From Candidatus Hermodarchaeota archaeon (GTDB taxonomy: Archaea > Asgardarchaeota > Hermodarchaeia > Hermodarchaeales > Hermodarchaeaceae): 64,000 bases of DNA. The notes under the pieces are model-generated. The model saw only the letters and a program-made list of their open reading frames with translations, was not told the DNA's origin and did not search any database. Shown here piece by piece: positions 1 through 64,000 of this stretch; the first letter of the stretch is position 1, and the number at the start of each line of letters is the position of its first letter. Made by a program: the position numbers and the translations under genes. The stretch covers positions 33,698 through 97,697 of the forward strand of contig JAEOUH010000069.1 in assembly GCA_016839365.1 (NCBI GenBank). Direction: 5' to 3'.

Positions 1-2
1 AA

Positions 3-185
3 GAATGGGAACTCTATCCTGCTGAAGCAGTTGCAGTTGGCATGAAGGCTATTGAACAGAAGATTGCCCGTAAAGAGTGGGAAGAGAATGAACTCCTTGC
101 ACATGCTACTAAGATCATTAAACGCTCCATCGATGTGACTCAGTCCCTCATGGACAACGGGTTCATTCCCAAAGCACCCTTCTAA
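3..185 (+). CDS. Malic enzyme C-terminal fragment (gene truncated by window start)
   Basis: Open frame from nt 3 to TAA at 183-185: EWELYPAEAVAVGMKAIEQKIARKEWEENELLAHATKIIKRSIDVTQSLMDNGFIPKAPF, resembling malic enzyme C-termini. Confidence 0.55.
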   Translation, partial: EWELYPAEAVAVGMKAIEQKIARKEWEENELLAHATKIIKRSIDVTQSLMDNGFIPKAPF

Positions 186-302
186 ACCAGGGCGCTTTTT
201 TACTCCTATACGAAAACTATAGACTCTACAAGGACAAACCTTTAACCGCTTGATTTCGAACTCGTGCTAGACTAGCTTGTTATTTCATGGGAGACCTATG
301 CC

Positions 303-977
303 ATGCCAATCTTGGTATCAGATTTAGATGGAACCCTTCTCGATGTCCGAGACCGGTTCATCCATGCACAGATCAATGCGCTAGCGGATTTCGGATACAC
401 AGTGACAATTGAGCAGGTCAGTCCACTCACAGAATTTACGATGGATTACAAACAATTCCTCGGAGGATTAGATGTCCAACTTTCCCAAGAGGACCTCATC
501 CACTATTTCCTACGTATCGAACAGGAATTCTACAAAGGCTGGCAATACTCCTATGTGTTTCCTGGCGTCATCGAAGCCCTTAAGGAGATCCGTCCTCGCG
601 TCGATGCTCTACGTTTGATTACATCACGGGCGTGGGTTGAGGAGACACGGGACGAAGTCAATCATTTTGGATTGGATATCCTCTTTGATCGTCAAGTGGT
701 TACTCGCGGTGACTTGGCTCGTGCCGAGGGCGTCCAAGAAGTTCCGCTCTACCCATTTTTAGATCATCGGCAACGACTAATCCAACTTGCCATTGCTGAC
801 CTGGAAACACCAAATGATGTCTGGGTAATCGGTGATTCACCCAATGAAATGGAAGCAGCACAGAGACTAGGATATACCTCGGTTGGGGTATTAACTGGTT
901 TCTACACACCTGAAGCCTTGGACCCGTATTGCACCCACGTCCTCAATTCAGTAGCAGATATCGACACCCTTCTCTAG
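303..977 (+). CDS. HAD-superfamily hydrolase (phosphoglycolate-phosphatase-like), tandem copy 1
   Basis: N-terminal DLDGTLLD motif, ITSR motif II region, VIGDSPNEMEAA motif IV; 224 aa. Confidence 0.85.
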   Translation: MPILVSDLDGTLLDVRDRFIHAQINALADFGYTVTIEQVSPLTEFTMDYKQFLGGLDVQLSQEDLIHYFLRIEQEFYKGWQYSYVFPGVIEALKEIRPRVDALRLITSRAWVEETRDEVNHFGLDILFDRQVVTRGDLARAEGVQEVPLYPFLDHRQRLIQLAIADLETPNDVWVIGDSPNEMEAAQRLGYTSVGVLTGFYTPEALDPYCTHVLNSVADIDTLL

Positions 978-1042
978 TTTGTGTTCAGTTCCTGACATAG
1001 TCAAGCTTATAACCGAACTAAACCTCCATCCCCCCAGTCACA

Positions 1043-1720
1043 ATGAAGTTGAAAGCATTCCTTTCCGACCTCGATGGCACCCTCATCGATACCCGAGAAA
1101 GAGCTATCCACGCCCACGCTAGCGGTCTGCACAGTATAGGTTATGATGTAACAGCCGAACAGGTACAGAGTCTATATCGATACTCCTTTGATACACGAGA
1201 TCTCCTCAACCGCTTAAACATTCAGCTCTCAGAATCCGAGTTCATCCACTATATCATGGGTTTCCGTGAATTCTTCTTTTCACATTCTGAACTCTCCCAT
1301 ATCATTCCAGGCACCATCGAAGCGCTCGAAAAGCTTCAACCGCAAATCGAACACATGCGAATTATCACATCACGACAAGACAGTGACCAAACTCGCCAAG
1401 AAATCCGACGCTTTGGATTCCACAAGTGGTTCGAGGACATTTTCACTCGTGGTGACTTGGCCCAAGCTGAGGGCAAAGATCGCATTCCCCTATTCCCATA
1501 TCTCCCCCACCGTCGCGGACTTATACGATTGGCTGTACAAGATGTCAAGACCGAAGGTGACGTCTGGGTGGTCGGTGATTCGGCGGGTGAATTGGAAGCC
1601 GCGAAAAGCCTCGGATGCTTCACCATCGGTGTCCTCACGGGATTTGGTACTAACGACGATTTAGCCCCCTTCGCTAGTCGCATATTCGACTCTTTCAAGG
1701 AAATTGTGCAACTTATCTAA
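1043..1720 (+). CDS. HAD-superfamily hydrolase, tandem copy 2
   Basis: DLDGTLID, ITSRQDS, VVGDSAGELEAA; collinear with the preceding ORF over its length. Confidence 0.85.
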   Translation: MKLKAFLSDLDGTLIDTRERAIHAHASGLHSIGYDVTAEQVQSLYRYSFDTRDLLNRLNIQLSESEFIHYIMGFREFFFSHSELSHIIPGTIEALEKLQPQIEHMRIITSRQDSDQTRQEIRRFGFHKWFEDIFTRGDLAQAEGKDRIPLFPYLPHRRGLIRLAVQDVKTEGDVWVVGDSAGELEAAKSLGCFTIGVLTGFGTNDDLAPFASRIFDSFKEIVQLI

Positions 1721-1738
1721 GACACTACAATATGGTTT

Positions 1739-3208
1739 GTGGACATGTCTCCCACACCCTCTCAACCCACCAACTGTGACACCGATTCCACACGATTTGA
1801 CACCCGACAGTATCAAGAACATATCCTCCGACGAATCAAGGAAAACCGGAACCATAACATCTTGGTAGAATTAGACTGTGGGCTAGGCAAACGCGTCCTC
1901 ACCTACAAATTAGTCACCGAGCAGTTTCCACAAACCCGGTTCATCATCACAGTCAACTCGTCATCCTCACTTCAAGAAACCGCCCAATATCTGGAAAAAG
2001 AATACGGCGGTGTTGAAGGCTTAGGTATCCTGGCTCCCAACGTTCAAGGACCTCATCGTGAACAACTCTTGCGAGAATCTCGGGTAGTCTTGTGCACACC
2101 TCGAGTGCTAGCCAACATTCTTAAAAAAGGCAATCTGACGCCAACCAACTTCGACGGCTTGATGATCAACGAAGTAGACACTATCATTAGGCGGGTTGGA
2201 CAGGAGCGGGTGCTTATCCAACCGTGGAGTTATCTCCTCGAATTCTTTAAAGACAATTGGATTATTGGGCTCAGCGGTACCCTTCGCGACGATCATGTAG
2301 TGTTCACTGAAGAGCAGCTCCAGATCCGTAATGAACTCCAAACCCTTGCAGTGTTTCTACCTAACGTCGAACTGATCAGCATGAACGAATTGGCCGACAC
2401 TGATTTGAGCGAGTTCATCAAACCCACAATCTTGGATGCGGTTCCAGTCACCAGTCCAGTGATTCGAGCCACCTCCCTGGTCATCGACGACCTCATCCAA
2501 TCCACCCGGGAAGAAATTCACCAAAGGGTTCGCGAAGAAACCGGTCAGTCGATAGGGGAACTTCCAGAATCCACACGTATTCTACATTTAATCCTCCACG
2601 AACTCCCCATCTCAGAAGAACTCGCTCAAAAATACAGCGGACTCCTAATGACCCGGAAATATTTGTACGGCATGGCATCTAAAAGCTTCCGCCGCTACCT
2701 CCACCACCCCACCCTCAAATCTAACATCGATGTTAACCGCATGATGCAGGATTGGCCTAAAATCACTCCCAAATCACTGAAAGCCCAAGAGCTTGCATTA
2801 AACGCTGACAAAACCGTCATCCTTACCTCATACCTCAACGTCGTCAGTGAAATAGACAGCTTGCTCAAAGTGAGGGGAGTAAATACTTTTCAACTCACCG
2901 GACGCACCCAAGACAAACAAGCAGTGCTATCACAATTCAAACAGGCCAAACCACCTGCCGCAGTCATTTTATCTCCGGTCGGTGAGCGTGACCTTGACTT
3001 ACCCGATGCCGATTTGCTTATAATTTGTGATACCGTCAATACGACGAAAACGGTCTATCAGAAAATGAAGCGTAGCCGTGGTGGACGAGTTGTTTTCTTG
3101 GTGTATGCAGACACCTCAGAAGTGGAGAAACTCCGACGCCTCCTAGATAACATCATGGAGCGGTATCCCTGGTCATCACGACTCGGCGATATGAAAGATT
3201 TGCGCTAA
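1739..3208 (+). CDS. SF2 helicase-like protein (Hef/FANCM-like) with degenerate motifs
   Basis: RQYQEHILRRIKENRNHNILVELDCGLGKRVLTYKLV (Walker A region), VVLCTPRVL (Ib), NEVD in place of DExx, GLSGT, LSPVGERDLDLPDADLLIICD (motif V), RSRGGRVVFLVY. Confidence 0.7.
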   Translation: MDMSPTPSQPTNCDTDSTRFDTRQYQEHILRRIKENRNHNILVELDCGLGKRVLTYKLVTEQFPQTRFIITVNSSSSLQETAQYLEKEYGGVEGLGILAPNVQGPHREQLLRESRVVLCTPRVLANILKKGNLTPTNFDGLMINEVDTIIRRVGQERVLIQPWSYLLEFFKDNWIIGLSGTLRDDHVVFTEEQLQIRNELQTLAVFLPNVELISMNELADTDLSEFIKPTILDAVPVTSPVIRATSLVIDDLIQSTREEIHQRVREETGQSIGELPESTRILHLILHELPISEELAQKYSGLLMTRKYLYGMASKSFRRYLHHPTLKSNIDVNRMMQDWPKITPKSLKAQELALNADKTVILTSYLNVVSEIDSLLKVRGVNTFQLTGRTQDKQAVLSQFKQAKPPAAVILSPVGERDLDLPDADLLIICDTVNTTKTVYQKMKRSRGGRVVFLVYADTSEVEKLRRLLDNIMERYPWSSRLGDMKDLR

Positions 3209-3233
3209 CAAAATACCCTGATATTGCCCTCCC

Positions 3234-3758
3234 CTACCAGGTCAGCCATCGAAACCAGACCATAAGGCTCACCATGATAATATAAACCAATACTACAAAA
3301 TTCAGGCCCATCAGAAGAAGAAGTGAATTAACGATACTGCGAATATCAACGAGAAGAGAGGATAAAGTAGAGAAATACCCAAGAATGAAAGTTGTCCATT
3401 GGATCCAAATTGCTGCCACCATGATAGACGCAATCGCACTTGCGAAGAACCATCGAGTATTTTGTGGGACATTCGTAGGATGCGAACAAACGCTGACCAA
3501 TACGCTACAAAGCCACGGTCCGAAGACAATAACACCAAAGGAAAGAGGAAAGTGAACCAGACTCAACTGGTTAAAAAACAGAAGCCCTCCCCCAGGTGTA
3601 GGATAATATCCTATCCGAGTAATTAAGTCAAGTGAAATAATCATCTGGGCGAATACAATGATGAACTGTGTAGCTACAGCAACTGAGAGACCAACGAACA
3701 CCAATCGCCAAGCTAGATTACTGCCCAGGTATTCATCGTAATCGTATACAACACCCAA
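3234..3758 (-). CDS. Multi-pass membrane protein, paralog of the next ORF
   Basis: About 4 hydrophobic segments; resembles the 3785-4354 product (…GPW…HP… pattern). Confidence 0.6.
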   Translation of the reverse strand: MGVVYDYDEYLGSNLAWRLVFVGLSVAVATQFIIVFAQMIISLDLITRIGYYPTPGGGLLFFNQLSLVHFPLSFGVIVFGPWLCSVLVSVCSHPTNVPQNTRWFFASAIASIMVAAIWIQWTTFILGYFSTLSSLLVDIRSIVNSLLLLMGLNFVVLVYIIMVSLMVWFRWLTW

Positions 3759-3784
3759 ACATGTTCCCTCGCTCCAATCCTGTT

Positions 3785-4354
3785 CTAAGGGTTATTTAAA
3801 ACCTCAGATACAGGCTTTAGCCACTTCCACCAAAAAACCACACTTATCCCAACAATGGTGAACCCCACGATCCCATAGAGGATAGATGTGGTGACCAACT
3901 CAAACAACACAAATGGATCCGGTGGGTAAGGCCAGGTAACATGGTTGTATAACAGGATTAACTCTCCCCAACACATACCGATAAACGTCATAATCAAAAA
4001 TCCCTGGCCTAGCCATTGCCAATACTGGGATCCGTATTTTGGATGTGTGCTGCCAAAAATCACAATCATACCAAACCATGGGCCAATAAGCGTGGTGATT
4101 ATCAGAGTAAATATCAAACTGAAGAATTGCATAGTCCCACCAAACGACCAATTCGATAGGAGAAAAGCTTGGCGTGTCAATTCAAATAACACGATTTGAC
4201 TCACGATCAGGCATAGGCTAGCACTTGTTAGAATAATGAATCCCCACCGCCATGCCCGTTTTGAACCAGGATAAACTTCAACAGACTTTTTCAATTCCAT
4301 ACATTTTCCTCTCCATAAAATAGTAACCAAGGCACCCAGAGGGCTTGTATCCAA
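3785..4354 (-). CDS. Multi-pass membrane protein
   Basis: Hydrophobic segments; shares layout and the IGPWFGMIVIFGSTHPKYGSQ-like segment with the neighbouring ORF. Confidence 0.6.
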   Translation of the reverse strand: MDTSPLGALVTILWRGKCMELKKSVEVYPGSKRAWRWGFIILTSASLCLIVSQIVLFELTRQAFLLSNWSFGGTMQFFSLIFTLIITTLIGPWFGMIVIFGSTHPKYGSQYWQWLGQGFLIMTFIGMCWGELILLYNHVTWPYPPDPFVLFELVTTSILYGIVGFTIVGISVVFWWKWLKPVSEVLNNP

Positions 4355-4415
4355 TTAATTCTTAGTATTACAAGGATTTAACAATTCAGAACAATGTTTC
4401 AACTTGTGAAACTGA

Positions 4416-5039
4416 ATGACCACCCACAATCAGCATTCCAAAGAAGAATCAACAGCTCCTACGGTCTTTCCTGTCTACGTCTTTGAGAGAACTAGCAAAT
4501 CAATCTTCAACTATTGTCTCAACAAAGCCACAGGGTCATCTCCGCGTGAAGCCCTGGGCGTCGTTCTGGGCTTTCGTCGACAATGGCAGGGAGAGAAGTA
4601 TATCCGTATCACCGATTGGGCCACCGGACACGTAGAAGCCAGTATTGCCCATGCCCGGTTCACTCCAGAAGGTATCCTCGAATATCGGCTTACCCTGCAC
4701 GATCGGTATGGCAATAATCCCCATTCTCCTCGCGTCGTCGGCCTCTGGCACTCCCATCCCTTTGGTGGCGATCCGCAGTTCTCCTCAACGGATTTACGTA
4801 CATTCTTCAACACGCCTTTCTGTGCTGAGGGCAACGTCTTCTTTTTGATTGATCCCCTCAGCCGGATCTTCAAAGTGTATATGCTTCGACCACGGCCCGA
4901 ACAGCCCGGCTTACAGCTAGAAAGGGTAGAATGGTGTACCTATCGTCCATCAGTCCCCGCTGGGGAACCAATGCTTCAGGATAACTCGCTAATCCATGAG
5001 GAGGAAATGCGTGATGACGAAGAAGCCCACACCGATTGA
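4416..5039 (+). CDS. JAB/MPN (JAMM) metallopeptidase, deubiquitinase-like
   Basis: PREALGVVLG (Glu) and VVGLWHSHPFGGDPQFSSTD (HxH…SxxD JAMM motif); overlaps the E1-like ORF. Confidence 0.85.
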   Translation: MTTHNQHSKEESTAPTVFPVYVFERTSKSIFNYCLNKATGSSPREALGVVLGFRRQWQGEKYIRITDWATGHVEASIAHARFTPEGILEYRLTLHDRYGNNPHSPRVVGLWHSHPFGGDPQFSSTDLRTFFNTPFCAEGNVFFLIDPLSRIFKVYMLRPRPEQPGLQLERVEWCTYRPSVPAGEPMLQDNSLIHEEEMRDDEEAHTD

Positions 5040-5877
5040 TTTAGAGTATTTTGAGAAGGATCAGCATGATCGAACACGACGCTGGTTGGGGGCTACCAAT
5101 CTTGAGGCCGTTCGTCAGTCAACGGTACTGATGGTGGGCGCAGGGGCAGTCGGGAATGAGGTCTGTAAGAATCTCGGCTTGTTAGGGGTTGGGAAAATCG
5201 TTTTGGTGGATCCCGATAAAGTGGCCGCCTCCAATTTGAACCGCTGTGTTTTCTTTCGTCCAGGAGACCACGATATTAAGTTCAAAGTCGATGCAGTGGC
5301 TGAGCGGCTCCCTGAACTCGCAACCGATACAGTGGTTGAACCACATGCCATACCGATACAGGTTGCACCGGACGAAGTGTGGGATGTTGACTTAGTGTTG
5401 GTCGGTGTTGACAACCATTATGCCCGCTACCTGCTGAATGCTAAAAATCTCAGCATCGAGCCACCCTTGCCAGTGATAAATGGGGCTATGGGAAAGGACT
5501 TCGTGTCAGTTGAAGTCCTCGCGCCACCAAAGACAGCGTGCTTGGTGTGTTCGTGGAGTAAAGACTTCGTCGATCATGTCATCACCAACGAAGTACGCAC
5601 ACGATGTGATCCTTTCTTTGTTGACACTATGCCCCGATTTCCCATGATTAGTTTTGTTACCTCCGTTGTGGGCGCAGTGATGGCGTGGGAAGCCACAAAG
5701 ATGCTTGCTGGATTACAGCAGTGGCGTCTAACGGGGCAATGGCAGGAGGGGCTCAAACCAGCACTTGGCCGGTTCATCCAATACGACTTACACAAGCATA
5801 AATCCATGACAGGACCAATTATGGCAAATCCACGGTGTACAGAAATTTTCTGTCGCGATAAGCGGAAACATCTCTAA
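4996..5877 (+). CDS. ThiF/MoeB/E1-like adenylating enzyme
   Basis: VLMVGAGAVGNEVCKNLGLLGVGKIVLVDPDKVAASNLNRCVFF; CLVC pair; TRCDPFFVDTMPRFPMISFVTSVVGAVMAWEATKML. An internal ATG at 5011 is an alternative start. Confidence 0.9.
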   Translation: MRRKCVMTKKPTPIDLEYFEKDQHDRTRRWLGATNLEAVRQSTVLMVGAGAVGNEVCKNLGLLGVGKIVLVDPDKVAASNLNRCVFFRPGDHDIKFKVDAVAERLPELATDTVVEPHAIPIQVAPDEVWDVDLVLVGVDNHYARYLLNAKNLSIEPPLPVINGAMGKDFVSVEVLAPPKTACLVCSWSKDFVDHVITNEVRTRCDPFFVDTMPRFPMISFVTSVVGAVMAWEATKMLAGLQQWRLTGQWQEGLKPALGRFIQYDLHKHKSMTGPIMANPRCTEIFCRDKRKHL

Positions 5878-5881
5878 CCCG

Positions 5882-7483
5882 TTAGATTAAACCAATGGTC
5901 TTCTGCCAGACCGTTGAAGTCGGTTTCTGATCAGCCCACAAGCGTAGGTTCAGAGTTACTTTGGGGGCTCCATTTGGCATAGGGAGGTTCATCCAAATAT
6001 TCACAGGGGAATCTAATCGAGGTGCGAAGGGTTCAATAGCCACTACCTGGTCCATAAGGCCGTCTGAAACGGTTGCTGTCATCACCATTTGGTCTAACGG
6101 ATGGGCACTGCTTGGTTTTGGAATCAATGAGACCTTCAAGGGCAACGTACTCCCACGTGGGACAGCATCAGGGGCGTTAACCTCTAATTCTGCGGGGGCT
6201 TCTCTCAACCGGGCGGGAACCGATTCGGGGACACCCACCACTCGTTTTACTTTCCACCCGGTCTCAATCTTGGGCTCAGAACGCTCTCCCTTTTTTCCAT
6301 CAATGGCAACAGTATCAGAGTACCAACTGACTTTGAATTCTTGGCGGACGCGAGTATCCATCCAGTTTCCGATGATAAGGGGAATATGACGGTTTGTCAC
6401 TCCTAACAATCCCATGGCCCCATGCCAGGTCGGATCAACAGGGATCCATTGACCCCGAATCCAAATTTCACTCCAAGCATGACGCTCCCAGGACTGCCCA
6501 TTATAAGCATAACCCGCTTCCAATCGGGCTGGTATTTTGTTCGCGCGACACAACGCCGCAAATAAAGCGGCATATTCAGTGCAATCACCAACCTGCTTTT
6601 CGATAGCATAAGCTGCTCCTCTTTCATACTCTTGACGAACATACCGCATCTTCTTTGTAACTGCCCTCATCGCTGCTTGTGCAAATTGTATCGGTGTTGA
6701 ATGATCTTTAGCAATATCTCGGGCAAGATCTTTGATGAGGTGGTGGTGTGATTCTATGAAATTTTCTGGTTGGGTGAACTTAACGATATTGGATGGAAAG
6801 GCTGAGTTGCGAGTTTCTGGCGGAATATTATACCGTAGTGCGCGATTCCGAATGAGAGCTGTGTACCCACAGGTAAAGGCTTCTCCAACAGCAAGACTAG
6901 CTTGATGAAATCGTATCCATTGATTTCCGATTGTATCATTCTGTTGTTGTCCATCCTTCGGAGAGAACTGGATATCAAGTACCGTTTGCCGAGGAGGCAG
7001 CGAAGGCGGAGCAGCTATTATAACTCGAACATTGCTGATTCGAGCACGTGTAATGTTCTTCACAGTCGCTGAATAATTGACCCTGTGCACTACAATTGGT
7101 GGATGTCCTCCTTCAAAGCGAAAGCATCCCATGACATAATGATCGTCGGGAGGTCCTCGATAGGGATACTTATCGATTGCGGCTTTGATGCGGGTTTCCT
7201 GCAATGCAACAACGATTGTATAGAATCCAGACAGCAGATTTGCCGTCAGTGGCACACTAAATTCACCTGTATTAGTCTTACCAAAATGAAACGGGACCTT
7301 ACTCACCATTCGCCCGAAGGGATCAATGATGTAGACGATCCCATTGTCAACCTTTACATTCGATTTTGCTTGACCCTTTCGTTTCAACTGAATAGAAATC
7401 CGTTGACCGGCTTTAACACTCGGAACACCATCTTGCCTCGTAGGGGCGATAATTTTCAAAGACACGGGAAGATTACTCGTCAT
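5882..7483 (-). CDS. Transglutaminase-like protein with flanking Ig/beta-rich domains, probably cytosolic
   Basis: Triad VGDCTEYAALFAALCR / WERHAWSEIWI / WIPVDPTWHG; no clear signal peptide or TM segment. Confidence 0.85.
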   Translation of the reverse strand: MTSNLPVSLKIIAPTRQDGVPSVKAGQRISIQLKRKGQAKSNVKVDNGIVYIIDPFGRMVSKVPFHFGKTNTGEFSVPLTANLLSGFYTIVVALQETRIKAAIDKYPYRGPPDDHYVMGCFRFEGGHPPIVVHRVNYSATVKNITRARISNVRVIIAAPPSLPPRQTVLDIQFSPKDGQQQNDTIGNQWIRFHQASLAVGEAFTCGYTALIRNRALRYNIPPETRNSAFPSNIVKFTQPENFIESHHHLIKDLARDIAKDHSTPIQFAQAAMRAVTKKMRYVRQEYERGAAYAIEKQVGDCTEYAALFAALCRANKIPARLEAGYAYNGQSWERHAWSEIWIRGQWIPVDPTWHGAMGLLGVTNRHIPLIIGNWMDTRVRQEFKVSWYSDTVAIDGKKGERSEPKIETGWKVKRVVGVPESVPARLREAPAELEVNAPDAVPRGSTLPLKVSLIPKPSSAHPLDQMVMTATVSDGLMDQVVAIEPFAPRLDSPVNIWMNLPMPNGAPKVTLNLRLWADQKPTSTVWQKTIGLI

Positions 7484-7868
7484 TATCTCGACCTACTTGG
7501 TCGGCTTCAGAGCGGGATTCGATTCCTTCTTCTTCTGGAAGAATAACTACTTTTCCACCCAGTGGTTGAGGTGAGCGTCGGGGGACATCGCCCAATATTC
7601 TCACAGATGTTCGTATCTCCGTAGGTTGGCTTCCTAAATCCAATCGGGGACCCAAAAACCGAGTAAAGTGTGGAGAGTGGGCTTCACCGCCACGAACGAT
7701 TGCTCCGGGACAGGTGCCTTGCCCTGATTCTAAGAAGAGGGCACGACACGAAGGACAAATATAGCTACCACAGACTGTACAAATCCACCATTGGCTCCGT
7801 GCATTTTCAAGTGAAACTTGAGTGGCACAAGCCGCACACCGCATTTGGGATGCACCATGTATACTCAT
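7473..7868 (-). CDS. RING/treble-clef-like zinc protein with a SIM-like C-terminal tail
   Basis: CAAC-x15-CTVC-x4-CPSC-x11-CP cysteine pattern; tail with TSVRILGD and KVVILPEEE; overlaps the adjacent transglutaminase ORF. Confidence 0.7.
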   Translation of the reverse strand: MSIHGASQMRCAACATQVSLENARSQWWICTVCGSYICPSCRALFLESGQGTCPGAIVRGGEAHSPHFTRFLGPRLDLGSQPTEIRTSVRILGDVPRRSPQPLGGKVVILPEEEGIESRSEADQVGRDNDE

Positions 7869-8092
7869 GATGGTCTCTCCTTAAGCTCACGTCGTTTCTT
7901 TTTACCATGAATTCTAATGGAATAATAAGGCGAAAAGTTGGGAGGTCGTTCTTCTTCAAAAGGGATGTCTCTCTCTCGGAGAATCTGAATCCGGGTTTCC
8001 CTCTCAGATTCATTCGTTGATTTTTCAGGTTCTTCCTCATACTCGTCGGGGCTTTCTTTCTCCTCTGAAGGTGGATCCGACATAATTGACAC
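7865..8092 (-). CDS. Small charged protein, acidic N-terminus and basic C-terminus
   Basis: 75 aa in-operon ORF; 4-nt overlap with the downstream gene; TRIQILRERD motif. Confidence 0.55.
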   Translation of the reverse strand: MSIMSDPPSEEKESPDEYEEEPEKSTNESERETRIQILRERDIPFEEERPPNFSPYYSIRIHGKKKRRELKERPS

Positions 8093-8097
8093 CTCGT

Positions 8098-8850
8098 TTA
8101 TCTCTCATCATCAAGAATCCGAACCGATGTACGTCTACTTGGTTTATCCAAAACGCGGGGCGCCCTTCGAACAGATTCCGCGCTTGATGATGAGGACTCA
8201 AGTATGCGTACACGTCCCTGCCGTGAAGCCGCAGCTGGCCCATCCTTGTGCTGGGCTTCCCAGAGCTGATCAAGGGTTTCAACGATTCTGTCTGCATCTT
8301 GCTCATACCATGCCATAGCCGCCATATTTAGACCATGATCGGATTGAAACTGAGATGGTGGTTCTACTCGGTCTGGTTTTAACAATACAAAAAAGGGGAG
8401 ATCTTCAAGGATACGATCTAATTCTCCACGAACCGAGTAGCAGGCATGTCCAGTCCCGCTCGCCGCCAGTCTGGGGTGATACAGGGGCGTTTCTGCTACA
8501 GGTCGAATGGCGCCTATGTTCTGAGGGTACTCTCGGGGCAAATCAAAGATGAATCGATGCTCATAACGTATGGCGCTTGTATCCTCAAGGTTTCTGGGTT
8601 TACGAACGAAGCCGGGGAGATTACGCATAGTAAAGCGAATCCGTTTAAAAGCTCCATCGCGATATCGGGCGATGGTGGAAACGGTGAAATCGCGATTGCT
8701 CCAAGCTGTGTCTTCGCGGTGCGGAGGATCTGGATCCCACCCTCGTCGTCCAAAGAGATTGTTCATAGTGTCAAAAAATGTCTGAATCTGGGTTTCCACT
8801 CTGGCGTTAAACAGCTCAGTAGAGAATACTGGTCGGGTCACGATTATCAC
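8098..8850 (-). CDS. E2 (UBC-fold)-like ubiquitin-conjugating protein with a C-terminal SIM-like tail
   Basis: FIFDLPREYPQNIGAIRPVAETPLYHPRLAASGTGHACYSV resembles the E2 core (YP…P…HPx…G.xCx) with candidate catalytic Cys137. Confidence 0.7.
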   Translation of the reverse strand: MIIVTRPVFSTELFNARVETQIQTFFDTMNNLFGRRGWDPDPPHREDTAWSNRDFTVSTIARYRDGAFKRIRFTMRNLPGFVRKPRNLEDTSAIRYEHRFIFDLPREYPQNIGAIRPVAETPLYHPRLAASGTGHACYSVRGELDRILEDLPFFVLLKPDRVEPPSQFQSDHGLNMAAMAWYEQDADRIVETLDQLWEAQHKDGPAAASRQGRVRILESSSSSAESVRRAPRVLDKPSRRTSVRILDDER

Positions 8851-8894
8851 CCTCAGTTCCTGTATTCGTCTCGGGTGTGTGAAGATTTTTTTTG

Positions 8895-9215
8895 TTATTG
8901 TCCGACTTCAGGGACTACATCGAGGAGGAAGAATTCATCATCGGTGATTTTTGGTTCTAGCTCCCCGAAGGTTATACCTGGACTTAGCCGGGTGGGTTCA
9001 GGGGCTTTACGGATGAGCACAAATTCTGCACGCTGGTCCCCGATTTTCGCTTTAGCCCAATCGTCAATACTGACGCCCTCATCACGGGCCTGGGTGACAA
9101 GAGTGCGGATGACTTCATCGACACGGGTATCTTCATCAATGCCGATTCGGAATTCCTTTTGACGGGGCTCAACATCGACGATGATTGAGCGCCAAAATCC
9201 TTCATCTTTACTCAA
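8895..9215 (-). CDS. Ubiquitin-like beta-grasp protein (YukD/Ubl-like)
   Basis: KEFRIGIDEDTRVDEVIRTL… and LSPGITFGELEPKITDDEFFLLDVVPEVGQ fit the Ubl beta-hairpin/helix/strand order; TTG start preceded by AGGTGA; adjacent to E2-like, E1-like and JAB genes. Confidence 0.65.
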   Translation of the reverse strand: MSKDEGFWRSIIVDVEPRQKEFRIGIDEDTRVDEVIRTLVTQARDEGVSIDDWAKAKIGDQRAEFVLIRKAPEPTRLSPGITFGELEPKITDDEFFLLDVVPEVGQ

Positions 9216-9457
9216 GACTGTTCACCTACAAAGGGAGGGTCACAGCACGCACTTTAACTTTACTCGAATCTTAGACGCAAGCTCGCCCTTCTTTAATCGT
9301 GAAAGAGAATAGGTCGGCTCAAAATCACAGACTGATGGCGCTTTGTCTTTGGTTGGTGTGAAAGTTTAAGAGTGATGGACTATTGTGACTTAATGTACTT
9401 GGGCAATACTGAACATGCTAGCTGCTCAGGATAATCCGCGGGAGTGCACTCGAGATA
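9216..9457. promoter_or_regulatory. Divergent intergenic region between the Ubl cluster and the SMC operon
   Basis: 242 nt between head-to-head genes; A/T-rich boxes GAAAGTTTAAG on + (about 9360) and TAAAGTTAAAG on - (about 9252-9262). Confidence 0.4.
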
Positions 9458-12352
9458 ATGACCACTAGGCACAAGCCATCCTTATCAACTTCACCAATCG
9501 TGTTTCGTAGTATCCGTCTAGTGAACTTTGTCATTCACCGTGATACCACAATCCAACTCGATCAATCCCCTGTCATTCTTATTACAGGCTCCAATGGAAG
9601 CGGAAAAACCTTGATTCTCGACGCCCTGTTGCTCGCAATTGGCGTTGAATCTCGAAGAGCCCAACGTCAACGCAATTCGGCTTTCATCGGTCGATTCGAG
9701 AAATATGCTGAAGTCATTCTAGAACTTAACAACTACCAACTCAATGGGCGACGAGTCTTAAGAAGCCCCGATCCTACCATGTCTGCGCTTCTTGATAAGG
9801 ACGTTGTGTCGATCCGGCTACGAGTCGATGAAACAAACCGAATATCCTATTGGTTGAATGAAAAACGATCAGTGAATGGCCATCAGATTGCTCGTAAAGA
9901 TATTCGGAAACTCTTCCAAGCTGCTGGACTCTTTGGAGATTCTCCCTTAGCTGTTACTGAGGCTGAGACTTTAGACCACTTTGCCTCCCAATCTCCACGA
10001 CGAAAGTTCGAGACTCTCCTGAACGAAACTGGGCTCCGTAATTGGATGGAAAAACTCGAGGAAGCCCGTCTCCTCGTATTACAGGCAAGAGCCAATGTCA
10101 AGCCCCTCGAATACCGGATCCGCCATGAAGAACAGCGCCTCCAGGTTCTGAAGGCAGCCTATGAAGCTTTTCAACAAAAACAGCAGCTCCAACAGAGACA
10201 GAAGGATCTCGACGTTGAAGCGGCCTGGGCTGAAGTGGCTTATCGTGAGGAGCTTGCTAGCCAACTCCAATCACAAGTTACCAGTCTGGAAACCCAACTC
10301 TCCGACCAAAATGAGAAATTGGACAAGTTAGACCAAAGGAAAACCAGCTTGAAAGAGAAGTGCGAAGCGATTGAAGCAAAACGGGAAAAGCTCCTAACAA
10401 CCATGGACTCGCTACACGATGAGCGGTTGCAAGCACAAGGCCATCGGCGAGGGCTAGAGAATGAACTCAAAGGCATGCTAAATCGAACAGAACGATATAC
10501 CAAGCGTCGGAAGCCCGCAACAGGCAAAATTGACGCCATTCAGAAGGAGTTAGCAACGATTATCCAGGATCGAGATGGCATCGATGATCAACTCGCTCAG
10601 GTCCGACAAGATATTGCCTCAACGGAAGAGTACCTCTTTACCAAACCCCAACGGTATCCACATTTTGAAGAGACAATACTTCGGGGCTGCCTCCGATACC
10701 GGTCTGAACTTGATAAACTCGCACTCTCTGATGCAGTGATTGGGCCCCTTTTTGCGCTCATTCGTATGAAACCGGAGTATGCACAGTACGAAACCGCGGT
10801 CAAACTGGCCTTGGGACGCTACTCCTATGCATTCATTGCTCTGAATCGAGAGGTCTTCGTTGAGGCTAAAAACTTGTATGATCATCTCTGGCCACATGAA
10901 AAGCCAGATCTGGTGGTCGCCCGGACAAATCCCACGACCGCGATAACGCGAGATCGCCCAACGGTTTCTTTACCCGTGATTGGTTGGGCAGCTGATCTCA
11001 TTGAAGGGGATATATATGCCATTAGTTTCCTAAGCCGTGTCATAAACACAGCTATCGCGGAGGAAGGAGCCGATCCCAACACGCTAGTCGATGCCTCTCA
11101 ACAACTCAATTGCAACATCATTACTAGTGAAGGAACAAGTCATTATCTCCGAATCGGCGCCTTTGCCCGACCACCCCGACCCGTTACGGTAAGTTTGGAT
11201 GTCTCTCTCAACGATTTGGGACTAGCCCAGGATGGCGCTGATACACGCATTCAACTCCGTGAACTTCGTGAACAAGAAGCTAAACTGATGCGAGACCGAA
11301 TGCGCATCAATTCTGAAATAAGTCAACTTCGGGCAACCCTCCAAGACCTTCAGCAAGTGCACATATCTCATCTTTCTGATGGGGAAAGAACAGCCCTGGT
11401 CACTAGTTCTGAACATCGAGTCGCTGAATTACAACAACTGATTCTTGAACTGGAAACTGAATGCGACAGGCTTAGCCAAGATTATCAGGAATATAACTTA
11501 GAATTATCACCGATCCATTCCCGACAGCAAAAACTATCCGAACAACTCCAAAACCTTGACCTTCGACGATCACGCCGTCAGGTTGAAATCAACCACCTCG
11601 TTGCAGAGCTCAAGCAACGCGAAGATGAATATGAGCATCTCATTAAACAAACCAAACATTTCCGTAAGGCTGCCACAGCACTGGGAGAACGCCCTCAGGC
11701 TGTTCGAAACCCTACTGCGATTCGTGATGAACAAATCCAAATCCAGGCGATGATTGATACTATCACCGCCACAGCAGACGATCGGCAAGCCTTTGAAGAC
11801 CAGGAACAAGTCGTCTCCCAACTCCAAGACTACCTCAAACAACGTCAGCTCCACTTAGAAAATCTGATGACGGACGTTGATCGAAGACTTCTCGAGTGGA
11901 GACGGCAACTCCAAGAGACGGTTGAAATCCTCAACCACCGTATGAACCAATTACTCAGCCACTTCCTCAAGCAAGTCAAACTGCTTATTCGATTCCCCGA
12001 TGAACCCAGTCGTGCGGAGCTCCACCTTCAACTTGCCATTAACCGCAAAGGCGACTGGCGGACCTATCAAGAAATGTCTGGGGGCGAACGGGTCCTAGCC
12101 ACCCAGACTTTCATTTTAGCCCTACACACTCTCGCCAAGAGTCCCCTCCATGTGATTGATGAATTTACCCAACGCCTCGATGAAGCAAGCCGTGCAGCTA
12201 TTCTCAGTGTTGTTCAACGCGCCCTCGATTTAACCCAAAAAGACTCACTAATTCATCCACAGTTTCTTCTAATGGCTCCCTCCACGGTCGGACTCGAGAT
12301 CCCAGAGACTATGCACCACGTCGTGCTGATCAAAGGACAGGTGAAAGTCTAA
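9458..12352 (+). CDS. SMC5/6-type SMC ATPase (964 aa)
   Basis: IRLVNFVIHRDTTIQLDQSPVILITGSNGSGKTLILDALLLAIG (Walker A); coiled coils; hinge-like VIGPLFALIRMKPEYAQYETAVKLALGRYSYAFIALN; SGGERVLATQTFILALHTLAKSPLHVIDEFTQRLDE; HPQFLLMAPSTV. Confidence 0.85.
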   Translation: MTTRHKPSLSTSPIVFRSIRLVNFVIHRDTTIQLDQSPVILITGSNGSGKTLILDALLLAIGVESRRAQRQRNSAFIGRFEKYAEVILELNNYQLNGRRVLRSPDPTMSALLDKDVVSIRLRVDETNRISYWLNEKRSVNGHQIARKDIRKLFQAAGLFGDSPLAVTEAETLDHFASQSPRRKFETLLNETGLRNWMEKLEEARLLVLQARANVKPLEYRIRHEEQRLQVLKAAYEAFQQKQQLQQRQKDLDVEAAWAEVAYREELASQLQSQVTSLETQLSDQNEKLDKLDQRKTSLKEKCEAIEAKREKLLTTMDSLHDERLQAQGHRRGLENELKGMLNRTERYTKRRKPATGKIDAIQKELATIIQDRDGIDDQLAQVRQDIASTEEYLFTKPQRYPHFEETILRGCLRYRSELDKLALSDAVIGPLFALIRMKPEYAQYETAVKLALGRYSYAFIALNREVFVEAKNLYDHLWPHEKPDLVVARTNPTTAITRDRPTVSLPVIGWAADLIEGDIYAISFLSRVINTAIAEEGADPNTLVDASQQLNCNIITSEGTSHYLRIGAFARPPRPVTVSLDVSLNDLGLAQDGADTRIQLRELREQEAKLMRDRMRINSEISQLRATLQDLQQVHISHLSDGERTALVTSSEHRVAELQQLILELETECDRLSQDYQEYNLELSPIHSRQQKLSEQLQNLDLRRSRRQVEINHLVAELKQREDEYEHLIKQTKHFRKAATALGERPQAVRNPTAIRDEQIQIQAMIDTITATADDRQAFEDQEQVVSQLQDYLKQRQLHLENLMTDVDRRLLEWRRQLQETVEILNHRMNQLLSHFLKQVKLLIRFPDEPSRAELHLQLAINRKGDWRTYQEMSGGERVLATQTFILALHTLAKSPLHVIDEFTQRLDEASRAAILSVVQRALDLTQKDSLIHPQFLLMAPSTVGLEIPETMHHVVLIKGQVKV

Positions 12353-13143
12353 TGATAACTAATGATACTTCTACATTTCTCCGTGCCTTTCCGCGCCGCA
12401 AGGCCTGGTATGACACTTTCCAATACAACTACAAGCGAACACGACTATCATCTTTTGGAACCAAAGGGATAGTAATTACGCTATGGAATCTGACCAAAAA
12501 GTATGAGGTTGCCCTAAAACAGCACGATACGTTCCCGATTAAGGAAGCGGAGATTGACCGTGAAGAAGTTGCCGATGCATACCGCGTCCTTGATACCCCC
12601 TGGGAACGAACTCTCGATGGGCGTTTCTACTATAATCTCGCTTCAATGCAACATCACCGGGATTCTCAATTGGCTGCTCCTGAAATCGCTCCCGAGGAAT
12701 GGATTTCCCAATTTGCCAATGAGGTCAAACGACGCGCGACTCCGGTACTCTTTTTAATTAATCAAGAGCGGACCATCCCACCTTTCCAATTGCCTCCTGC
12801 TGATTCGCCGGTCGCAATGGACGATGCCCCTACCCAAGATGATAAACAGGCTATGCGCAAACACCGTATCTCTTATGAAGAGATCTCCATAGACGCTCTC
12901 GGCGCTAGAAGGGCGGATATCCTGAAACGGCTACAAGGCAAACGATACAACTATGCAGCCCTATCCGAAATCCTAACCAACTGGGAACTCGATTTACTCA
13001 GCCAGATGATTCGGGATAACATCTGTCCTGCAACGTTCGAAAAAACGGCTATCATTTTTCGACACCCTCCACCTAAAACAAATCCTGCTTTCACTGCTGT
13101 TGCCATTACCGCACAAAACCATGAGGAGGTTCCTCGAAAGTGA
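12352..13143 (+). CDS. Hypothetical protein in the kleisin position of the SMC operon
   Basis: TAATG stop/start overlap with the SMC gene and GTGA overlap with the KITE-like gene; assignment by position only. Confidence 0.45.
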   Translation: MITNDTSTFLRAFPRRKAWYDTFQYNYKRTRLSSFGTKGIVITLWNLTKKYEVALKQHDTFPIKEAEIDREEVADAYRVLDTPWERTLDGRFYYNLASMQHHRDSQLAAPEIAPEEWISQFANEVKRRATPVLFLINQERTIPPFQLPPADSPVAMDDAPTQDDKQAMRKHRISYEEISIDALGARRADILKRLQGKRYNYAALSEILTNWELDLLSQMIRDNICPATFEKTAIIFRHPPPKTNPAFTAVAITAQNHEEVPRK

Positions 13144-13787
13144 CCTCAGATCCAATACCTACTGACACCATCTCTTCCACAAGCGAGGATTCAGAAGAAG
13201 AGGTGTTAGAGCAACGTCATCTCATTGGTCAGCTCTTTGCCGCCCTCACAGCAAGGTTTCGGAATGAGGAAGGCCAACTCAGCATCGGGGTCAAACGGCA
13301 AGATCTTTTAGAAGCCCTTCATATCAATAAGACTGGCTTAGTCCGCCTCCTCGATTTACTCCGCCAGCAAATATCTCCCCTGGGGCTAGAATTGGTTGAA
13401 TATCGAATGGGACGGGACACGCTCTATTGTGTTCGAACCATTTACGGAGTTCCTGGCGAGCTCACTGATCCTGAATACGCCGTATTAGGAGTCATCATTT
13501 CCACTGTAGAACAGGTGAGTAAACTCCATCGTCCACGCCGGGTGGCCACAAAAGACATCGAAACAATCCTTGTAGCCCGTGGGCGCCTCTCCCGCTACCA
13601 ACTCGATCGTATTTTACGACGACTAACCGAGCTAGGCTATATTACGCGAACCGCACGACGAATTACTTACGGTCCACGACTCGAATTGGAATTTGATGCT
13701 GAACGCCGTGAAGCCATCGCCAGCGCAGCAACCCTGTATCTCGCAGGGGCTACAGCTGATTCGGAGGAAGACCTGAATGAAACTTGA
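13140..13787 (+). CDS. Double winged-helix KITE/ScpB/Nse3(MAGE)-like protein
   Basis: Two predicted WH units: RQDLLEALHINKTGLVRLLDLLRQQISPLGLELVEYRMGRDTLYCVRT and EYAVLGVIISTVEQ…ATKDIETILVARGRLSRYQLDRILRRLTELGYITRTARRITYGP; operon position after SMC. Confidence 0.6.
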   Translation: MTSDPIPTDTISSTSEDSEEEVLEQRHLIGQLFAALTARFRNEEGQLSIGVKRQDLLEALHINKTGLVRLLDLLRQQISPLGLELVEYRMGRDTLYCVRTIYGVPGELTDPEYAVLGVIISTVEQVSKLHRPRRVATKDIETILVARGRLSRYQLDRILRRLTELGYITRTARRITYGPRLELEFDAERREAIASAATLYLAGATADSEEDLNET

Positions 13788-14238
13788 TCTCTCCACCGTT
13801 GGCATCAGTTGTGTAGCCTGTGGAACCCGAATCACACTTGAGGAGGCAATCCAGAAGGAATGGCACCAATGTTTACGGTGTCAGTTCTTCATTGATCCCC
13901 ATTGTCTTGGAATTGTCCAAAACACCATGGGTGGGGTCTGCCCCTCATTTAGCCAAGGAGTGACCCGTCATTCCTTGCAAGCTGCTGATATTCCTACAGA
14001 ACAGATCCTCATATTCGTCAAAGATCAATATCAGAAAGGTCACGGAGGTGCTCTCATCGACTCCTTATTTTATACCAGACCTTCAGCTTTAAAGAAACCA
14101 CAACACCCAAGTCAAATGGAATCGAACTCTGAAGAACCTCTCACCCGAGAAGAAATCTGGCAACGCTTTGGACTCGTTTTAGTGCAGCGGTCCCAAGGTA
14201 AATGGAAAACTTGGGAAAAAGTTGGCAGTACTAGCTGA
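13777..14238 (+). CDS. Zn-binding RING/treble-clef-like protein, paralog of the 7473-7868 product
   Basis: CVAC-x16-CLRC-x4-DPHC-x11-CP matches the spacing of the Ubl-cluster Zn protein; overlaps the upstream KITE-like ORF. Confidence 0.65.
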   Translation: MKLDLSTVGISCVACGTRITLEEAIQKEWHQCLRCQFFIDPHCLGIVQNTMGGVCPSFSQGVTRHSLQAADIPTEQILIFVKDQYQKGHGGALIDSLFYTRPSALKKPQHPSQMESNSEEPLTREEIWQRFGLVLVQRSQGKWKTWEKVGSTS

Positions 14239-14240
14239 TA

Positions 14241-14672
14241 TTGTCCAAGGGACATAAACTATTTACCTATCAACCACTCATGCCTTCCTATACGAATTGG
14301 CTTGCATCATTTTTGGAGTTGATGGGTTTGGGTGACGAAAAGGCTCCCAGTTGGGTAAAACACGCCGTTCGGCGTTGGAAGCAATTCTATAATGAAATTC
14401 AGTTCATCGATGGACAAATTGATACTGCAAATCCGTTGAGTGTAATTTTCCGAAATGAAGCTCTCTTAAATCAAGTAGTATCCCAATCACAGGCTGTCAC
14501 CTCACCCATTGAACCAACCCTTTCAAAGAAAGAAGAATCAGCTCCATCTCAACCTGAAAAGACTCCTTCGCCAAATCCCGAAAAAAAGCAGCGCAAAGGA
14601 TGGTTCATTTCTAAACTCAAAGACCTCCAATACCTATTCAATCGCCCTCTTTGGTCCTGGGATTCTTTCTAG
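14241..14672 (+). CDS. Hypothetical fifth protein of the SMC operon
   Basis: Follows the previous stop by 2 nt; TTG start; Pro/Glu/Lys-rich linker then conserved-looking C-terminal GWFISKLKDLQYLFNRPLWSWDSF. Confidence 0.5.
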   Translation: MSKGHKLFTYQPLMPSYTNWLASFLELMGLGDEKAPSWVKHAVRRWKQFYNEIQFIDGQIDTANPLSVIFRNEALLNQVVSQSQAVTSPIEPTLSKKEESAPSQPEKTPSPNPEKKQRKGWFISKLKDLQYLFNRPLWSWDSF

Positions 14673-15649
14673 ATGGGATCATCCAAACCCATTTTGGAAC
14701 GAATCTTCTCGATGACATCTTCTCCCATCCGCTTCGTTTCTGCTGACTCCGTCGTAGGCTCATCCTGCACATCCTCAGACAGTTGAGGGAGACCCGCTAG
14801 TTTTCTCACGATACCAGAAATTGCATGCTTTGCCACAGAAACCTCAGAACCGCCAGAGAGTAGCACCACCAACCGTCCCTCACAGACTTCTTCCGCTGCC
14901 TGCATCAAAATATCTGTCATTGCAGGAAAGGCACGCAACGAAAGATTAAACCCACCATAGTCTAGGGCATGGGCATCATGACCCATGTTCCACAAGATCA
15001 TCTCAGGGCGAATCCGCCTGGCCCAAGGCAGCGCTAAACGACGTACGGCTTCGACAAAGGAGTCATCACTACTCGAACTTGGGAAAGGGACATCCACATG
15101 CCGATGTGTCACCGTATCCAGGCTTTCCCGGAAACTCGCCTCGAAGTTTAAATGGTATACTCCTTCATCATCCCCAAGGACATCACGAGTTCCATCCCCT
15201 GGATGAGGATCCGTATCAACAATGAAAAAACGATTAACTCCATGCATATGTTGCAAATTTCGAACAAGTAAAGCAGAGTTGTTGTAATAGCAAAAACCCC
15301 AGGATGAACCACGACTAGCGTGGTGCCCAGCACAGCCAGTAAAGGCAAAAGCATTGGCTGCCTCGCCAATCCAAACCGCCTCACCTGCTCTTACCGCGGA
15401 TCCCCCCGACACGAGTGAAGCAGAATCATATCCTGATCTTCTAACATGTTGAATGTGATCAGGGGTGTGCACCTGCAGGAGTAAATCCTCACCTACTCTG
15501 GGCGCTTCTTCCAAAATAACCTGAGTAGTCTCCAATGTTCCCGAATCGCGTAAATAGTCAAGTGCCGGTTGTACACGACCAGCTAGCACCGGGTACCCTT
15601 CAACTGCCATTAAAGGATGGTAGAGTACGAGTGTTGGCTTCTTTTTCAT
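14669..15649 (-). CDS. Histone deacetylase/acetylpolyamine amidohydrolase-family protein lacking the usual catalytic Tyr motif
   Basis: TGCAGHHASRGSSWGFCYYNN, IVDTDPHPGDGTRDV, WNMGHDAHALDYGGFNLS; SGGSEVS where GGGY is expected. Confidence 0.8.
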   Translation of the reverse strand: MKKKPTLVLYHPLMAVEGYPVLAGRVQPALDYLRDSGTLETTQVILEEAPRVGEDLLLQVHTPDHIQHVRRSGYDSASLVSGGSAVRAGEAVWIGEAANAFAFTGCAGHHASRGSSWGFCYYNNSALLVRNLQHMHGVNRFFIVDTDPHPGDGTRDVLGDDEGVYHLNFEASFRESLDTVTHRHVDVPFPSSSSDDSFVEAVRRLALPWARRIRPEMILWNMGHDAHALDYGGFNLSLRAFPAMTDILMQAAEEVCEGRLVVLLSGGSEVSVAKHAISGIVRKLAGLPQLSEDVQDEPTTESAETKRMGEDVIEKIRSKMGLDDPI

Positions 15650-15723
15650 TCTTATTCACTGCTTGGCATATTGGAGCAAAAAAGGATTTAACAGCATTTA
15701 TCATTTTACTCGAGTAGCCTAGG

Positions 15724-16935
15724 ATGGATATTCTGATGATAGAAATTCGGAAAATTACTAAAAATGAACGCCCCGCCATCATGGATCTTTACCGATATGC
15801 GTACACAAAATGGACAGATCGGGAGGTTAAGAACGAAGAAATTGATGACATTATTGAGGATGAAACTCTGGGCCTGTTTGAACAAGGGCGCCTGGTCTCT
15901 TCTTTAAGGGTCCACGAATTCCAGCAATCAATCCGTGGTGTACTCAAGGATTGTGGAGGGGTAGCCGGGGTTGCCACATACCCGGAGGCACGACGGAAGG
16001 GATATGTACGAAAATTAATGCAGGAAGGTTTCAAGATGATGCGTGAGAAGGGGCAATCGGTCAGTATGCTCGATCCCTTTAAGCAAAGTTACTATGAAAA
16101 ATTCGGGTACGTTGCTGCAAATACTGCCTATATTGTTGAAGCCCCACTCAAACAGCTACGCATATCAGACACGACGCCTCAGAATGTGGATTGGACCTTT
16201 GAAAGGGTTCGCGCAGTAAATGCCAAAGACGAATATCTAAAGTTTGTCCGCGAAGTAGGTCCTAAACAGTATCATGGTTACATCATTTTCAAAACCTTTC
16301 CTGATGCTATGTGGAGACAGCGTACAAAAGAAAGTCTCATTGTCTTTGTCAAACATAAAGGAAAAATTCAGGCTTTAGGCCGGTATCGGATTAAAGGGGA
16401 ACGAATCAAGGCTGAATTCCGCACAAATATGCAAGTGATCGATCTCTTATGGCGAACCCGAGAAGCTCGTGACAAACTCTTTTTCTTCTTCAGACAACAC
16501 TGGGACCAAATCCATAATATCAGCATACATGCTCCCTTCGATACTAAGGTCGAACATTGGTTCAAAGATGCACGTTTGAAGATTGAACGTAAAACTCCTT
16601 GGATGGTTCGCATCATCGACGCAAAGAACGCAATCCAGAATCTTCCAGGCCTTGGAGAAGACATCGTCACCCTTGAAATCACAGATCCTAATTGTCCCTG
16701 GAATAATGGAACTTACTCCCTTCAATCAGAAAAAGGGCGTTTACACCTAACTAAAAGCTCAGGGCATCCTGAAGTAAAAGCTACTATTCAAGCGCTCTCA
16801 GCCTTAGTCTATGGAACACAACTAGTAGAGGAATTAGAGTTTCAAGAGGAACTATCAGTCACAGAAGAATGGGCTAGACATACTCTTCAACGGTGGTTCC
16901 CGCCTCTCCACCTATATAATGTCGTGTACTTCTAA
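15724..16935 (+). CDS. Eis-like GNAT acetyltransferase with SCP2-like C-terminal domain, copy 1
   Basis: GVAGVATYPEARRKGYVRKLMQEGFKMMREKGQSVSMLDPFKQSYYEKFGY (acetyl-CoA binding); C-terminal LYNVVYF. Confidence 0.85.
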   Translation: MDILMIEIRKITKNERPAIMDLYRYAYTKWTDREVKNEEIDDIIEDETLGLFEQGRLVSSLRVHEFQQSIRGVLKDCGGVAGVATYPEARRKGYVRKLMQEGFKMMREKGQSVSMLDPFKQSYYEKFGYVAANTAYIVEAPLKQLRISDTTPQNVDWTFERVRAVNAKDEYLKFVREVGPKQYHGYIIFKTFPDAMWRQRTKESLIVFVKHKGKIQALGRYRIKGERIKAEFRTNMQVIDLLWRTREARDKLFFFFRQHWDQIHNISIHAPFDTKVEHWFKDARLKIERKTPWMVRIIDAKNAIQNLPGLGEDIVTLEITDPNCPWNNGTYSLQSEKGRLHLTKSSGHPEVKATIQALSALVYGTQLVEELEFQEELSVTEEWARHTLQRWFPPLHLYNVVYF

Positions 16936-17009
16936 TGAAAACCGAAACACGAGCCTTTTTTAGGCAGATATTGCATTGAATTGACTCCTAACTCACTGAG
17001 GGTTCAAAA

Positions 17010-17402
17010 ATGGGCTTTGAAATCCCCTTTGATAAAATCCGTGATGCGATTCAACAATACTTAGCATTTAAAGCTGACTCGACGACCCGGACTATTACCT
17101 TGGAATTTAAAGGATCTATTTACGAAGAGATGCCATTTGGGGATATGCTCGAAGATGAAGAGGGACTAAAACGCATGGCCAAGAACTTAATGGACCAAGA
17201 CATCGAATACACCGCAGAGCCATTACCTGAAGGTAAAGGCGTTATCCTTCACTTCGAAACAGATGAGGATTATCAGAAGATGTACAACTTCATTGATGGC
17301 ATTGTCAATGGGAATCTTATCCAAGAACTCATGGCAAAGGTTATGCAATCCATGTTCTCTGCAATAGACAATGATAGCTCCGAATTCGATAATACGACCT
17401 AG
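17010..17402 (+). CDS. Hypothetical protein
   Basis: 130 aa ORF with good coding character; no recognised motif. Confidence 0.5.
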   Translation: MGFEIPFDKIRDAIQQYLAFKADSTTRTITLEFKGSIYEEMPFGDMLEDEEGLKRMAKNLMDQDIEYTAEPLPEGKGVILHFETDEDYQKMYNFIDGIVNGNLIQELMAKVMQSMFSAIDNDSSEFDNTT

Positions 17403-19159
17403 CCAACTTTATCGCACGACCGATTATGCTCCCTCTTTAGGAAAAATCGCTCCACTTCCTGGTTAATGATTGCCCGCATTTTACCCCGGTCAATGTTCGG
17501 ATTGTCGAATTCCGCGGCAACACTCAATAAGTAGCTATTCCGAGCATCATATGTGATAGATAAGGTGGGTTCCTCACCTAACCATCGGTCTTTGTCGGTT
17601 TCAGACCAAGTTACCTTGAGAACATCCGACACACCATCCTGCTTGCTAATGCGGCTTTTCACAGGTCTACTATCAAGGTAGGATTCGAGTTGGGATACAT
17701 TGATGGGTTGATCAAATCGTACATTCATGGAAAGATGGGGTTCACTCTTCCTCGTTAGATATCGCATCATAAAAAACAGACCTGCAGCAACAACTGCCCA
17801 AGCACCTAATGCGAGTAGGAATACAATGCCCATTCCTAGGAGGAATAGGCCTTCAAACAATCCCATGATACTAAGAATTTCAAAAAAGGCCAGTGCCAAA
17901 GTGCCTGCCACAATAACTTCAATAATAGTCAACGCATGACTTGACCGCTCACTGGCTACGAGAACCTCCTCAGTGGAACGGGAACTGTCTTGGAGCGCCT
18001 CATACATACGTTTCATCTGTTTATCCGCTAAGGTGCCCACGACACTTTGTAAACCTTCCACTTCACGCTTCAATCCCTCCACAACCTTCTCAGCGTCGTC
18101 AATTCGGCTCTCCACACGATCAAAGAAACGGCGTATATGTACCTTCTCAGCAAATTCACGTTGGGCTGGACTTGCCTGCTCGTACAAATGGTTCACTTGT
18201 TTTTTCGTAAAACAAACGGTTTCTATCAGATACTGTTTCAGTGTTTCAAGAATCACGCCGTCAGCACCTACTCGTGACAGGGCTTCTTTTGCCTTCGTCA
18301 CGATAGTCGGATCACGTTCTGACTGCTCGAGAATCATCCGACGGATATGCAACGATTCGTCCCATCCAAGCCATAGCCGAGCGAAGTATTCGTCCATGAA
18401 CAAATCTAATGCCCGAACCAACGCATAAAGGCCAACAAAATCCTCGAAATCCTTTAGATTTTGGGTGACCAGGATTGAACCCAAGGTCCCAACAAAAATG
18501 AACGATCCATCCTTGAGGGTTTCTGCTTCCTCAAGGGTACCGATGATCTGCTCGAGCTCGTTCTGATAATCTTCCCCATCCCTGTACTCGGAAGCTGATT
18601 TCAGGTGGGGCGCGATGTCTTCTCCAATCGCCATAATGAATTTTCCACGATTATGAGATTTCCCACGATACATCGCATCAAGAATACGAATCTGATTATG
18701 TGTAAGGAGGGTATCTAGAATAGTCGAGGAATCCACAACAAGGTCAGCGTTGACCCGTGTTAATTTATCTAATGAGACGGTATTGGCGATACCATCGACT
18801 TCAATCAAATCAAGGGCAAACACTACAAGACCTTGCTCGGAGATATGCACAGCAAATTCCTCTTCCTGCACGATTCCTTCGGCTTCAGGAATATCAACTT
18901 GAGCTACAAACTCTACAAATCGGGTCATATCAAAATCATTAACGACAATTCGTGAATGCACAGGATCAGATTCGAAGATGGCATTCTGTGGGAACTCATC
19001 AACTAGTGCAGTCAATAAGGTGCTCTTTAGCCGTTCAAGCGACCCAAGTTTGTGATTGAGTGCAGCAATCTGATTATTCCCAAAGGGAATCCATTCCGAA
19101 ATAATAATCGAAGGGGTCTTGAGAAAAAGGATTTCTTCCAGTTCATCTCTGATAACCAT
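17399..19159 (-). CDS. Hypothetical protein: large soluble N-terminal region, coiled coil, two TM segments, soluble C-terminus
   Basis: 586 aa ORF; AALAFFEILSIMGLFEGLFLLGMGIVFLLALGAWAVVAAGLFFMM TM hairpin. Confidence 0.65.
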   Translation of the reverse strand: MVIRDELEEILFLKTPSIIISEWIPFGNNQIAALNHKLGSLERLKSTLLTALVDEFPQNAIFESDPVHSRIVVNDFDMTRFVEFVAQVDIPEAEGIVQEEEFAVHISEQGLVVFALDLIEVDGIANTVSLDKLTRVNADLVVDSSTILDTLLTHNQIRILDAMYRGKSHNRGKFIMAIGEDIAPHLKSASEYRDGEDYQNELEQIIGTLEEAETLKDGSFIFVGTLGSILVTQNLKDFEDFVGLYALVRALDLFMDEYFARLWLGWDESLHIRRMILEQSERDPTIVTKAKEALSRVGADGVILETLKQYLIETVCFTKKQVNHLYEQASPAQREFAEKVHIRRFFDRVESRIDDAEKVVEGLKREVEGLQSVVGTLADKQMKRMYEALQDSSRSTEEVLVASERSSHALTIIEVIVAGTLALAFFEILSIMGLFEGLFLLGMGIVFLLALGAWAVVAAGLFFMMRYLTRKSEPHLSMNVRFDQPINVSQLESYLDSRPVKSRISKQDGVSDVLKVTWSETDKDRWLGEEPTLSITYDARNSYLLSVAAEFDNPNIDRGKMRAIINQEVERFFLKREHNRSCDKVG

Positions 19160-19161
19160 GC

Positions 19162-19758
19162 CTACTCCTCCTTGACGCTATTGTGGTCATTTCGGTACGG
19201 CAATCGTAGAAATTTTGCTTTTGATATGTAACTGACATCTTCAATATCGAAAATCCTAATTTCCCGGATACAGTTACAGACAGGACATCGGAAGAAATAC
19301 CGCTCGAAGTTCTCACACTCAATCTGCATCAACTCCCCCTCACAGTCACTGCACCGAATAATCGCATTAACGCCTTCTCGCTCGCTATTTGGAATAGTGG
19401 CAAGAACTTCACGGCCCTTGTCCGTTAACCGATAACCCGTCACCGTTCCATATTGACTTGTGCTGATCTTGAGGTGGTCGAGTAAGCCCATCTCCCGAAG
19501 GTCGTTCAAATCATCAACACCCTCACGCGAGATATTCATGAAACGTCGATAGCCATCTAAACACAGAATGGACATTGCCGCATAATCATAGGTTTCGAAC
19601 ACGCCTTCAACAGTGAGTACATACATCACAGCAAGTAATGGCCCATCCTTGAACCAATGTTCTTGATCATCGGAGGTCTGTTTTTCATGAGCATAAGACC
19701 CGATGAGAAACACTAATTTCTGCTGGTCCTTCGTAAGTTCCACTTTGTCCACCGTCAT
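19162..19758 (-). CDS. Winged-helix-like protein with C-terminal zinc ribbon
   Basis: VTGYRLTDKGREVLATIP WH-type end; CSDCEGEL…CPVCNC Zn ribbon; ORF track start 19797, likely start MTVDKVELT at 19758. Confidence 0.6.
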   Translation of the reverse strand: MTVDKVELTKDQQKLVFLIGSYAHEKQTSDDQEHWFKDGPLLAVMYVLTVEGVFETYDYAAMSILCLDGYRRFMNISREGVDDLNDLREMGLLDHLKISTSQYGTVTGYRLTDKGREVLATIPNSEREGVNAIIRCSDCEGELMQIECENFERYFFRCPVCNCIREIRIFDIEDVSYISKAKFLRLPYRNDHNSVKEE

Positions 19759-19875
19759 ATCCCCTAAACGCAACAGTAAACAACAATTTCTGACCATAGT
19801 TAAAAAGCTTCATAGTGCTTAACCACTTGGGCTGCAAAGTGTTTAGGAAACCTTAGCGAAAGGAACCTGAATTGG

Positions 19876-21246
19876 ATGATTCGTAACATCCCAGAACTCA
19901 TCAAAGGCCCTCCTCTGACTCAATATGCACGACAGCGCGCTCTAGCACTCCTTAATGTCGCCCTCAATGCGGCAAATCCCCACGTCCTCGTTGAAAATAC
20001 AATCAAAGTCACCAGCCGCACGATTCGGTTTGTCGATAACGAAATAGGGTTTAATGATTTCGACGGAATTTATGTCATCGGCGCTGGAAAAGCGGCAGGT
20101 CGAATGGCCGAAGCCATCGAAAATCTTCTCCAGAATCACCTGGTTGATGGGCTCATCATTGTTCCCGAAAACACCCTCACTACCTATACGCTACACAAGA
20201 TATCCTTGCAAGCTGGTGGGCATCCCGTACCCACCGAATCCAGTATCACTGCCACTCACCAACTGCTTGATCTCATCGACCAATCCCCCAAGGATGCCCT
20301 AATCCTTAGCCTCTTTTCTGGCGGCGGATCCGCCTTACTCGCCGCTCCCACTCCACCACTTACCCTTGAAGACCTCCAACACACAACACGCTTACTCCTA
20401 CAAGCAGGCGTACCAATACACCAACTCAACACGGTTCGCAAACATCTTTCCCAAGTCAAAGGCGGCTATCTCGCACAACACATTCATCCCCGTCGACATT
20501 GGGGGCTACTCATTTCCGATGTACCTGGTGATCAACTCAACATGATTGCCAGCGGTCCCACTCTCCCCGATCCCACCACATTCGCCAATGCAGTGCAAGT
20601 CTTGGAAACCTATGGGGTTTGGGAACAAGTGTCAGCGCAGGTACGAGAGCACCTCGCTGCAGGTCGTGAAGGGAAACTCAAAGATACACCAAAGCCCCAG
20701 GAGCCAGTTTTTGACCATTCGATTCATCAGCTCATCGGGAGTAACCAACTAGCCTGCCAGGCAGTCCTTGAACAAGCTCAACACGAAGGCTTCACCACCC
20801 GTATTTTAACAACCGACTGTGAAGGCGAAGCCCGTGAAGTTGGCGACCAACTCGGCGCCCTCGCAAGAAAATTAACCCAACACCCCGAATCTCATGTGCT
20901 AATAGTTGGTTCGGAAACCACTGTCACCGTCCGGCATGAAGGAAAAGGAGGTCGAAACACCGAGCTCATCACCGCTGCGCTCTCTCATCTCAAAGGAACG
21001 GAAGGTCTTGTCATCGCAAGCCTTGCCACCGATGGGATCGATGGACCCACTAACGCTGCTGGTGCAATAGCTGATGGTGACTCGGTTAATCGGGCTGAAG
21101 ACCTTGCTCTCTCTCCTGTTCAGCTCCTCGAGACCAACTCAACCTACAACCTCTTCTACGCCCTCGAAGATCTGATTATTACCGGACCCACGCACACCAA
21201 TGTCCGCGATGTCACCGTGATCCTCTGGACAGGCACTCCACCCTAA
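19876..21246 (+). CDS. Glycerate 2-kinase (MOFRL family)
   Basis: IYVIGAGKAAGRMAEAIE, LFSGGGSALL, LLISDVPGDQLNMIASGPTLPD, GSETTVTVRHEGKGGRNTEL, SLATDGIDGPTNAAGA. Confidence 0.9.
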   Translation: MIRNIPELIKGPPLTQYARQRALALLNVALNAANPHVLVENTIKVTSRTIRFVDNEIGFNDFDGIYVIGAGKAAGRMAEAIENLLQNHLVDGLIIVPENTLTTYTLHKISLQAGGHPVPTESSITATHQLLDLIDQSPKDALILSLFSGGGSALLAAPTPPLTLEDLQHTTRLLLQAGVPIHQLNTVRKHLSQVKGGYLAQHIHPRRHWGLLISDVPGDQLNMIASGPTLPDPTTFANAVQVLETYGVWEQVSAQVREHLAAGREGKLKDTPKPQEPVFDHSIHQLIGSNQLACQAVLEQAQHEGFTTRILTTDCEGEAREVGDQLGALARKLTQHPESHVLIVGSETTVTVRHEGKGGRNTELITAALSHLKGTEGLVIASLATDGIDGPTNAAGAIADGDSVNRAEDLALSPVQLLETNSTYNLFYALEDLIITGPTHTNVRDVTVILWTGTPP

Positions 21247-21284
21247 ATGCCACTCATCATTATTTTGGAAAGAACATTGGGAAA

Positions 21285-21389
21285 AATGGCGGATTAGGCA
21301 CCTCCATAAAAAGGACATTTGTCCTAATAGGACACAATTGGAGGGGAGAGGGAATGGTTTTCTAGGGGGAGATTTTGGGAAGTGCCATT
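21285..21389. ncRNA. Candidate structured RNA element, copy 1 (orientation uncertain)
   Basis: AATGG[CGGATTAGG]CAC … GTGCCATT closing pairing; internal AGGACATTTGTCCT hairpin; shares GGCGGATTAG and GGAGAGGGAATGGTTTTCTA with copy 2 at 49201. Confidence 0.45.
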
Positions 21390-21538
21390 ATCTTTCGCCA
21401 AACCCAATGTTCCCACTTAATGCGCTCAAATGTCTTATTTAAAGATTTCATTTAACGCTGAAACTATAAATCACCTTACGGTCATAAAAATTTGCGTAAA
21501 TCGGCATTCTGTTGATTCATTCCAACTTTGTGGACAGC

Positions 21539-23038
21539 TTATCTCCGGTGTAAATAGGGAGGTTCGGGAAGGTTGGGGTGTCGTTGGTAGTGGTGGTAAA
21601 TGAGATTGAGGATATCGGCGGCTTCGGCGATGTTGGAGAAGACGGGAAGATTGGCGTCGCGGAACTGATTACGGGTTTCCAAGTTTTCTTGTGGATAGCT
21701 AACAGCAGGGACTGCGACAAAGAAGGGTTTTCGGAGCTCACGGACACAATATTGACCGGCTTGAATCATCATGTCCCAATAAGTGGTGGCCATGCCCTGC
21801 AAGTCCATATGGTTAGCCATAAAGTTGACATAGTGAGGGGCGGCTTCGACGATGATGGCGTCGATATTTTTGTCTTCTGCGACATGTCGGATGGTCTTTA
21901 CCGTGTTTTCGGGATAGAAGTAACTGGAAGCCATATCCACGGGATTTCTGATATTCGTGCCCACGGCATTGATGACATCGGATAAAGCTTCAATGGTTTC
22001 TGAACTTAGTCGGGGCACTTCAAAGCCAAAATGGGCAAGTGAATCAGTGCCTGCAACACCTGCTCCGCCACTGATTGCGATAAGAGCAACTCGTTTACCT
22101 GGCGGACGTGGGCAGCGAATAAATGTGACAATTGTGTTCACCAGACGCTCAAAGCTGTCCACGGAAACTGCGCCTGTTTGACGGAGTAAGGCATTCCAGA
22201 TGTCAGTGGATCCAGCTAAGGCTGCGCTATGGCTGGACACAGCTCGTTGACCTTCTTCTGTCACTCCGGATTTCCAGATAACGATGGGCTTGTCGGGAGC
22301 ACAAGTAGCAATAGCCTTGCGTAGACGAGGTCCATCTCGGACACCTTCGATGTAGATGCCGATCACTTGGGTTTTTGGATCTTCGTGAAGATATTCGACC
22401 AGTTCCCAACTGCTGATATCGGCCTCATTGCCATAACTGAAGACTTTACTGCATCCAAGCTTGGTTTCTGTTACCGCAAGATATGCATCAATAGCTTTTC
22501 CACCAGATTGGGAAATGAATCCCACAGGTCCTGGATTCCGTTTTAAATCAGGCCGAAATGCAAAATACGATTCAGGGCATGTCAAACCCATGCAGTTTGG
22601 ACCAAAGGCCCGCATGGGGCTAGCATGTATTTTCTCAGCAATCGCTCGTTCACGTTGCCAGCCTTCTTCTGTGCCAAGTTCACTGAAACCACTAGTAAAG
22701 ATAGTGACACATTTGACACCCTTCGCGATGCATTCATCCAACACCTGCAACACGCTCTGGGCTGGAACCCGTAAAATGGCATAATCCACGGGGTCGGGGA
22801 TCTCACTCAGAGACTTGTAGAACTTGTATCCGAGGGCTTCATCGACCCGTGGGTTCACCGGGTAGAGCTTTCCTGGAAATCCAAAATTGAGAAAGGACCT
22901 GAACCAGTAGAAACCAGCTGAGCGGCTTGTTCCAATTAAAGCGACGGATTTGGAGTGGATGAACTCTTCGAACTGCTGAAAGGTCTTGGCATCCATAGGC
23001 ATCCCTGAAAGAGACTCGTTCGGATAGGCGAAGGGCAA
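21539..23038 (-). CDS. NDP-forming acyl-CoA synthetase, CoA-binding/alpha subunit
   Basis: SVALIGTSRSAGFYWFRSFLNFGFPGKLYPVNP, FGPNCMGL, GFISQSGGKA, SSHSAALAGS (phospho-His region). Confidence 0.85.
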   Translation of the reverse strand: MPFAYPNESLSGMPMDAKTFQQFEEFIHSKSVALIGTSRSAGFYWFRSFLNFGFPGKLYPVNPRVDEALGYKFYKSLSEIPDPVDYAILRVPAQSVLQVLDECIAKGVKCVTIFTSGFSELGTEEGWQRERAIAEKIHASPMRAFGPNCMGLTCPESYFAFRPDLKRNPGPVGFISQSGGKAIDAYLAVTETKLGCSKVFSYGNEADISSWELVEYLHEDPKTQVIGIYIEGVRDGPRLRKAIATCAPDKPIVIWKSGVTEEGQRAVSSHSAALAGSTDIWNALLRQTGAVSVDSFERLVNTIVTFIRCPRPPGKRVALIAISGGAGVAGTDSLAHFGFEVPRLSSETIEALSDVINAVGTNIRNPVDMASSYFYPENTVKTIRHVAEDKNIDAIIVEAAPHYVNFMANHMDLQGMATTYWDMMIQAGQYCVRELRKPFFVAVPAVSYPQENLETRNQFRDANLPVFSNIAEAADILNLIYHHYQRHPNLPEPPYLHRR

Positions 23039-23141
23039 GGATGTTCTACTATTTTATGCTGTCGTTTATCAGAACTACGTAGCTATGCATCTGTATAGAA
23101 GTCGTCACGTTTTATTGATAGCTGTTCACGCTTCGTTAAAG

Positions 23142-23645
23142 TCAGGATTCCTTCGAGTTGACGAAGATTTGGGGTAATGCCCTTTTAACGGCAAACATCA
23201 CGGCGACGCCAATGGCACACAGGATGGCAGTGCTAATGAGGATGCCTGGCATCAGGAGAATGTAGGGCGTGAAGACCAGGAACTGAAGATAGGCTGGGAC
23301 GCCTAACCCGATGATAAGAGTGGGGTATAACCAGGCGAGGAACCAATAGGGACAGGTTTTCCGGTTCATCACTAATACACCCGCTAGCAGATTGAGGAGG
23401 CTCCCAAAAACAACATCAATGGCTCCTAACCCACCGAAGATATTGGCAACGAAGCCCCCGATAAACAGGGCTAAAGCCATTGGCCAGCCAAGGATGTAGG
23501 GAAAAGGTAACAGCATATCAGCAACGCGAAATTGAATGCCATAATAACTGAGGGATCCTAACGCAATGGTGACCGCTGCATATACAGCAGCCATAATTGC
23601 CATCACGGCAATACCTTGAGTACGATTTAAATTAGTTCGTTTCAT
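23142..23645 (-). CDS. QueT-family (queuosine precursor) transporter-like membrane protein
   Basis: YYGIQFRVADMLLPFPYILGWPMALALFIGGFVANIFGGLGAIDVVFGSLLNLLAG; likely start MKRTNLNRTQ at 23645. Confidence 0.75.
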   Translation of the reverse strand: MKRTNLNRTQGIAVMAIMAAVYAAVTIALGSLSYYGIQFRVADMLLPFPYILGWPMALALFIGGFVANIFGGLGAIDVVFGSLLNLLAGVLVMNRKTCPYWFLAWLYPTLIIGLGVPAYLQFLVFTPYILLMPGILISTAILCAIGVAVMFAVKRALPQIFVNSKES

Positions 23646-23877
23646 GACAATGACACCTCGCAGCCCGGGATTTATTTGAATGAGCGGAACTCGGCACGAG
23701 GAACCCACCCGCTCGGAAATCGCCACGTTTTTGCTCCTTATAACTGCTTTGTCAAATCAACCAACATTCATAAAAGGGATGAGTATCTGTGCTTGGAGTC
23801 TCACGAACTTGAAGTAAACTTCTAATTATAAAAGGAGTTACACACGAAACCAATAGACTGCAAGGGTGGGCAACACG

Positions 23878-25800
23878 ATGCCGATACACATCGAAGATGA
23901 GTTGTACCTTGATGAAAAGCAGGTCTTTTACAACCCAAACGACCAATGGTTTGTCGAATACCTCAAACTGTACTATGTCCACACCATAGATGGACAATAT
24001 CTCTTTGGCAACACCCAGGCGGGTCGACGACCCGATCGTGCTTTCTACATTATCCCCGAAGGGTATAAACTGGGAAAAGGTCAACGCAGCTTCGACCGGA
24101 AAATCGGACTCCAACTCTTTGAAGTTGTTCTCCAGTATCTCAAAACCGCCAAAGTCATCGTCCAGGATGGAATCCAAGGGGAAAGTGGATATAAGACAGG
24201 GCTTCGAATTGTACTCAGCGTAGAGAACCCCCATACAGCTTATATCACTTGGTTTGGCCGTTTGATGATTTATCCACCGGAAGAGAACATGAAAATCAAT
24301 TGCTGGAACTATGTTGTACAGGAACGCTTACCCGGTGACTTAATCCGGGAAATTCAATCTTTCTGGCCCGCTTTTGACCCCGATGAGCCCCTTACGTTGT
24401 ATGACTTGACTCGTATGGACGAGGATCATCGTCGGGTGATGAGTCTACGGGTCGATTATTTTGGCGGAGCTTTTAAGAAACCCAACCTAACCATGGTCTG
24501 GAATCGTGGGGAAGCTGATGGGTGCATATCCTATCACGCTGGTTGCACTAGTAGCCGTGTGCTTAAAGGCCTCTCAGGCACTGGCAAAACAACTCTTACT
24601 GTAGGCCCTCAACTTGAACAAGATGATGCTGTGCTTGGATTACCCAAACATAATGCTACGTCCAGGATAAGAGAGGTGCAACTAATCGGACTTGAAGCTG
24701 CATCTTATGCGAAGAGTGAAGGCTTGGTGCCAGATAGCCCTGAATGGCCAGGGCTCATGAAGTCGAAGTATATCCAGCCTGATGGAACCAGACCAGTTGT
24801 TCTTGCCCAAAACATTGACTGTGAAGGAATTGAATATCGGATAGAAGAAATCGCCGGATATCACGTCAAGGTTCCTCGAGTGCTCCCTGGTCAACAGGTG
24901 GGCCACCTCCAACCAACACGTTACGAACAATCAGGAACTACCAATGGCCGGTTCGTCTTCCGTTTCTATGACCTGAATCCTGACTGGAAACCGGGATTAC
25001 CCAAGAATCTACACACAGAAATGTTGTCATTTCGGCGATTTGACATCTTTCCCTTAGTCGTTCGCATCACTGACCCAGTCATGGCCGTCGCCCTTGATTC
25101 CGCCTGTGAATCAGTGATTACCTCCGCTATCGGCGGGAAGATACCTGGGACCCGAGTCCGCTCTTATGCCGCAACCGATTTCATGGCCCGTGAACAAAGC
25201 CACCAAGCACTCCTCAAACTGGATATGTACACCGACATGAACCTTGGCCTTGATGGACAACTCGTATTCGCCATCGTAAATTCGGGATATGTGGGCGAAT
25301 ATGCCCTCGATGGGCAACAACGTCGGCGCCTTGATGAGAAAGGGCAACCTATACCAAAAATCGATGAAGCTACTGGAAAACCCTATCTAAACGCTCAAGG
25401 AAAACCTGAATACCTGGGTTTAGGTGAAAAAATTAAAGTTGGCGACACCAAACTCCTTGTAACACTAACAGAAACCCGTGCAATTAAGACATGGCACCCG
25501 CACCCAGTCTTCGGTGACGCCTACCTGATCCCAGACCCCACTGAACTAGAAGAAACCCATGGGCTCTCCAATTACCGGGAACGGTTCAATCCCCTCCGCT
25601 TCTATTCACCCAAAGAATACTTGGCATTCTGCCTACATGATATTGATGAACGCAGCACCTATCTTAACGACCTGTTTTCCGGACAGGAACACGCAGACAA
25701 ATTACAACCAATCATCAACGTGTGGCGTAAGGTGACCCTTCCATCAGAAAAAACAATCCAGACCTTTTATGAAACCCACTTCGGGAAAATCAGCCCATGA
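23878..25800 (+). CDS. Divergent ATP-dependent PEP carboxykinase-like protein
   Basis: VLKGLSGTGKTTLTVGP (kinase-1a of PEPCK); GRRPDRAFYI; YFGGAFKKPNLTMVWN; ORF track start 23866. Confidence 0.7.
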   Translation: MPIHIEDELYLDEKQVFYNPNDQWFVEYLKLYYVHTIDGQYLFGNTQAGRRPDRAFYIIPEGYKLGKGQRSFDRKIGLQLFEVVLQYLKTAKVIVQDGIQGESGYKTGLRIVLSVENPHTAYITWFGRLMIYPPEENMKINCWNYVVQERLPGDLIREIQSFWPAFDPDEPLTLYDLTRMDEDHRRVMSLRVDYFGGAFKKPNLTMVWNRGEADGCISYHAGCTSSRVLKGLSGTGKTTLTVGPQLEQDDAVLGLPKHNATSRIREVQLIGLEAASYAKSEGLVPDSPEWPGLMKSKYIQPDGTRPVVLAQNIDCEGIEYRIEEIAGYHVKVPRVLPGQQVGHLQPTRYEQSGTTNGRFVFRFYDLNPDWKPGLPKNLHTEMLSFRRFDIFPLVVRITDPVMAVALDSACESVITSAIGGKIPGTRVRSYAATDFMAREQSHQALLKLDMYTDMNLGLDGQLVFAIVNSGYVGEYALDGQQRRRLDEKGQPIPKIDEATGKPYLNAQGKPEYLGLGEKIKVGDTKLLVTLTETRAIKTWHPHPVFGDAYLIPDPTELEETHGLSNYRERFNPLRFYSPKEYLAFCLHDIDERSTYLNDLFSGQEHADKLQPIINVWRKVTLPSEKTIQTFYETHFGKISP

Positions 25801-26567
25801 AAAGGTTCTCAAATGTGAAGATTTATGGCAAATTTGCACAGTTGTACGCATCAGGAGATTTTCCAGAATTCAGCGCACATATGGCACAGCTCCTTCCATC
25901 ACTATTAGACAAGTTTCAGATGCAACCTAAGACTATCTTGGACTTAGCATGTGGTGAGGGAACTTTCGCAGTTGCCATGGCAAAAGCGGGATTCAAGGTT
26001 TCTGGTATTGATCGATCATCAGAGATGCTCGACCTTGCCCGCAAGAAAGCCCAAGCCGCAAGCGTAACAATTCATTTTTATGAAATGGATATGCGACACC
26101 TTGAACTCAACACCACCTTTGATTTAGTTACGTGCTGGTTTGACAGCCTCAACTACCTCCTCGCCCTTGATGACCTTGAGAGTGTCTTCAACAGAGTGGC
26201 ACGGCATTTAGAGCCTGGTGGTCATTTTGTCTTCGATATGAATACGATCTATTGGTTGACTACTCTCGCCCAACGCTATGCAGTAACACTTGAACGGGAA
26301 ACGGAGAGCATTTTCCAAGTTCATCGCCATTCCTATGATGAGAATGCTCGTATCGCTACCTTTGAAATCACTGGTTTCATTAAGGATAATAGCTGCTGGA
26401 GGCGTCAAGTTGATGAAACGCATCATGAACGCGGATACACAATTGAAGAAATTCGTTCCTGTTTGAACAATGCCGGGCTCACTGAAATCGCCTGTTATGG
26501 GAACCTTGAAGAAAGTCTCCCATATGCTCCTGAGAGTAAACGCGTATGGTTCATCACCCAAAAATAA
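25797..26567 (+). CDS. Class I SAM-dependent methyltransferase
   Basis: ILDLACGEGTFAVAMAKAGFKVSGIDRSSEMLDLAR; ATGA overlap with the upstream gene. Confidence 0.9.
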   Translation: MKRFSNVKIYGKFAQLYASGDFPEFSAHMAQLLPSLLDKFQMQPKTILDLACGEGTFAVAMAKAGFKVSGIDRSSEMLDLARKKAQAASVTIHFYEMDMRHLELNTTFDLVTCWFDSLNYLLALDDLESVFNRVARHLEPGGHFVFDMNTIYWLTTLAQRYAVTLERETESIFQVHRHSYDENARIATFEITGFIKDNSCWRRQVDETHHERGYTIEEIRSCLNNAGLTEIACYGNLEESLPYAPESKRVWFITQK

Positions 26568-26572
26568 CTCAA

Positions 26573-26953
26573 CTATTTCTCCAAAACGAGCGCGTTCTGA
26601 TAACTTTTCATAACCCAGGGCATTACTTTCTTTAGTGCAAATCTATTCTTGACCAGGAGCTGTACCCATTTTTTCATCATGCGCTGGTCGGATTCAAAAG
26701 ATTTCGCCCCGGGAAGCTCATAGGCCTCTGCCCTTTCGTTTTCCGATAAACGAGTTAGAACAACACCATCTGTTACAATGAAAGCAAACAGCTTCCCGCC
26801 AGCCTTGTAACACGGACAGCCAAACATCTTCTTAGTAGACAGATGGGGATGCTGCAAAATTTCTGCTTCGAATTCTTCGCGAATCGCTTTCATTTTCTCT
26901 TCAGAGTAAAATTTCAAAGCCACCAACTCCGATTCGACTAGAACCTTTCCCAT
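26573..26953 (-). CDS. TfoX N-terminal/YjbR-like domain protein
   Basis: TKKMFGCPCYKAGGKLFAFIVTDGVVLRL-like; probable start MGKVLVESELV at 26953, not the longer 27079 ORF. Confidence 0.65.
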   Translation of the reverse strand: MGKVLVESELVALKFYSEEKMKAIREEFEAEILQHPHLSTKKMFGCPCYKAGGKLFAFIVTDGVVLTRLSENERAEAYELPGAKSFESDQRMMKKWVQLLVKNRFALKKVMPWVMKSYQNALVLEK

Positions 26954-27023
26954 ATGGCTTATAGATAATTTTAACAAGCCACTCCATATAAGACATCTGA
27001 AACCAACACATACGTGAGAACAG

Positions 27024-28232
27024 GTGGTACAAATGGAAATCCGAAAACTAACCAAAGAGGACATGACTAAAGTTATCAAACTCCATCAATACAGCTACGG
27101 ATTCTGGACCGACCATGATGTCCGTGACGAAGACCACAACTATATGATTCCTGAAAACAGCATCGGGCTCTTCGAAAACGATAATCTCGTTTCGGTTGCC
27201 ACCATTATGCATACCCAGCAATCAATTCGTGGTATCCTCAAGGGCATGGGCGGAATTTCCATGGTCTGCACCTATCCAGAAAAACGGATGAAAGGCTATG
27301 TCCGATCAATCATGCAAAGTGCCTTTCTTGAAATGAAAGAAGCTGAACTCTCAGTTAGCATGCTTGAACCCTTCCGGGAATCCTTCTACACAGACCTCGG
27401 CGATGTCCCTGCCCATGACAAATACCGATTGAAAGCCCCTCTGAACGGCTTACGTGTACCACCAGACATTAGGATTGGTGATGAATGGACAGTTGAACGT
27501 ATTCCAGGACACGAAGCTAAAGAACGCTATATGGCTTTCATCAAAGCCTTCGCACCAACCAAGTTTCATGGATTTGCCTACAACCCTTCAATCCGGGATG
27601 AGGAATGGCGCCGCCGCAACAAAGACCATCACTACGTCTTCATTAAGAAAGCCGGTCAAGTCGAAGCACTCGCTCGTTACACACTCAAAGGGTACATGCA
27701 CTTTGAACAACCAGGAGAACTCATAATCAGAGAAATGTACTGGCGCTCCCTTCCCGCCCAAACTGCCCTCTTCCATTATCTGGGTAAACACCGGGATCAA
27801 ATCCAAACCCTTCACATAATCTTGCCCTACGGAACCGATTTTCAACACTGGTTCGAACACCTCCAAGACTGGATTGAAATCAAGGTTTGGCACCCTTGGA
27901 TGGTGCGTGTCATTGACGCCAAAGAAGCTCTTACAGGACTCCCCGTATCAACTGACGGCGAACTCACTTTCACACTGACAGATCCTCAGTGCGGCTGGAA
28001 TAACGGCACTTACCTACTCAAATCAAACAATGGTCAACTCGACGTGAGTATGACAAAACGGAGTGTCAAACTCGAAGCCTCAATCCAGGGGCTTAGTGCT
28101 CTTGTCTACGGCACTCATTCCATTGAAGCCCTTGAATATATTGGGTGGATAAAGGGAGTAAGCGACACCACCCGAAAACTCCTACATAACTGGTTCCCAC
28201 AACTACCGCTGTACAATCCCTACACTTTCTGA
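27024..28232 (+). CDS. Eis-like GNAT acetyltransferase with SCP2-like C-terminal domain, copy 2
   Basis: GGISMVCTYPEKRMKGYVRSIMQSAFLEMKEAELSVSMLEPFRESFY; C-terminal LYNPYTF; full-length paralog of 15724-16935. Confidence 0.85.
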   Translation: MVQMEIRKLTKEDMTKVIKLHQYSYGFWTDHDVRDEDHNYMIPENSIGLFENDNLVSVATIMHTQQSIRGILKGMGGISMVCTYPEKRMKGYVRSIMQSAFLEMKEAELSVSMLEPFRESFYTDLGDVPAHDKYRLKAPLNGLRVPPDIRIGDEWTVERIPGHEAKERYMAFIKAFAPTKFHGFAYNPSIRDEEWRRRNKDHHYVFIKKAGQVEALARYTLKGYMHFEQPGELIIREMYWRSLPAQTALFHYLGKHRDQIQTLHIILPYGTDFQHWFEHLQDWIEIKVWHPWMVRVIDAKEALTGLPVSTDGELTFTLTDPQCGWNNGTYLLKSNNGQLDVSMTKRSVKLEASIQGLSALVYGTHSIEALEYIGWIKGVSDTTRKLLHNWFPQLPLYNPYTF

Positions 28233-28245
28233 GTAGGGATTGTAC
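28211..28245 (+). terminator. 13-bp perfect stem-loop overlapping a stop codon
   Basis: GTACAATCCCTAC-N9-GTAGGGATTGTAC; the TGA of the Eis-like gene (28230-28232) is in the loop. Confidence 0.5.
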
Positions 28246-28483
28246 CTTCGCCATAATCATCGCCACACGCTCCATTACCTTCCTTCTCACCATCCCCGGC
28301 ATTGTTCAATCTGTCTTCATCACTTTCTATCCAGGTGGCATCTTGTCCTTCATCCTACTACCCATATAGGAGCCACAAAGTGGATTTGGTAAAAAAAGTC
28401 GACAACCATCACTTATGGATGACACTCCGCAAAAATCATAAAGTCTAATACGCTTCCTCAAAGCTGGGAGGTGCGACGAACAA

Positions 28484-30493
28484 GTGGCCACTTCACGTAC
28501 ATTCGAACTCAACCCAGATTATACCCCAAGTGGTGATCAACCCAAAGCTATCCAGAAGCTCATCAAAGGCTACAAAGAGGGTAAACGCCAACAGACACTG
28601 TTAGGCGTGACAGGATCTGGCAAAACCTTTACAGTGGCCTATATTGTAGAAGCCCTCCAAAAACCGACGCTGGTCATTTCACCTAACAAGACCCTTGCTG
28701 CACAACTCACAAGCATGTTCCGGGACTACTTCCCTGAAAACGCGGTAGAATATTACACCTCTTATTACGATTACTTTCAACCCGAAGCGTATATGCCCAC
28801 ATCAGATACCTACATCGAGAAAGATGCCTCAATTAACGAAGAAGTAGAACGGATGCGATTATCAGCGGTTGCCTCTCTTGCTGTCCGAAGAGATGTACTC
28901 ATCGTTGCCACCGTCTCCTGCATCTACGGCATTGGAGCCCCTGGCTCCTATCGAAACCTAGTCGTAGAGCTTGCACAGGGTCAAGAGATTCCACGTGATG
29001 AGCTTTTCGCCCGGTTAGTCCATATAAACTATACCCGGAATGACTTTGACTTCCACCGAGGAACCTTCCGCGTTCGTGGTGACGTAATCGAGGTCTTCCC
29101 GGCCTATGCCAATCATCCAATTCGCCTTGAAACATTTGGTGATACCATTGAACGCATCGCCGACATTGCCCCAATCAAAGGAACAGTGCTCTACGAGCGC
29201 GAAAAAATCAAAATCTTCCCGGCAAAACAATTCACCACCGACCAGCGAATCCTTCCTGAAATCTTGGAACAAATCGAAGATGAACTCGAGGAACGGCTGA
29301 AGGAACTCGAGACTCAAGAGAAAATCCTGGAAGCTGACCGATTGCGACGACGTGTGAAATATGACATCGAAATGATGCGCTCTGTTGGATGGACCGGTGG
29401 CATCGAGAACTATTCACGCTACTTTGATGGACGGAAACAAGGACAGAAACCCTACTGTCTATTAGATCATTACCCTGAGGACTTCCTCCTTGTAATTGAT
29501 GAGTCCCACATCACTGTGCCACAAATTGGAGGGATGTATTATGGTGACTTATCCCGAAAACGAAACCTCGTTGATTACGGCTTTCGACTACCCTCCGCCT
29601 TTGACAACCGTCCCCTAACCTTTGAAGAATTTGAACCCTATATGCGTACCGTTCTCTACACGTCTGCCACCCCCTCAAGTTATGAACGAAAGCATTCAGA
29701 CAAGGTGGTAGAACAAATCATCCGCCCCACCGGGCTAGTGGACCCTAAAATCATCGTGCGACCTACCGAAGGACAAGTCGAAGACCTGCTAGGAGAGATC
29801 CGTATTAGAGCCAAAAAAGATGAACGCGCCTTGGTGACTACTCTAACAAAACGCATGGCTGAAGACTTAGCTGATTACATGGTCCATGCTGGAGTCAAAG
29901 CCGAATATCTTCACTCCGAGGTCGGCACCCTTGAACGTATCGAGGTACTACGCAACCTACGTCAAGGTAAACACGAGGTAGTCGTTGGTATTAATTTACT
30001 GCGGGAAGGTCTGGACTTACCAGAAGTATCACTCGTAGCGATTCTCGATGCGGATAAGGAAGGCTTTCTCCGCTCCGATACCAGCCTAATTCAAATCATG
30101 GGACGGGCAAGCCGAAATGTCAACGGAACAGTAATTCTGTATGCGGATCGGATGACTGATTCTATGACTCGGGCGATCACTGAAAACAATCGACGCCGAG
30201 CCATGCAACTCAAGTACAACAAGGAACACGGCATCACTCCCACAACAATTGTGAAATCAATTACTGATATTGCTGAAGGAGTGGAACGTGTAACCGCGAG
30301 TTCACGGACCCAGGTAAACGTACCTAAAAACTGGCGTACTGCCAATGAAAGCGATCTCGCCCTGTTGGTTGTTGAGCTCCGTGAAGAGATGCTTCAGGCG
30401 GCAGAAGAACTGGAATTCGAACGGGCGGCAAACCTGCGTGACCTTATCAATGAAATTGAGGCGTACCTGGGGCTGCAAACGAAGAGTTCCTAG
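28484..30493 (+). CDS. uvrB: Excinuclease ABC subunit B
   Basis: TLLGVTGSGKTFTVA, YYDYFQPEAYMP, ESHITVPQIGGMYYGD, GINLLREGLDLPEVSLVAILDADKEGFLRS. Confidence 0.98.
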   Translation: MATSRTFELNPDYTPSGDQPKAIQKLIKGYKEGKRQQTLLGVTGSGKTFTVAYIVEALQKPTLVISPNKTLAAQLTSMFRDYFPENAVEYYTSYYDYFQPEAYMPTSDTYIEKDASINEEVERMRLSAVASLAVRRDVLIVATVSCIYGIGAPGSYRNLVVELAQGQEIPRDELFARLVHINYTRNDFDFHRGTFRVRGDVIEVFPAYANHPIRLETFGDTIERIADIAPIKGTVLYEREKIKIFPAKQFTTDQRILPEILEQIEDELEERLKELETQEKILEADRLRRRVKYDIEMMRSVGWTGGIENYSRYFDGRKQGQKPYCLLDHYPEDFLLVIDESHITVPQIGGMYYGDLSRKRNLVDYGFRLPSAFDNRPLTFEEFEPYMRTVLYTSATPSSYERKHSDKVVEQIIRPTGLVDPKIIVRPTEGQVEDLLGEIRIRAKKDERALVTTLTKRMAEDLADYMVHAGVKAEYLHSEVGTLERIEVLRNLRQGKHEVVVGINLLREGLDLPEVSLVAILDADKEGFLRSDTSLIQIMGRASRNVNGTVILYADRMTDSMTRAITENNRRRAMQLKYNKEHGITPTTIVKSITDIAEGVERVTASSRTQVNVPKNWRTANESDLALLVVELREEMLQAAEELEFERAANLRDLINEIEAYLGLQTKSS

Positions 30494-30636
30494 ACTCAAT
30501 TACTTTCATTGGGGTGTCCCCTCCGCTTATATGTTTAAACGAACTTCCGAGTACAAGAAAGCTGATAAAACAGGTCAACGAACCTGCAACGCTGGACGCA
30601 ACCTACGGTTGGGCTTGGTGTAGAACCGTAACTCTT

Positions 30637-33615
30637 ATGTCAGCTGGCGCAATCGATGCCGCTGACAAGATAGGTGACAGATGGGTGAGCGACGACAAGT
30701 ACATTACCGTCAAAGGCGCCCGGGTGCACAATCTGAAAGATATCACTGTGCAAATCCCCCGGGATAAATACGTAGTCATCACTGGACTCTCCGGTTCCGG
30801 TAAATCCTCGCTAGCGTTCGATACGCTCTTCGCTGAAGGACAGCGCCGATACGTTGAGTCCCTCTCAGCTTATGCGCGACAATTCTTAGGGCGCATGGAC
30901 AAACCCGACGTTGACTCAATCGAAGGCTTAAGTCCGGCAATCTCCATCGATCAACGATCCGCAGGAGGCAATCCCAGGTCTACTGTGGGTACTACCACTG
31001 AAGTGTATGATTATATGCGATTGCTCTGGGCCCGCATTGGCATTCCGCATTGCCACCAGTGTGGAAGAAGGATTGCCCCACAATCAGCACAACAGATTGT
31101 ACGACAAATCATGGAATTCGAGGAAGGTACTCAAGTCCGGATCCTCTCCCCGGTTGTAAAAGGTAGGAAAGGCACCTATAAGGCACTCTTCAAGAAGTTA
31201 CAGAGTGAGGGCTTCATCCGGGTTCGTGTCGATGGGAAAGATTACAGATTGGATAAAGAGGAAATCGATCTCGACCGATATGTTATTCACAATATCGAAA
31301 TAATCGTTGACCGGTTAGTACTTAAGCCCGCCGTCGAACAACGTCTGAACCAGTCCGTGGAAACTGCATTAGAGTTTGGAGAAGGATTAGTAATTGTTGA
31401 GGTTAAAGGTGATCAGGAGTATCTGTTTAGCGAGTCTGCTGGCTGTCCGGTATGTGGAATTAGTTTCCCAGATTTAGCACCCCGTCTCTTCAGTTTCAAC
31501 TCACCTTATGGAGCATGTCCGGAATGCAAAGGATTAGGGTACACACTGGAGGTCGATCCTGATCTTGTCATCCCCGACGAGACTAAGTCGATTATAGAAG
31601 GAGCGATCGCTGCCTACCACACTCCTTTGAATGGCTGGCGATTACGGAGTCTGACCAGCATAGCCAAACATTACGGATTCAGTCTTGATACTCCCTTCAA
31701 AGACCTTGCCCCCGAGATTCAGCACGTACTTCTTTATGGATCAGGCGAGGAGGAAATCCGATTCGAACACAGTGGTATCACTGAGTCAGGGCGAAAATGG
31801 GAATGGATCAGTGAGAAACCCACTATGGGTGTGATTCCAGGACTTAAACACCGCTATAAGCAAACGAGTTCAGAGGTCGTTCGCGAATCAATTACTCGGT
31901 TCATGGCTCAGCTCCCTTGTCCAGTGTGTCATGGTCGTCGACTACGTCCGGAAGCGCTTGCCGTCACTATCCAGGACAAGAGTATCGATTATGTGACGAA
32001 CCTCTCAATTGATGAAACCTTGGCCTTCTTTGATCAGCTTGAGCTTACGAAGAAAGAAGCTACTATCGCTCGGCAAACCCTTCGTGAAATCAAACAACGA
32101 CTGGAGTTTCTCTCCTCGGTGGGGCTAGATTATCTGACCCTGAATCGCCAATCAGCTTCGTTGGCGGGGGGTGAAGCCCAACGTGTCCGGCTTGCAACGC
32201 AGATTGGGTCTCGCCTAGTCGGAGTGACTTACATCCTTGACGAACCTAGTATCGGTCTTCACATGCGTGACAACAAACGCCTCCTCTCCATGCTTCTCCA
32301 ACTCCGTGACCTAGGTAACACTGTGCTTGTTGTCGAGCACGACGAGGGTTTCATCCGTGCATCAGACTGGATTATTGATCTTGGACCTGGTGCCGGTATC
32401 CATGGAGGACAAGTGGTCGCCGAAGGACCAGTCCCAGAGATTGAAGCTAATCATAAGTCCATCACCGGACAGTATCTCCGAGGGGATAAGGTCATTTCCG
32501 TGCCTCCTACTCGAAGAATCGGTAACGGAGCCAGCATCCAAATCAAACGGGCCCACCATCGCAACCTGAAAAATATCGATGTGACATTTCCACTGGGAAC
32601 CTTCATCTGTATTACCGGTGTTTCTGGGTCAGGGAAAAGCACACTCATCACAGATACCTTGTATCCTGGTATTATCTGGCAGTTTCGACGCCGTCGTCGA
32701 CGCCAATCCGATGCAATCTTAGCTAGCCGGCTCCTCAAACCTGGACCTTTCGATGCCCTCAAGGGCGTCCGCTTCATCGATAAAGTTATCCTGGTTGATC
32801 AGTCACCCATCGGGCGAACACCACGTTCCAATCCTGCGACCTATACTCAGGTATTTGGACCAATCCGTGAACTTTTCTCGAAGACCGAAGAGGCACGAAA
32901 ACGTGGATATCAACCCGGACGCTTCAGCTTCAACGTAAAAGGTGGTCGATGTGAAACCTGTGGTGGCGCAGGGGTTCTAAGAATCGAGATGCAGTTCCTC
33001 CCAGATGTTTTTGTGCAATGCGATGAGTGCCATGGTAAACGCTTCAACAAAGAAACCCTTCAAGTTCGTTACAAGGGCAAGACCATCCACGAAGTACTTC
33101 GAATGACGGTCGACGAAGCTGCAGAGTTCTACAAGAATATTCCCAAGATTGCTGGTATCCTTGAAACCCTTCAACGGGTTGGTCTTGGGTATATGGAACT
33201 TGGTCAACCTTCGCCGACCCTGAGCGGTGGTGAAGCTCAACGTATCAAACTCAGCCGTGAACTCGGTAAACGCAGTACCACTCAAACACTCTATATCCTT
33301 GATGAACCGACCACCGGTCTGCATCTTGCGGATGTCCAGAAACTACTTGATGTCTTGAACCATCTTGTTGACGCAGGGAACACCGTCATTGTCATTGAGC
33401 ACCAACCCGATGTGATTAAGGGCGCAGATTATATCATCGATTTGGGACCTGAAGGCGGTGACAAAGGTGGATATATTGTAGCCCAGGGAACTCCGGAACA
33501 AGTGGCACAGAATCGAAAATCCTATACAGGGGCTGTGCTTCGTGAAGCACTGGCAATGAAGATGGAACGTGATTCCGAAGATTCCACAGACCGCGTGAAA
33601 GTCCTCTCTCGGTAA
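30637..33615 (+). CDS. uvrA: Excinuclease ABC subunit A
   Basis: [96 protein letters not shown] track start 30514. Confidence 0.98.
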
Positions 33616-33659
33616 GAGCGAACGGTTCTTCAACCCGTTTAGTGTTCTAGTAGGTGAAT

Positions 33660-35492
33660 ACGATTATGAATCTTGAAGAGGAACTCAAGGACTTACCTGA
33701 CGCACCTGGTGTTTACATTCTATATGATGCCAATGATACCGTCATCTATGTTGGGAAAGCTCAATCTCTCCAAAAACGGGTGCCTGCCCATTTTCGTGGC
33801 AGCGGAAGTGGTAGCGTCTTCTCACCTATTGGGCAAGAAGTGGCTGAACTGGAATATGTGGTCACAGCAAATGAATCAGAAGCGTTGGTCCTTGAAGATA
33901 ATTTGATCAAACGCTACAGGCCACGATATAACATCCGCTTGAAAGATGACAAAAGTTTCCCTTATGTGCGAATTACACTCCAAGAAGACTTCCCAAGGGT
34001 AGAAAAAACACGTACACTTGTCAATGATGGTAGCCGATACATTGGTCCCTATTCCAACGTTAAAGCCTTGGATGGCTTCCTGAAATCAATTAATCGGATT
34101 GTTCCTATTGCCACATGTAAGCCAGCCATTGTTCCTGGAAAACGTAAACGCGCCTGTCTCAAATATGACATCGGCTACTGTCCTGCCCCCTGTATCAACA
34201 AGATTAGTAAAGAAGATTATGCTGAACTTGTCCAGGAGTACACACTGATGCTTACAGGGCAACAAGACGAGCTTGAAGCCCACCTCAAACGTCTTATGAA
34301 AAAAAGCTCCGATTCCCAGGAATTTGAACGGGCTGCCCGATACCGGGATCGGCTCCGCTCAGTCCAACGTGGCAGACAAGCACAACGTGCCACCTACTGG
34401 AATCAATTACCAGGCCACCGTGACGTATTGGGACTAGCTCGTCAAGGACCCGATGCCCTGGTCCAACTCCTCGTGGTCCGTGAAGGACGCGTAATTGGCC
34501 AACAACCGTTCCCCCTCAGTGCACCCTCCGAGCTCCCTGACGAAACGGTCATCGAAGCCTTCCTCAAGCAGTATTATCTACGCGCCACTGAAATCCCAGA
34601 GGAAGTCATACTATCTGTTCCCATAGCTGAGACGCAGTTTCTGGAAGAATGGCTCACTCAACGACGTGGGAATAATCACCCTGTAACAATCGTGCACCCC
34701 ACCCAGGAGCCCCTCATAAGTCTGACACAAATGGCAAATGAAAACGCTCAATTCCATCTCCACCAACTCGTCGAACGCATGGCTCGGGACGAAGGCCGAA
34801 AACAACAAGCCTACAACGATCTCATGGACGCCCTCCTTCTCACCGAAGAACCCGCCCATATCGAGGGGTTTGACATCTCGACTCTCCAAGGCACAGAATC
34901 AGTTGGTGTCTGTGTGGTCTTCAAAGATAGTCTTCCTTTCAAGAAGGGTTATCGGCGGTTCAAGATACGTGAAGTGGAAGGTCAGGATGATTTCGCGATG
35001 ATTAATGAAGTCGTCCACCGGCGTTATCACCGTCTAGTAACCGAGAAACTTCCTCTACCTAATCTCATCGTTATTGATGGTGGACGTGGACAAGTCAGTA
35101 TGGCACTCAAAGCCCTGGAATCTGTCGGCATTTTTAATATTCCAGTCATTGGTATTGCAAAAGCAGAAAAGCCCGATCCTGATCTTATTTACGTCCGTAA
35201 TCAGAAAACACCGGTCGATTTACCCGTAGATAGTCAAGGATTACGGTTAATCCAGCGAGTTCGTGATGAAGCCCATCGGTTTGCTATAGCTTATCATCGC
35301 AAAATCCGACAAATCAAGGGCATGAAACTTACATTAACCGATATTCCGGGCATTGGCGTTAAACGTGCTACTCTTCTCCTTCAGCACTTCGGCAACCTAG
35401 AGAACCTCTCGAAGGCTTCAGTGGATGAAATCGCTGCTGTCCCGGGAATAACTAAGCAATTGGCGAGCGAAATCATAGCGCATTTCTCATAA
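33660..35492 (+). CDS. uvrC: Excinuclease ABC subunit C
   Basis: DAPGVYILYDANDTVIYVGKAQSLQKRV (GIY-YIG), KRYRPRYNIRLKDDKSFPYV, IVIDGGRGQVSMA, C-terminal HhH; likely start ATGAATCTTGAAGAGG near 33666. Confidence 0.95.
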   Translation, partial: TIMNLEEELKDLPDAPGVYILYDANDTVIYVGKAQSLQKRVPAHFRGSGSGSVFSPIGQEVAELEYVVTANESEALVLEDNLIKRYRPRYNIRLKDDKSFPYVRITLQEDFPRVEKTRTLVNDGSRYIGPYSNVKALDGFLKSINRIVPIATCKPAIVPGKRKRACLKYDIGYCPAPCINKISKEDYAELVQEYTLMLTGQQDELEAHLKRLMKKSSDSQEFERAARYRDRLRSVQRGRQAQRATYWNQLPGHRDVLGLARQGPDALVQLLVVREGRVIGQQPFPLSAPSELPDETVIEAFLKQYYLRATEIPEEVILSVPIAETQFLEEWLTQRRGNNHPVTIVHPTQEPLISLTQMANENAQFHLHQLVERMARDEGRKQQAYNDLMDALLLTEEPAHIEGFDISTLQGTESVGVCVVFKDSLPFKKGYRRFKIREVEGQDDFAMINEVVHRRYHRLVTEKLPLPNLIVIDGGRGQVSMALKALESVGIFNIPVIGIAKAEKPDPDLIYVRNQKTPVDLPVDSQGLRLIQRVRDEAHRFAIAYHRKIRQIKGMKLTLTDIPGIGVKRATLLLQHFGNLENLSKASVDEIAAVPGITKQLASEIIAHFS

Positions 35493-35585
35493 TCCCTTTG
35501 GCAGGTATTTTCTCTGAAAAACGATTAACTATAAGTATCTGGACCATAAAGCCCCTCATACAAAAATTCACAGGAGTTCGGACCA

Positions 35586-36152
35586 ATGGATACTACTGAA
35601 AAACAAGAAGCAGCAATGAGAAACTTTCTCCGAAGACATTGGAAAATGACGATATTGGCAGGCATAGGAATTGCCATCATGGTCATTGTATCAATTTATG
35701 TCCTTCTCTGGGTCGTGTCTAGTTCACTAGTCTTAGGAATCATACCAGATACGCTTGGAGCATGGAGTGTTGGACTTCTCTTTGGATTCTTTTTCATTCT
35801 GCTATTCTGGGAACTTGTCTTTGTAGCCAGTTGGGCGATTCCCATCGCTATAGTCTTCTGGGCTCTCTGGTACCGAAAATTACCAGAAGAAGAACGAAAG
35901 GAACTAGAATCACCCCGTAAACGCAGTAGAGATGCAGGTGGCGGTGGTGGAATCTCTGCCTTCGTTACACTAATCTGGATAGTTCTTGTCTGGTTCACTG
36001 GACGATGGAGCATTACCTTCAACACCTGGCTTGTCGCTGATTTCGTATATACCTGGCTAGTGGCATTTCTGATTGCATTAGTGCCTTTAATTATTGGTGG
36101 AGTAATTTTCCTTGCTTGGTGGATGACGAAAGGTTCCAAAACCGAATCCTAA
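35586..36152 (+). CDS. Multi-pass membrane protein
   Basis: Several hydrophobic segments; no family recognised. Confidence 0.55.
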   Translation: MDTTEKQEAAMRNFLRRHWKMTILAGIGIAIMVIVSIYVLLWVVSSSLVLGIIPDTLGAWSVGLLFGFFFILLFWELVFVASWAIPIAIVFWALWYRKLPEEERKELESPRKRSRDAGGGGGISAFVTLIWIVLVWFTGRWSITFNTWLVADFVYTWLVAFLIALVPLIIGGVIFLAWWMTKGSKTES

Positions 36153-36187
36153 AAACTTGCATTTTAGGATTCCTTCTTCCTTTTTTA
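36147..36187 (+). terminator. Hairpin plus T-rich tract
   Basis: TCCTAAAA-N7-TTTTAGGA followed by TTCCTTCTTCCTTTTTTAATTT. Confidence 0.5.
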
Positions 36188-36189
36188 AT

Positions 36190-36909
36190 TTAGAAGACAT
36201 ACACGACCATATTGAGTGAGAGCAAGAAGATGGCAAGGTAATAGGTTGTGAAGATGAACACTTCTGCTTTATTGAAGTGATGGCGAAACTGCTTGATTCC
36301 TATGGTGAAGTCTGAGATGACAAAGAAGAAGGCACCTAGCACAGAAACGAATCCAAGCAATATACCACTCGTCAACCACAACATCATTGCAGTACAAAAG
36401 GTCAGGGATACTGTGAGTGCATAAATGATGAGGGGGATTTTCATTTGGCCTAACCCAGCTTCTCCGGCTTCAATGTAAAGGGTTAAGAAGACTATGACCA
36501 AAATCCAGGCAATGAACGCCGTAATGAATGCGGCTAGTGGAAGAAAAGACACGCCGAGAAGTAGGCTCTGCCAGACAAAATTACTGATGAAGAAGATTTG
36601 AGCAATCAGGAAGAGTCCAACTCCTAACAGAAACTTCGTTTCCATACCAATATCTCCTAGCATACAAAAGATCAGGGCCACAGCTAAAAGGACATAAAAT
36701 AGACTCGCAGTGGACCGGAAAAGCAGGACGATAACTGCGGCGGAGAGTGAGGGAAGAAACTTGATGACGATGAAGAGGGCTTTTGGAAGTTCTGTGAGTC
36801 TTTCCTTCTGAAAGTTGATTTCGTCTTCGCGGGCTGCTTTGATTAGGGTCGAAATAAATGCAAAAACCCAGAAGAACAAAGCATAAGGAATCAAGAACAA
36901 CATGCCCAC
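36190..36909 (-). CDS. YhhN/TMEM86-like membrane protein
   Basis: Eight hydrophobic segments; FCMLGDIGMETKFLLGVGLFLIAQIFFI and FFFVISDFTIGIKQF…TYYLAIFLLSL pattern. Confidence 0.6.
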   Translation of the reverse strand: MGMLFLIPYALFFWVFAFISTLIKAAREDEINFQKERLTELPKALFIVIKFLPSLSAAVIVLLFRSTASLFYVLLAVALIFCMLGDIGMETKFLLGVGLFLIAQIFFISNFVWQSLLLGVSFLPLAAFITAFIAWILVIVFLTLYIEAGEAGLGQMKIPLIIYALTVSLTFCTAMMLWLTSGILLGFVSVLGAFFFVISDFTIGIKQFRHHFNKAEVFIFTTYYLAIFLLSLNMVVYVF

Positions 36910-36952
36910 AAGTTAGGGGCTAAGAAGCTTAAGAGTGTTTGATTTCAGGGGT

Positions 36953-37474
36953 TTATCGAGCCTTTAACCGTTTTTTGAGCAACGGAATCGCTCCCCCAGC
37001 CTCCAAGTATGCAAGGAGGAAAGGAGGAATCTTTGCAATCTTATAGCTCCTCTTAGTGCCTTGATTGATCAGGATTGATTCTTGTAAATCGATTTCTATT
37101 AGATCGCCATCACGGATAATTTCTGGATCTTTTTTGAGTTCAGAACATTCGATGGCAGGAAGACCAATATTGAATGAATTCCGGAAGAAAATTCGTGCGA
37201 ATGAAGCTGCAACAACTGCTCCGATACCCAATTGCTTCAAGATGGCAGGAGCTTCCTCACGGCTAGAACCAATGCCAAAGTGTTCACCGCTAACAATAAT
37301 GTCACCTACTTGAACCTTTTCAGCAAACTCAGGCCGAAGATGCTGAAAGGCATAGGTGGTGAGTTTCGTTATTTCAATAGTGGAGAGATGTACACCTGAG
37401 ATGATGTCGTCTGTGCTAATATCACTGCCAAACCGCCAGACCTTCCCAGTGATAAACGATATCTGCTTTGGCAT
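36953..37474 (-). CDS. leuD: 3-isopropylmalate dehydratase/aconitase-family small subunit
   Basis: GEHFGIGSSREEAPAILKQLGIGAVVAASFARIFFRNSFNIGLP. Confidence 0.9.
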   Translation of the reverse strand: MPKQISFITGKVWRFGSDISTDDIISGVHLSTIEITKLTTYAFQHLRPEFAEKVQVGDIIVSGEHFGIGSSREEAPAILKQLGIGAVVAASFARIFFRNSFNIGLPAIECSELKKDPEIIRDGDLIEIDLQESILINQGTKRSYKIAKIPPFLLAYLEAGGAIPLLKKRLKAR

Positions 37475-37479
37475 TGGAT

Positions 37480-38742
37480 CTATTTACCTCCGCGGGGATC
37501 CGTGATTTTTCCTGTAATCGCACTCGCTGCAACTGTGACGGGTGAGGCTAGATAGATTTGGGCCTCAGCACTTCCCATCCGACCAGGGAAATTGCGGTTC
37601 GTGGAGCTAATACAAACCTCACCTGGCGCCAACAGACCACAATGCCCCCCAAAACAGGCACCACATGTTGCTGGTCCAATCGTGGCACCAGCTTTTACAA
37701 GGGTGCCAATCGTCCCATCGTGGAGAGCGGCATGATAGACTTGGCGACTAGCTGGGTTCACAATAAACCGAACCCCCTCGGCGATTTGGTTACCGTTTAT
37801 TACCTTAGCAGCCATTTGGAGATCTTCAAGTCGACCATTCGTGCACGATCCCAAATAGGCCTGATCGATGGGTGTTCCAGCTACCTCTGCTACAGGAACC
37901 GCTTGCGTGGGAAGCGATGGGGTTGCGACTTGGGGTGTGAGTGTTGACACATCAAAATCCATGCTTTGATCGTATTCTGCATTATCATCTGGTCTTATGG
38001 GTTTAAACTTGCGATCCGTGCGGGTCTTAACATATTCAGTGACGCGTTCATCGGGTGAGATAAGCGCAGCCATTGCTCCGATTTCAACTGCCATGTTGGT
38101 GAGGGTCATCCACGCATCGAGACTCAACTTGGCGAGCGTATCTCCCTGGTATTCGAGGGCTTGAAAGGTGGCTCCTTCCACGCCGAGCTCTCCAAGGGTG
38201 TGCAGAATGATATCTTTTCCCATCACCATTGAGGGCAGGTTGCCCGAATAGGTGATTTTAGTGGTTTCGGGCACTCGGAACCATAATCGTCCAGTTGCTA
38301 ATACAAATGCCATATCAGTGGCACCAATACCTGTTGCTAGGGCTCCGAATGCACCTGCGGTGGTTGTATGTGAATCAGTACCCACCACCAACTCACCAGG
38401 TCGGATATGCCCTTCTTCGACGAGAACCTGGTGACAGATGCCTCGTCCCACATCGTAAAAGTACTTAACGCCAAAATCTGAAACAAATTCTCGAACTTGT
38501 TGGTGAATGGTTGCAGCTTGAATCGTGGGGGCGGGAGCCCAGTGATCCAAGATCACTACCACTCGGCTAGGATCCCAGATTTTCTTAACTCCTGCTTCTG
38601 CAAGCTGGGGAAGCACGCGGGTTCCCAGCATTTCATGGGACATGGCTATGTCAATGGTTGCTTCGATGATTTCTCCAGGTTCTATCCTCTTTTCATCACT
38701 GTGGCTGAGGAGGATCTTCTCTGCTATCGTAAGACCGCTCAT
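37480..38742 (-). CDS. leuC: 3-isopropylmalate dehydratase/aconitase-family large subunit
   Basis: VVGTDSHTTTAGAFGALATGIGATDMA, YLGSCTNGRLEDL, GATIGPATCGACFGGHCGLLAPGEVCISSTNRNFPGRMG. Confidence 0.92.
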   Translation of the reverse strand: MSGLTIAEKILLSHSDEKRIEPGEIIEATIDIAMSHEMLGTRVLPQLAEAGVKKIWDPSRVVVILDHWAPAPTIQAATIHQQVREFVSDFGVKYFYDVGRGICHQVLVEEGHIRPGELVVGTDSHTTTAGAFGALATGIGATDMAFVLATGRLWFRVPETTKITYSGNLPSMVMGKDIILHTLGELGVEGATFQALEYQGDTLAKLSLDAWMTLTNMAVEIGAMAALISPDERVTEYVKTRTDRKFKPIRPDDNAEYDQSMDFDVSTLTPQVATPSLPTQAVPVAEVAGTPIDQAYLGSCTNGRLEDLQMAAKVINGNQIAEGVRFIVNPASRQVYHAALHDGTIGTLVKAGATIGPATCGACFGGHCGLLAPGEVCISSTNRNFPGRMGSAEAQIYLASPVTVAASAITGKITDPRGGK

Positions 38743-38747
38743 CTAGT

Positions 38748-39938
38748 TTACAGCTCCTCTAATTGTTGTTGAATTCTTTGGCGAATAGCTTTGCCTACTT
38801 GTTTTGTGGTTGACGGTTTTATATGAGCATACTTACCGACGCAAAGATCGTAGGTACGTATCTGTTCCTCTCCTAGCAGTTCCATTACTGCTGCTTCAAT
38901 TACTGAAGCTGCTATCATTGCTTTTTGATCTTGGTGGCGTTCTCCGAGCCATTCGAGCATCATCTTCCCTGCTAAAATCGCTGCAATCGGATTAGCCCTG
39001 CGCTTGCCAGCATGCTTTGGTGCGGATCCATGTATAGGTTCAAACATCGCATGCAAGTCTCCAATATTACCTCCTGCAGCGACCCCCATACCCCCTTGAA
39101 TCCCAGCCCCCAAATCCGAAATGATGTCCCCATACATATTGGGGGCTACAACCACATTATAGTATTCGGGCCGCCGCACACACCACATCGTCCACGCATC
39201 AATATATGCATAATCGGGAATAATTTTCGGGAATTGCTGTGCCAGTTCTACAAAGACGCGGCGGAAGAGTTGATCACCAATCAACACATTGCTTTTATCC
39301 ACACAGGTGACCCGTTTTTTCTGATCACTTGGTGCTCCATACCCACGTTTTAAAGCTAGTTTCATGGCATAACGAATGACCCTTTCAGATCCCAGCCTGG
39401 AGATTGGGCGAACATCGATGGCAAGCTCTTCCCTTTCGCCTTCTCCATAATGTTTTCCAATACCCGCATAGAGTCCTTCAGTGTTTTCTCGGATGATGAC
39501 AAAGTCAATATCCTTTGGCTGTTTGTCAGCTAATGGTGTCGGAACGCCTGGATACAGCTTCACCGGTCGCACGTTTGCATATAACTCGAGTTCTCGTCGT
39601 TGACCCAACACGACTGCTGCACCTGCTAGTTGCCCATCGTCTCTGCGGACAGGTTCTCCGGGTGTCTTCTCCCATCCGACAGCGCCAAGGAGAATAGCAT
39701 CGGCTTCTTGCTTTGAGAATACTTCGGCTTCTCCTGGCCATTCACAACCTGTCTCCAAATAGTATTTGCCACCACACGGAAACTCATGAAAGGAGAGAGA
39801 TAGTCCAGGAATTCCATTAGACACTATTTCAAGAATTCCTACCGATTCCTGTATAACCTCAGGGCCAATCCCGTCTCCGGGTAACACTTGAATCTTATAG
39901 GTTCGTGGCACAGGAATCCGTTCCGCAATCCTCTTCAC
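38748..39938 (-). CDS. leuB: Isopropylmalate/isocitrate-type dehydrogenase
   Basis: VLPGDGIGPEVIQE, IIRENTEGLYAGIG, VCVDKSNVLIGDQLF, NMYGDIISDLGAGIQGGMGVAAGGNIG. Confidence 0.85.
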   Translation of the reverse strand: MKRIAERIPVPRTYKIQVLPGDGIGPEVIQESVGILEIVSNGIPGLSLSFHEFPCGGKYYLETGCEWPGEAEVFSKQEADAILLGAVGWEKTPGEPVRRDDGQLAGAAVVLGQRRELELYANVRPVKLYPGVPTPLADKQPKDIDFVIIRENTEGLYAGIGKHYGEGEREELAIDVRPISRLGSERVIRYAMKLALKRGYGAPSDQKKRVTCVDKSNVLIGDQLFRRVFVELAQQFPKIIPDYAYIDAWTMWCVRRPEYYNVVVAPNMYGDIISDLGAGIQGGMGVAAGGNIGDLHAMFEPIHGSAPKHAGKRRANPIAAILAGKMMLEWLGERHQDQKAMIAASVIEAAVMELLGEEQIRTYDLCVGKYAHIKPSTTKQVGKAIRQRIQQQLEEL

Positions 39939-40023
39939 ACACGGCTATACAAAGTTTCCGACTTTAGAGGGTAAACGTACATGTCGGGCTGTTCGGGATT
40001 ATTCTAAAGCGAATTTAATGCAC

Positions 40024-41283
40024 TTATTCCAAGGACTCTTCTACAAACTCGATCAAGTCCACCATCTCCAGCTTCGATCCACTCTTTTCAATCGCTAGCT
40101 GAAGGCTCGTTTCGCAAAATGGGCAAGCACTTACAAGGTGGGTTGCACCGGTGGCTTCGGCTTCTTTGATACGTTCGATGGAGGTTTCGAGGGTCCAATC
40201 GGGAAATTGGGCACGGGCTCCTCCTCCAGCGCCGCAGCACCAGCTGTTTTCGCGATTACGGGGCATTTCGACGAAGTTGTCTCCAAGGAGAGTACGCAGG
40301 ATTTTTCGTGGGACTTCGAACCATTCGGCTTTTTCTTTGTGGTTCTTGATGAGTTCTCCGACATGTCGACCGTAGTGGCAGGGATCATGATAGGTGGCTT
40401 TGATACCTTTCATGGGTTTGAGTTTCCCTTTACCCGCTTCGAGGGCTTCAGCGATGAAGTTAACGCTGTGCTTCACTTCAAAAGGAAGGGGACCGTAATA
40501 TTTGGGCCAATCGCGTTTCATGGTACGGAAGCAGCCAGCACAGGAGGAGACGACAGTCTTAGCCTTAGAGTTCTTGAAAAGTTCAACATTGTGCTTGACA
40601 TAATCGTTTACTAAATCCAGTTTTCCAACTCGCATCAGTGGTGAACAGCAACAGTATTCGTCTTCTTTAACAGTAAAATCAATTTCTAATTTCTGCATTA
40701 CCCGAAGGGTTGAGACCGCTAGCTTCTGTAAGCGATATGATGCAGTACAGCCCACAAAATAGATTACATCAGCTGTGTCTTTCATCTTGAATTCCTTGGG
40801 AACCCAATCGGTGCGGCAAGCGTGATCTTCGTTGTAGGGATTGCGTTTGATCTCAGTAGCTTTGGCATACCCCTGTTGTTTGTCGAGGGGACCTACACCT
40901 GCCTTGACTGCTTCGGCTCGCATGGCTTCAATGATATCGACTGTGGGGAGCTCGTTTTCACATTGGGTTTCACAATTACCGCAGGTAGAGCAGCGGAATA
41001 GGAGGTCGCCAATGTCTTTGTCGATTTTGTAGTTTCCGTTTAGGATGGCTCGAGCCAGCCACATTTTCGCACCACCGCTATAGGCTTCCCATTCCATGGC
41101 GTTCCAAGCAGGGCAGCCGGTTTCGAAGCCCCCCTTGGGGTTGGCGGCATCAGCGATGGTGCAGGCTTTACAGTGAATGCATCGAGCGATTTCAAGCTCG
41201 AAGTCTTTGAGTTCGGTTTTAGGTTTTTCGGATTCAGTCAATTCAATGGTCCTCCGGATGGTAAGGCGAATGTTGTGTTTCAC
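40024..41283 (-). CDS. Fe-S oxidoreductase with CCG domains (GlcF/HdrD-like)
   Basis: CIHCKACTIADAANPKGGFETGCP, CSTCGNCETQCENELP, CCSPL, SSCAGCFRTMKRDWPKYYG, HDPCHYGRH, WCCGAGGGAR. Confidence 0.88.
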   Translation of the reverse strand: MKHNIRLTIRRTIELTESEKPKTELKDFELEIARCIHCKACTIADAANPKGGFETGCPAWNAMEWEAYSGGAKMWLARAILNGNYKIDKDIGDLLFRCSTCGNCETQCENELPTVDIIEAMRAEAVKAGVGPLDKQQGYAKATEIKRNPYNEDHACRTDWVPKEFKMKDTADVIYFVGCTASYRLQKLAVSTLRVMQKLEIDFTVKEDEYCCCSPLMRVGKLDLVNDYVKHNVELFKNSKAKTVVSSCAGCFRTMKRDWPKYYGPLPFEVKHSVNFIAEALEAGKGKLKPMKGIKATYHDPCHYGRHVGELIKNHKEKAEWFEVPRKILRTLLGDNFVEMPRNRENSWCCGAGGGARAQFPDWTLETSIERIKEAEATGATHLVSACPFCETSLQLAIEKSGSKLEMVDLIEFVEESLE

Positions 41284-41324
41284 ATACGTTAGACCCTTTT
41301 ACAGTTTGCCTTTTTTCGAAAAAT

Positions 41325-42050
41325 TCACGGTGTTAGATGCGAATCAACTGGGATACCAAGAGGTCTCTCTTGTTTTCCATAGTGTCGGTCTAAAACAATC
41401 ACTATGAATACCAGTACAAAGAAGATCCCCACAAAAGCAATTGCAATAACGTTCAAAATGAAATTCACCGGATAACTGGCATAATTTGCTAACGCGAACA
41501 GAAAAACCGAGCTCCCAATACATGGCATGCCCATGGTAAGAAGATGCTGAGTGATAACTGAAGTCTTAGCATCATCAGGAGCCGTAAGATAAGCATAGCT
41601 AAAGAATCGATAGGCAATGGACCAACTCAGAGCTGCGTTCACGAAAGTTAGGAGCACATAAACAACCAAAAGTAATGCCTCCAAGCGAAACAACGTGAGA
41701 AACAAAATTAGGTCAAAGATACTCATCCAAAGCAGAGCCCTCACTCCAAAGAGGAATCCGATGGAGAGTCCCATGGCACTTGCCATGAAGTATCGACCAA
41801 GACCAATATCGCGATCAACATCTCTTTCAATTAGTGGAGGAACACCCAGAGCAAAAGCGAAGTTAAAACCAAGAGAAATCACAAAGAATACGATTGGCTC
41901 ATATGGGTAAACCACGAAAAAGCTAGCAAGGCAAAAGTAGCCAATAAAAGCGTAAATAGAAGAGATTCCCAAACCCACAACATATACAATTAAGCGCTTA
42001 GTTGTTTCCTTAAGGTGCGTTAGCATTTTCGGCGTCCCCTCAAACTGCAA
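41325..42050 (-). CDS. Multi-pass membrane protein
   Basis: Repeated hydrophobic segments; 241 aa. Confidence 0.55.
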   Translation of the reverse strand: MQFEGTPKMLTHLKETTKRLIVYVVGLGISSIYAFIGYFCLASFFVVYPYEPIVFFVISLGFNFAFALGVPPLIERDVDRDIGLGRYFMASAMGLSIGFLFGVRALLWMSIFDLILFLTLFRLEALLLVVYVLLTFVNAALSWSIAYRFFSYAYLTAPDDAKTSVITQHLLTMGMPCIGSSVFLFALANYASYPVNFILNVIAIAFVGIFFVLVFIVIVLDRHYGKQERPLGIPVDSHLTP

Positions 42051-42280
42051 TTGATTGAAAATGTCCTATGATAGTTCTCTTACTGTTGAACAGCATTCAC
42101 CTTCTAGGATTCAGTAAAGAGTCTAGAAAATCCTGGGTACGGTCTGAGCGGAGTGAGTTCAAAGGATAACACTGCAACTCCCTCCATCTCGTGTTCGATC
42201 GCGAGGATTTTCATATCCTACCCTCACTTGATTCTCAGGTTTAATTGTTACGTGGAAGAAAAATTAGTAAAAGGGCTAGA

Positions 42281-42802
42281 TCAGTACCATCCAACCTCGG
42301 AACCACATTCATGGCAGAACTGGTCGATGCGATTCAGTTCCGTGCCACAATTGACGCATTTCTTTGTCTGCGTTGTGGCTGAGCCCTCTATGTGGTGCTG
42401 GCGAACCCAGATGGAACTACCATCGTAATCATGGTATGGTCCCAGAGGATGGAATTGGGTTCGCGTAGACCGTGAAGCTGGAACCTGATAAGGATTCCAA
42501 CTAGCCACTAAGGCACCTGCAACAATAAGGAGTACTCCACCAATGAAGAAGATGAAAAGCAGACTGACAATACCGGAGACGATGAGAATCCCACCAGCCG
42601 CACCTCGGTTCCCCTTAGGGATCTCGATCCAAGCAGTTATCGGAAAAATGAATCCCAGGAAGAACCACAGGAGTGTAATAAATATCAAAGGAAAATAGAT
42701 GATGGCCATCAATAATTGGAAGATGAGAATGAAGCCATTGGCTAAAAGTCCAAGAATTGTCAATACCTGTACAGTATCTTTAGTTCCCATTATCTCAACC
42801 AA
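42281..42802 (-). CDS. Membrane protein with C-terminal zinc ribbon
   Basis: TM segments then KKCVNCGTELNRIDQFCHECGSEV. Confidence 0.65.
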   Translation of the reverse strand: MVEIMGTKDTVQVLTILGLLANGFILIFQLLMAIIYFPLIFITLLWFFLGFIFPITAWIEIPKGNRGAAGGILIVSGIVSLLFIFFIGGVLLIVAGALVASWNPYQVPASRSTRTQFHPLGPYHDYDGSSIWVRQHHIEGSATTQTKKCVNCGTELNRIDQFCHECGSEVGWY

Positions 42803-42920
42803 ACTTCAACGTAAATACCAGTTCAAGTATTCCCACTAAAAACGGGCAGAAAAACCTTTGTCACCTTGCCTAATCTGAACTCCAATACTGGTAAAATATT
42901 TGGAGCCTGAATAATTTTGA

Positions 42921-44399
42921 TTAGACTGCCAACCGACCGGGGTGCATGATGCCATTGGGATCCCAAAGCTCTTTGAGCTCCTTCAACAAGTTCACATACT
43001 CAGGCATCAACGGCCGCATCGCCGGCCAATGGATGAAAGCATTCGGTCGGTAGTTTAACCAGCCTTTCTTATGCGCAATTTCCGTAAAGTGCTTATCCCA
43101 AGCTTCTGCTTGTTCATAGCCCTTCTCGGTACGGCTATCAAAGGTGACAATTGGCATCGAAATACACTGCCGACCTTGCTCAATACTAGCCACCCATTGC
43201 ACTGGAGGTATGTCAAACTTTTCCATGGTTTCGACGGAGATACGGGAAATTTCAGCGCAGTCCTTCCAAGGGCAATACCAGGTAATGAAAACGAAGCCAG
43301 CGCGGTGCATGGCATATGGAACTGCAATAAGGTTGGGTTTGGTGAGACGCACTTCTTTGGCTCGGGGATGGAGTTCCATGGCATCGACCTTTTCACCAGT
43401 TTCCCGAATCTTCTTGGCTTCCTCTTCGATGATGTCCATTTGGCTTTGCATTTCTTTCTCAGTATGAGCCCAGAGCTCGTAGTTCATGAGCCATTCGGGG
43501 ATGTAGTACTTCTTCTCTCGCCACTCCTCGATAGTGGTGGGAACTTCGCGTTCATCTTTCCTGCTTGGGACCAGCCACCAATTACCGCCTTGGACCATGA
43601 CGCCAACTTCTTTCTTCAGGACAGCCATGGAGTGATTCTGCATGGCTTCAGGAGTGTCGTAATCATAGGCTACAAGGTCAATGTAAGGGGGATGGGGGAT
43701 GATACGGATAGCAGCCTTGGTGATGATGCCCATGGTGCCTTGTGCCCCGAGGAAGAGGCCCGTGAAATCCGGACCCGGTCCCCATGGATAGAAGGGTTTG
43801 AAGCCCTTCAGGGCCCAGCTGCCTGTATAAATGAGTTCACCACGGGGCAGGATGACTTCGAGCCCGTTGATCATACGACCTTGAGGACCGTATTTACTGG
43901 TGACCAGACTAAAACCGCGTTCTAGGGCATCTCCAATGAGAGTTGCCCGCGGTGGGGCTCCGTCAGGAACGGGTGGTGCCCATTCGGGATGGTGTTTTCG
44001 GAAGTAAGCCCAGACTTGGCCAGCGGTGACGCCTGCTTCCACAATGACATATCGCGCATCTTCGTCCACTTCGATGATGTTGTTCAGACGCACCAAATCC
44101 AAAATGATTCCTTCTGGCTTCAAAGGTTGAGCATATCCGCCACTTAGCCCGCCGGAATAGGGACTGATGGGGATCTTGTATTTGTTGCAAAGTCTGACGA
44201 TTTCTAAGATCTCGTCACGTGTTCCGGGTTTCACAATGGCTTCTGCAACGGCAGCGCGGATGCCCATGACAGATCGGGCCATGTAGCTGTGGCGCATCGC
44301 CAGGTTCGTTGTAATGTGTTCAGAACCGATAATTTTGGTGGCTTCATCAACGAATTTGTCAATCTTTCCAGGCATGCAGGACGCCTCCGATAAATACAC
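42921..44399 (-). CDS. FAD-linked oxidase (GlcD/VAO-like)
   Basis: PISPYSGGLSGGYAQPLKPEGIILDLVRLNNIIEVDEDARYVIVEAGVTAGQV; FTGLFLGAQGTMGIITKAAIRIIP. Confidence 0.85.
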   Translation of the reverse strand: MYLSEASCMPGKIDKFVDEATKIIGSEHITTNLAMRHSYMARSVMGIRAAVAEAIVKPGTRDEILEIVRLCNKYKIPISPYSGGLSGGYAQPLKPEGIILDLVRLNNIIEVDEDARYVIVEAGVTAGQVWAYFRKHHPEWAPPVPDGAPPRATLIGDALERGFSLVTSKYGPQGRMINGLEVILPRGELIYTGSWALKGFKPFYPWGPGPDFTGLFLGAQGTMGIITKAAIRIIPHPPYIDLVAYDYDTPEAMQNHSMAVLKKEVGVMVQGGNWWLVPSRKDEREVPTTIEEWREKKYYIPEWLMNYELWAHTEKEMQSQMDIIEEEAKKIRETGEKVDAMELHPRAKEVRLTKPNLIAVPYAMHRAGFVFITWYCPWKDCAEISRISVETMEKFDIPPVQWVASIEQGRQCISMPIVTFDSRTEKGYEQAEAWDKHFTEIAHKKGWLNYRPNAFIHWPAMRPLMPEYVNLLKELKELWDPNGIMHPGRLAV

Positions 44400-44547
44400 C
44401 AGAGATTAATGCCGACACGGTATGACAGCCTGTACATAAGCCTTACTTAAGTTAGAAATGCTATAGAAAGTAGTTTGGGGGTTAGGATTGGCGAATTCTA
44501 TGCAAGGATGGAAGCACTTGCTCGTATCTACTTCTTTAACGGATTCA

Positions 44548-45861
44548 CTACGGAAGTGGTAATAGAAACAAACGGAATAACACATAGGCTGTCGATAAAC
44601 CCAGAAAGATGAACGTCATTAAAACGCCAATCGTTAAGAATGTAATATAGGGAATTGGGCGGTTATGTTTCGCTGCCGTGCGATATGCAAGGAGATTTGC
44701 TGTACTTGAGATTGGAGTGAGACATCCTCCTAATTCAGCGCCAAGGGTTAGAGCAATCCAGAGGGTTCCCGCGGGAATGCCAATTACTATTAATCCTTCG
44801 ACAACGGGAATGAGTGTCATTGTAATAGGAATATTATCAACTATGCCGCTGGCTAGTCCAGTAATCCATAAAATCACAACATGAGCTGTGACGGTATTTC
44901 CACCAGTTAATAAGATGATTTGAATAGCCAGCACATCGATTACTCCAAATTCCTCCATGGCTCCTACAATTATGAACAATCCGATAAAAAAGAAGATAGA
45001 TGACCATTCCACTTCTCTCAATATCTCCTCCGTATCACCACCAAAAAGCAAAAAGGCGACTGCTCCAATGATTGCGACAATATAGGCATATTGACTAAAC
45101 AAGATGAATCCCGCAATAATTGCAACTAATAAAAGCGCTGTGCGGTAGAAAATTGAGCGGTTTGGAATCATTGTAGCTTCATCAATTTCAAGTAGATGTT
45201 CAAGTTGGGTTGGATGCAGGGCTTTGAGGGTTTTCCTAAAGAAAATGAAGCAAATTACAATTGCTACCCCAGCTAATATCACTGCGAAGGGTAAGAGATT
45301 AATTAAGAACCAATTGAAATCATATCCAGTCGCTCCAGCAATCAAAATATTTGGTATCCCAGAAATCTGAGTGCTCACCGCTCCGACATTGGAGACTATA
45401 GCCTCTGACACAAGATAGGGCACTGGATTAAAATCAAGTGCTTCACAAACAATCATCGTCAAGGACCCAATCAACACGATTGTCGCAATTTGGGTTAACA
45501 CTGCGGACAGCATAAATGCTAGTAGACAAAAAATCGCAAGTAATATTGCAGGACCTCCCCGCGACCATTTCACAGCCTTGATCGAAATATATTGAAACAA
45601 CCCTGAATCCTTGATCGGTTCGGTAATCACCATCACTGCTAGAATAATAATAATGGTGCGAAAATCAACCCATCTGACTAACAGCTCTACAAACACTGGG
45701 TATGTCAAAAATTCTCCAGCCCAAAATGGCCAAATCTGAACCATAAAGACCAAAACAGCTACCGCACCTAACAGTGTCGCAATCACCTCCTTGACCATGT
45801 TAGTCGTAATCAACAAGACTACAACAATGAAGATGATGAATACGAAGGTTCCAGGAAACAC
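44548..45861 (-). CDS. ArsB/NhaD-type (IT superfamily) transporter
   Basis: About 11-12 hydrophobic segments; FFIGLFIIVGAMEEFGV, GLASGIVDNIPITMTLIPV, GAELGGCLTPISSTANLLAY. Confidence 0.8.
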   Translation of the reverse strand: MFPGTFVFIIFIVVVLLITTNMVKEVIATLLGAVAVLVFMVQIWPFWAGEFLTYPVFVELLVRWVDFRTIIIILAVMVITEPIKDSGLFQYISIKAVKWSRGGPAILLAIFCLLAFMLSAVLTQIATIVLIGSLTMIVCEALDFNPVPYLVSEAIVSNVGAVSTQISGIPNILIAGATGYDFNWFLINLLPFAVILAGVAIVICFIFFRKTLKALHPTQLEHLLEIDEATMIPNRSIFYRTALLLVAIIAGFILFSQYAYIVAIIGAVAFLLFGGDTEEILREVEWSSIFFFIGLFIIVGAMEEFGVIDVLAIQIILLTGGNTVTAHVVILWITGLASGIVDNIPITMTLIPVVEGLIVIGIPAGTLWIALTLGAELGGCLTPISSTANLLAYRTAAKHNRPIPYITFLTIGVLMTFIFLGLSTAYVLFRLFLLPLP

Positions 45862-46215
45862 ATTGCATCCCGCCGGAAGCTTCCAAAAAATTCTTGAATA
45901 GATGCAAAAGACACTTCATGCTTATCAACTTTGTTGGTTGAGGAAAAGTAATTTTCTAAGTTCTTTTTGTAACTTCCAGGCATCATCATCGTAGTAATCG
46001 TGTGATTTAATCTTTGTTCATCGTATTAGGAGAAAATATACTAGTAATTAACAGGCATGAAGCTGCTTTGTTATCCTTTTCTTTAATGACTAGTGACAAT
46101 TGTCTAAAGCATCATGCACTTTTGTCAACCTTTTACTTCCATTCTTTTTCGAAACAACACAAACAGTATAAAAGGAACATTACTGCGTTAAGACGAGTTC
46201 CTGTAGCTTCATAAC

Positions 46216-48543
46216 TTGATGGGTGTTTCTATGACCGGATTCTTCTCCACCTTTCTGAGCCTTACTCCCCTCGAGCAAGGCATGCTCTACTTCGTAATCA
46301 TCGCCGCCATCATTAGCCTCATCTACGCTGTCTGGCTCCGTCGTGATGTCCTCAAACACGACAAAGGCACCAAAGAAATGCAAGAAGTCTGGGGCTCCAT
46401 AAAAGAAGGATCCAACGCTTATCTGAGTAAACAGCTTCGTACTATTCTGCCAATCATCTTTCTCCTCACCTTTGTACTGTTCCTCTCCGTGTATATCATT
46501 CCGGCTAGCCCTGAAGCCGTTCATGTTTTCCCCCCGGGTCCCTATAACACGAGCTTCATCATCGCCATTGGACGCTCTGTAGCATTCATCATGGGCGCCC
46601 TCTCATCCCTCGCTGTCGGTCAACTCGGAATGCGAATAGCCATCGAATCGAACATTCGCGTTGCCTCCGCCTCTGGACGCAGCTACCGTGAAGCCCTCAA
46701 AATCGCCTACCACGGTGGCACCTTCACTGGCATGCTCACCGACGGACTCGGCTTACTTGGTGGTACCCTCATCTTCATCGCCTTTGGCATCAGCGCCCCT
46801 GACGCCCTCCTTGGTTTCGGTCTCGGTGGTACTCTCCTTGCCCTCTTCATGCGAATTGGTGGTGGCATCTACACCAAAGCCGCCGATGTCGGTGCTGACC
46901 TCGTCGGCAAAGTTGAAGCCGGGCTTCCCGAAGATGATCCCCGCAATGCCGCAGTCATCGCTGATCTAGTAGGTGATAACGTGGGTGATTGTGCTGGAAT
47001 GGCTGCAGACATCTTTGAATCCTATGAAGTCACCATAGTGTCCGCACTTATCCTTGGTGTTGCCCTCTTCGCCATTACTGGGGATATTTTCTGGATTGTC
47101 TTCCCCTTGGTAGTACGTGCCATTGGTGTCATCAGCAGCATTATCGGTACATTCATGGTTGCGGTGTGGCGAACTGAAAAAGCCGAGAAAGCCATGTTTT
47201 ACAGCTACGAAGTTAGTAGCGCGTTCACGATTATCGTTTCCAGCATCTTCGCTTATTTTTACACCGGTGATGTGCGCCTCGGCATTCTCGTCGCCGTCGG
47301 TGTCCTCCTTGCGGTCAGCTTCAACCCCCTGACCAACTACTTCACCAGTCACCGTCACCGACCGGTCGAAGAAATCGTCGAACAAGCCCACGGCGGACCC
47401 GCCACCATCGTTCTCAGCGGCATCAGCGTCGGCTATGAAGCCGCCGTCTGGATCCTCCTCGTCATCGTCGCCACCTTCATCGCTGCCTTCCTCATTGCCC
47501 CCGAATACGTCCTCTACGGCATCGCCCTCATCGGCATTGGCATGTTAAGTCACACAGGAAATAATGTGGCTATGGATAGCTATGGACCGATTGCGGATAA
47601 TGCGGGTGGGATTGCGGAGTTGACGGATATGCCGAAGGAACCTCGGAAGATTCTAGCGGATTTGGATGCGGTTGGGAATACGACCAAGGCGATCACCAAG
47701 AATGTGGCTATTGCTTCGGCGGTGATTGCAGCGAGTGCGTTGTTCTATAGTTTCGTCGTGGACGTGACACGCGCTGCCGATTTCTGGGGCGTTATTAATC
47801 CGTTGGCAATGGGGATTCAATTGGATAACCCGGTTGTCCTCGCCGGACTCTTACTAGGCGCAGCCTTACCATGGTTGTTTTCTGCGCTAGCAATCCGTGC
47901 GGTGAGCCGAGCCTCCACACAAATTATCGAGGAGGTGCGTGAGCAGTTTAAGACACCTGGTGTTATGGAAGGAAAGGTGAAACCGAAGTATGATCGAGTG
48001 GTAACGATTACCACTCGGGCCGCACAAAAAGAGCTCATCAGCTTGACAATCCTTGCGGTGGTGACCCCACTTGTGATAGGGTTGCTGCTGCAGATTCAGG
48101 CCTTGGGTGGATTCTTGGCTGGTCTAATTGCTTCTGGACTTCTCCTAGCCGTGTACATGTCGGTTGCGGGAGGCGCTTGGGATAATGCGAAGAAATACAT
48201 TGAAGACGAAATCTGTGCCCCTGAAAAAGGGACAGGTAAGGGTTCTGACAGACACAAAGCAGCTGTGTGCGGTGATACCATTGGTGATCCGTTAAAGGAT
48301 ACCGCAGGTCCAGCCTTGAATCCGATGATCAAAGTGGTGAATCTCGTCGCCTTGATTGTCGCACCAATTCTGCTAGTGTATCGGTTCACTCTGCCGGTAG
48401 TATGGCCTCCCACAATGGAATGGATTATTGGAACCCTTGTAATCGTCTTTGTGGTCCTAATACTCTTAGCGCTTTTAGTGTGGGCGTTCCGTCGGAGTCG
48501 TCGGTCCATTCCACCGATTGCAGAATGGGAGAGTCGGGACTAA
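46216..48543 (+). CDS. hppA: Membrane-bound pyrophosphatase (H+-translocating, likely K+-independent)
   Basis: DVGADLVGKVEAGLPEDDPRNAAVIADLVGDNVGDCAGMAADIFESYEVT; GNTTKA (Lys type); GDTIGDPLKDTAGPALNPMIK. Confidence 0.95.
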   Translation: MMGVSMTGFFSTFLSLTPLEQGMLYFVIIAAIISLIYAVWLRRDVLKHDKGTKEMQEVWGSIKEGSNAYLSKQLRTILPIIFLLTFVLFLSVYIIPASPEAVHVFPPGPYNTSFIIAIGRSVAFIMGALSSLAVGQLGMRIAIESNIRVASASGRSYREALKIAYHGGTFTGMLTDGLGLLGGTLIFIAFGISAPDALLGFGLGGTLLALFMRIGGGIYTKAADVGADLVGKVEAGLPEDDPRNAAVIADLVGDNVGDCAGMAADIFESYEVTIVSALILGVALFAITGDIFWIVFPLVVRAIGVISSIIGTFMVAVWRTEKAEKAMFYSYEVSSAFTIIVSSIFAYFYTGDVRLGILVAVGVLLAVSFNPLTNYFTSHRHRPVEEIVEQAHGGPATIVLSGISVGYEAAVWILLVIVATFIAAFLIAPEYVLYGIALIGIGMLSHTGNNVAMDSYGPIADNAGGIAELTDMPKEPRKILADLDAVGNTTKAITKNVAIASAVIAASALFYSFVVDVTRAADFWGVINPLAMGIQLDNPVVLAGLLLGAALPWLFSALAIRAVSRASTQIIEEVREQFKTPGVMEGKVKPKYDRVVTITTRAAQKELISLTILAVVTPLVIGLLLQIQALGGFLAGLIASGLLLAVYMSVAGGAWDNAKKYIEDEICAPEKGTGKGSDRHKAAVCGDTIGDPLKDTAGPALNPMIKVVNLVALIVAPILLVYRFTLPVVWPPTMEWIIGTLVIVFVVLILLALLVWAFRRSRRSIPPIAEWESRD

Positions 48544-48856
48544 AAGGCATCCTTTGCTTGGTGTGGCTGTAGAAATAAAAACGGGAACTTCACATGGAGT
48601 CATAGTGATTTCTAAGTCAAGTCCTTATCTAATTCTCATGGATGATGTGCTGAGTGGAAAAATCCCTCCAGATTCTATTGAACCACAGTATATCCTAGTC
48701 GCTCCAGGTAAGAAATCCCCCAGAGACAAGTTCATCGAAGGTATTAACTACTTAGCGAAGTTTGGTTGGCGATCGGTCGGCTATTCACACAACCAATTAT
48801 CCATAGTAACTCTTGGTCGTACTACAATCTATTGTCTGATGGAAAAAGTGGAATAA
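48518..48856 (+). CDS. Small hypothetical protein
   Basis: ORF overlapping the 3' end of hppA; start uncertain. Confidence 0.35.
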   Translation: MQNGRVGTKRHPLLGVAVEIKTGTSHGVIVISKSSPYLILMDDVLSGKIPPDSIEPQYILVAPGKKSPRDKFIEGINYLAKFGWRSVGYSHNQLSIVTLGRTTIYCLMEKVE

Positions 48857-48941
48857 ACGTCTACAACTACCAAAATTAGTCGGTAACAGAAGACCCAAAA
48901 AGCAGGCACACGCAGTAAGTATTATAGCTTTCTTAAGGTGT

Positions 48942-49130
48942 ATGCAGGTGTCTTCGCAACCACGGTCTGTAATCCTGTTAATCTTCTTGGGCATTGTGTT
49001 CATAAGTGCTGGGTTTGGGCTGTTGTTAATCCCATTGTTGGGATCCCTCTCTTATGTGGCTTCGATTTTATTGTTGGCTGTTGGGCTAATAGTCCTTATC
49101 CTAGCAGGCTGTTTGAGTCGGCGCTTCTAA
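48942..49130 (+). CDS. Small two-TM membrane protein
   Basis: VILLIFLGIVFISAGFGLLLIPLLGSLSYVASILLLAVGLIVLILAGCL. Confidence 0.4.
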   Translation: MQVSSQPRSVILLIFLGIVFISAGFGLLLIPLLGSLSYVASILLLAVGLIVLILAGCLSRRF

Positions 49131-49200
49131 ACACACTGGGAACTGTTTAAGCTTCAGCCTGCTTCAAGTATCAATTAATTCTACTGTTCACCACACAAGC

Positions 49201-49279
49201 CTTGGCGGATTAGACACCTCAAGGATAATGAAAACATCGGAGAGGGAATGGTTTTCTAAGGGGGGAGAGAGGTGCCAAA
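49201..49279. ncRNA. Candidate structured RNA element, copy 2
   Basis: CTTGG[CGGATTAGA]CACCTC…GAGGTGCCAA; shares GGCGGATTAG and GGAGAGGGAATGGTTTTCTA with copy 1 at 21285. Confidence 0.45.
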
Positions 49280-49466
49280 CTTCTCACCGCTGTAGTGGTC
49301 ACAATAGAAACATCTTAGGCAATATCCCGAATCCTCAAGTGGAATTCACGTTGGCGACATATAAAAGTATAGACTCACATTTTGTCGGGTTGATTCTCAA
49401 AACGAACTACACACTTTTAAGCGGGTTTCCTACCTAGTCGCCTCACCAATACCGAGGCTGATCTGC

Positions 49467-50738
49467 ATGGTCGATTTTGCCCTGACGAAACGTGAACAAG
49501 AAATCTTAGATACTGCCATGGCTTTCTCCAAAAAGTGGATTGTACCCTATGCTCGGGAACTCGAAGAAGCCGACGAGTTTCCCTGGAAACTGGCCCAGAA
49601 AGCCTATGATGCTGGGCTAATGAACTCGCATATACCTAAAGAATACGGTGGACCCGCTCATTCAATGGTGGAAGAGACCCTCATTGGGGAGGCTATTGGT
49701 TACGGTGACGGCGGTATCGCCACTACTATTTTAGCTAACAACTTGGCCCTCACGCCGCTTCTTATTACTGCAACTCCGGAGCAAATGGAGAAATACATCA
49801 AACCCTTTGCCACGGGCAAGGAAGCCCAGTTTGCCGCTTTCTGCCTCACTGAACGTGAGGCGGGATCTGATGCTGCTGCTGTGAAAACTACCGCCACGAA
49901 GGATGGTAATGAGTGGATCATCAATGGGCGCAAATGCTTTAGCACCAACGGGCACGTTGCTAAATATCACAGCGTCTTCACTACGGTGGATCCCTCATTG
50001 GGCTATAAGGGAATGGCTGTGCACATGGTGGACGCGGAACTTCCTGGGGTTAAGGTTGTCATGCTCGAAGACAAGCTTGGGCAGCGAGCTTCATTCCAAG
50101 CGGAAATTGAATACAAAGACGTCCGCATCCCCGGAGATTGTCTCTTCGGAGAGGTTGGTAGTGGTTTTAAGTATGCGATGCAAACCCTTGACCGTACTCG
50201 CGCAGCCATTGCAGCTTTGGGCGTAGGGATTGCACAACGTGCTGTAGATGAGGCAGCGATTTTCGCTAATCATCGCCGCCAATTCGGCAAACCCATCGGC
50301 GCCTATCAGGGTATCAACTTTATGATAGCAGATATGGAAGCTCGTACCATGCACGCCCGATGGGCTACTCGTTATTCTGCTTGGCTTGTCGACCAAGGAA
50401 AACGGAATACCAAAGAGTCCAGTTGTGCGAAGTTCTTCGCCACAGACGCTGCAATGCAAAATACACTGGATTGCATCCAAATCATGGGCGGCTATGGTTA
50501 TGCCAAAGAATATCCCGCCGAACAGATGATGCGCGGTGCCAAGCTTACCCAAATTTATGAAGGCACCAATCAGATTCAACGGATGGTCGCGGGACAGGCC
50601 GTCCTAAAAGAAGCCCAGGTCACCGAATTGGACACCGGATTCCGATTATCCTATTCAGGAAACGACTATCCCGATCCTTGGGGTCCTCGTGAAAGCAAGG
50701 TTCCTGATTTCTGGGGGAAACAGAAGGCTAAGAAATAA
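49467..50738 (+). CDS. Acyl-CoA dehydrogenase
   Basis: FCLTEREAGSDAAAVKTTA, INGRKCFSTNG, RRQFGKPIGAYQGINFMIADMEA, QIMGGYGYAKEYPAEQMMRGAKLTQIYEGTNQIQR. Confidence 0.95.
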   Translation: MVDFALTKREQEILDTAMAFSKKWIVPYARELEEADEFPWKLAQKAYDAGLMNSHIPKEYGGPAHSMVEETLIGEAIGYGDGGIATTILANNLALTPLLITATPEQMEKYIKPFATGKEAQFAAFCLTEREAGSDAAAVKTTATKDGNEWIINGRKCFSTNGHVAKYHSVFTTVDPSLGYKGMAVHMVDAELPGVKVVMLEDKLGQRASFQAEIEYKDVRIPGDCLFGEVGSGFKYAMQTLDRTRAAIAALGVGIAQRAVDEAAIFANHRRQFGKPIGAYQGINFMIADMEARTMHARWATRYSAWLVDQGKRNTKESSCAKFFATDAAMQNTLDCIQIMGGYGYAKEYPAEQMMRGAKLTQIYEGTNQIQRMVAGQAVLKEAQVTELDTGFRLSYSGNDYPDPWGPRESKVPDFWGKQKAKK

Positions 50739-50829
50739 GCTTCCTCTTGGGCTGAAAAATAAAAGAACGAGCCGACAGTGAATACTATGCCTGTCGACTC
50801 ATTAAAGCTAGCTCCGTCAAAGAGAGCTA

Positions 50830-51807
50830 CTATTCTTGTTTCTTGCGTCGTACTGAACGGACAGGAGGCGGTTGGCTAGCACCTACTAGACCAGCAAGAC
50901 CTAAGATTTCACCTCTAACCATGTCCATAGGAATGGCAAAGACGATCGTATTGCTTTGATCGAAGCTGATGTCTTCAAGGCTAGACAGAGTTCGTAAGTA
51001 AAGGGCTTGAGTGCTCATCTCCCGAACTGCTTGTTCGAGATTCTGAGCGGCCACTAGTTCCCCTTCGCTTTTGATAATTACGGCTCGGCGTTCTCGTTCG
51101 GCTTCCGCCTGGCGAGCAATTACTCGCTTCATATCCATGGGCAATTCAATGTTCTGAAGATTGACGCTTTGAATGTCAATGCCCCAGCGTTCTGTCTCTT
51201 TGTCCACGATTAACTTAATACGGTCGGCGATTTGGTCGCGTTGTGCTAGAAGGTCGTCGAGTTCAACGTTACCGATGACATCTCGCATGGTGGTTTGGGC
51301 GTATTGGACGGTGCTGAGTCTTACGTCTTGGATGTTAATGAGACTTTTGGGAGTATTGGTGACTTTCATGAAGACCACAGCGTCAATATTAAGACTGATG
51401 TTGTCGCGTGTCATTAGTTCTTGTTTCATCACATCTAGAGTCTGGATTCGCATGTCTTGGCGGATGAATCTTTCGACTCCAGGCCATTTGAAGAACATAC
51501 CTGGTCCGACGAGACGGACAAATTTCCCGAATCGCAGGACAATGGCTTCCTCCCACTGCTTATTGATGGACACAGTTGCGGGAATGAATATGAAAAACAT
51601 CACAGCAAAGAATCCAAAGAGGAATGGGAGAAAGAATGTCCAAAAGCCAAGTATTGGCACTAGGAAGGGGACTCCAAAGATCGCGATGAGGATGAAGATG
51701 ATTCCAAGGAAGAGGAATGTGAGCAATGGAAGTGGCGAGCCCCTATATTCATACATGCGTTGCTGCTCTCTTTCACTTTTCTCTACTTCAGTCACGGTTT
51801 TCACCAT
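50830..51807 (-). CDS. SPFH/stomatin-family membrane protein
   Basis: EEAIVLRFGKFVRLVGPGMFFKWPGVERFIRQDMRIQTLDVMKQELMTRDNISLNIDAVVFMKV; EAERERRAVIIKSEGELVAAQNL. Confidence 0.93.
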   Translation of the reverse strand: MVKTVTEVEKSEREQQRMYEYRGSPLPLLTFLFLGIIFILIAIFGVPFLVPILGFWTFFLPFLFGFFAVMFFIFIPATVSINKQWEEAIVLRFGKFVRLVGPGMFFKWPGVERFIRQDMRIQTLDVMKQELMTRDNISLNIDAVVFMKVTNTPKSLINIQDVRLSTVQYAQTTMRDVIGNVELDDLLAQRDQIADRIKLIVDKETERWGIDIQSVNLQNIELPMDMKRVIARQAEAERERRAVIIKSEGELVAAQNLEQAVREMSTQALYLRTLSSLEDISFDQSNTIVFAIPMDMVRGEILGLAGLVGASQPPPVRSVRRKKQE

Positions 51808-52056
51808 AGGTCACTCAAAGTGCTCTCACATCGTCCCTTATAGCTGTTGATTGAAAGACTAGTTGGGTGGGATGGTAGCACTGAAGTGTTGAGGGAATAT
51901 TGCGGTTTGGAACTATACGTAGATCATCTAAATAAACATCTATCCCGTGTGTATAGCCGAATCGGATATCCCGCACCAGGTTCGAATATCCCTCGTTCTA
52001 GGTTCCACGAGTTCAGGCTTAAAAAATTACGGGACAGGAATTGACATTAGCCACAA

Positions 52057-52263
52057 TTAGGTGATGTCAAGCCTTTGTGTTCGGGCAATAACGAAGCCAA
52101 GAATTACAATCGCGATTGCTATTATGACGAAAAAAGCCGTGAAGATAATACCAATGAACACGGCTCCGAAGGAGCCGAGTAAAAAATTGACAACTGAAGC
52201 AACGGCACATAGCATTGTAACAAACGCGAATTGGACCCAGTTCTTCGACCATTCTATCTTCAT
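52057..52263 (-). CDS. Small two-TM membrane protein
   Basis: 68 aa, two hydrophobic segments. Confidence 0.4.
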   Translation of the reverse strand: MKIEWSKNWVQFAFVTMLCAVASVVNFLLGSFGAVFIGIIFTAFFVIIAIAIVILGFVIARTQRLDIT

Positions 52264-52342
52264 ACCAAGTCATACCTTTTTTGTCGCAGGCAGGTGTGGG
52301 GGGCGAATTATTGAAGCTGTTGAAAAATCATTATTGGCTGTG

Positions 52343-53335
52343 TTACTTGGTTTTGATAAGATCTGGGTAATTCGGGTCGAGTTTACGAACTTGGTCAAAA
52401 CAGGCCTGGGCTTCCCGTGGCCGATTTAACTCAATGAGAATCCTGCCGCGAAGATATAGCCCATTTATATGGTGAGGACTCACCTCGAGAAGCCGATTGG
52501 TGATGTCTAAAGCTTCCTGGAACCGTTTGAGTTTTCGTGCTAGTGTGTTCGCAAGATTGTAGAGGGTGTGCACATCATGCGGGTTAAGTTTGGTGGCTCG
52601 TACATAGGCTTCAACTGCCTCTTTGTGCTTGTCTAGAATACCCAACGCAACACCTTTATCATACCACGCTCGCGCGTTTTCTGGTTCTAAGGCAATAACT
52701 CGTTTGAAAATCTTTAGGGCGTCTTCAGTCTGCTCCATCTTCCCCAAGAGTTCACCCATGTCAAGCCACGCTTCTACTTGCTCTGGGGTCATCTTGGTGG
52801 TTTTCTTATAACTGGCGAGAGCTTCTTCATTTTGGCCAAGCTGTTCGTGGATGACCCCACGATTATACCACGCTCGTGCGTCTCCAGGATTAATACGCAC
52901 AGTCTCAATAAAACATTCCAACGCTTCTTCGTAGCGCTCCATATCGGCTAAAATGACACCCCTATTGTACCAGGCGTTGGCATAATCCACTCGGTTTGGT
53001 GTACGTGTACGGGTGGCTCTGATGAAGCTTTCTAACGCCTCTTGAGCGCGTCCTAGTTCCTGATAGGCTGCCCCCAGGTTGTTCCACGCTTCAGTATAAT
53101 TATCATCTAATTCAGTTGCCCGTTGATAACAGTCCAAAGCCTCATTAATCCGACCTAATTCATCAAGGACAAGTCCCCGGTTAAACCAGATGGCTGCATC
53201 GTGGGGACATAATTCAGCAGCAGTAGTAAAAGCTTCCAACGCTTCTTGGTGGTTTCCCTGTTCGCCAAGTGTCACTCCGAGGTTAAACCAGTCTTCTGCT
53301 GTTAGATTGGTTTTTCGTGGCGGGTTCTTTGACAC
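52343..53335 (-). CDS. TPR-repeat protein
   Basis: Multiple AWYNRGVI…LGRYEEALECF-type 34-aa repeats. Confidence 0.95.
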   Translation of the reverse strand: MSKNPPRKTNLTAEDWFNLGVTLGEQGNHQEALEAFTTAAELCPHDAAIWFNRGLVLDELGRINEALDCYQRATELDDNYTEAWNNLGAAYQELGRAQEALESFIRATRTRTPNRVDYANAWYNRGVILADMERYEEALECFIETVRINPGDARAWYNRGVIHEQLGQNEEALASYKKTTKMTPEQVEAWLDMGELLGKMEQTEDALKIFKRVIALEPENARAWYDKGVALGILDKHKEAVEAYVRATKLNPHDVHTLYNLANTLARKLKRFQEALDITNRLLEVSPHHINGLYLRGRILIELNRPREAQACFDQVRKLDPNYPDLIKTK

Positions 53336-53347
53336 CTTCTCACCCTT

Positions 53348-53746
53348 TCATCCTGCCTGCAAAACCTGCAGCATTAGCTGCCCTAAGGGCACTGATTCAT
53401 GGGCTGCTCCAATAATGATGAGTTCCCACCGCTTCATCAAGTCCCGAAATGATACTTGTCCTGTGAACAAATTCATCAAAGTTTCACTTCTAGCCTTGTA
53501 GATCACATCAGGCGAAGGATAACTCCCTTTTCTGAGTTCCATCGTTCCTTGCTTAAAGACAATAATATGCACTGTTTCTGCTTCAGTTTCAAGTTGGAGG
53601 ACTTTCCCTTGATACGGGCCTACCCATCTTTTCACCTGCTCACGAAGTTCTGAGGTGTTATTGACCTTTGTCACCAATCCGTCGAATAATTGCATTATTG
53701 AACTAGTCATTCTCTCTTCTCTCCTGACTTTTTCTGTTTCATCCAA
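53348..53746 (-). CDS. SCP2-like sterol-carrier-domain protein
   Basis: VLQLETEAETVHIIVFKQGTMELRKGSYPSPDVIYKARSETLMNLFTGQVSFRDLMKR. Confidence 0.65.
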   Translation of the reverse strand: MDETEKVRREERMTSSIMQLFDGLVTKVNNTSELREQVKRWVGPYQGKVLQLETEAETVHIIVFKQGTMELRKGSYPSPDVIYKARSETLMNLFTGQVSFRDLMKRWELIIIGAAHESVPLGQLMLQVLQAG

Positions 53747-53997
53747 TTACGTATGGCTTCTAAAGCCGCTGCATTGACGTTTCGAGCATTGATGCTGCCT
53801 TTGTCTTGTTGTACTTTTTCTAGAAAATCTTGGTATTCACCATGGTCCATTAACACCACAATTCGTCCCTTGCGGTTGTTCACCATCGATTCCGCAACAT
53901 ATTGGTTCTGCTGAATTGACAGTGTCTCAATGTCATTTAGGCGAAGTGTGGGGTACCCAGGCCATTGCCCATCTGATGCTTTCTTGTATCGTTTCAC
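53707..53997 (-). CDS. Small hypothetical protein
   Basis: 96 aa in a run of same-strand genes; overlaps the next gene. Confidence 0.5.
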   Translation of the reverse strand: MKRYKKASDGQWPGYPTLRLNDIETLSIQQNQYVAESMVNNRKGRIVVLMDHGEYQDFLEKVQQDKGSINARNVNAAALEAIRNWMKQKKSGEKRE

Positions 53998-54009
53998 ACC
54001 AACTCCTCC

Positions 54010-54282
54010 TTAACTGATTCTTTCCTTTTTCAAATCAATTGACTGATCGCCAGGTATCTTAACTAATCCGGGTTGAAAGGGCCAATCAATTACATACCGC
54101 ATTCCTTTCTTCCCAGCCTTGTCTCCGCTGCGCCAGGTTCCCACGTAAATCCCACTTCCGAAGACACGGATATATTCACTTAATATGAGGGTCGCCGCTG
54201 CTTCAACACTAATGTTGGCATTTTCCGCTTTCTCAGCTAGTCCCTTCTGGATTTCTTTAGGTAGAATGATCTTCATCGACAT
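54010..54282 (-). CDS. Small hypothetical protein
   Basis: 90 aa; MSMKIILPKEIQKGLAEKAENANISVEAAATLILSEYI; same-strand cluster. Confidence 0.5.
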   Translation of the reverse strand: MSMKIILPKEIQKGLAEKAENANISVEAAATLILSEYIRVFGSGIYVGTWRSGDKAGKKGMRYVIDWPFQPGLVKIPGDQSIDLKKERIS

Positions 54283-54298
54283 CTACTCCTAACCATCG

Positions 54299-55078
54299 TT
54301 AATGTTTGGGTTTTGTTTTTCTTTTGATACGAAATGCTAAGCGTGTGTATGGATTCCCCCATCGTTCAACATAGAAACTTCCTTCTAACGGCCAACGGGA
54401 GGGTCCAAGCATTCGTGCTTTCTCAGGCACCCCAATACAAAAAGCGGCCAATGGCGTCCAGGTGCGAGGGATCCCTAGTTTGTCACAGATGAATTCGACA
54501 TGTCTTTTATCGGCAAAGGGGACCGCTTGATATGCGCAGGCGTATCCCATGGAATGGGCAACCAGCCACATACTGAAGACTCCCATGGCAACAACTACGC
54601 TACCGCAGAGCTCATTCGAATACATAGCGGGGCTATCATGCCAGCTTTCTGAGGCGCAGCATACGATTACCGCATCCGCTTTCTCAGGATACCTGAACAA
54701 GGAGCCATCCCGCATCTCCTCATATGTCCCCGGACGACTCGCATCAGGCATATACCAAAGTCGACCCTGGGTTGCCTCATACGGGTAGTTGCCAAAGACA
54801 TAGCGGGCTGCCTCCTGACTGATATCGGCGATGATCCGTTTCATTTCCTCATCTTCACGAATAATGACATACCGCCACATCTGCATGTTTTCTGGAGAAG
54901 GCGCATATCGGGCGGCATCCAAAATCAGCTCCAAATCTTCGTCTGGGATCCGTTCACCCGTCATGTGCCGGATGCTTCGCCGCATACGAAGTAACTCGAC
55001 TAATTGGTTCGTGGCAAGGGACTGGATATTGGATTCGCCTTTTTTTGACACAGATGCCTTAGATTTTGCTTCTGTCAT
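54299..55078 (-). CDS. Nitroreductase-family protein
   Basis: LLRMRRSIRHMTGERIPDEDLELILDAARYAPSPENMQMWRYVII; ACAYQAVPFADKRHVEFICDKLGIPRTWTPLAAFCIGVPE. Confidence 0.88.
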   Translation of the reverse strand: MTEAKSKASVSKKGESNIQSLATNQLVELLRMRRSIRHMTGERIPDEDLELILDAARYAPSPENMQMWRYVIIREDEEMKRIIADISQEAARYVFGNYPYEATQGRLWYMPDASRPGTYEEMRDGSLFRYPEKADAVIVCCASESWHDSPAMYSNELCGSVVVAMGVFSMWLVAHSMGYACAYQAVPFADKRHVEFICDKLGIPRTWTPLAAFCIGVPEKARMLGPSRWPLEGSFYVERWGNPYTRLAFRIKRKTKPKH

Positions 55079-55235
55079 AAATATTCCACCGTGGCGTCTC
55101 TATTCGAAATATATCTATGTGGTATTAAATGGTAGCTTTGTAAACGATGAAGCATCCACTATCAGGATAACACTGAGCAGAACAATTGGCGAAGTGAAAA
55201 ACACAGATACAGTTGAGGTAACTGCCCCCTTTAGG

Positions 55236-55940
55236 CTAGCCTGATCGGATGTGCATGTTCAGCTCTTCTAGCTTAGCAACAGCCGTAGCAACGGTATCCG
55301 GGGGTAAATCGGAAGGGCTAGATTTCAGGAGCGCGATGAGTTCTTTGTAGACACTCGCAGCCTTCGCCCGACTGCTGAGGTTATTCATTGCTGTATCACG
55401 GGCTTGCTCAATCAAAGGTTTTAGGTACTCTCGTTGCACCTTTTGCCGATTCTTCAGGTCGTTGATAATGTTATCATTCGTTTCAATGACCGTGGCAATT
55501 TTGGTATCAGGCACATCGGAGGGCCGACGAGGGGCTGCTGGTCCAGCAGCGGCTGGTATAGGGGCTGGAGCAGGTGCGGGAGCTGGCGCACGTGCAGGGG
55601 CTGGAGCGGAGGTCGGTGCAGGAGCTGGTGCAGGGGCAGTTCGTTGAAGTTGGGGGATTATCTGCTCGGTCATGGCTGATCGAATGGCTTTATCGATGAC
55701 TTCTGCAAGGGTGGCTTCAATGGGAGCCAATCCATCGGCAACCGCCTTCCCTGTAGCCGTCATAATATTACCGATGGCTTTATCCAGCGCATCAATACGC
55801 TTCTCAATATTGGTGATTTGTGCAGCCATCTTTTTCTGCGCTTCGTTAAGATGGCTGATATATGAAACAATCCTCTTCAACTCTTGATCAATTCCGCCTT
55901 TCTGAGCAGCAGGTGGCGGGGTTTGAGGTGGCTGTGTCAT
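55236..55940 (-). CDS. Coiled-coil protein with long Ala-Pro linker
   Basis: QLQRTAPAPAPAPTSAPAPARAPAPAPAPAPIPAAAGPAAPRRP between helical N- and C-terminal regions. Confidence 0.65.
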   Translation of the reverse strand: MTQPPQTPPPAAQKGGIDQELKRIVSYISHLNEAQKKMAAQITNIEKRIDALDKAIGNIMTATGKAVADGLAPIEATLAEVIDKAIRSAMTEQIIPQLQRTAPAPAPAPTSAPAPARAPAPAPAPAPIPAAAGPAAPRRPSDVPDTKIATVIETNDNIINDLKNRQKVQREYLKPLIEQARDTAMNNLSSRAKAASVYKELIALLKSSPSDLPPDTVATAVAKLEELNMHIRSG

Positions 55941-56068
55941 CAGAAATCAATCTCCATAAGCTGTTTACAAATAATACGGGCTAGCGGATAGTATAACCCT
56001 TCCGTTCTCCACTCCGTAAGACTCCAGATAAATGTTTAGCTCAATTTCTGGAAAAAGTCGGGTTGAAT

Positions 56069-56527
56069 TCAATCATCATGAAAAATTTCAACATCAACAG
56101 GAATCCCTTGGCGCACCGAGGATGTGACAATACAGTAATTCTCAAAAATATCCACACAGCGCTGGTATCGGTTCGGATCATCTTCAGCCATTGTGATATG
56201 GACTTTAACATTTACATGTTGAATACGCCATCTTCCTTCCTCATTCCGGGCAACTGTTGGAGAGACTTCTGCACGGATCGTATCAACCATGAGTTTACTT
56301 CGTTGAAGACAAAACATGAAACTCGCCGTCAAGCAATTGCCAATTGCAGCCGCTAACGCTCGTGTGGCGTTTGGTCCCTTATCCTTTCCCAGAGGGGATG
56401 GTTCATCCATGGTCCACTCATCAAATGAAGGGTTATCGAAGCGAACACGGAACTCATAATTCTCCACACGTTCAACAACCACTGTGTAACTATGTGGGTC
56501 ATCTATCTTGGACATAAAAACCACCAA
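56069..56527 (-). CDS. OsmC-like protein
   Basis: GPNATRALAAAIGNCLTASFMFCLQRSKL…; later CIVTSSVRQGIPVDVEI. Confidence 0.85.
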   Translation of the reverse strand: MVVFMSKIDDPHSYTVVVERVENYEFRVRFDNPSFDEWTMDEPSPLGKDKGPNATRALAAAIGNCLTASFMFCLQRSKLMVDTIRAEVSPTVARNEEGRWRIQHVNVKVHITMAEDDPNRYQRCVDIFENYCIVTSSVRQGIPVDVEIFHDD

Positions 56528-56605
56528 TTGTACTCTCCGAGTACTACGTTAGTTGGGCATATAATCTAGTCGGCGAAAACACTGATTTAGTTTGTAGTTT
56601 TGAAA

Positions 56606-58288
56606 CTATTTTCGATTCACAATTGACTTCTTGCCCATCTTTTCCAACTGCTCTTCTTGGAGCACTCGTCGGAGAACCTTCCCAACCATTGATTTTGGTA
56701 ATTCGTCACGGAATTCGACGAATTGAGGTCGTTTGTAATAGGCGAGTTTATCTTTGGTATACTCGATAACCTCTTCGGCGGTAATTTCTTCGCCTTGTTT
56801 GACTACAACGACGGCCATGACGGTTTCTCCACGCTGTTCGTCTGGAATTCCGAATACAGCGGCTTCAGCGATCTTTGGATGTTCGAAGAGCACTTCTTCC
56901 ACGTCACGGGGCCAGACTTTGAATCCTGCTCGGTCAATCATTTGCTTCGCTCGATCCACGATGTAGAAGTAGCCGTCCTCATCCATTTTAGCGATATCAC
57001 CGGTACGGAGCCAGCCGTCTTCGGTCATCTGCTGTACTGTTTCTTCGGGTTTGTTCCAGTAGCCTTTCATCACCTGAGGGCCCTTAATGACCAATTCACC
57101 TTCCTGTCCAGGTGGGAGGTCTTCACCTGTGTCGAGATCGATGATTTTAGCCAGTGTGCTTGGCATCGGAATACCGACGGAACCTTCACGTTTCTTGTCA
57201 AAGGGCGGGTTCTGTTGAATGGGATTTGCATGAGTCACCGGACTCGCCTCAGTGAGCCCATATCCTTCAACAAGGTTAGCGCCCGCGATGTCTTCAAAGG
57301 CTTTGGCAACAGCCATTGGGAGAGGGGCGGCGCCAGATAAACAAGCGGTCATCGATTTCAGGTCGTATTGGTCAAGGTCGTCTCGTTGGAGTAGGGACGA
57401 GTAAATGGTTGGAACGCCTGGAAAGAAGGCAACGTTGTAGCGTGGGATGTCGCGGAGGATTTGGTCCAGGTCAGGTCGTGGATGGAGGATCAACCGGTCA
57501 GCAAGAGTGATAGTGTTGAGCATACAGACGGTGAGGCCAAAGGAATGGAAAAAGGGAATCACAGCGAGAGTAGTGTCTCCTGCTCCCCGTTCAGCAAAAG
57601 GAATCCAGCTGTTGCATTGGTATGCATTTGCTACAAGATTATAATGGGTCAGTATTGCCCCCTTTGGTACACCAGTGGTGCCACCTGTGTAAAGAAGCAC
57701 TGCAGGTGTGTCTTTCGGTGTGATTTTGAGTTTGGGGGGTTTCGGCTCAGCTGATTCGAGGAGTTCACCCCACATGTGATATCCTTTGATACCTTCAGGT
57801 GGTTTGAAGCTGACCTGCATGCCCGGGAAAGCATCCGCCATTGTCGTGACAATGGTATACTGCACTTTAGTTTCGTCACGGATTTTAGCATAACCATCAT
57901 GCATAATGTCAATGATGATTAAAGCCTTCGCACCCGAATCGTTGAGCTGGAACTTGACTTCAGGAGCCTGGTAGAGGGGATTGATCAGCGTGAGGATTGC
58001 TCCAGCCCTGAGTGCACCAAAGAATGCAGTGATAAATTGGGGCATGTTCCCTAACATCAGGCCGACAACATCACCTTGCTTGATGCCCATTTTATTCAAC
58101 GCAGTTGCTAAACGGTTGACTTCTTCTAGTACTTGTTTGTAAGTTTTTTCTTGTCCAAGAAAAACACCAAGGGTATTATCTGGAAAATCCTTTGCAGAAT
58201 CTTCGAGAAGTTGAAAGAGGGGGATTTCGGGGATTTCAATATTTTCAGGGACTCCGGGTTCGTAAAATTTCAGCCAGGGTTTTTCCAT
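56606..58288 (-). CDS. Long-chain acyl-CoA synthetase (AMP-forming)
   Basis: AVLLYTGGTTGVPKGAILTHYNL, EGYGLTEASPVTHANP, GWLRTGDIAKMDEDGYFYIVDRAKQMIDRAGFKVWPRDVE. Confidence 0.95.
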   Translation of the reverse strand: MEKPWLKFYEPGVPENIEIPEIPLFQLLEDSAKDFPDNTLGVFLGQEKTYKQVLEEVNRLATALNKMGIKQGDVVGLMLGNMPQFITAFFGALRAGAILTLINPLYQAPEVKFQLNDSGAKALIIIDIMHDGYAKIRDETKVQYTIVTTMADAFPGMQVSFKPPEGIKGYHMWGELLESAEPKPPKLKITPKDTPAVLLYTGGTTGVPKGAILTHYNLVANAYQCNSWIPFAERGAGDTTLAVIPFFHSFGLTVCMLNTITLADRLILHPRPDLDQILRDIPRYNVAFFPGVPTIYSSLLQRDDLDQYDLKSMTACLSGAAPLPMAVAKAFEDIAGANLVEGYGLTEASPVTHANPIQQNPPFDKKREGSVGIPMPSTLAKIIDLDTGEDLPPGQEGELVIKGPQVMKGYWNKPEETVQQMTEDGWLRTGDIAKMDEDGYFYIVDRAKQMIDRAGFKVWPRDVEEVLFEHPKIAEAAVFGIPDEQRGETVMAVVVVKQGEEITAEEVIEYTKDKLAYYKRPQFVEFRDELPKSMVGKVLRRVLQEEQLEKMGKKSIVNRK

Positions 58289-58531
58289 GTTTCGTTGTCC
58301 TCCCTGTAGAGATTAGCACAATATGGTGGCTCATAGATGAAAAGGCTTACCATTTCAACTCTTCTTGCGACGATTCAGCCGTTAGAGTTTTTATCCAACA
58401 ACTCAGTATCAGTCATGAACCTAGTTTTTTCGAGGAATTCGTGACTACGTGGATTCAGTATTGTCCTGTCACTGACACTTAAAAGGCACCATGTCGATGA
58501 GTAGCTGGGATTCTGGCGAGGATGCACCTGA

Positions 58532-59707
58532 ATGGATACTGCCGATTTACGACACCAGATTGCAGACTATCTGGACTCTGTTCGGGATTTTAACCAAAGT
58601 GTTATGCTTATTGATTCGGGAGTGTTTTGTCTTCCCGATTATCACGAGCTAATAACTCATCCTGAAGCCCTATTGAAGCTTGAAAATCAGTTCATCGGTG
58701 AACTGGTTCATCTACTCAATGAGTTAAACAGAGCTCTGCATCACGCCCGACAATGGCGGACCCATCTTGAGAATCTGGCTACAAATCTCTACTTCTCTCC
58801 CATTGATAAAAAAGCCCTATTCAAGAAAAAACAAAAAGCCGTCCGGATATTAGCCCAAGACGATATCCGGACCCGCATTCAAGCGTCCTCGGATGGATTA
58901 GCATATCTTCGCTGGATTGCTGCAGATACAGGTTTAGAGCTTGAACAGCTCCTCATTGAAATGCGCAATCTAGGTGTTACCCGTCAAGGCTTTCGAAACC
59001 TTTTCGGCAAGTATCAATCACCAGAATTAAGTCGATGGGAAAAAGCCCTTGATGCCTGGTTAGATGTGGACCTCGATGCTCTAATTACCGCCCTGCAAGG
59101 CTTTCTGGATGAGGCTAGCAATACGGGCTTCAAAAGGGCACTCCATGCCCTGGCCAGCTATATTGATGTCATTGTCAATCTTCTTTCCCAATTCTCCACG
59201 ATCAGTGCCAGTTTCAATTTTCTTTCATTGGAATGGATGTCAAAAATCCAAATCCAGTTCGATTCGCTTACCGAAGCCAGCGTGGCACTACATGAGCTCC
59301 TTTCGCAACGTACTCAAGTAGGAAATCTTTACGTTGATCACGAACTAGCTATCCTCAACGCAATCCTTCCAACTGAAATTGATCCCACCGAATGGTTTGT
59401 GGTGTTTGCAAAAAATCCCGCGAAATCGGCCCACGAACTATTACCACAGGAGATACGTTTTGATGCCCTTCCTTTTGCTCTTCATCAAGCTGAAACGGCC
59501 TTGGTTTCCATGGATGACCAAATCAAAATTGGAGAATATCTCCTGAAATCCGTTGAAGTCCTTCCAGAACTACTGAAATCACCGATAGTGGCAAAATTCC
59601 TCGATGCCGATAAACAACGGCTCGACATTTTTCGGTCCGGACGTTTCAATTTGTTTCGGCGGTTACGTCAAATACGGGAAATGGTAAACTCGATTAATGT
59701 TCTCTGA
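58532..59707 (+). CDS. Hypothetical mainly alpha-helical protein
   Basis: 391 aa ORF; no family recognised. Confidence 0.55.
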   Translation: MDTADLRHQIADYLDSVRDFNQSVMLIDSGVFCLPDYHELITHPEALLKLENQFIGELVHLLNELNRALHHARQWRTHLENLATNLYFSPIDKKALFKKKQKAVRILAQDDIRTRIQASSDGLAYLRWIAADTGLELEQLLIEMRNLGVTRQGFRNLFGKYQSPELSRWEKALDAWLDVDLDALITALQGFLDEASNTGFKRALHALASYIDVIVNLLSQFSTISASFNFLSLEWMSKIQIQFDSLTEASVALHELLSQRTQVGNLYVDHELAILNAILPTEIDPTEWFVVFAKNPAKSAHELLPQEIRFDALPFALHQAETALVSMDDQIKIGEYLLKSVEVLPELLKSPIVAKFLDADKQRLDIFRSGRFNLFRRLRQIREMVNSINVL

Positions 59708-59920
59708 TCCTTGCAAACTGCCAGAATTGCTTGTTACTTTGACAATAATTCTCAAAGAAGTAGTAATTTGTGCTACCTCAGGCATCTAGGTAAATGATTT
59801 TAACTACAGCCTCACTATTGGTGAATGAGGCGACAATACGGGAGGTCCTTGGATCCTTAGTAAAGCCAAGGCTTTCCGTGTTCACTCCTGAAGAAAATGG
59901 CTCCTCAGGAACGGGATATT

Positions 59921-62900
59921 ATGAAACGTTCTTTTACCAAATGGTGTGGAATTCCACTAATTGCTTTACTTACATTTACTTTGATATATCCTCTCTTGTA
60001 TTCTCCTTCGTTATTGCCGTCGAATATGGCGTTGGTTTCAGCGCCTAATGTACAAAGACCAACCTTTGGACCAGTTATTCCCCAGCCAGCTAGCCCTGAA
60101 TATTTGATTATAACACCAAACAGCGGCTGGGTCCAATCCTTTGCGGAATGGAAGACCCTGAAAGGGGTTCCCACTCAGGTGATCAATGTTAGCTGGATTC
60201 AAGCAAATTACCCACTGAGTTCAACAATTCGGGATAAAGCTGAACAAATATGGACTGCGATAAAGAGTGTATATGACGCAACAACTCCTGCTAGCCTTCA
60301 ATGGGTTCTACTCATTGGTGATAATGCGACCATTCCTTCACGGTATGTCTACTTACCTGATACAACAGAATGGACAGGTCAAGATCCTAACCGGAAACCA
60401 ACTGATTTCTACTATTCAGTTATGGGTGATACCGATTGGGATGACGATGGTGATGGCAGATGGGGGGAATGTGCCACCTTTAATGTGGGCGGCCCCTCGT
60501 CTGACGAAATTGGGGATTGGCAATCTGATCTTTATGTTGGTCGCATCCCCTTTAGTGACCAAGGAAATGTAACCAGCATACTCACTAAGGCATTAGATTA
60601 TGCCCGGAATCCAACCGGCTTTTCACCGACGGGCTGGGATTCCTTCCTCCTTGGCGGTGCCATAAGTAATTACGATGAAGAGGTCTGGGCGTGGCTCGAT
60701 CAAGATTACACCGATGAAGCAGAACTAAGCGACTACATCAACGCAAACCATATTCCTGGGTATTACGATGTCTACCGTTTCTATGAAGATCGGTTTAACT
60801 TCTGGAATTACACCTCACCGAATACATTTCAGAACTTAAACGATACTGCGGTTATCCAAGGAATCAATCTCTACTCACCCGCACTCATCAATTTAGCTGC
60901 GCATGGAAGCCCAACAGACATTCAGCGCAAATATGATCCCTGGGGATTCCCCTATGGAAACACCTGGTCTAGTGCAACAGCAGGATGGAATAATCCAGTA
61001 ACCGGAGTTGCCATCGGTGATCCTGACAATGACGGCTTCAATGAGCTAGTCTACACACATGGCATGGGTACAGGGCTTACTGCACAAAATGGTACAATTT
61101 GGCTACGAGATCCTAGTACGATGGTAGACACCCTAATCTGGGATCTATGGACTTTCCCGGTTGACGGTTTTCCAACCCATGCTACCTGCGTTGATATCGG
61201 GGATGTTTGGAATAATGGGACCATTGCAGTTGTAGTGGGCACTTGGTCCGGTTCAACTGTCATTTTCACGAGAATCGTTCCCATTGTGGGACTTCCCTAT
61301 TGGAGGCCAGTTGTAGTGAATGGTCCAGAAATTTCAGATCCAGTACTATGTATCGAGGTTGGAAATGCCGACAATGTCCTTGAACCACACGGTTATGGGG
61401 GAAGTGGCACTCCTTCTGTCAATATTGATATCGTTTGGGGTCATCAAAGTGGCATGACCTTTATCGCATCTTGTGTTGGTGCACCAGGACCAGTAGGGCA
61501 CGTCATACGGGTAGCCTTAGTGTGGAATCACGGTCAAGCAGTGTATTCGATTGACGTAGGCGATCCCGACGACGATACAAAGGGGGAAATCACCTGTGGA
61601 ACAGGGTTTACTAATGCTTCTGGTGATTTTGGAGACGTCTATCGATTATTCTATCTGCCTGCTGTTAATTGGTTCCGTACTACCATCGACTTAGGCCTTG
61701 GCGGGTTTGTGTATGGGTGTGATTCGGGTGATGCCGGTAACGACTTCTATAACAAAGTCGTTGTTGGTGTAAGCGATGGATCCATCTATATGTATGAAGC
61801 CGGTTGCATATCCCTTGGATATGGGGGATATCAAGGTGGTACGGATAGAGGAACGAGAAAAACAATCTCGAGCCCTGGTGGAAATGCAGGCATGGTTCGA
61901 TGTTTAAACATCGGATTCGTCGATGACAATGACCTCCTTACCACTTATCCAACACCTGTGGAACACTATTCGATCATTGCCGGGAATCAATACGGTGGTA
62001 TCTGGAAATACCATGCTAACAACGTTTCAGGCTTTATTGACGCCTACCCCATCGCAGTTCAGAACTTGGTATTTGGGGTGAATGTAACAGATCTTGACGT
62101 TGGCGAACTTAGTTACGTTACGGGAGAAACGACATTCAATCAAGAGGTTGCGGCTGGCAGTGAAGTTGGTATGATGCCACTGTCATTTGTCTATTGGTTT
62201 GAATGGCCTTGGAATCTGTGGGGCAATATGCTCAATACTACTCAAGTTAATGCAACAACCGCGAATATCCCTGCCCTCGTCTATGCTGACTCCTGTCACA
62301 CAGCCGGATATGAATATACCCAAGAATGTTTAGCTGAAGCCTTCATACGAAACATGGCCATTGGCTACATCGGTTCGATGCGCATCTGCTGGTATTATCG
62401 AGGGACCATGACTCAATCCTTCCTGTGGGGGCTAGGTCGGTACATGTCACAGGAATTCTGGGACCTCTTCTTCAGTGGCACAACTGCCTATCGACCAGGA
62501 GCAACACTCTATCAGAATAAAATCGATTATCAAAGTACCTTTGCTTCCATTGCCAGCTCATTCCCCACAACATGGGAAACCTATCACCGCAAGAACCTAC
62601 TCAGCTATGCCCTCTTCGGAGATCCAGAGATTGACGTGTTCACCAATAATCCACGAACCCTCACCATAAGTACTCCAGCCAACGCTAATTATCAAGGAAC
62701 CACAGTCCTTCAAGCCTTGGATGGCACCTTACCTGTAGCAGGGGCAACCATCTGCCTTTGGGACAAAGATGGCACCTACTACGAGGTCCAAACCACTAAT
62801 GCCAGCGGTCATGCTGTGTTTACAGTAACAGCAAGTGTTCCGAATAGTCTGAATGTCACTGCCACAGCGCACAACTATATTCCTCACCAGAGCACTATTG

Positions 62901-63373
62901 GTGTTGCCCATTGGCTCGATATCTCACAACCCACCATCTCCTATGTTGCCAGCACGGCAAGCTTGGATGTGACTAGTGTCACAGCTACGTGTAGCAATCC
63001 ATCCCACGGCAGTCTCAATGACACCGAAGCGACCACCTATACTTACACCATCTACACCAATGGCACCGACGCAGCCACCACAATAGCCGGTACGTTAACC
63101 TGGACTGGAACATCATGGCAGGTACTCGGTATTGATGTCTCAAGTCTTGCATTTGGTTCCTATTATGTTCGGTGTAACTTTGCTGATGCCGATGTGACGA
63201 ATACCATGAGCCCCGCGTCGGATCTCTTCACAATTGCTCCCGTTGGACCCCCACCCTTCGACTGGCTACTCTGGCTCATGCAAAATTGGCTATTCATCCT
63301 CATCATCATTGTAATCCTCATCATAATTCTGCTCCTCGTATTCAGGATGCGGCGACGTGGGAAGATCGAGTAA
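59921..63373 (+). CDS. C25 (gingipain-like) surface peptidase with propeller-like insertion and C-terminal TM anchor
   Basis: N-terminal signal-like segment, LINLAAHGSPT (His), ALVYADSCHTAGYEYTQECLAEAF (Cys), C-terminal LLWLMQNWLFILIIIVILIIILLLVFRMRRRGK; ORF track start 59897. Confidence 0.8.
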   Translation: MKRSFTKWCGIPLIALLTFTLIYPLLYSPSLLPSNMALVSAPNVQRPTFGPVIPQPASPEYLIITPNSGWVQSFAEWKTLKGVPTQVINVSWIQANYPLSSTIRDKAEQIWTAIKSVYDATTPASLQWVLLIGDNATIPSRYVYLPDTTEWTGQDPNRKPTDFYYSVMGDTDWDDDGDGRWGECATFNVGGPSSDEIGDWQSDLYVGRIPFSDQGNVTSILTKALDYARNPTGFSPTGWDSFLLGGAISNYDEEVWAWLDQDYTDEAELSDYINANHIPGYYDVYRFYEDRFNFWNYTSPNTFQNLNDTAVIQGINLYSPALINLAAHGSPTDIQRKYDPWGFPYGNTWSSATAGWNNPVTGVAIGDPDNDGFNELVYTHGMGTGLTAQNGTIWLRDPSTMVDTLIWDLWTFPVDGFPTHATCVDIGDVWNNGTIAVVVGTWSGSTVIFTRIVPIVGLPYWRPVVVNGPEISDPVLCIEVGNADNVLEPHGYGGSGTPSVNIDIVWGHQSGMTFIASCVGAPGPVGHVIRVALVWNHGQAVYSIDVGDPDDDTKGEITCGTGFTNASGDFGDVYRLFYLPAVNWFRTTIDLGLGGFVYGCDSGDAGNDFYNKVVVGVSDGSIYMYEAGCISLGYGGYQGGTDRGTRKTISSPGGNAGMVRCLNIGFVDDNDLLTTYPTPVEHYSIIAGNQYGGIWKYHANNVSGFIDAYPIAVQNLVFGVNVTDLDVGELSYVTGETTFNQEVAAGSEVGMMPLSFVYWFEWPWNLWGNMLNTTQVNATTANIPALVYADSCHTAGYEYTQECLAEAFIRNMAIGYIGSMRICWYYRGTMTQSFLWGLGRYMSQEFWDLFFSGTTAYRPGATLYQNKIDYQSTFASIASSFPTTWETYHRKNLLSYALFGDPEIDVFTNNPRTLTISTPANANYQGTTVLQALDGTLPVAGATICLWDKDGTYYEVQTTNASGHAVFTVTASVPNSLNVTATAHNYIPHQSTIGVAHWLDISQPTISYVASTASLDVTSVTATCSNPSHGSLNDTEATTYTYTIYTNGTDAATTIAGTLTWTGTSWQVLGIDVSSLAFGSYYVRCNFADADVTNTMSPASDLFTIAPVGPPPFDWLLWLMQNWLFILIIIVILIIILLLVFRMRRRGKIE

Positions 63374-63385
63374 ATTCATAATTAT

Positions 63386-63425
63386 CCTCTAGCACTCCTA
63401 GAGTGCTGGAGGACTTTCCTCTTTT
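63386..63425. terminator. Stem-loop between convergent genes
   Basis: CCTC-T-AGCACTC-CTA-GAGTGCT-G-GAGG followed by ACTTTCCTCTTTTTATTC. Confidence 0.55.
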
Positions 63426-64000
63426 TATTCACGAAGCCCAACTTCACGTCGATACCCAGCATATTCTCTAATCGCCTTAAGCGAGATCGTACTGGTGATA
63501 TACTGCGATTTTTCATCGGTGGTCGTTTTCAATGCTTGGGTAGGGGGGCCTTCTTCATTGGAAAATCGGTAGGAGGGATCCGCGATACAAGACCCACCAC
63601 ATGTATAAACGCCAGGGAAATATTCTCGAGACGCTTGGTCTGCACTGACAATTGGAATGGTGTACTCCTTTGATCGGACAGACACCAGCGACTGCCACGC
63701 CCATTGACCATACCTGATGTATTGGTCGTTCAGGACCGTGGTCATTGTCGGTACAGTGAGAAAATCGATTTGAGGTGCAATCTGTGACACCAAGTCATGA
63801 TACCAGAGATCCGAACAGATAAGGACAGCCATTCGAAGTTTTTTTATCCTAAAGATAGGGCGCTCTGTTCCCGGCTCTAATCCGAGCTTTTTCTCAGCCC
63901 GAAAGGGATAGTGCTTATCATAGAACCCGAGGATTTTCCCTTCCTCCGAGAAGACAAAACAACGATTTCGCCACTGGTTCTGCTTCGTCTGATACGGCAT
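63425..64000 (-). CDS. Carbon-nitrogen hydrolase (nitrilase family), N-terminus beyond window
   Basis: GKILGFYDKHYPFRAEKKLGLEPG, MAVLICSDLWYHDLVSQIA (catalytic Lys and Cys contexts). Confidence 0.8.
   Translation of the reverse strand: MPYQTKQNQWRNRCFVFSEEGKILGFYDKHYPFRAEKKLGLEPGTERPIFRIKKLRMAVLICSDLWYHDLVSQIAPQIDFLTVPTMTTVLNDQYIRYGQWAWQSLVSVRSKEYTIPIVSADQASREYFPGVYTCGGSCIADPSYRFSNEEGPPTQALKTTTDEKSQYITSTISLKAIREYAGYRREVGLRE

Follow-up and report, generated by a model that had tools for sequence, protein, structure and literature searches.

We found that short V/I-x-I-L/I cores recur at conserved positions in the low-complexity tails of three neighbouring proteins of an archaeal ubiquitin-like (Ubl) conjugation cluster, with two to three copies in an E2-like protein, two in a Zn protein and one in a 75-aa protein (p75). 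We consider it probable, at roughly 60%, that these segments resemble SUMO-interacting motifs (SIMs) in function and serve as short linear motifs that dock onto the Ubl of their own cluster. The window, that is the whole 64,000-nucleotide stretch of DNA analysed, comes from a Candidatus Hermodarchaeota archaeon (Asgard); its family is referred to as f1, a distant Asgard family as f11 and a third family as f10. The repeat is genuine and stronger than the preliminary description of this DNA had stated. Judging by sequence, the motifs behave like SIMs; we do not claim formal SIM membership for them, and we infer that the Ubl is their receptor.

The Ubl, the E2-like protein, p75, the Zn protein and a transglutaminase-fold protein are encoded in one run on the - strand, faced by the genes for a JAMM protein and a ThiF-type E1. 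The E2-like protein (8098..8850, -) ends in a 49-aa disordered tail, where two full copies, GRVRILESSSSS (motif 1; 8182..8217, -) and the C-terminal TSVRILDDER (motif 3; 8101..8130, -), enclose a weaker sixth copy, the degenerate PRVLDK (motif 2; 8143..8160, -). The p75 protein (7865..8092, -), which adjoins the E2 in all three families, contains IQILRERD (7967..7990, -) in a conserved motif-ERDIPFEEERPPNFSP block, and the tail of the Zn protein (7473..7868, -) carries TSVRILGD (motif 1; 7587..7610, -) and VVILPEEE (motif 2; 7527..7550, -). All five segments of the preliminary description exist in the - strand genes to which it assigned them; its coordinates were exact for TSVRILDDER, TSVRILGD, VVILPEEE and IQILRERD, whereas GRVRILESSSSS proved to be one codon longer than described.

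Six complete orthologous clusters and nine f11 genomes have the motifs at corresponding positions, while the flanks have diverged. In the E2-like protein, motif 1 reads GRVxI[LI] in every tail-bearing f1 ortholog and GG[IV][KR]II in f11, and motif 2, P(R/Q)[VI]L in f1, is a full motif in f11 ([IV][RK]I[IM]). Motif 3 is [VI]RIL[DE] in f1 and GG[IVM]RII in f11, where this third copy forms the extreme C-terminus of the protein itself, KKGGVRII-COOH, after a basic stretch. The p75 motif follows RI-x-[IV]-[LI] in f1, as part of the conserved string RI-x-[IV]-[LI]-x-ERDIPFEEE, and [IV]KI[LI]xE[KR] in f11. Zn motif 1 is [VI]xIL throughout f1 and TVKILPKK in f11, and Zn motif 2 is GG[KR]V[VI][IF]L and IK[VI][LI][DE]S, respectively. 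In f10, we found only one E2 copy, of a weaker form, plus one p75 copy. Since orthologs within one family are not independent, these data amount to about two independent confirming lineages, drawn from MAG genomes that are incomplete. Lack of conservation was an outcome that the preliminary description had itself named as refuting its proposal; instead, the motifs are kept in two Asgard families far removed from each other, within tail sequence that elsewhere is nearly unconstrained. This conservation is the decisive point for the reality of the observation.

SIMs are defined by a four-residue core, typically with at least three V/L/I residues, to which acidic or phosphorylatable flanks contribute (PMC12751080). 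At least three of the four core residues are V, I or L in E2 motifs 1 and 3, in the p75 motif and in both Zn motifs, which follow V/I-x-I/V-L/I; E2 motif 2 is degenerate in f1, and departures from the pattern are MRII in one f11 copy and VIFL in one f1 Zn copy. The flanks are usually acidic or phosphorylatable in f1 (LESSSSS, LDDER, LPEEE) and mixed in f11 (IIPREE, IIGGD, LPKKS, C-terminal VRII). The earlier claim of a match to the SIM pattern therefore stands for the core, but its acidic/Ser flank is typical of f1 and not universal in f11.

We show purifying selection on the protein sequence of the motif cores, which in this respect resemble folded cores and differ from the remainder of the tails. 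Among the f1 orthologs, which have diverged well at synonymous sites, synonymous changes accounted for a share of 0.73, 0.63 and 0.63 of the codon differences in the motifs of the E2, Zn and p75 proteins, respectively, against 0.25, 0.22 and 0.18 in the remaining tail sequence and 0.69, 0.57 and 0.88 in their conserved cores. Because the motif positions were picked by inspecting the window protein, this test is descriptive, although the effect is large.

One might argue that these are chance hydrophobic tetrapeptides that had been over-read in the tails. Such patterns are indeed common, as V/I-x-I/V-L/I/M occurs 2458 times, regardless of context, in the 1992 ORFs (about 1.8 Mb) scanned in the congener G002, and one match in a disordered region, SVRVRVLDAD of a membrane protein, is absent from other congeners and not conserved. 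We nevertheless regard chance as very improbable, since it is already contradicted by the positional conservation in two families, with its core-like selection, and by composition-preserving shuffles. Shuffled versions of the window E2 tail attained two motifs at p = 0.0008, and p was at most 0.014 for 16 of the 18 E2 tails, namely the 16 from f1 and f11; under the strict pattern, the two E2 tails from f10 contain none. All Zn tails gave p <= 0.022. Taken alone, the p75 copy was non-significant in most orthologs (p 0.0004-0.23); its position is nevertheless conserved. Moreover, only 23 of the 1992 G002 ORFs have the motif in a strictly hydrophobic-poor context, and the E2-like, Zn and p75 proteins are all among them. 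A further match, near the N-terminus of DP1 (the small subunit of DNA polymerase D), lies inside a conserved KDPTPEL block, reads RIKIR in one congener and is probably unrelated.

The only convincing extra motif that the G002 scan returned beyond the cluster is in the C-terminal low-complexity tail of UvrA, which reads DRVKVLSR in the window (33589..33612, +), matches E2 motif 1 and is taken here as a lead. Three congeners have SGRVKILSR, KGRVEILSQ and SGRVKILSR at this place; the motif is kept in all four genus members with a readable C-terminus and is absent in the sister genus, hence genus-restricted. UvrA is a possible client of the Ubl system. Its gene belongs to a complete bacterial-type uvrB-uvrA-uvrC set in this archaeal window (28484-35492, +), which also encodes a 1158-aa protein with a Peptidase_C25 domain (59897-63373, +).

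Elsewhere in the genome, a canonical cluster (L218 4319-8097, contig C71) encodes a ubiquitin ending in TEGG, an E1, an E2, a RING protein and a UEV-type protein; the organism therefore has two Ubl conjugation systems. We looked for tail motifs in this canonical ubiquitin-E1-E2-RING cluster and none are present, from which we conclude that the motif travels with the second, divergent Ubl system.

The proposed partner of the motifs is the 106-aa Ubl (8895..9215, -), for which AF2 predicts a beta-grasp fold nearest SUMO. With two models, Foldseek placed SUMO1 entries first among the Ubl modifiers in the PDB, with TMt of 0.68-0.78 at about 12% identity. Sequence searches gave no Pfam ubiquitin or SUMO match and no SUMO in a PDB profile search, and a reading of the beta2 sequence revealed no clear counterpart of SUMO K39. 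The stretch VEPRxKEFR, spanning the beta1-beta2 hairpin and the start of beta2, is among the best-conserved of the Ubl, which is compatible with a docking edge there and also with an E1 or E2 contact. A C-terminal diglycine is absent: each of the aligned orthologs has VG in place of GG at its end, in some cases followed by a short extension. In f1 this end is PEVG plus one to three variable residues, an extension that may be removed by the JAMM/JAB peptidase (4416..5039, +; Pfam Prok-JAB 1.3e-8), while distant relatives have QVG, mostly without extension. The E1-like enzyme is of the ThiF family (4996..5877, +; Pfam ThiF 1.5e-34). Ubl and E2 co-occur in 19 of 232 Asgard genomes, belonging to three families.

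The E2-like protein is predicted to have a UBC fold and a catalytic-type Cys after an HP motif (HPR...GHACYS). Foldseek matched the E2 part to UBC9 or other UBE2 chains, and Pfam UQ_con gave a weak match in nine of the 18 members; C137 and HPR...C are invariant, and the HPN tripeptide is absent, all full-length members having HPR. Translation probably starts at a GTG at 8841 and not at 8850, because orthologues begin MTRPVFS (window 8838-8850, -). The Zn protein, with its CxxC...CxxC...CxxC...C arrangement of invariant cysteines, is a candidate E3 of treble-clef/RING-like type, showing weak, sub-threshold Pfam matches to RING/ADD/FYVE-type fingers.

The tails had been said to look disordered, and for the E2 tail this was borne out by prediction. 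We modelled single-chain Ubl-E2 sequences with AF2, using the natural in-frame readthroughs of L009 and L062 with stop codons read as Ser, and obtained well-folded beta-grasp Ubl and UBC-fold E2 domains followed by disordered tails (pLDDT about 24-34 in the two models); the Zn tail and the head of p75 are hydrophobic-poor. Neither model docks the tail onto the Ubl, which is weak evidence given the 26-28 alignment rows and the use of AF2 outside multimer mode. The same models show no packing of the E2 tail in cis, and this bears on the proposal that the motifs pack as a strand on their own E2 or Zn domain, or self-assemble as strands, and thereby regulate activity. V/I-x-I-L cores are strand-prone, and homotypic pairing is conceivable since three adjacent proteins share the motif. 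However, its presence on unrelated folds argues for a common partner in trans, and we find this proposal distinctly unlikely. RHIM-like self-assembly was discarded, as an I/V-Q-I/L-G core is not conserved.

We favour docking onto the Ubl because of the conservation in f1 and f11, the codon shares, the shuffle enrichment and the rarity of the motif in G002. Further arguments are the disordered E2 tail, the closeness of the Ubl model to SUMO1 and of the E2 part to UBC9 and UBE2s, the motif-free canonical cluster, the non-conservation of another disordered-region match and the published analogue in yeast Nse2. The case is weakened by the undocked AF2 models, the f11 flanks, the single weaker E2 copy of f10, and the low identity of the Ubl to SUMO1 with no clear K39 counterpart. 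If docking occurs, each core would add as a beta-strand to the beta2-alpha1 groove of the Ubl, as SIMs do on SUMO. The tandem copies of the E2 tail could hold a donor or backside Ubl and so concentrate it where transfer or chain growth takes place, and the Zn protein could hold the charged E2~Ubl in the manner of SIM-bearing SUMO ligases, with p75 as a putative adaptor. The substrates would probably be tied to the neighbouring SMC complex, as synteny suggests.

That complex comprises a second SMC of 964 aa (9458..12352, +; divergently transcribed in the window, upstream and on the same strand in f11) and kleisin-like (12352-13143, +) and kite-like (13140-13787, +) proteins. They are joined by another Zn protein (13777-14238, +), a homologue of the one in the Ubl operon (7473-7868, -). 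The last three were assigned by synteny and BLAST; the kleisin-like and kite-like names follow from position and size and are putative, and the kite-like protein has a weak MarR match. By its best profile match, the second SMC is a candidate SMC5/6-like protein, scoring 92.5 bits to Smc6, 77.7 to Pyrococcus-type Smc and about 53 to Smc3/Smc4 in the PDB; a single-sequence search ranked chromosome-partition Smc first. Archaeal SMCs related to SMC5/6 have been described before (PMC9389158). A canonical SMC of about 1195 aa is encoded elsewhere in the genome. The SMC and Ubl genes are linked in L054-L056, L058, L059 and L062, and in f11 (L055, L056) a single strand carries them in the order SMC-kleisin-kite-Zn2-JAMM-E1-Ubl-E2-p75, with a Zn protein and a transglutaminase-like gene about 6 kb further along in L055. 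Synteny in both f1 and f11 thus ties the Ubl system to the SMC set in two lineages that are far apart. In f1 and f10, the Ubl operon includes the transglutaminase-fold gene (5882..7483, -; Pfam Transglut_core 4e-24), whose product is possibly a cysteine peptidase working on Ubl conjugates alongside the JAMM enzyme. An anti-phage role was set aside, as the PADLOC matches are only partial similarities of E1, JAB and SMC; the window E1 matches the E1-E2 and BilD models in part only.

The linkage to the SMC genes would also suit a different shared receptor, namely the E1, the beta-domain of the transglutaminase-like protein, the second Zn protein or the complex of SMC, kleisin and kite. The motifs would then still dock as beta-strands, but would assemble the conjugation machinery on that scaffold instead of holding the Ubl. 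Conservation and repetition are what any common receptor would produce, and the f11 motifs lack consistent acidic flanks. On the other hand, the published precedent for repeated V-x-I-L in the tails of conjugation enzymes is SUMO binding (PMC12751080), and of all the components only the Ubl turns multivalent once it is built into chains. We therefore hold another receptor to be rather unlikely, and retain the Ubl as the preferred one.

That a modifier is recognised through short disordered SIMs is considered a hallmark of SUMO in eukaryotes. Our limited search of the open-access literature returned no description of SIM-like motifs in archaea, and the sequences analysed here suggest that SUMO-style tag grabbing by short linear motifs exists there too. 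A more far-reaching proposal, which we think less likely than not, is that distant Asgard families run a SUMO-like pathway beside canonical ubiquitin. Its Ubl would be read by SIM-like tails of an E2, of an adaptor and of a RING-like protein, and would serve an SMC5/6-like complex, making the pathway an archaeal and possibly ancestral counterpart of the eukaryotic SUMO-SIM-Smc5/6 axis. If these tails do bind their Ubl, the non-covalent reading of Ubls through linear motifs is older than eukaryotes or arose outside them; with a true SMC5/6-like link, small recombinant proteins would then allow a direct test of how the SUMO-Smc5/6 connection originated.

The closest published parallel is Nse2, the ligase of yeast Smc5/6, in which one SIM in a loop and another at the very C-terminus clamp the donor and backside SUMO on Ubc9, and the carboxylate of the C-terminus makes contact with an arginine of SUMO (PMC8636563). 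Like SIM1 and SIM2 of Nse2 and the SIMs of ZNF451 (PMC12751080), the motifs described here have three V/I/L residues in a core of four, lie in disordered tails and occur in multiple copies per protein. As in Nse2, moreover, they belong to conjugation-pathway proteins, the f11 E2 ends exactly with the core, and a candidate SMC5/6-like SMC adjoins. Unlike in Nse2 and ZNF451, their carriers are the E2-like enzyme itself and a Zn protein that is RING-like and not of SP-RING type; they are archaeal, their acidic flank is not universal, the partner Ubl is not demonstrably of the SUMO family, and we infer the binding.

Among prokaryotic systems, the Ubl operons of types 6a-6e contain Ubl, JAB, E1-like and E2-like genes (Iyer, Burroughs and Aravind 2006, PMC1779556). 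The window likewise has Ubl, E1-like, E2-like and JAB together, and one of those types includes a Zn-finger protein. The window differs by adding a second SMC complex and p75, whereas PMC1779556 makes no mention of SMC, and its portions drawn on here show no SIM-like tails. An archaeal ubiquitin-E1-E2-RING cascade is known in Caldiarchaeum (PMC5654768), with which the window system shares activation and transfer of a Ubl via E1 and E2. Compared with the canonical cluster of its own genome, where the ubiquitin ends in TEGG, the E2 matches UQ_con strongly and motif tails are missing, the window system is a divergent one.
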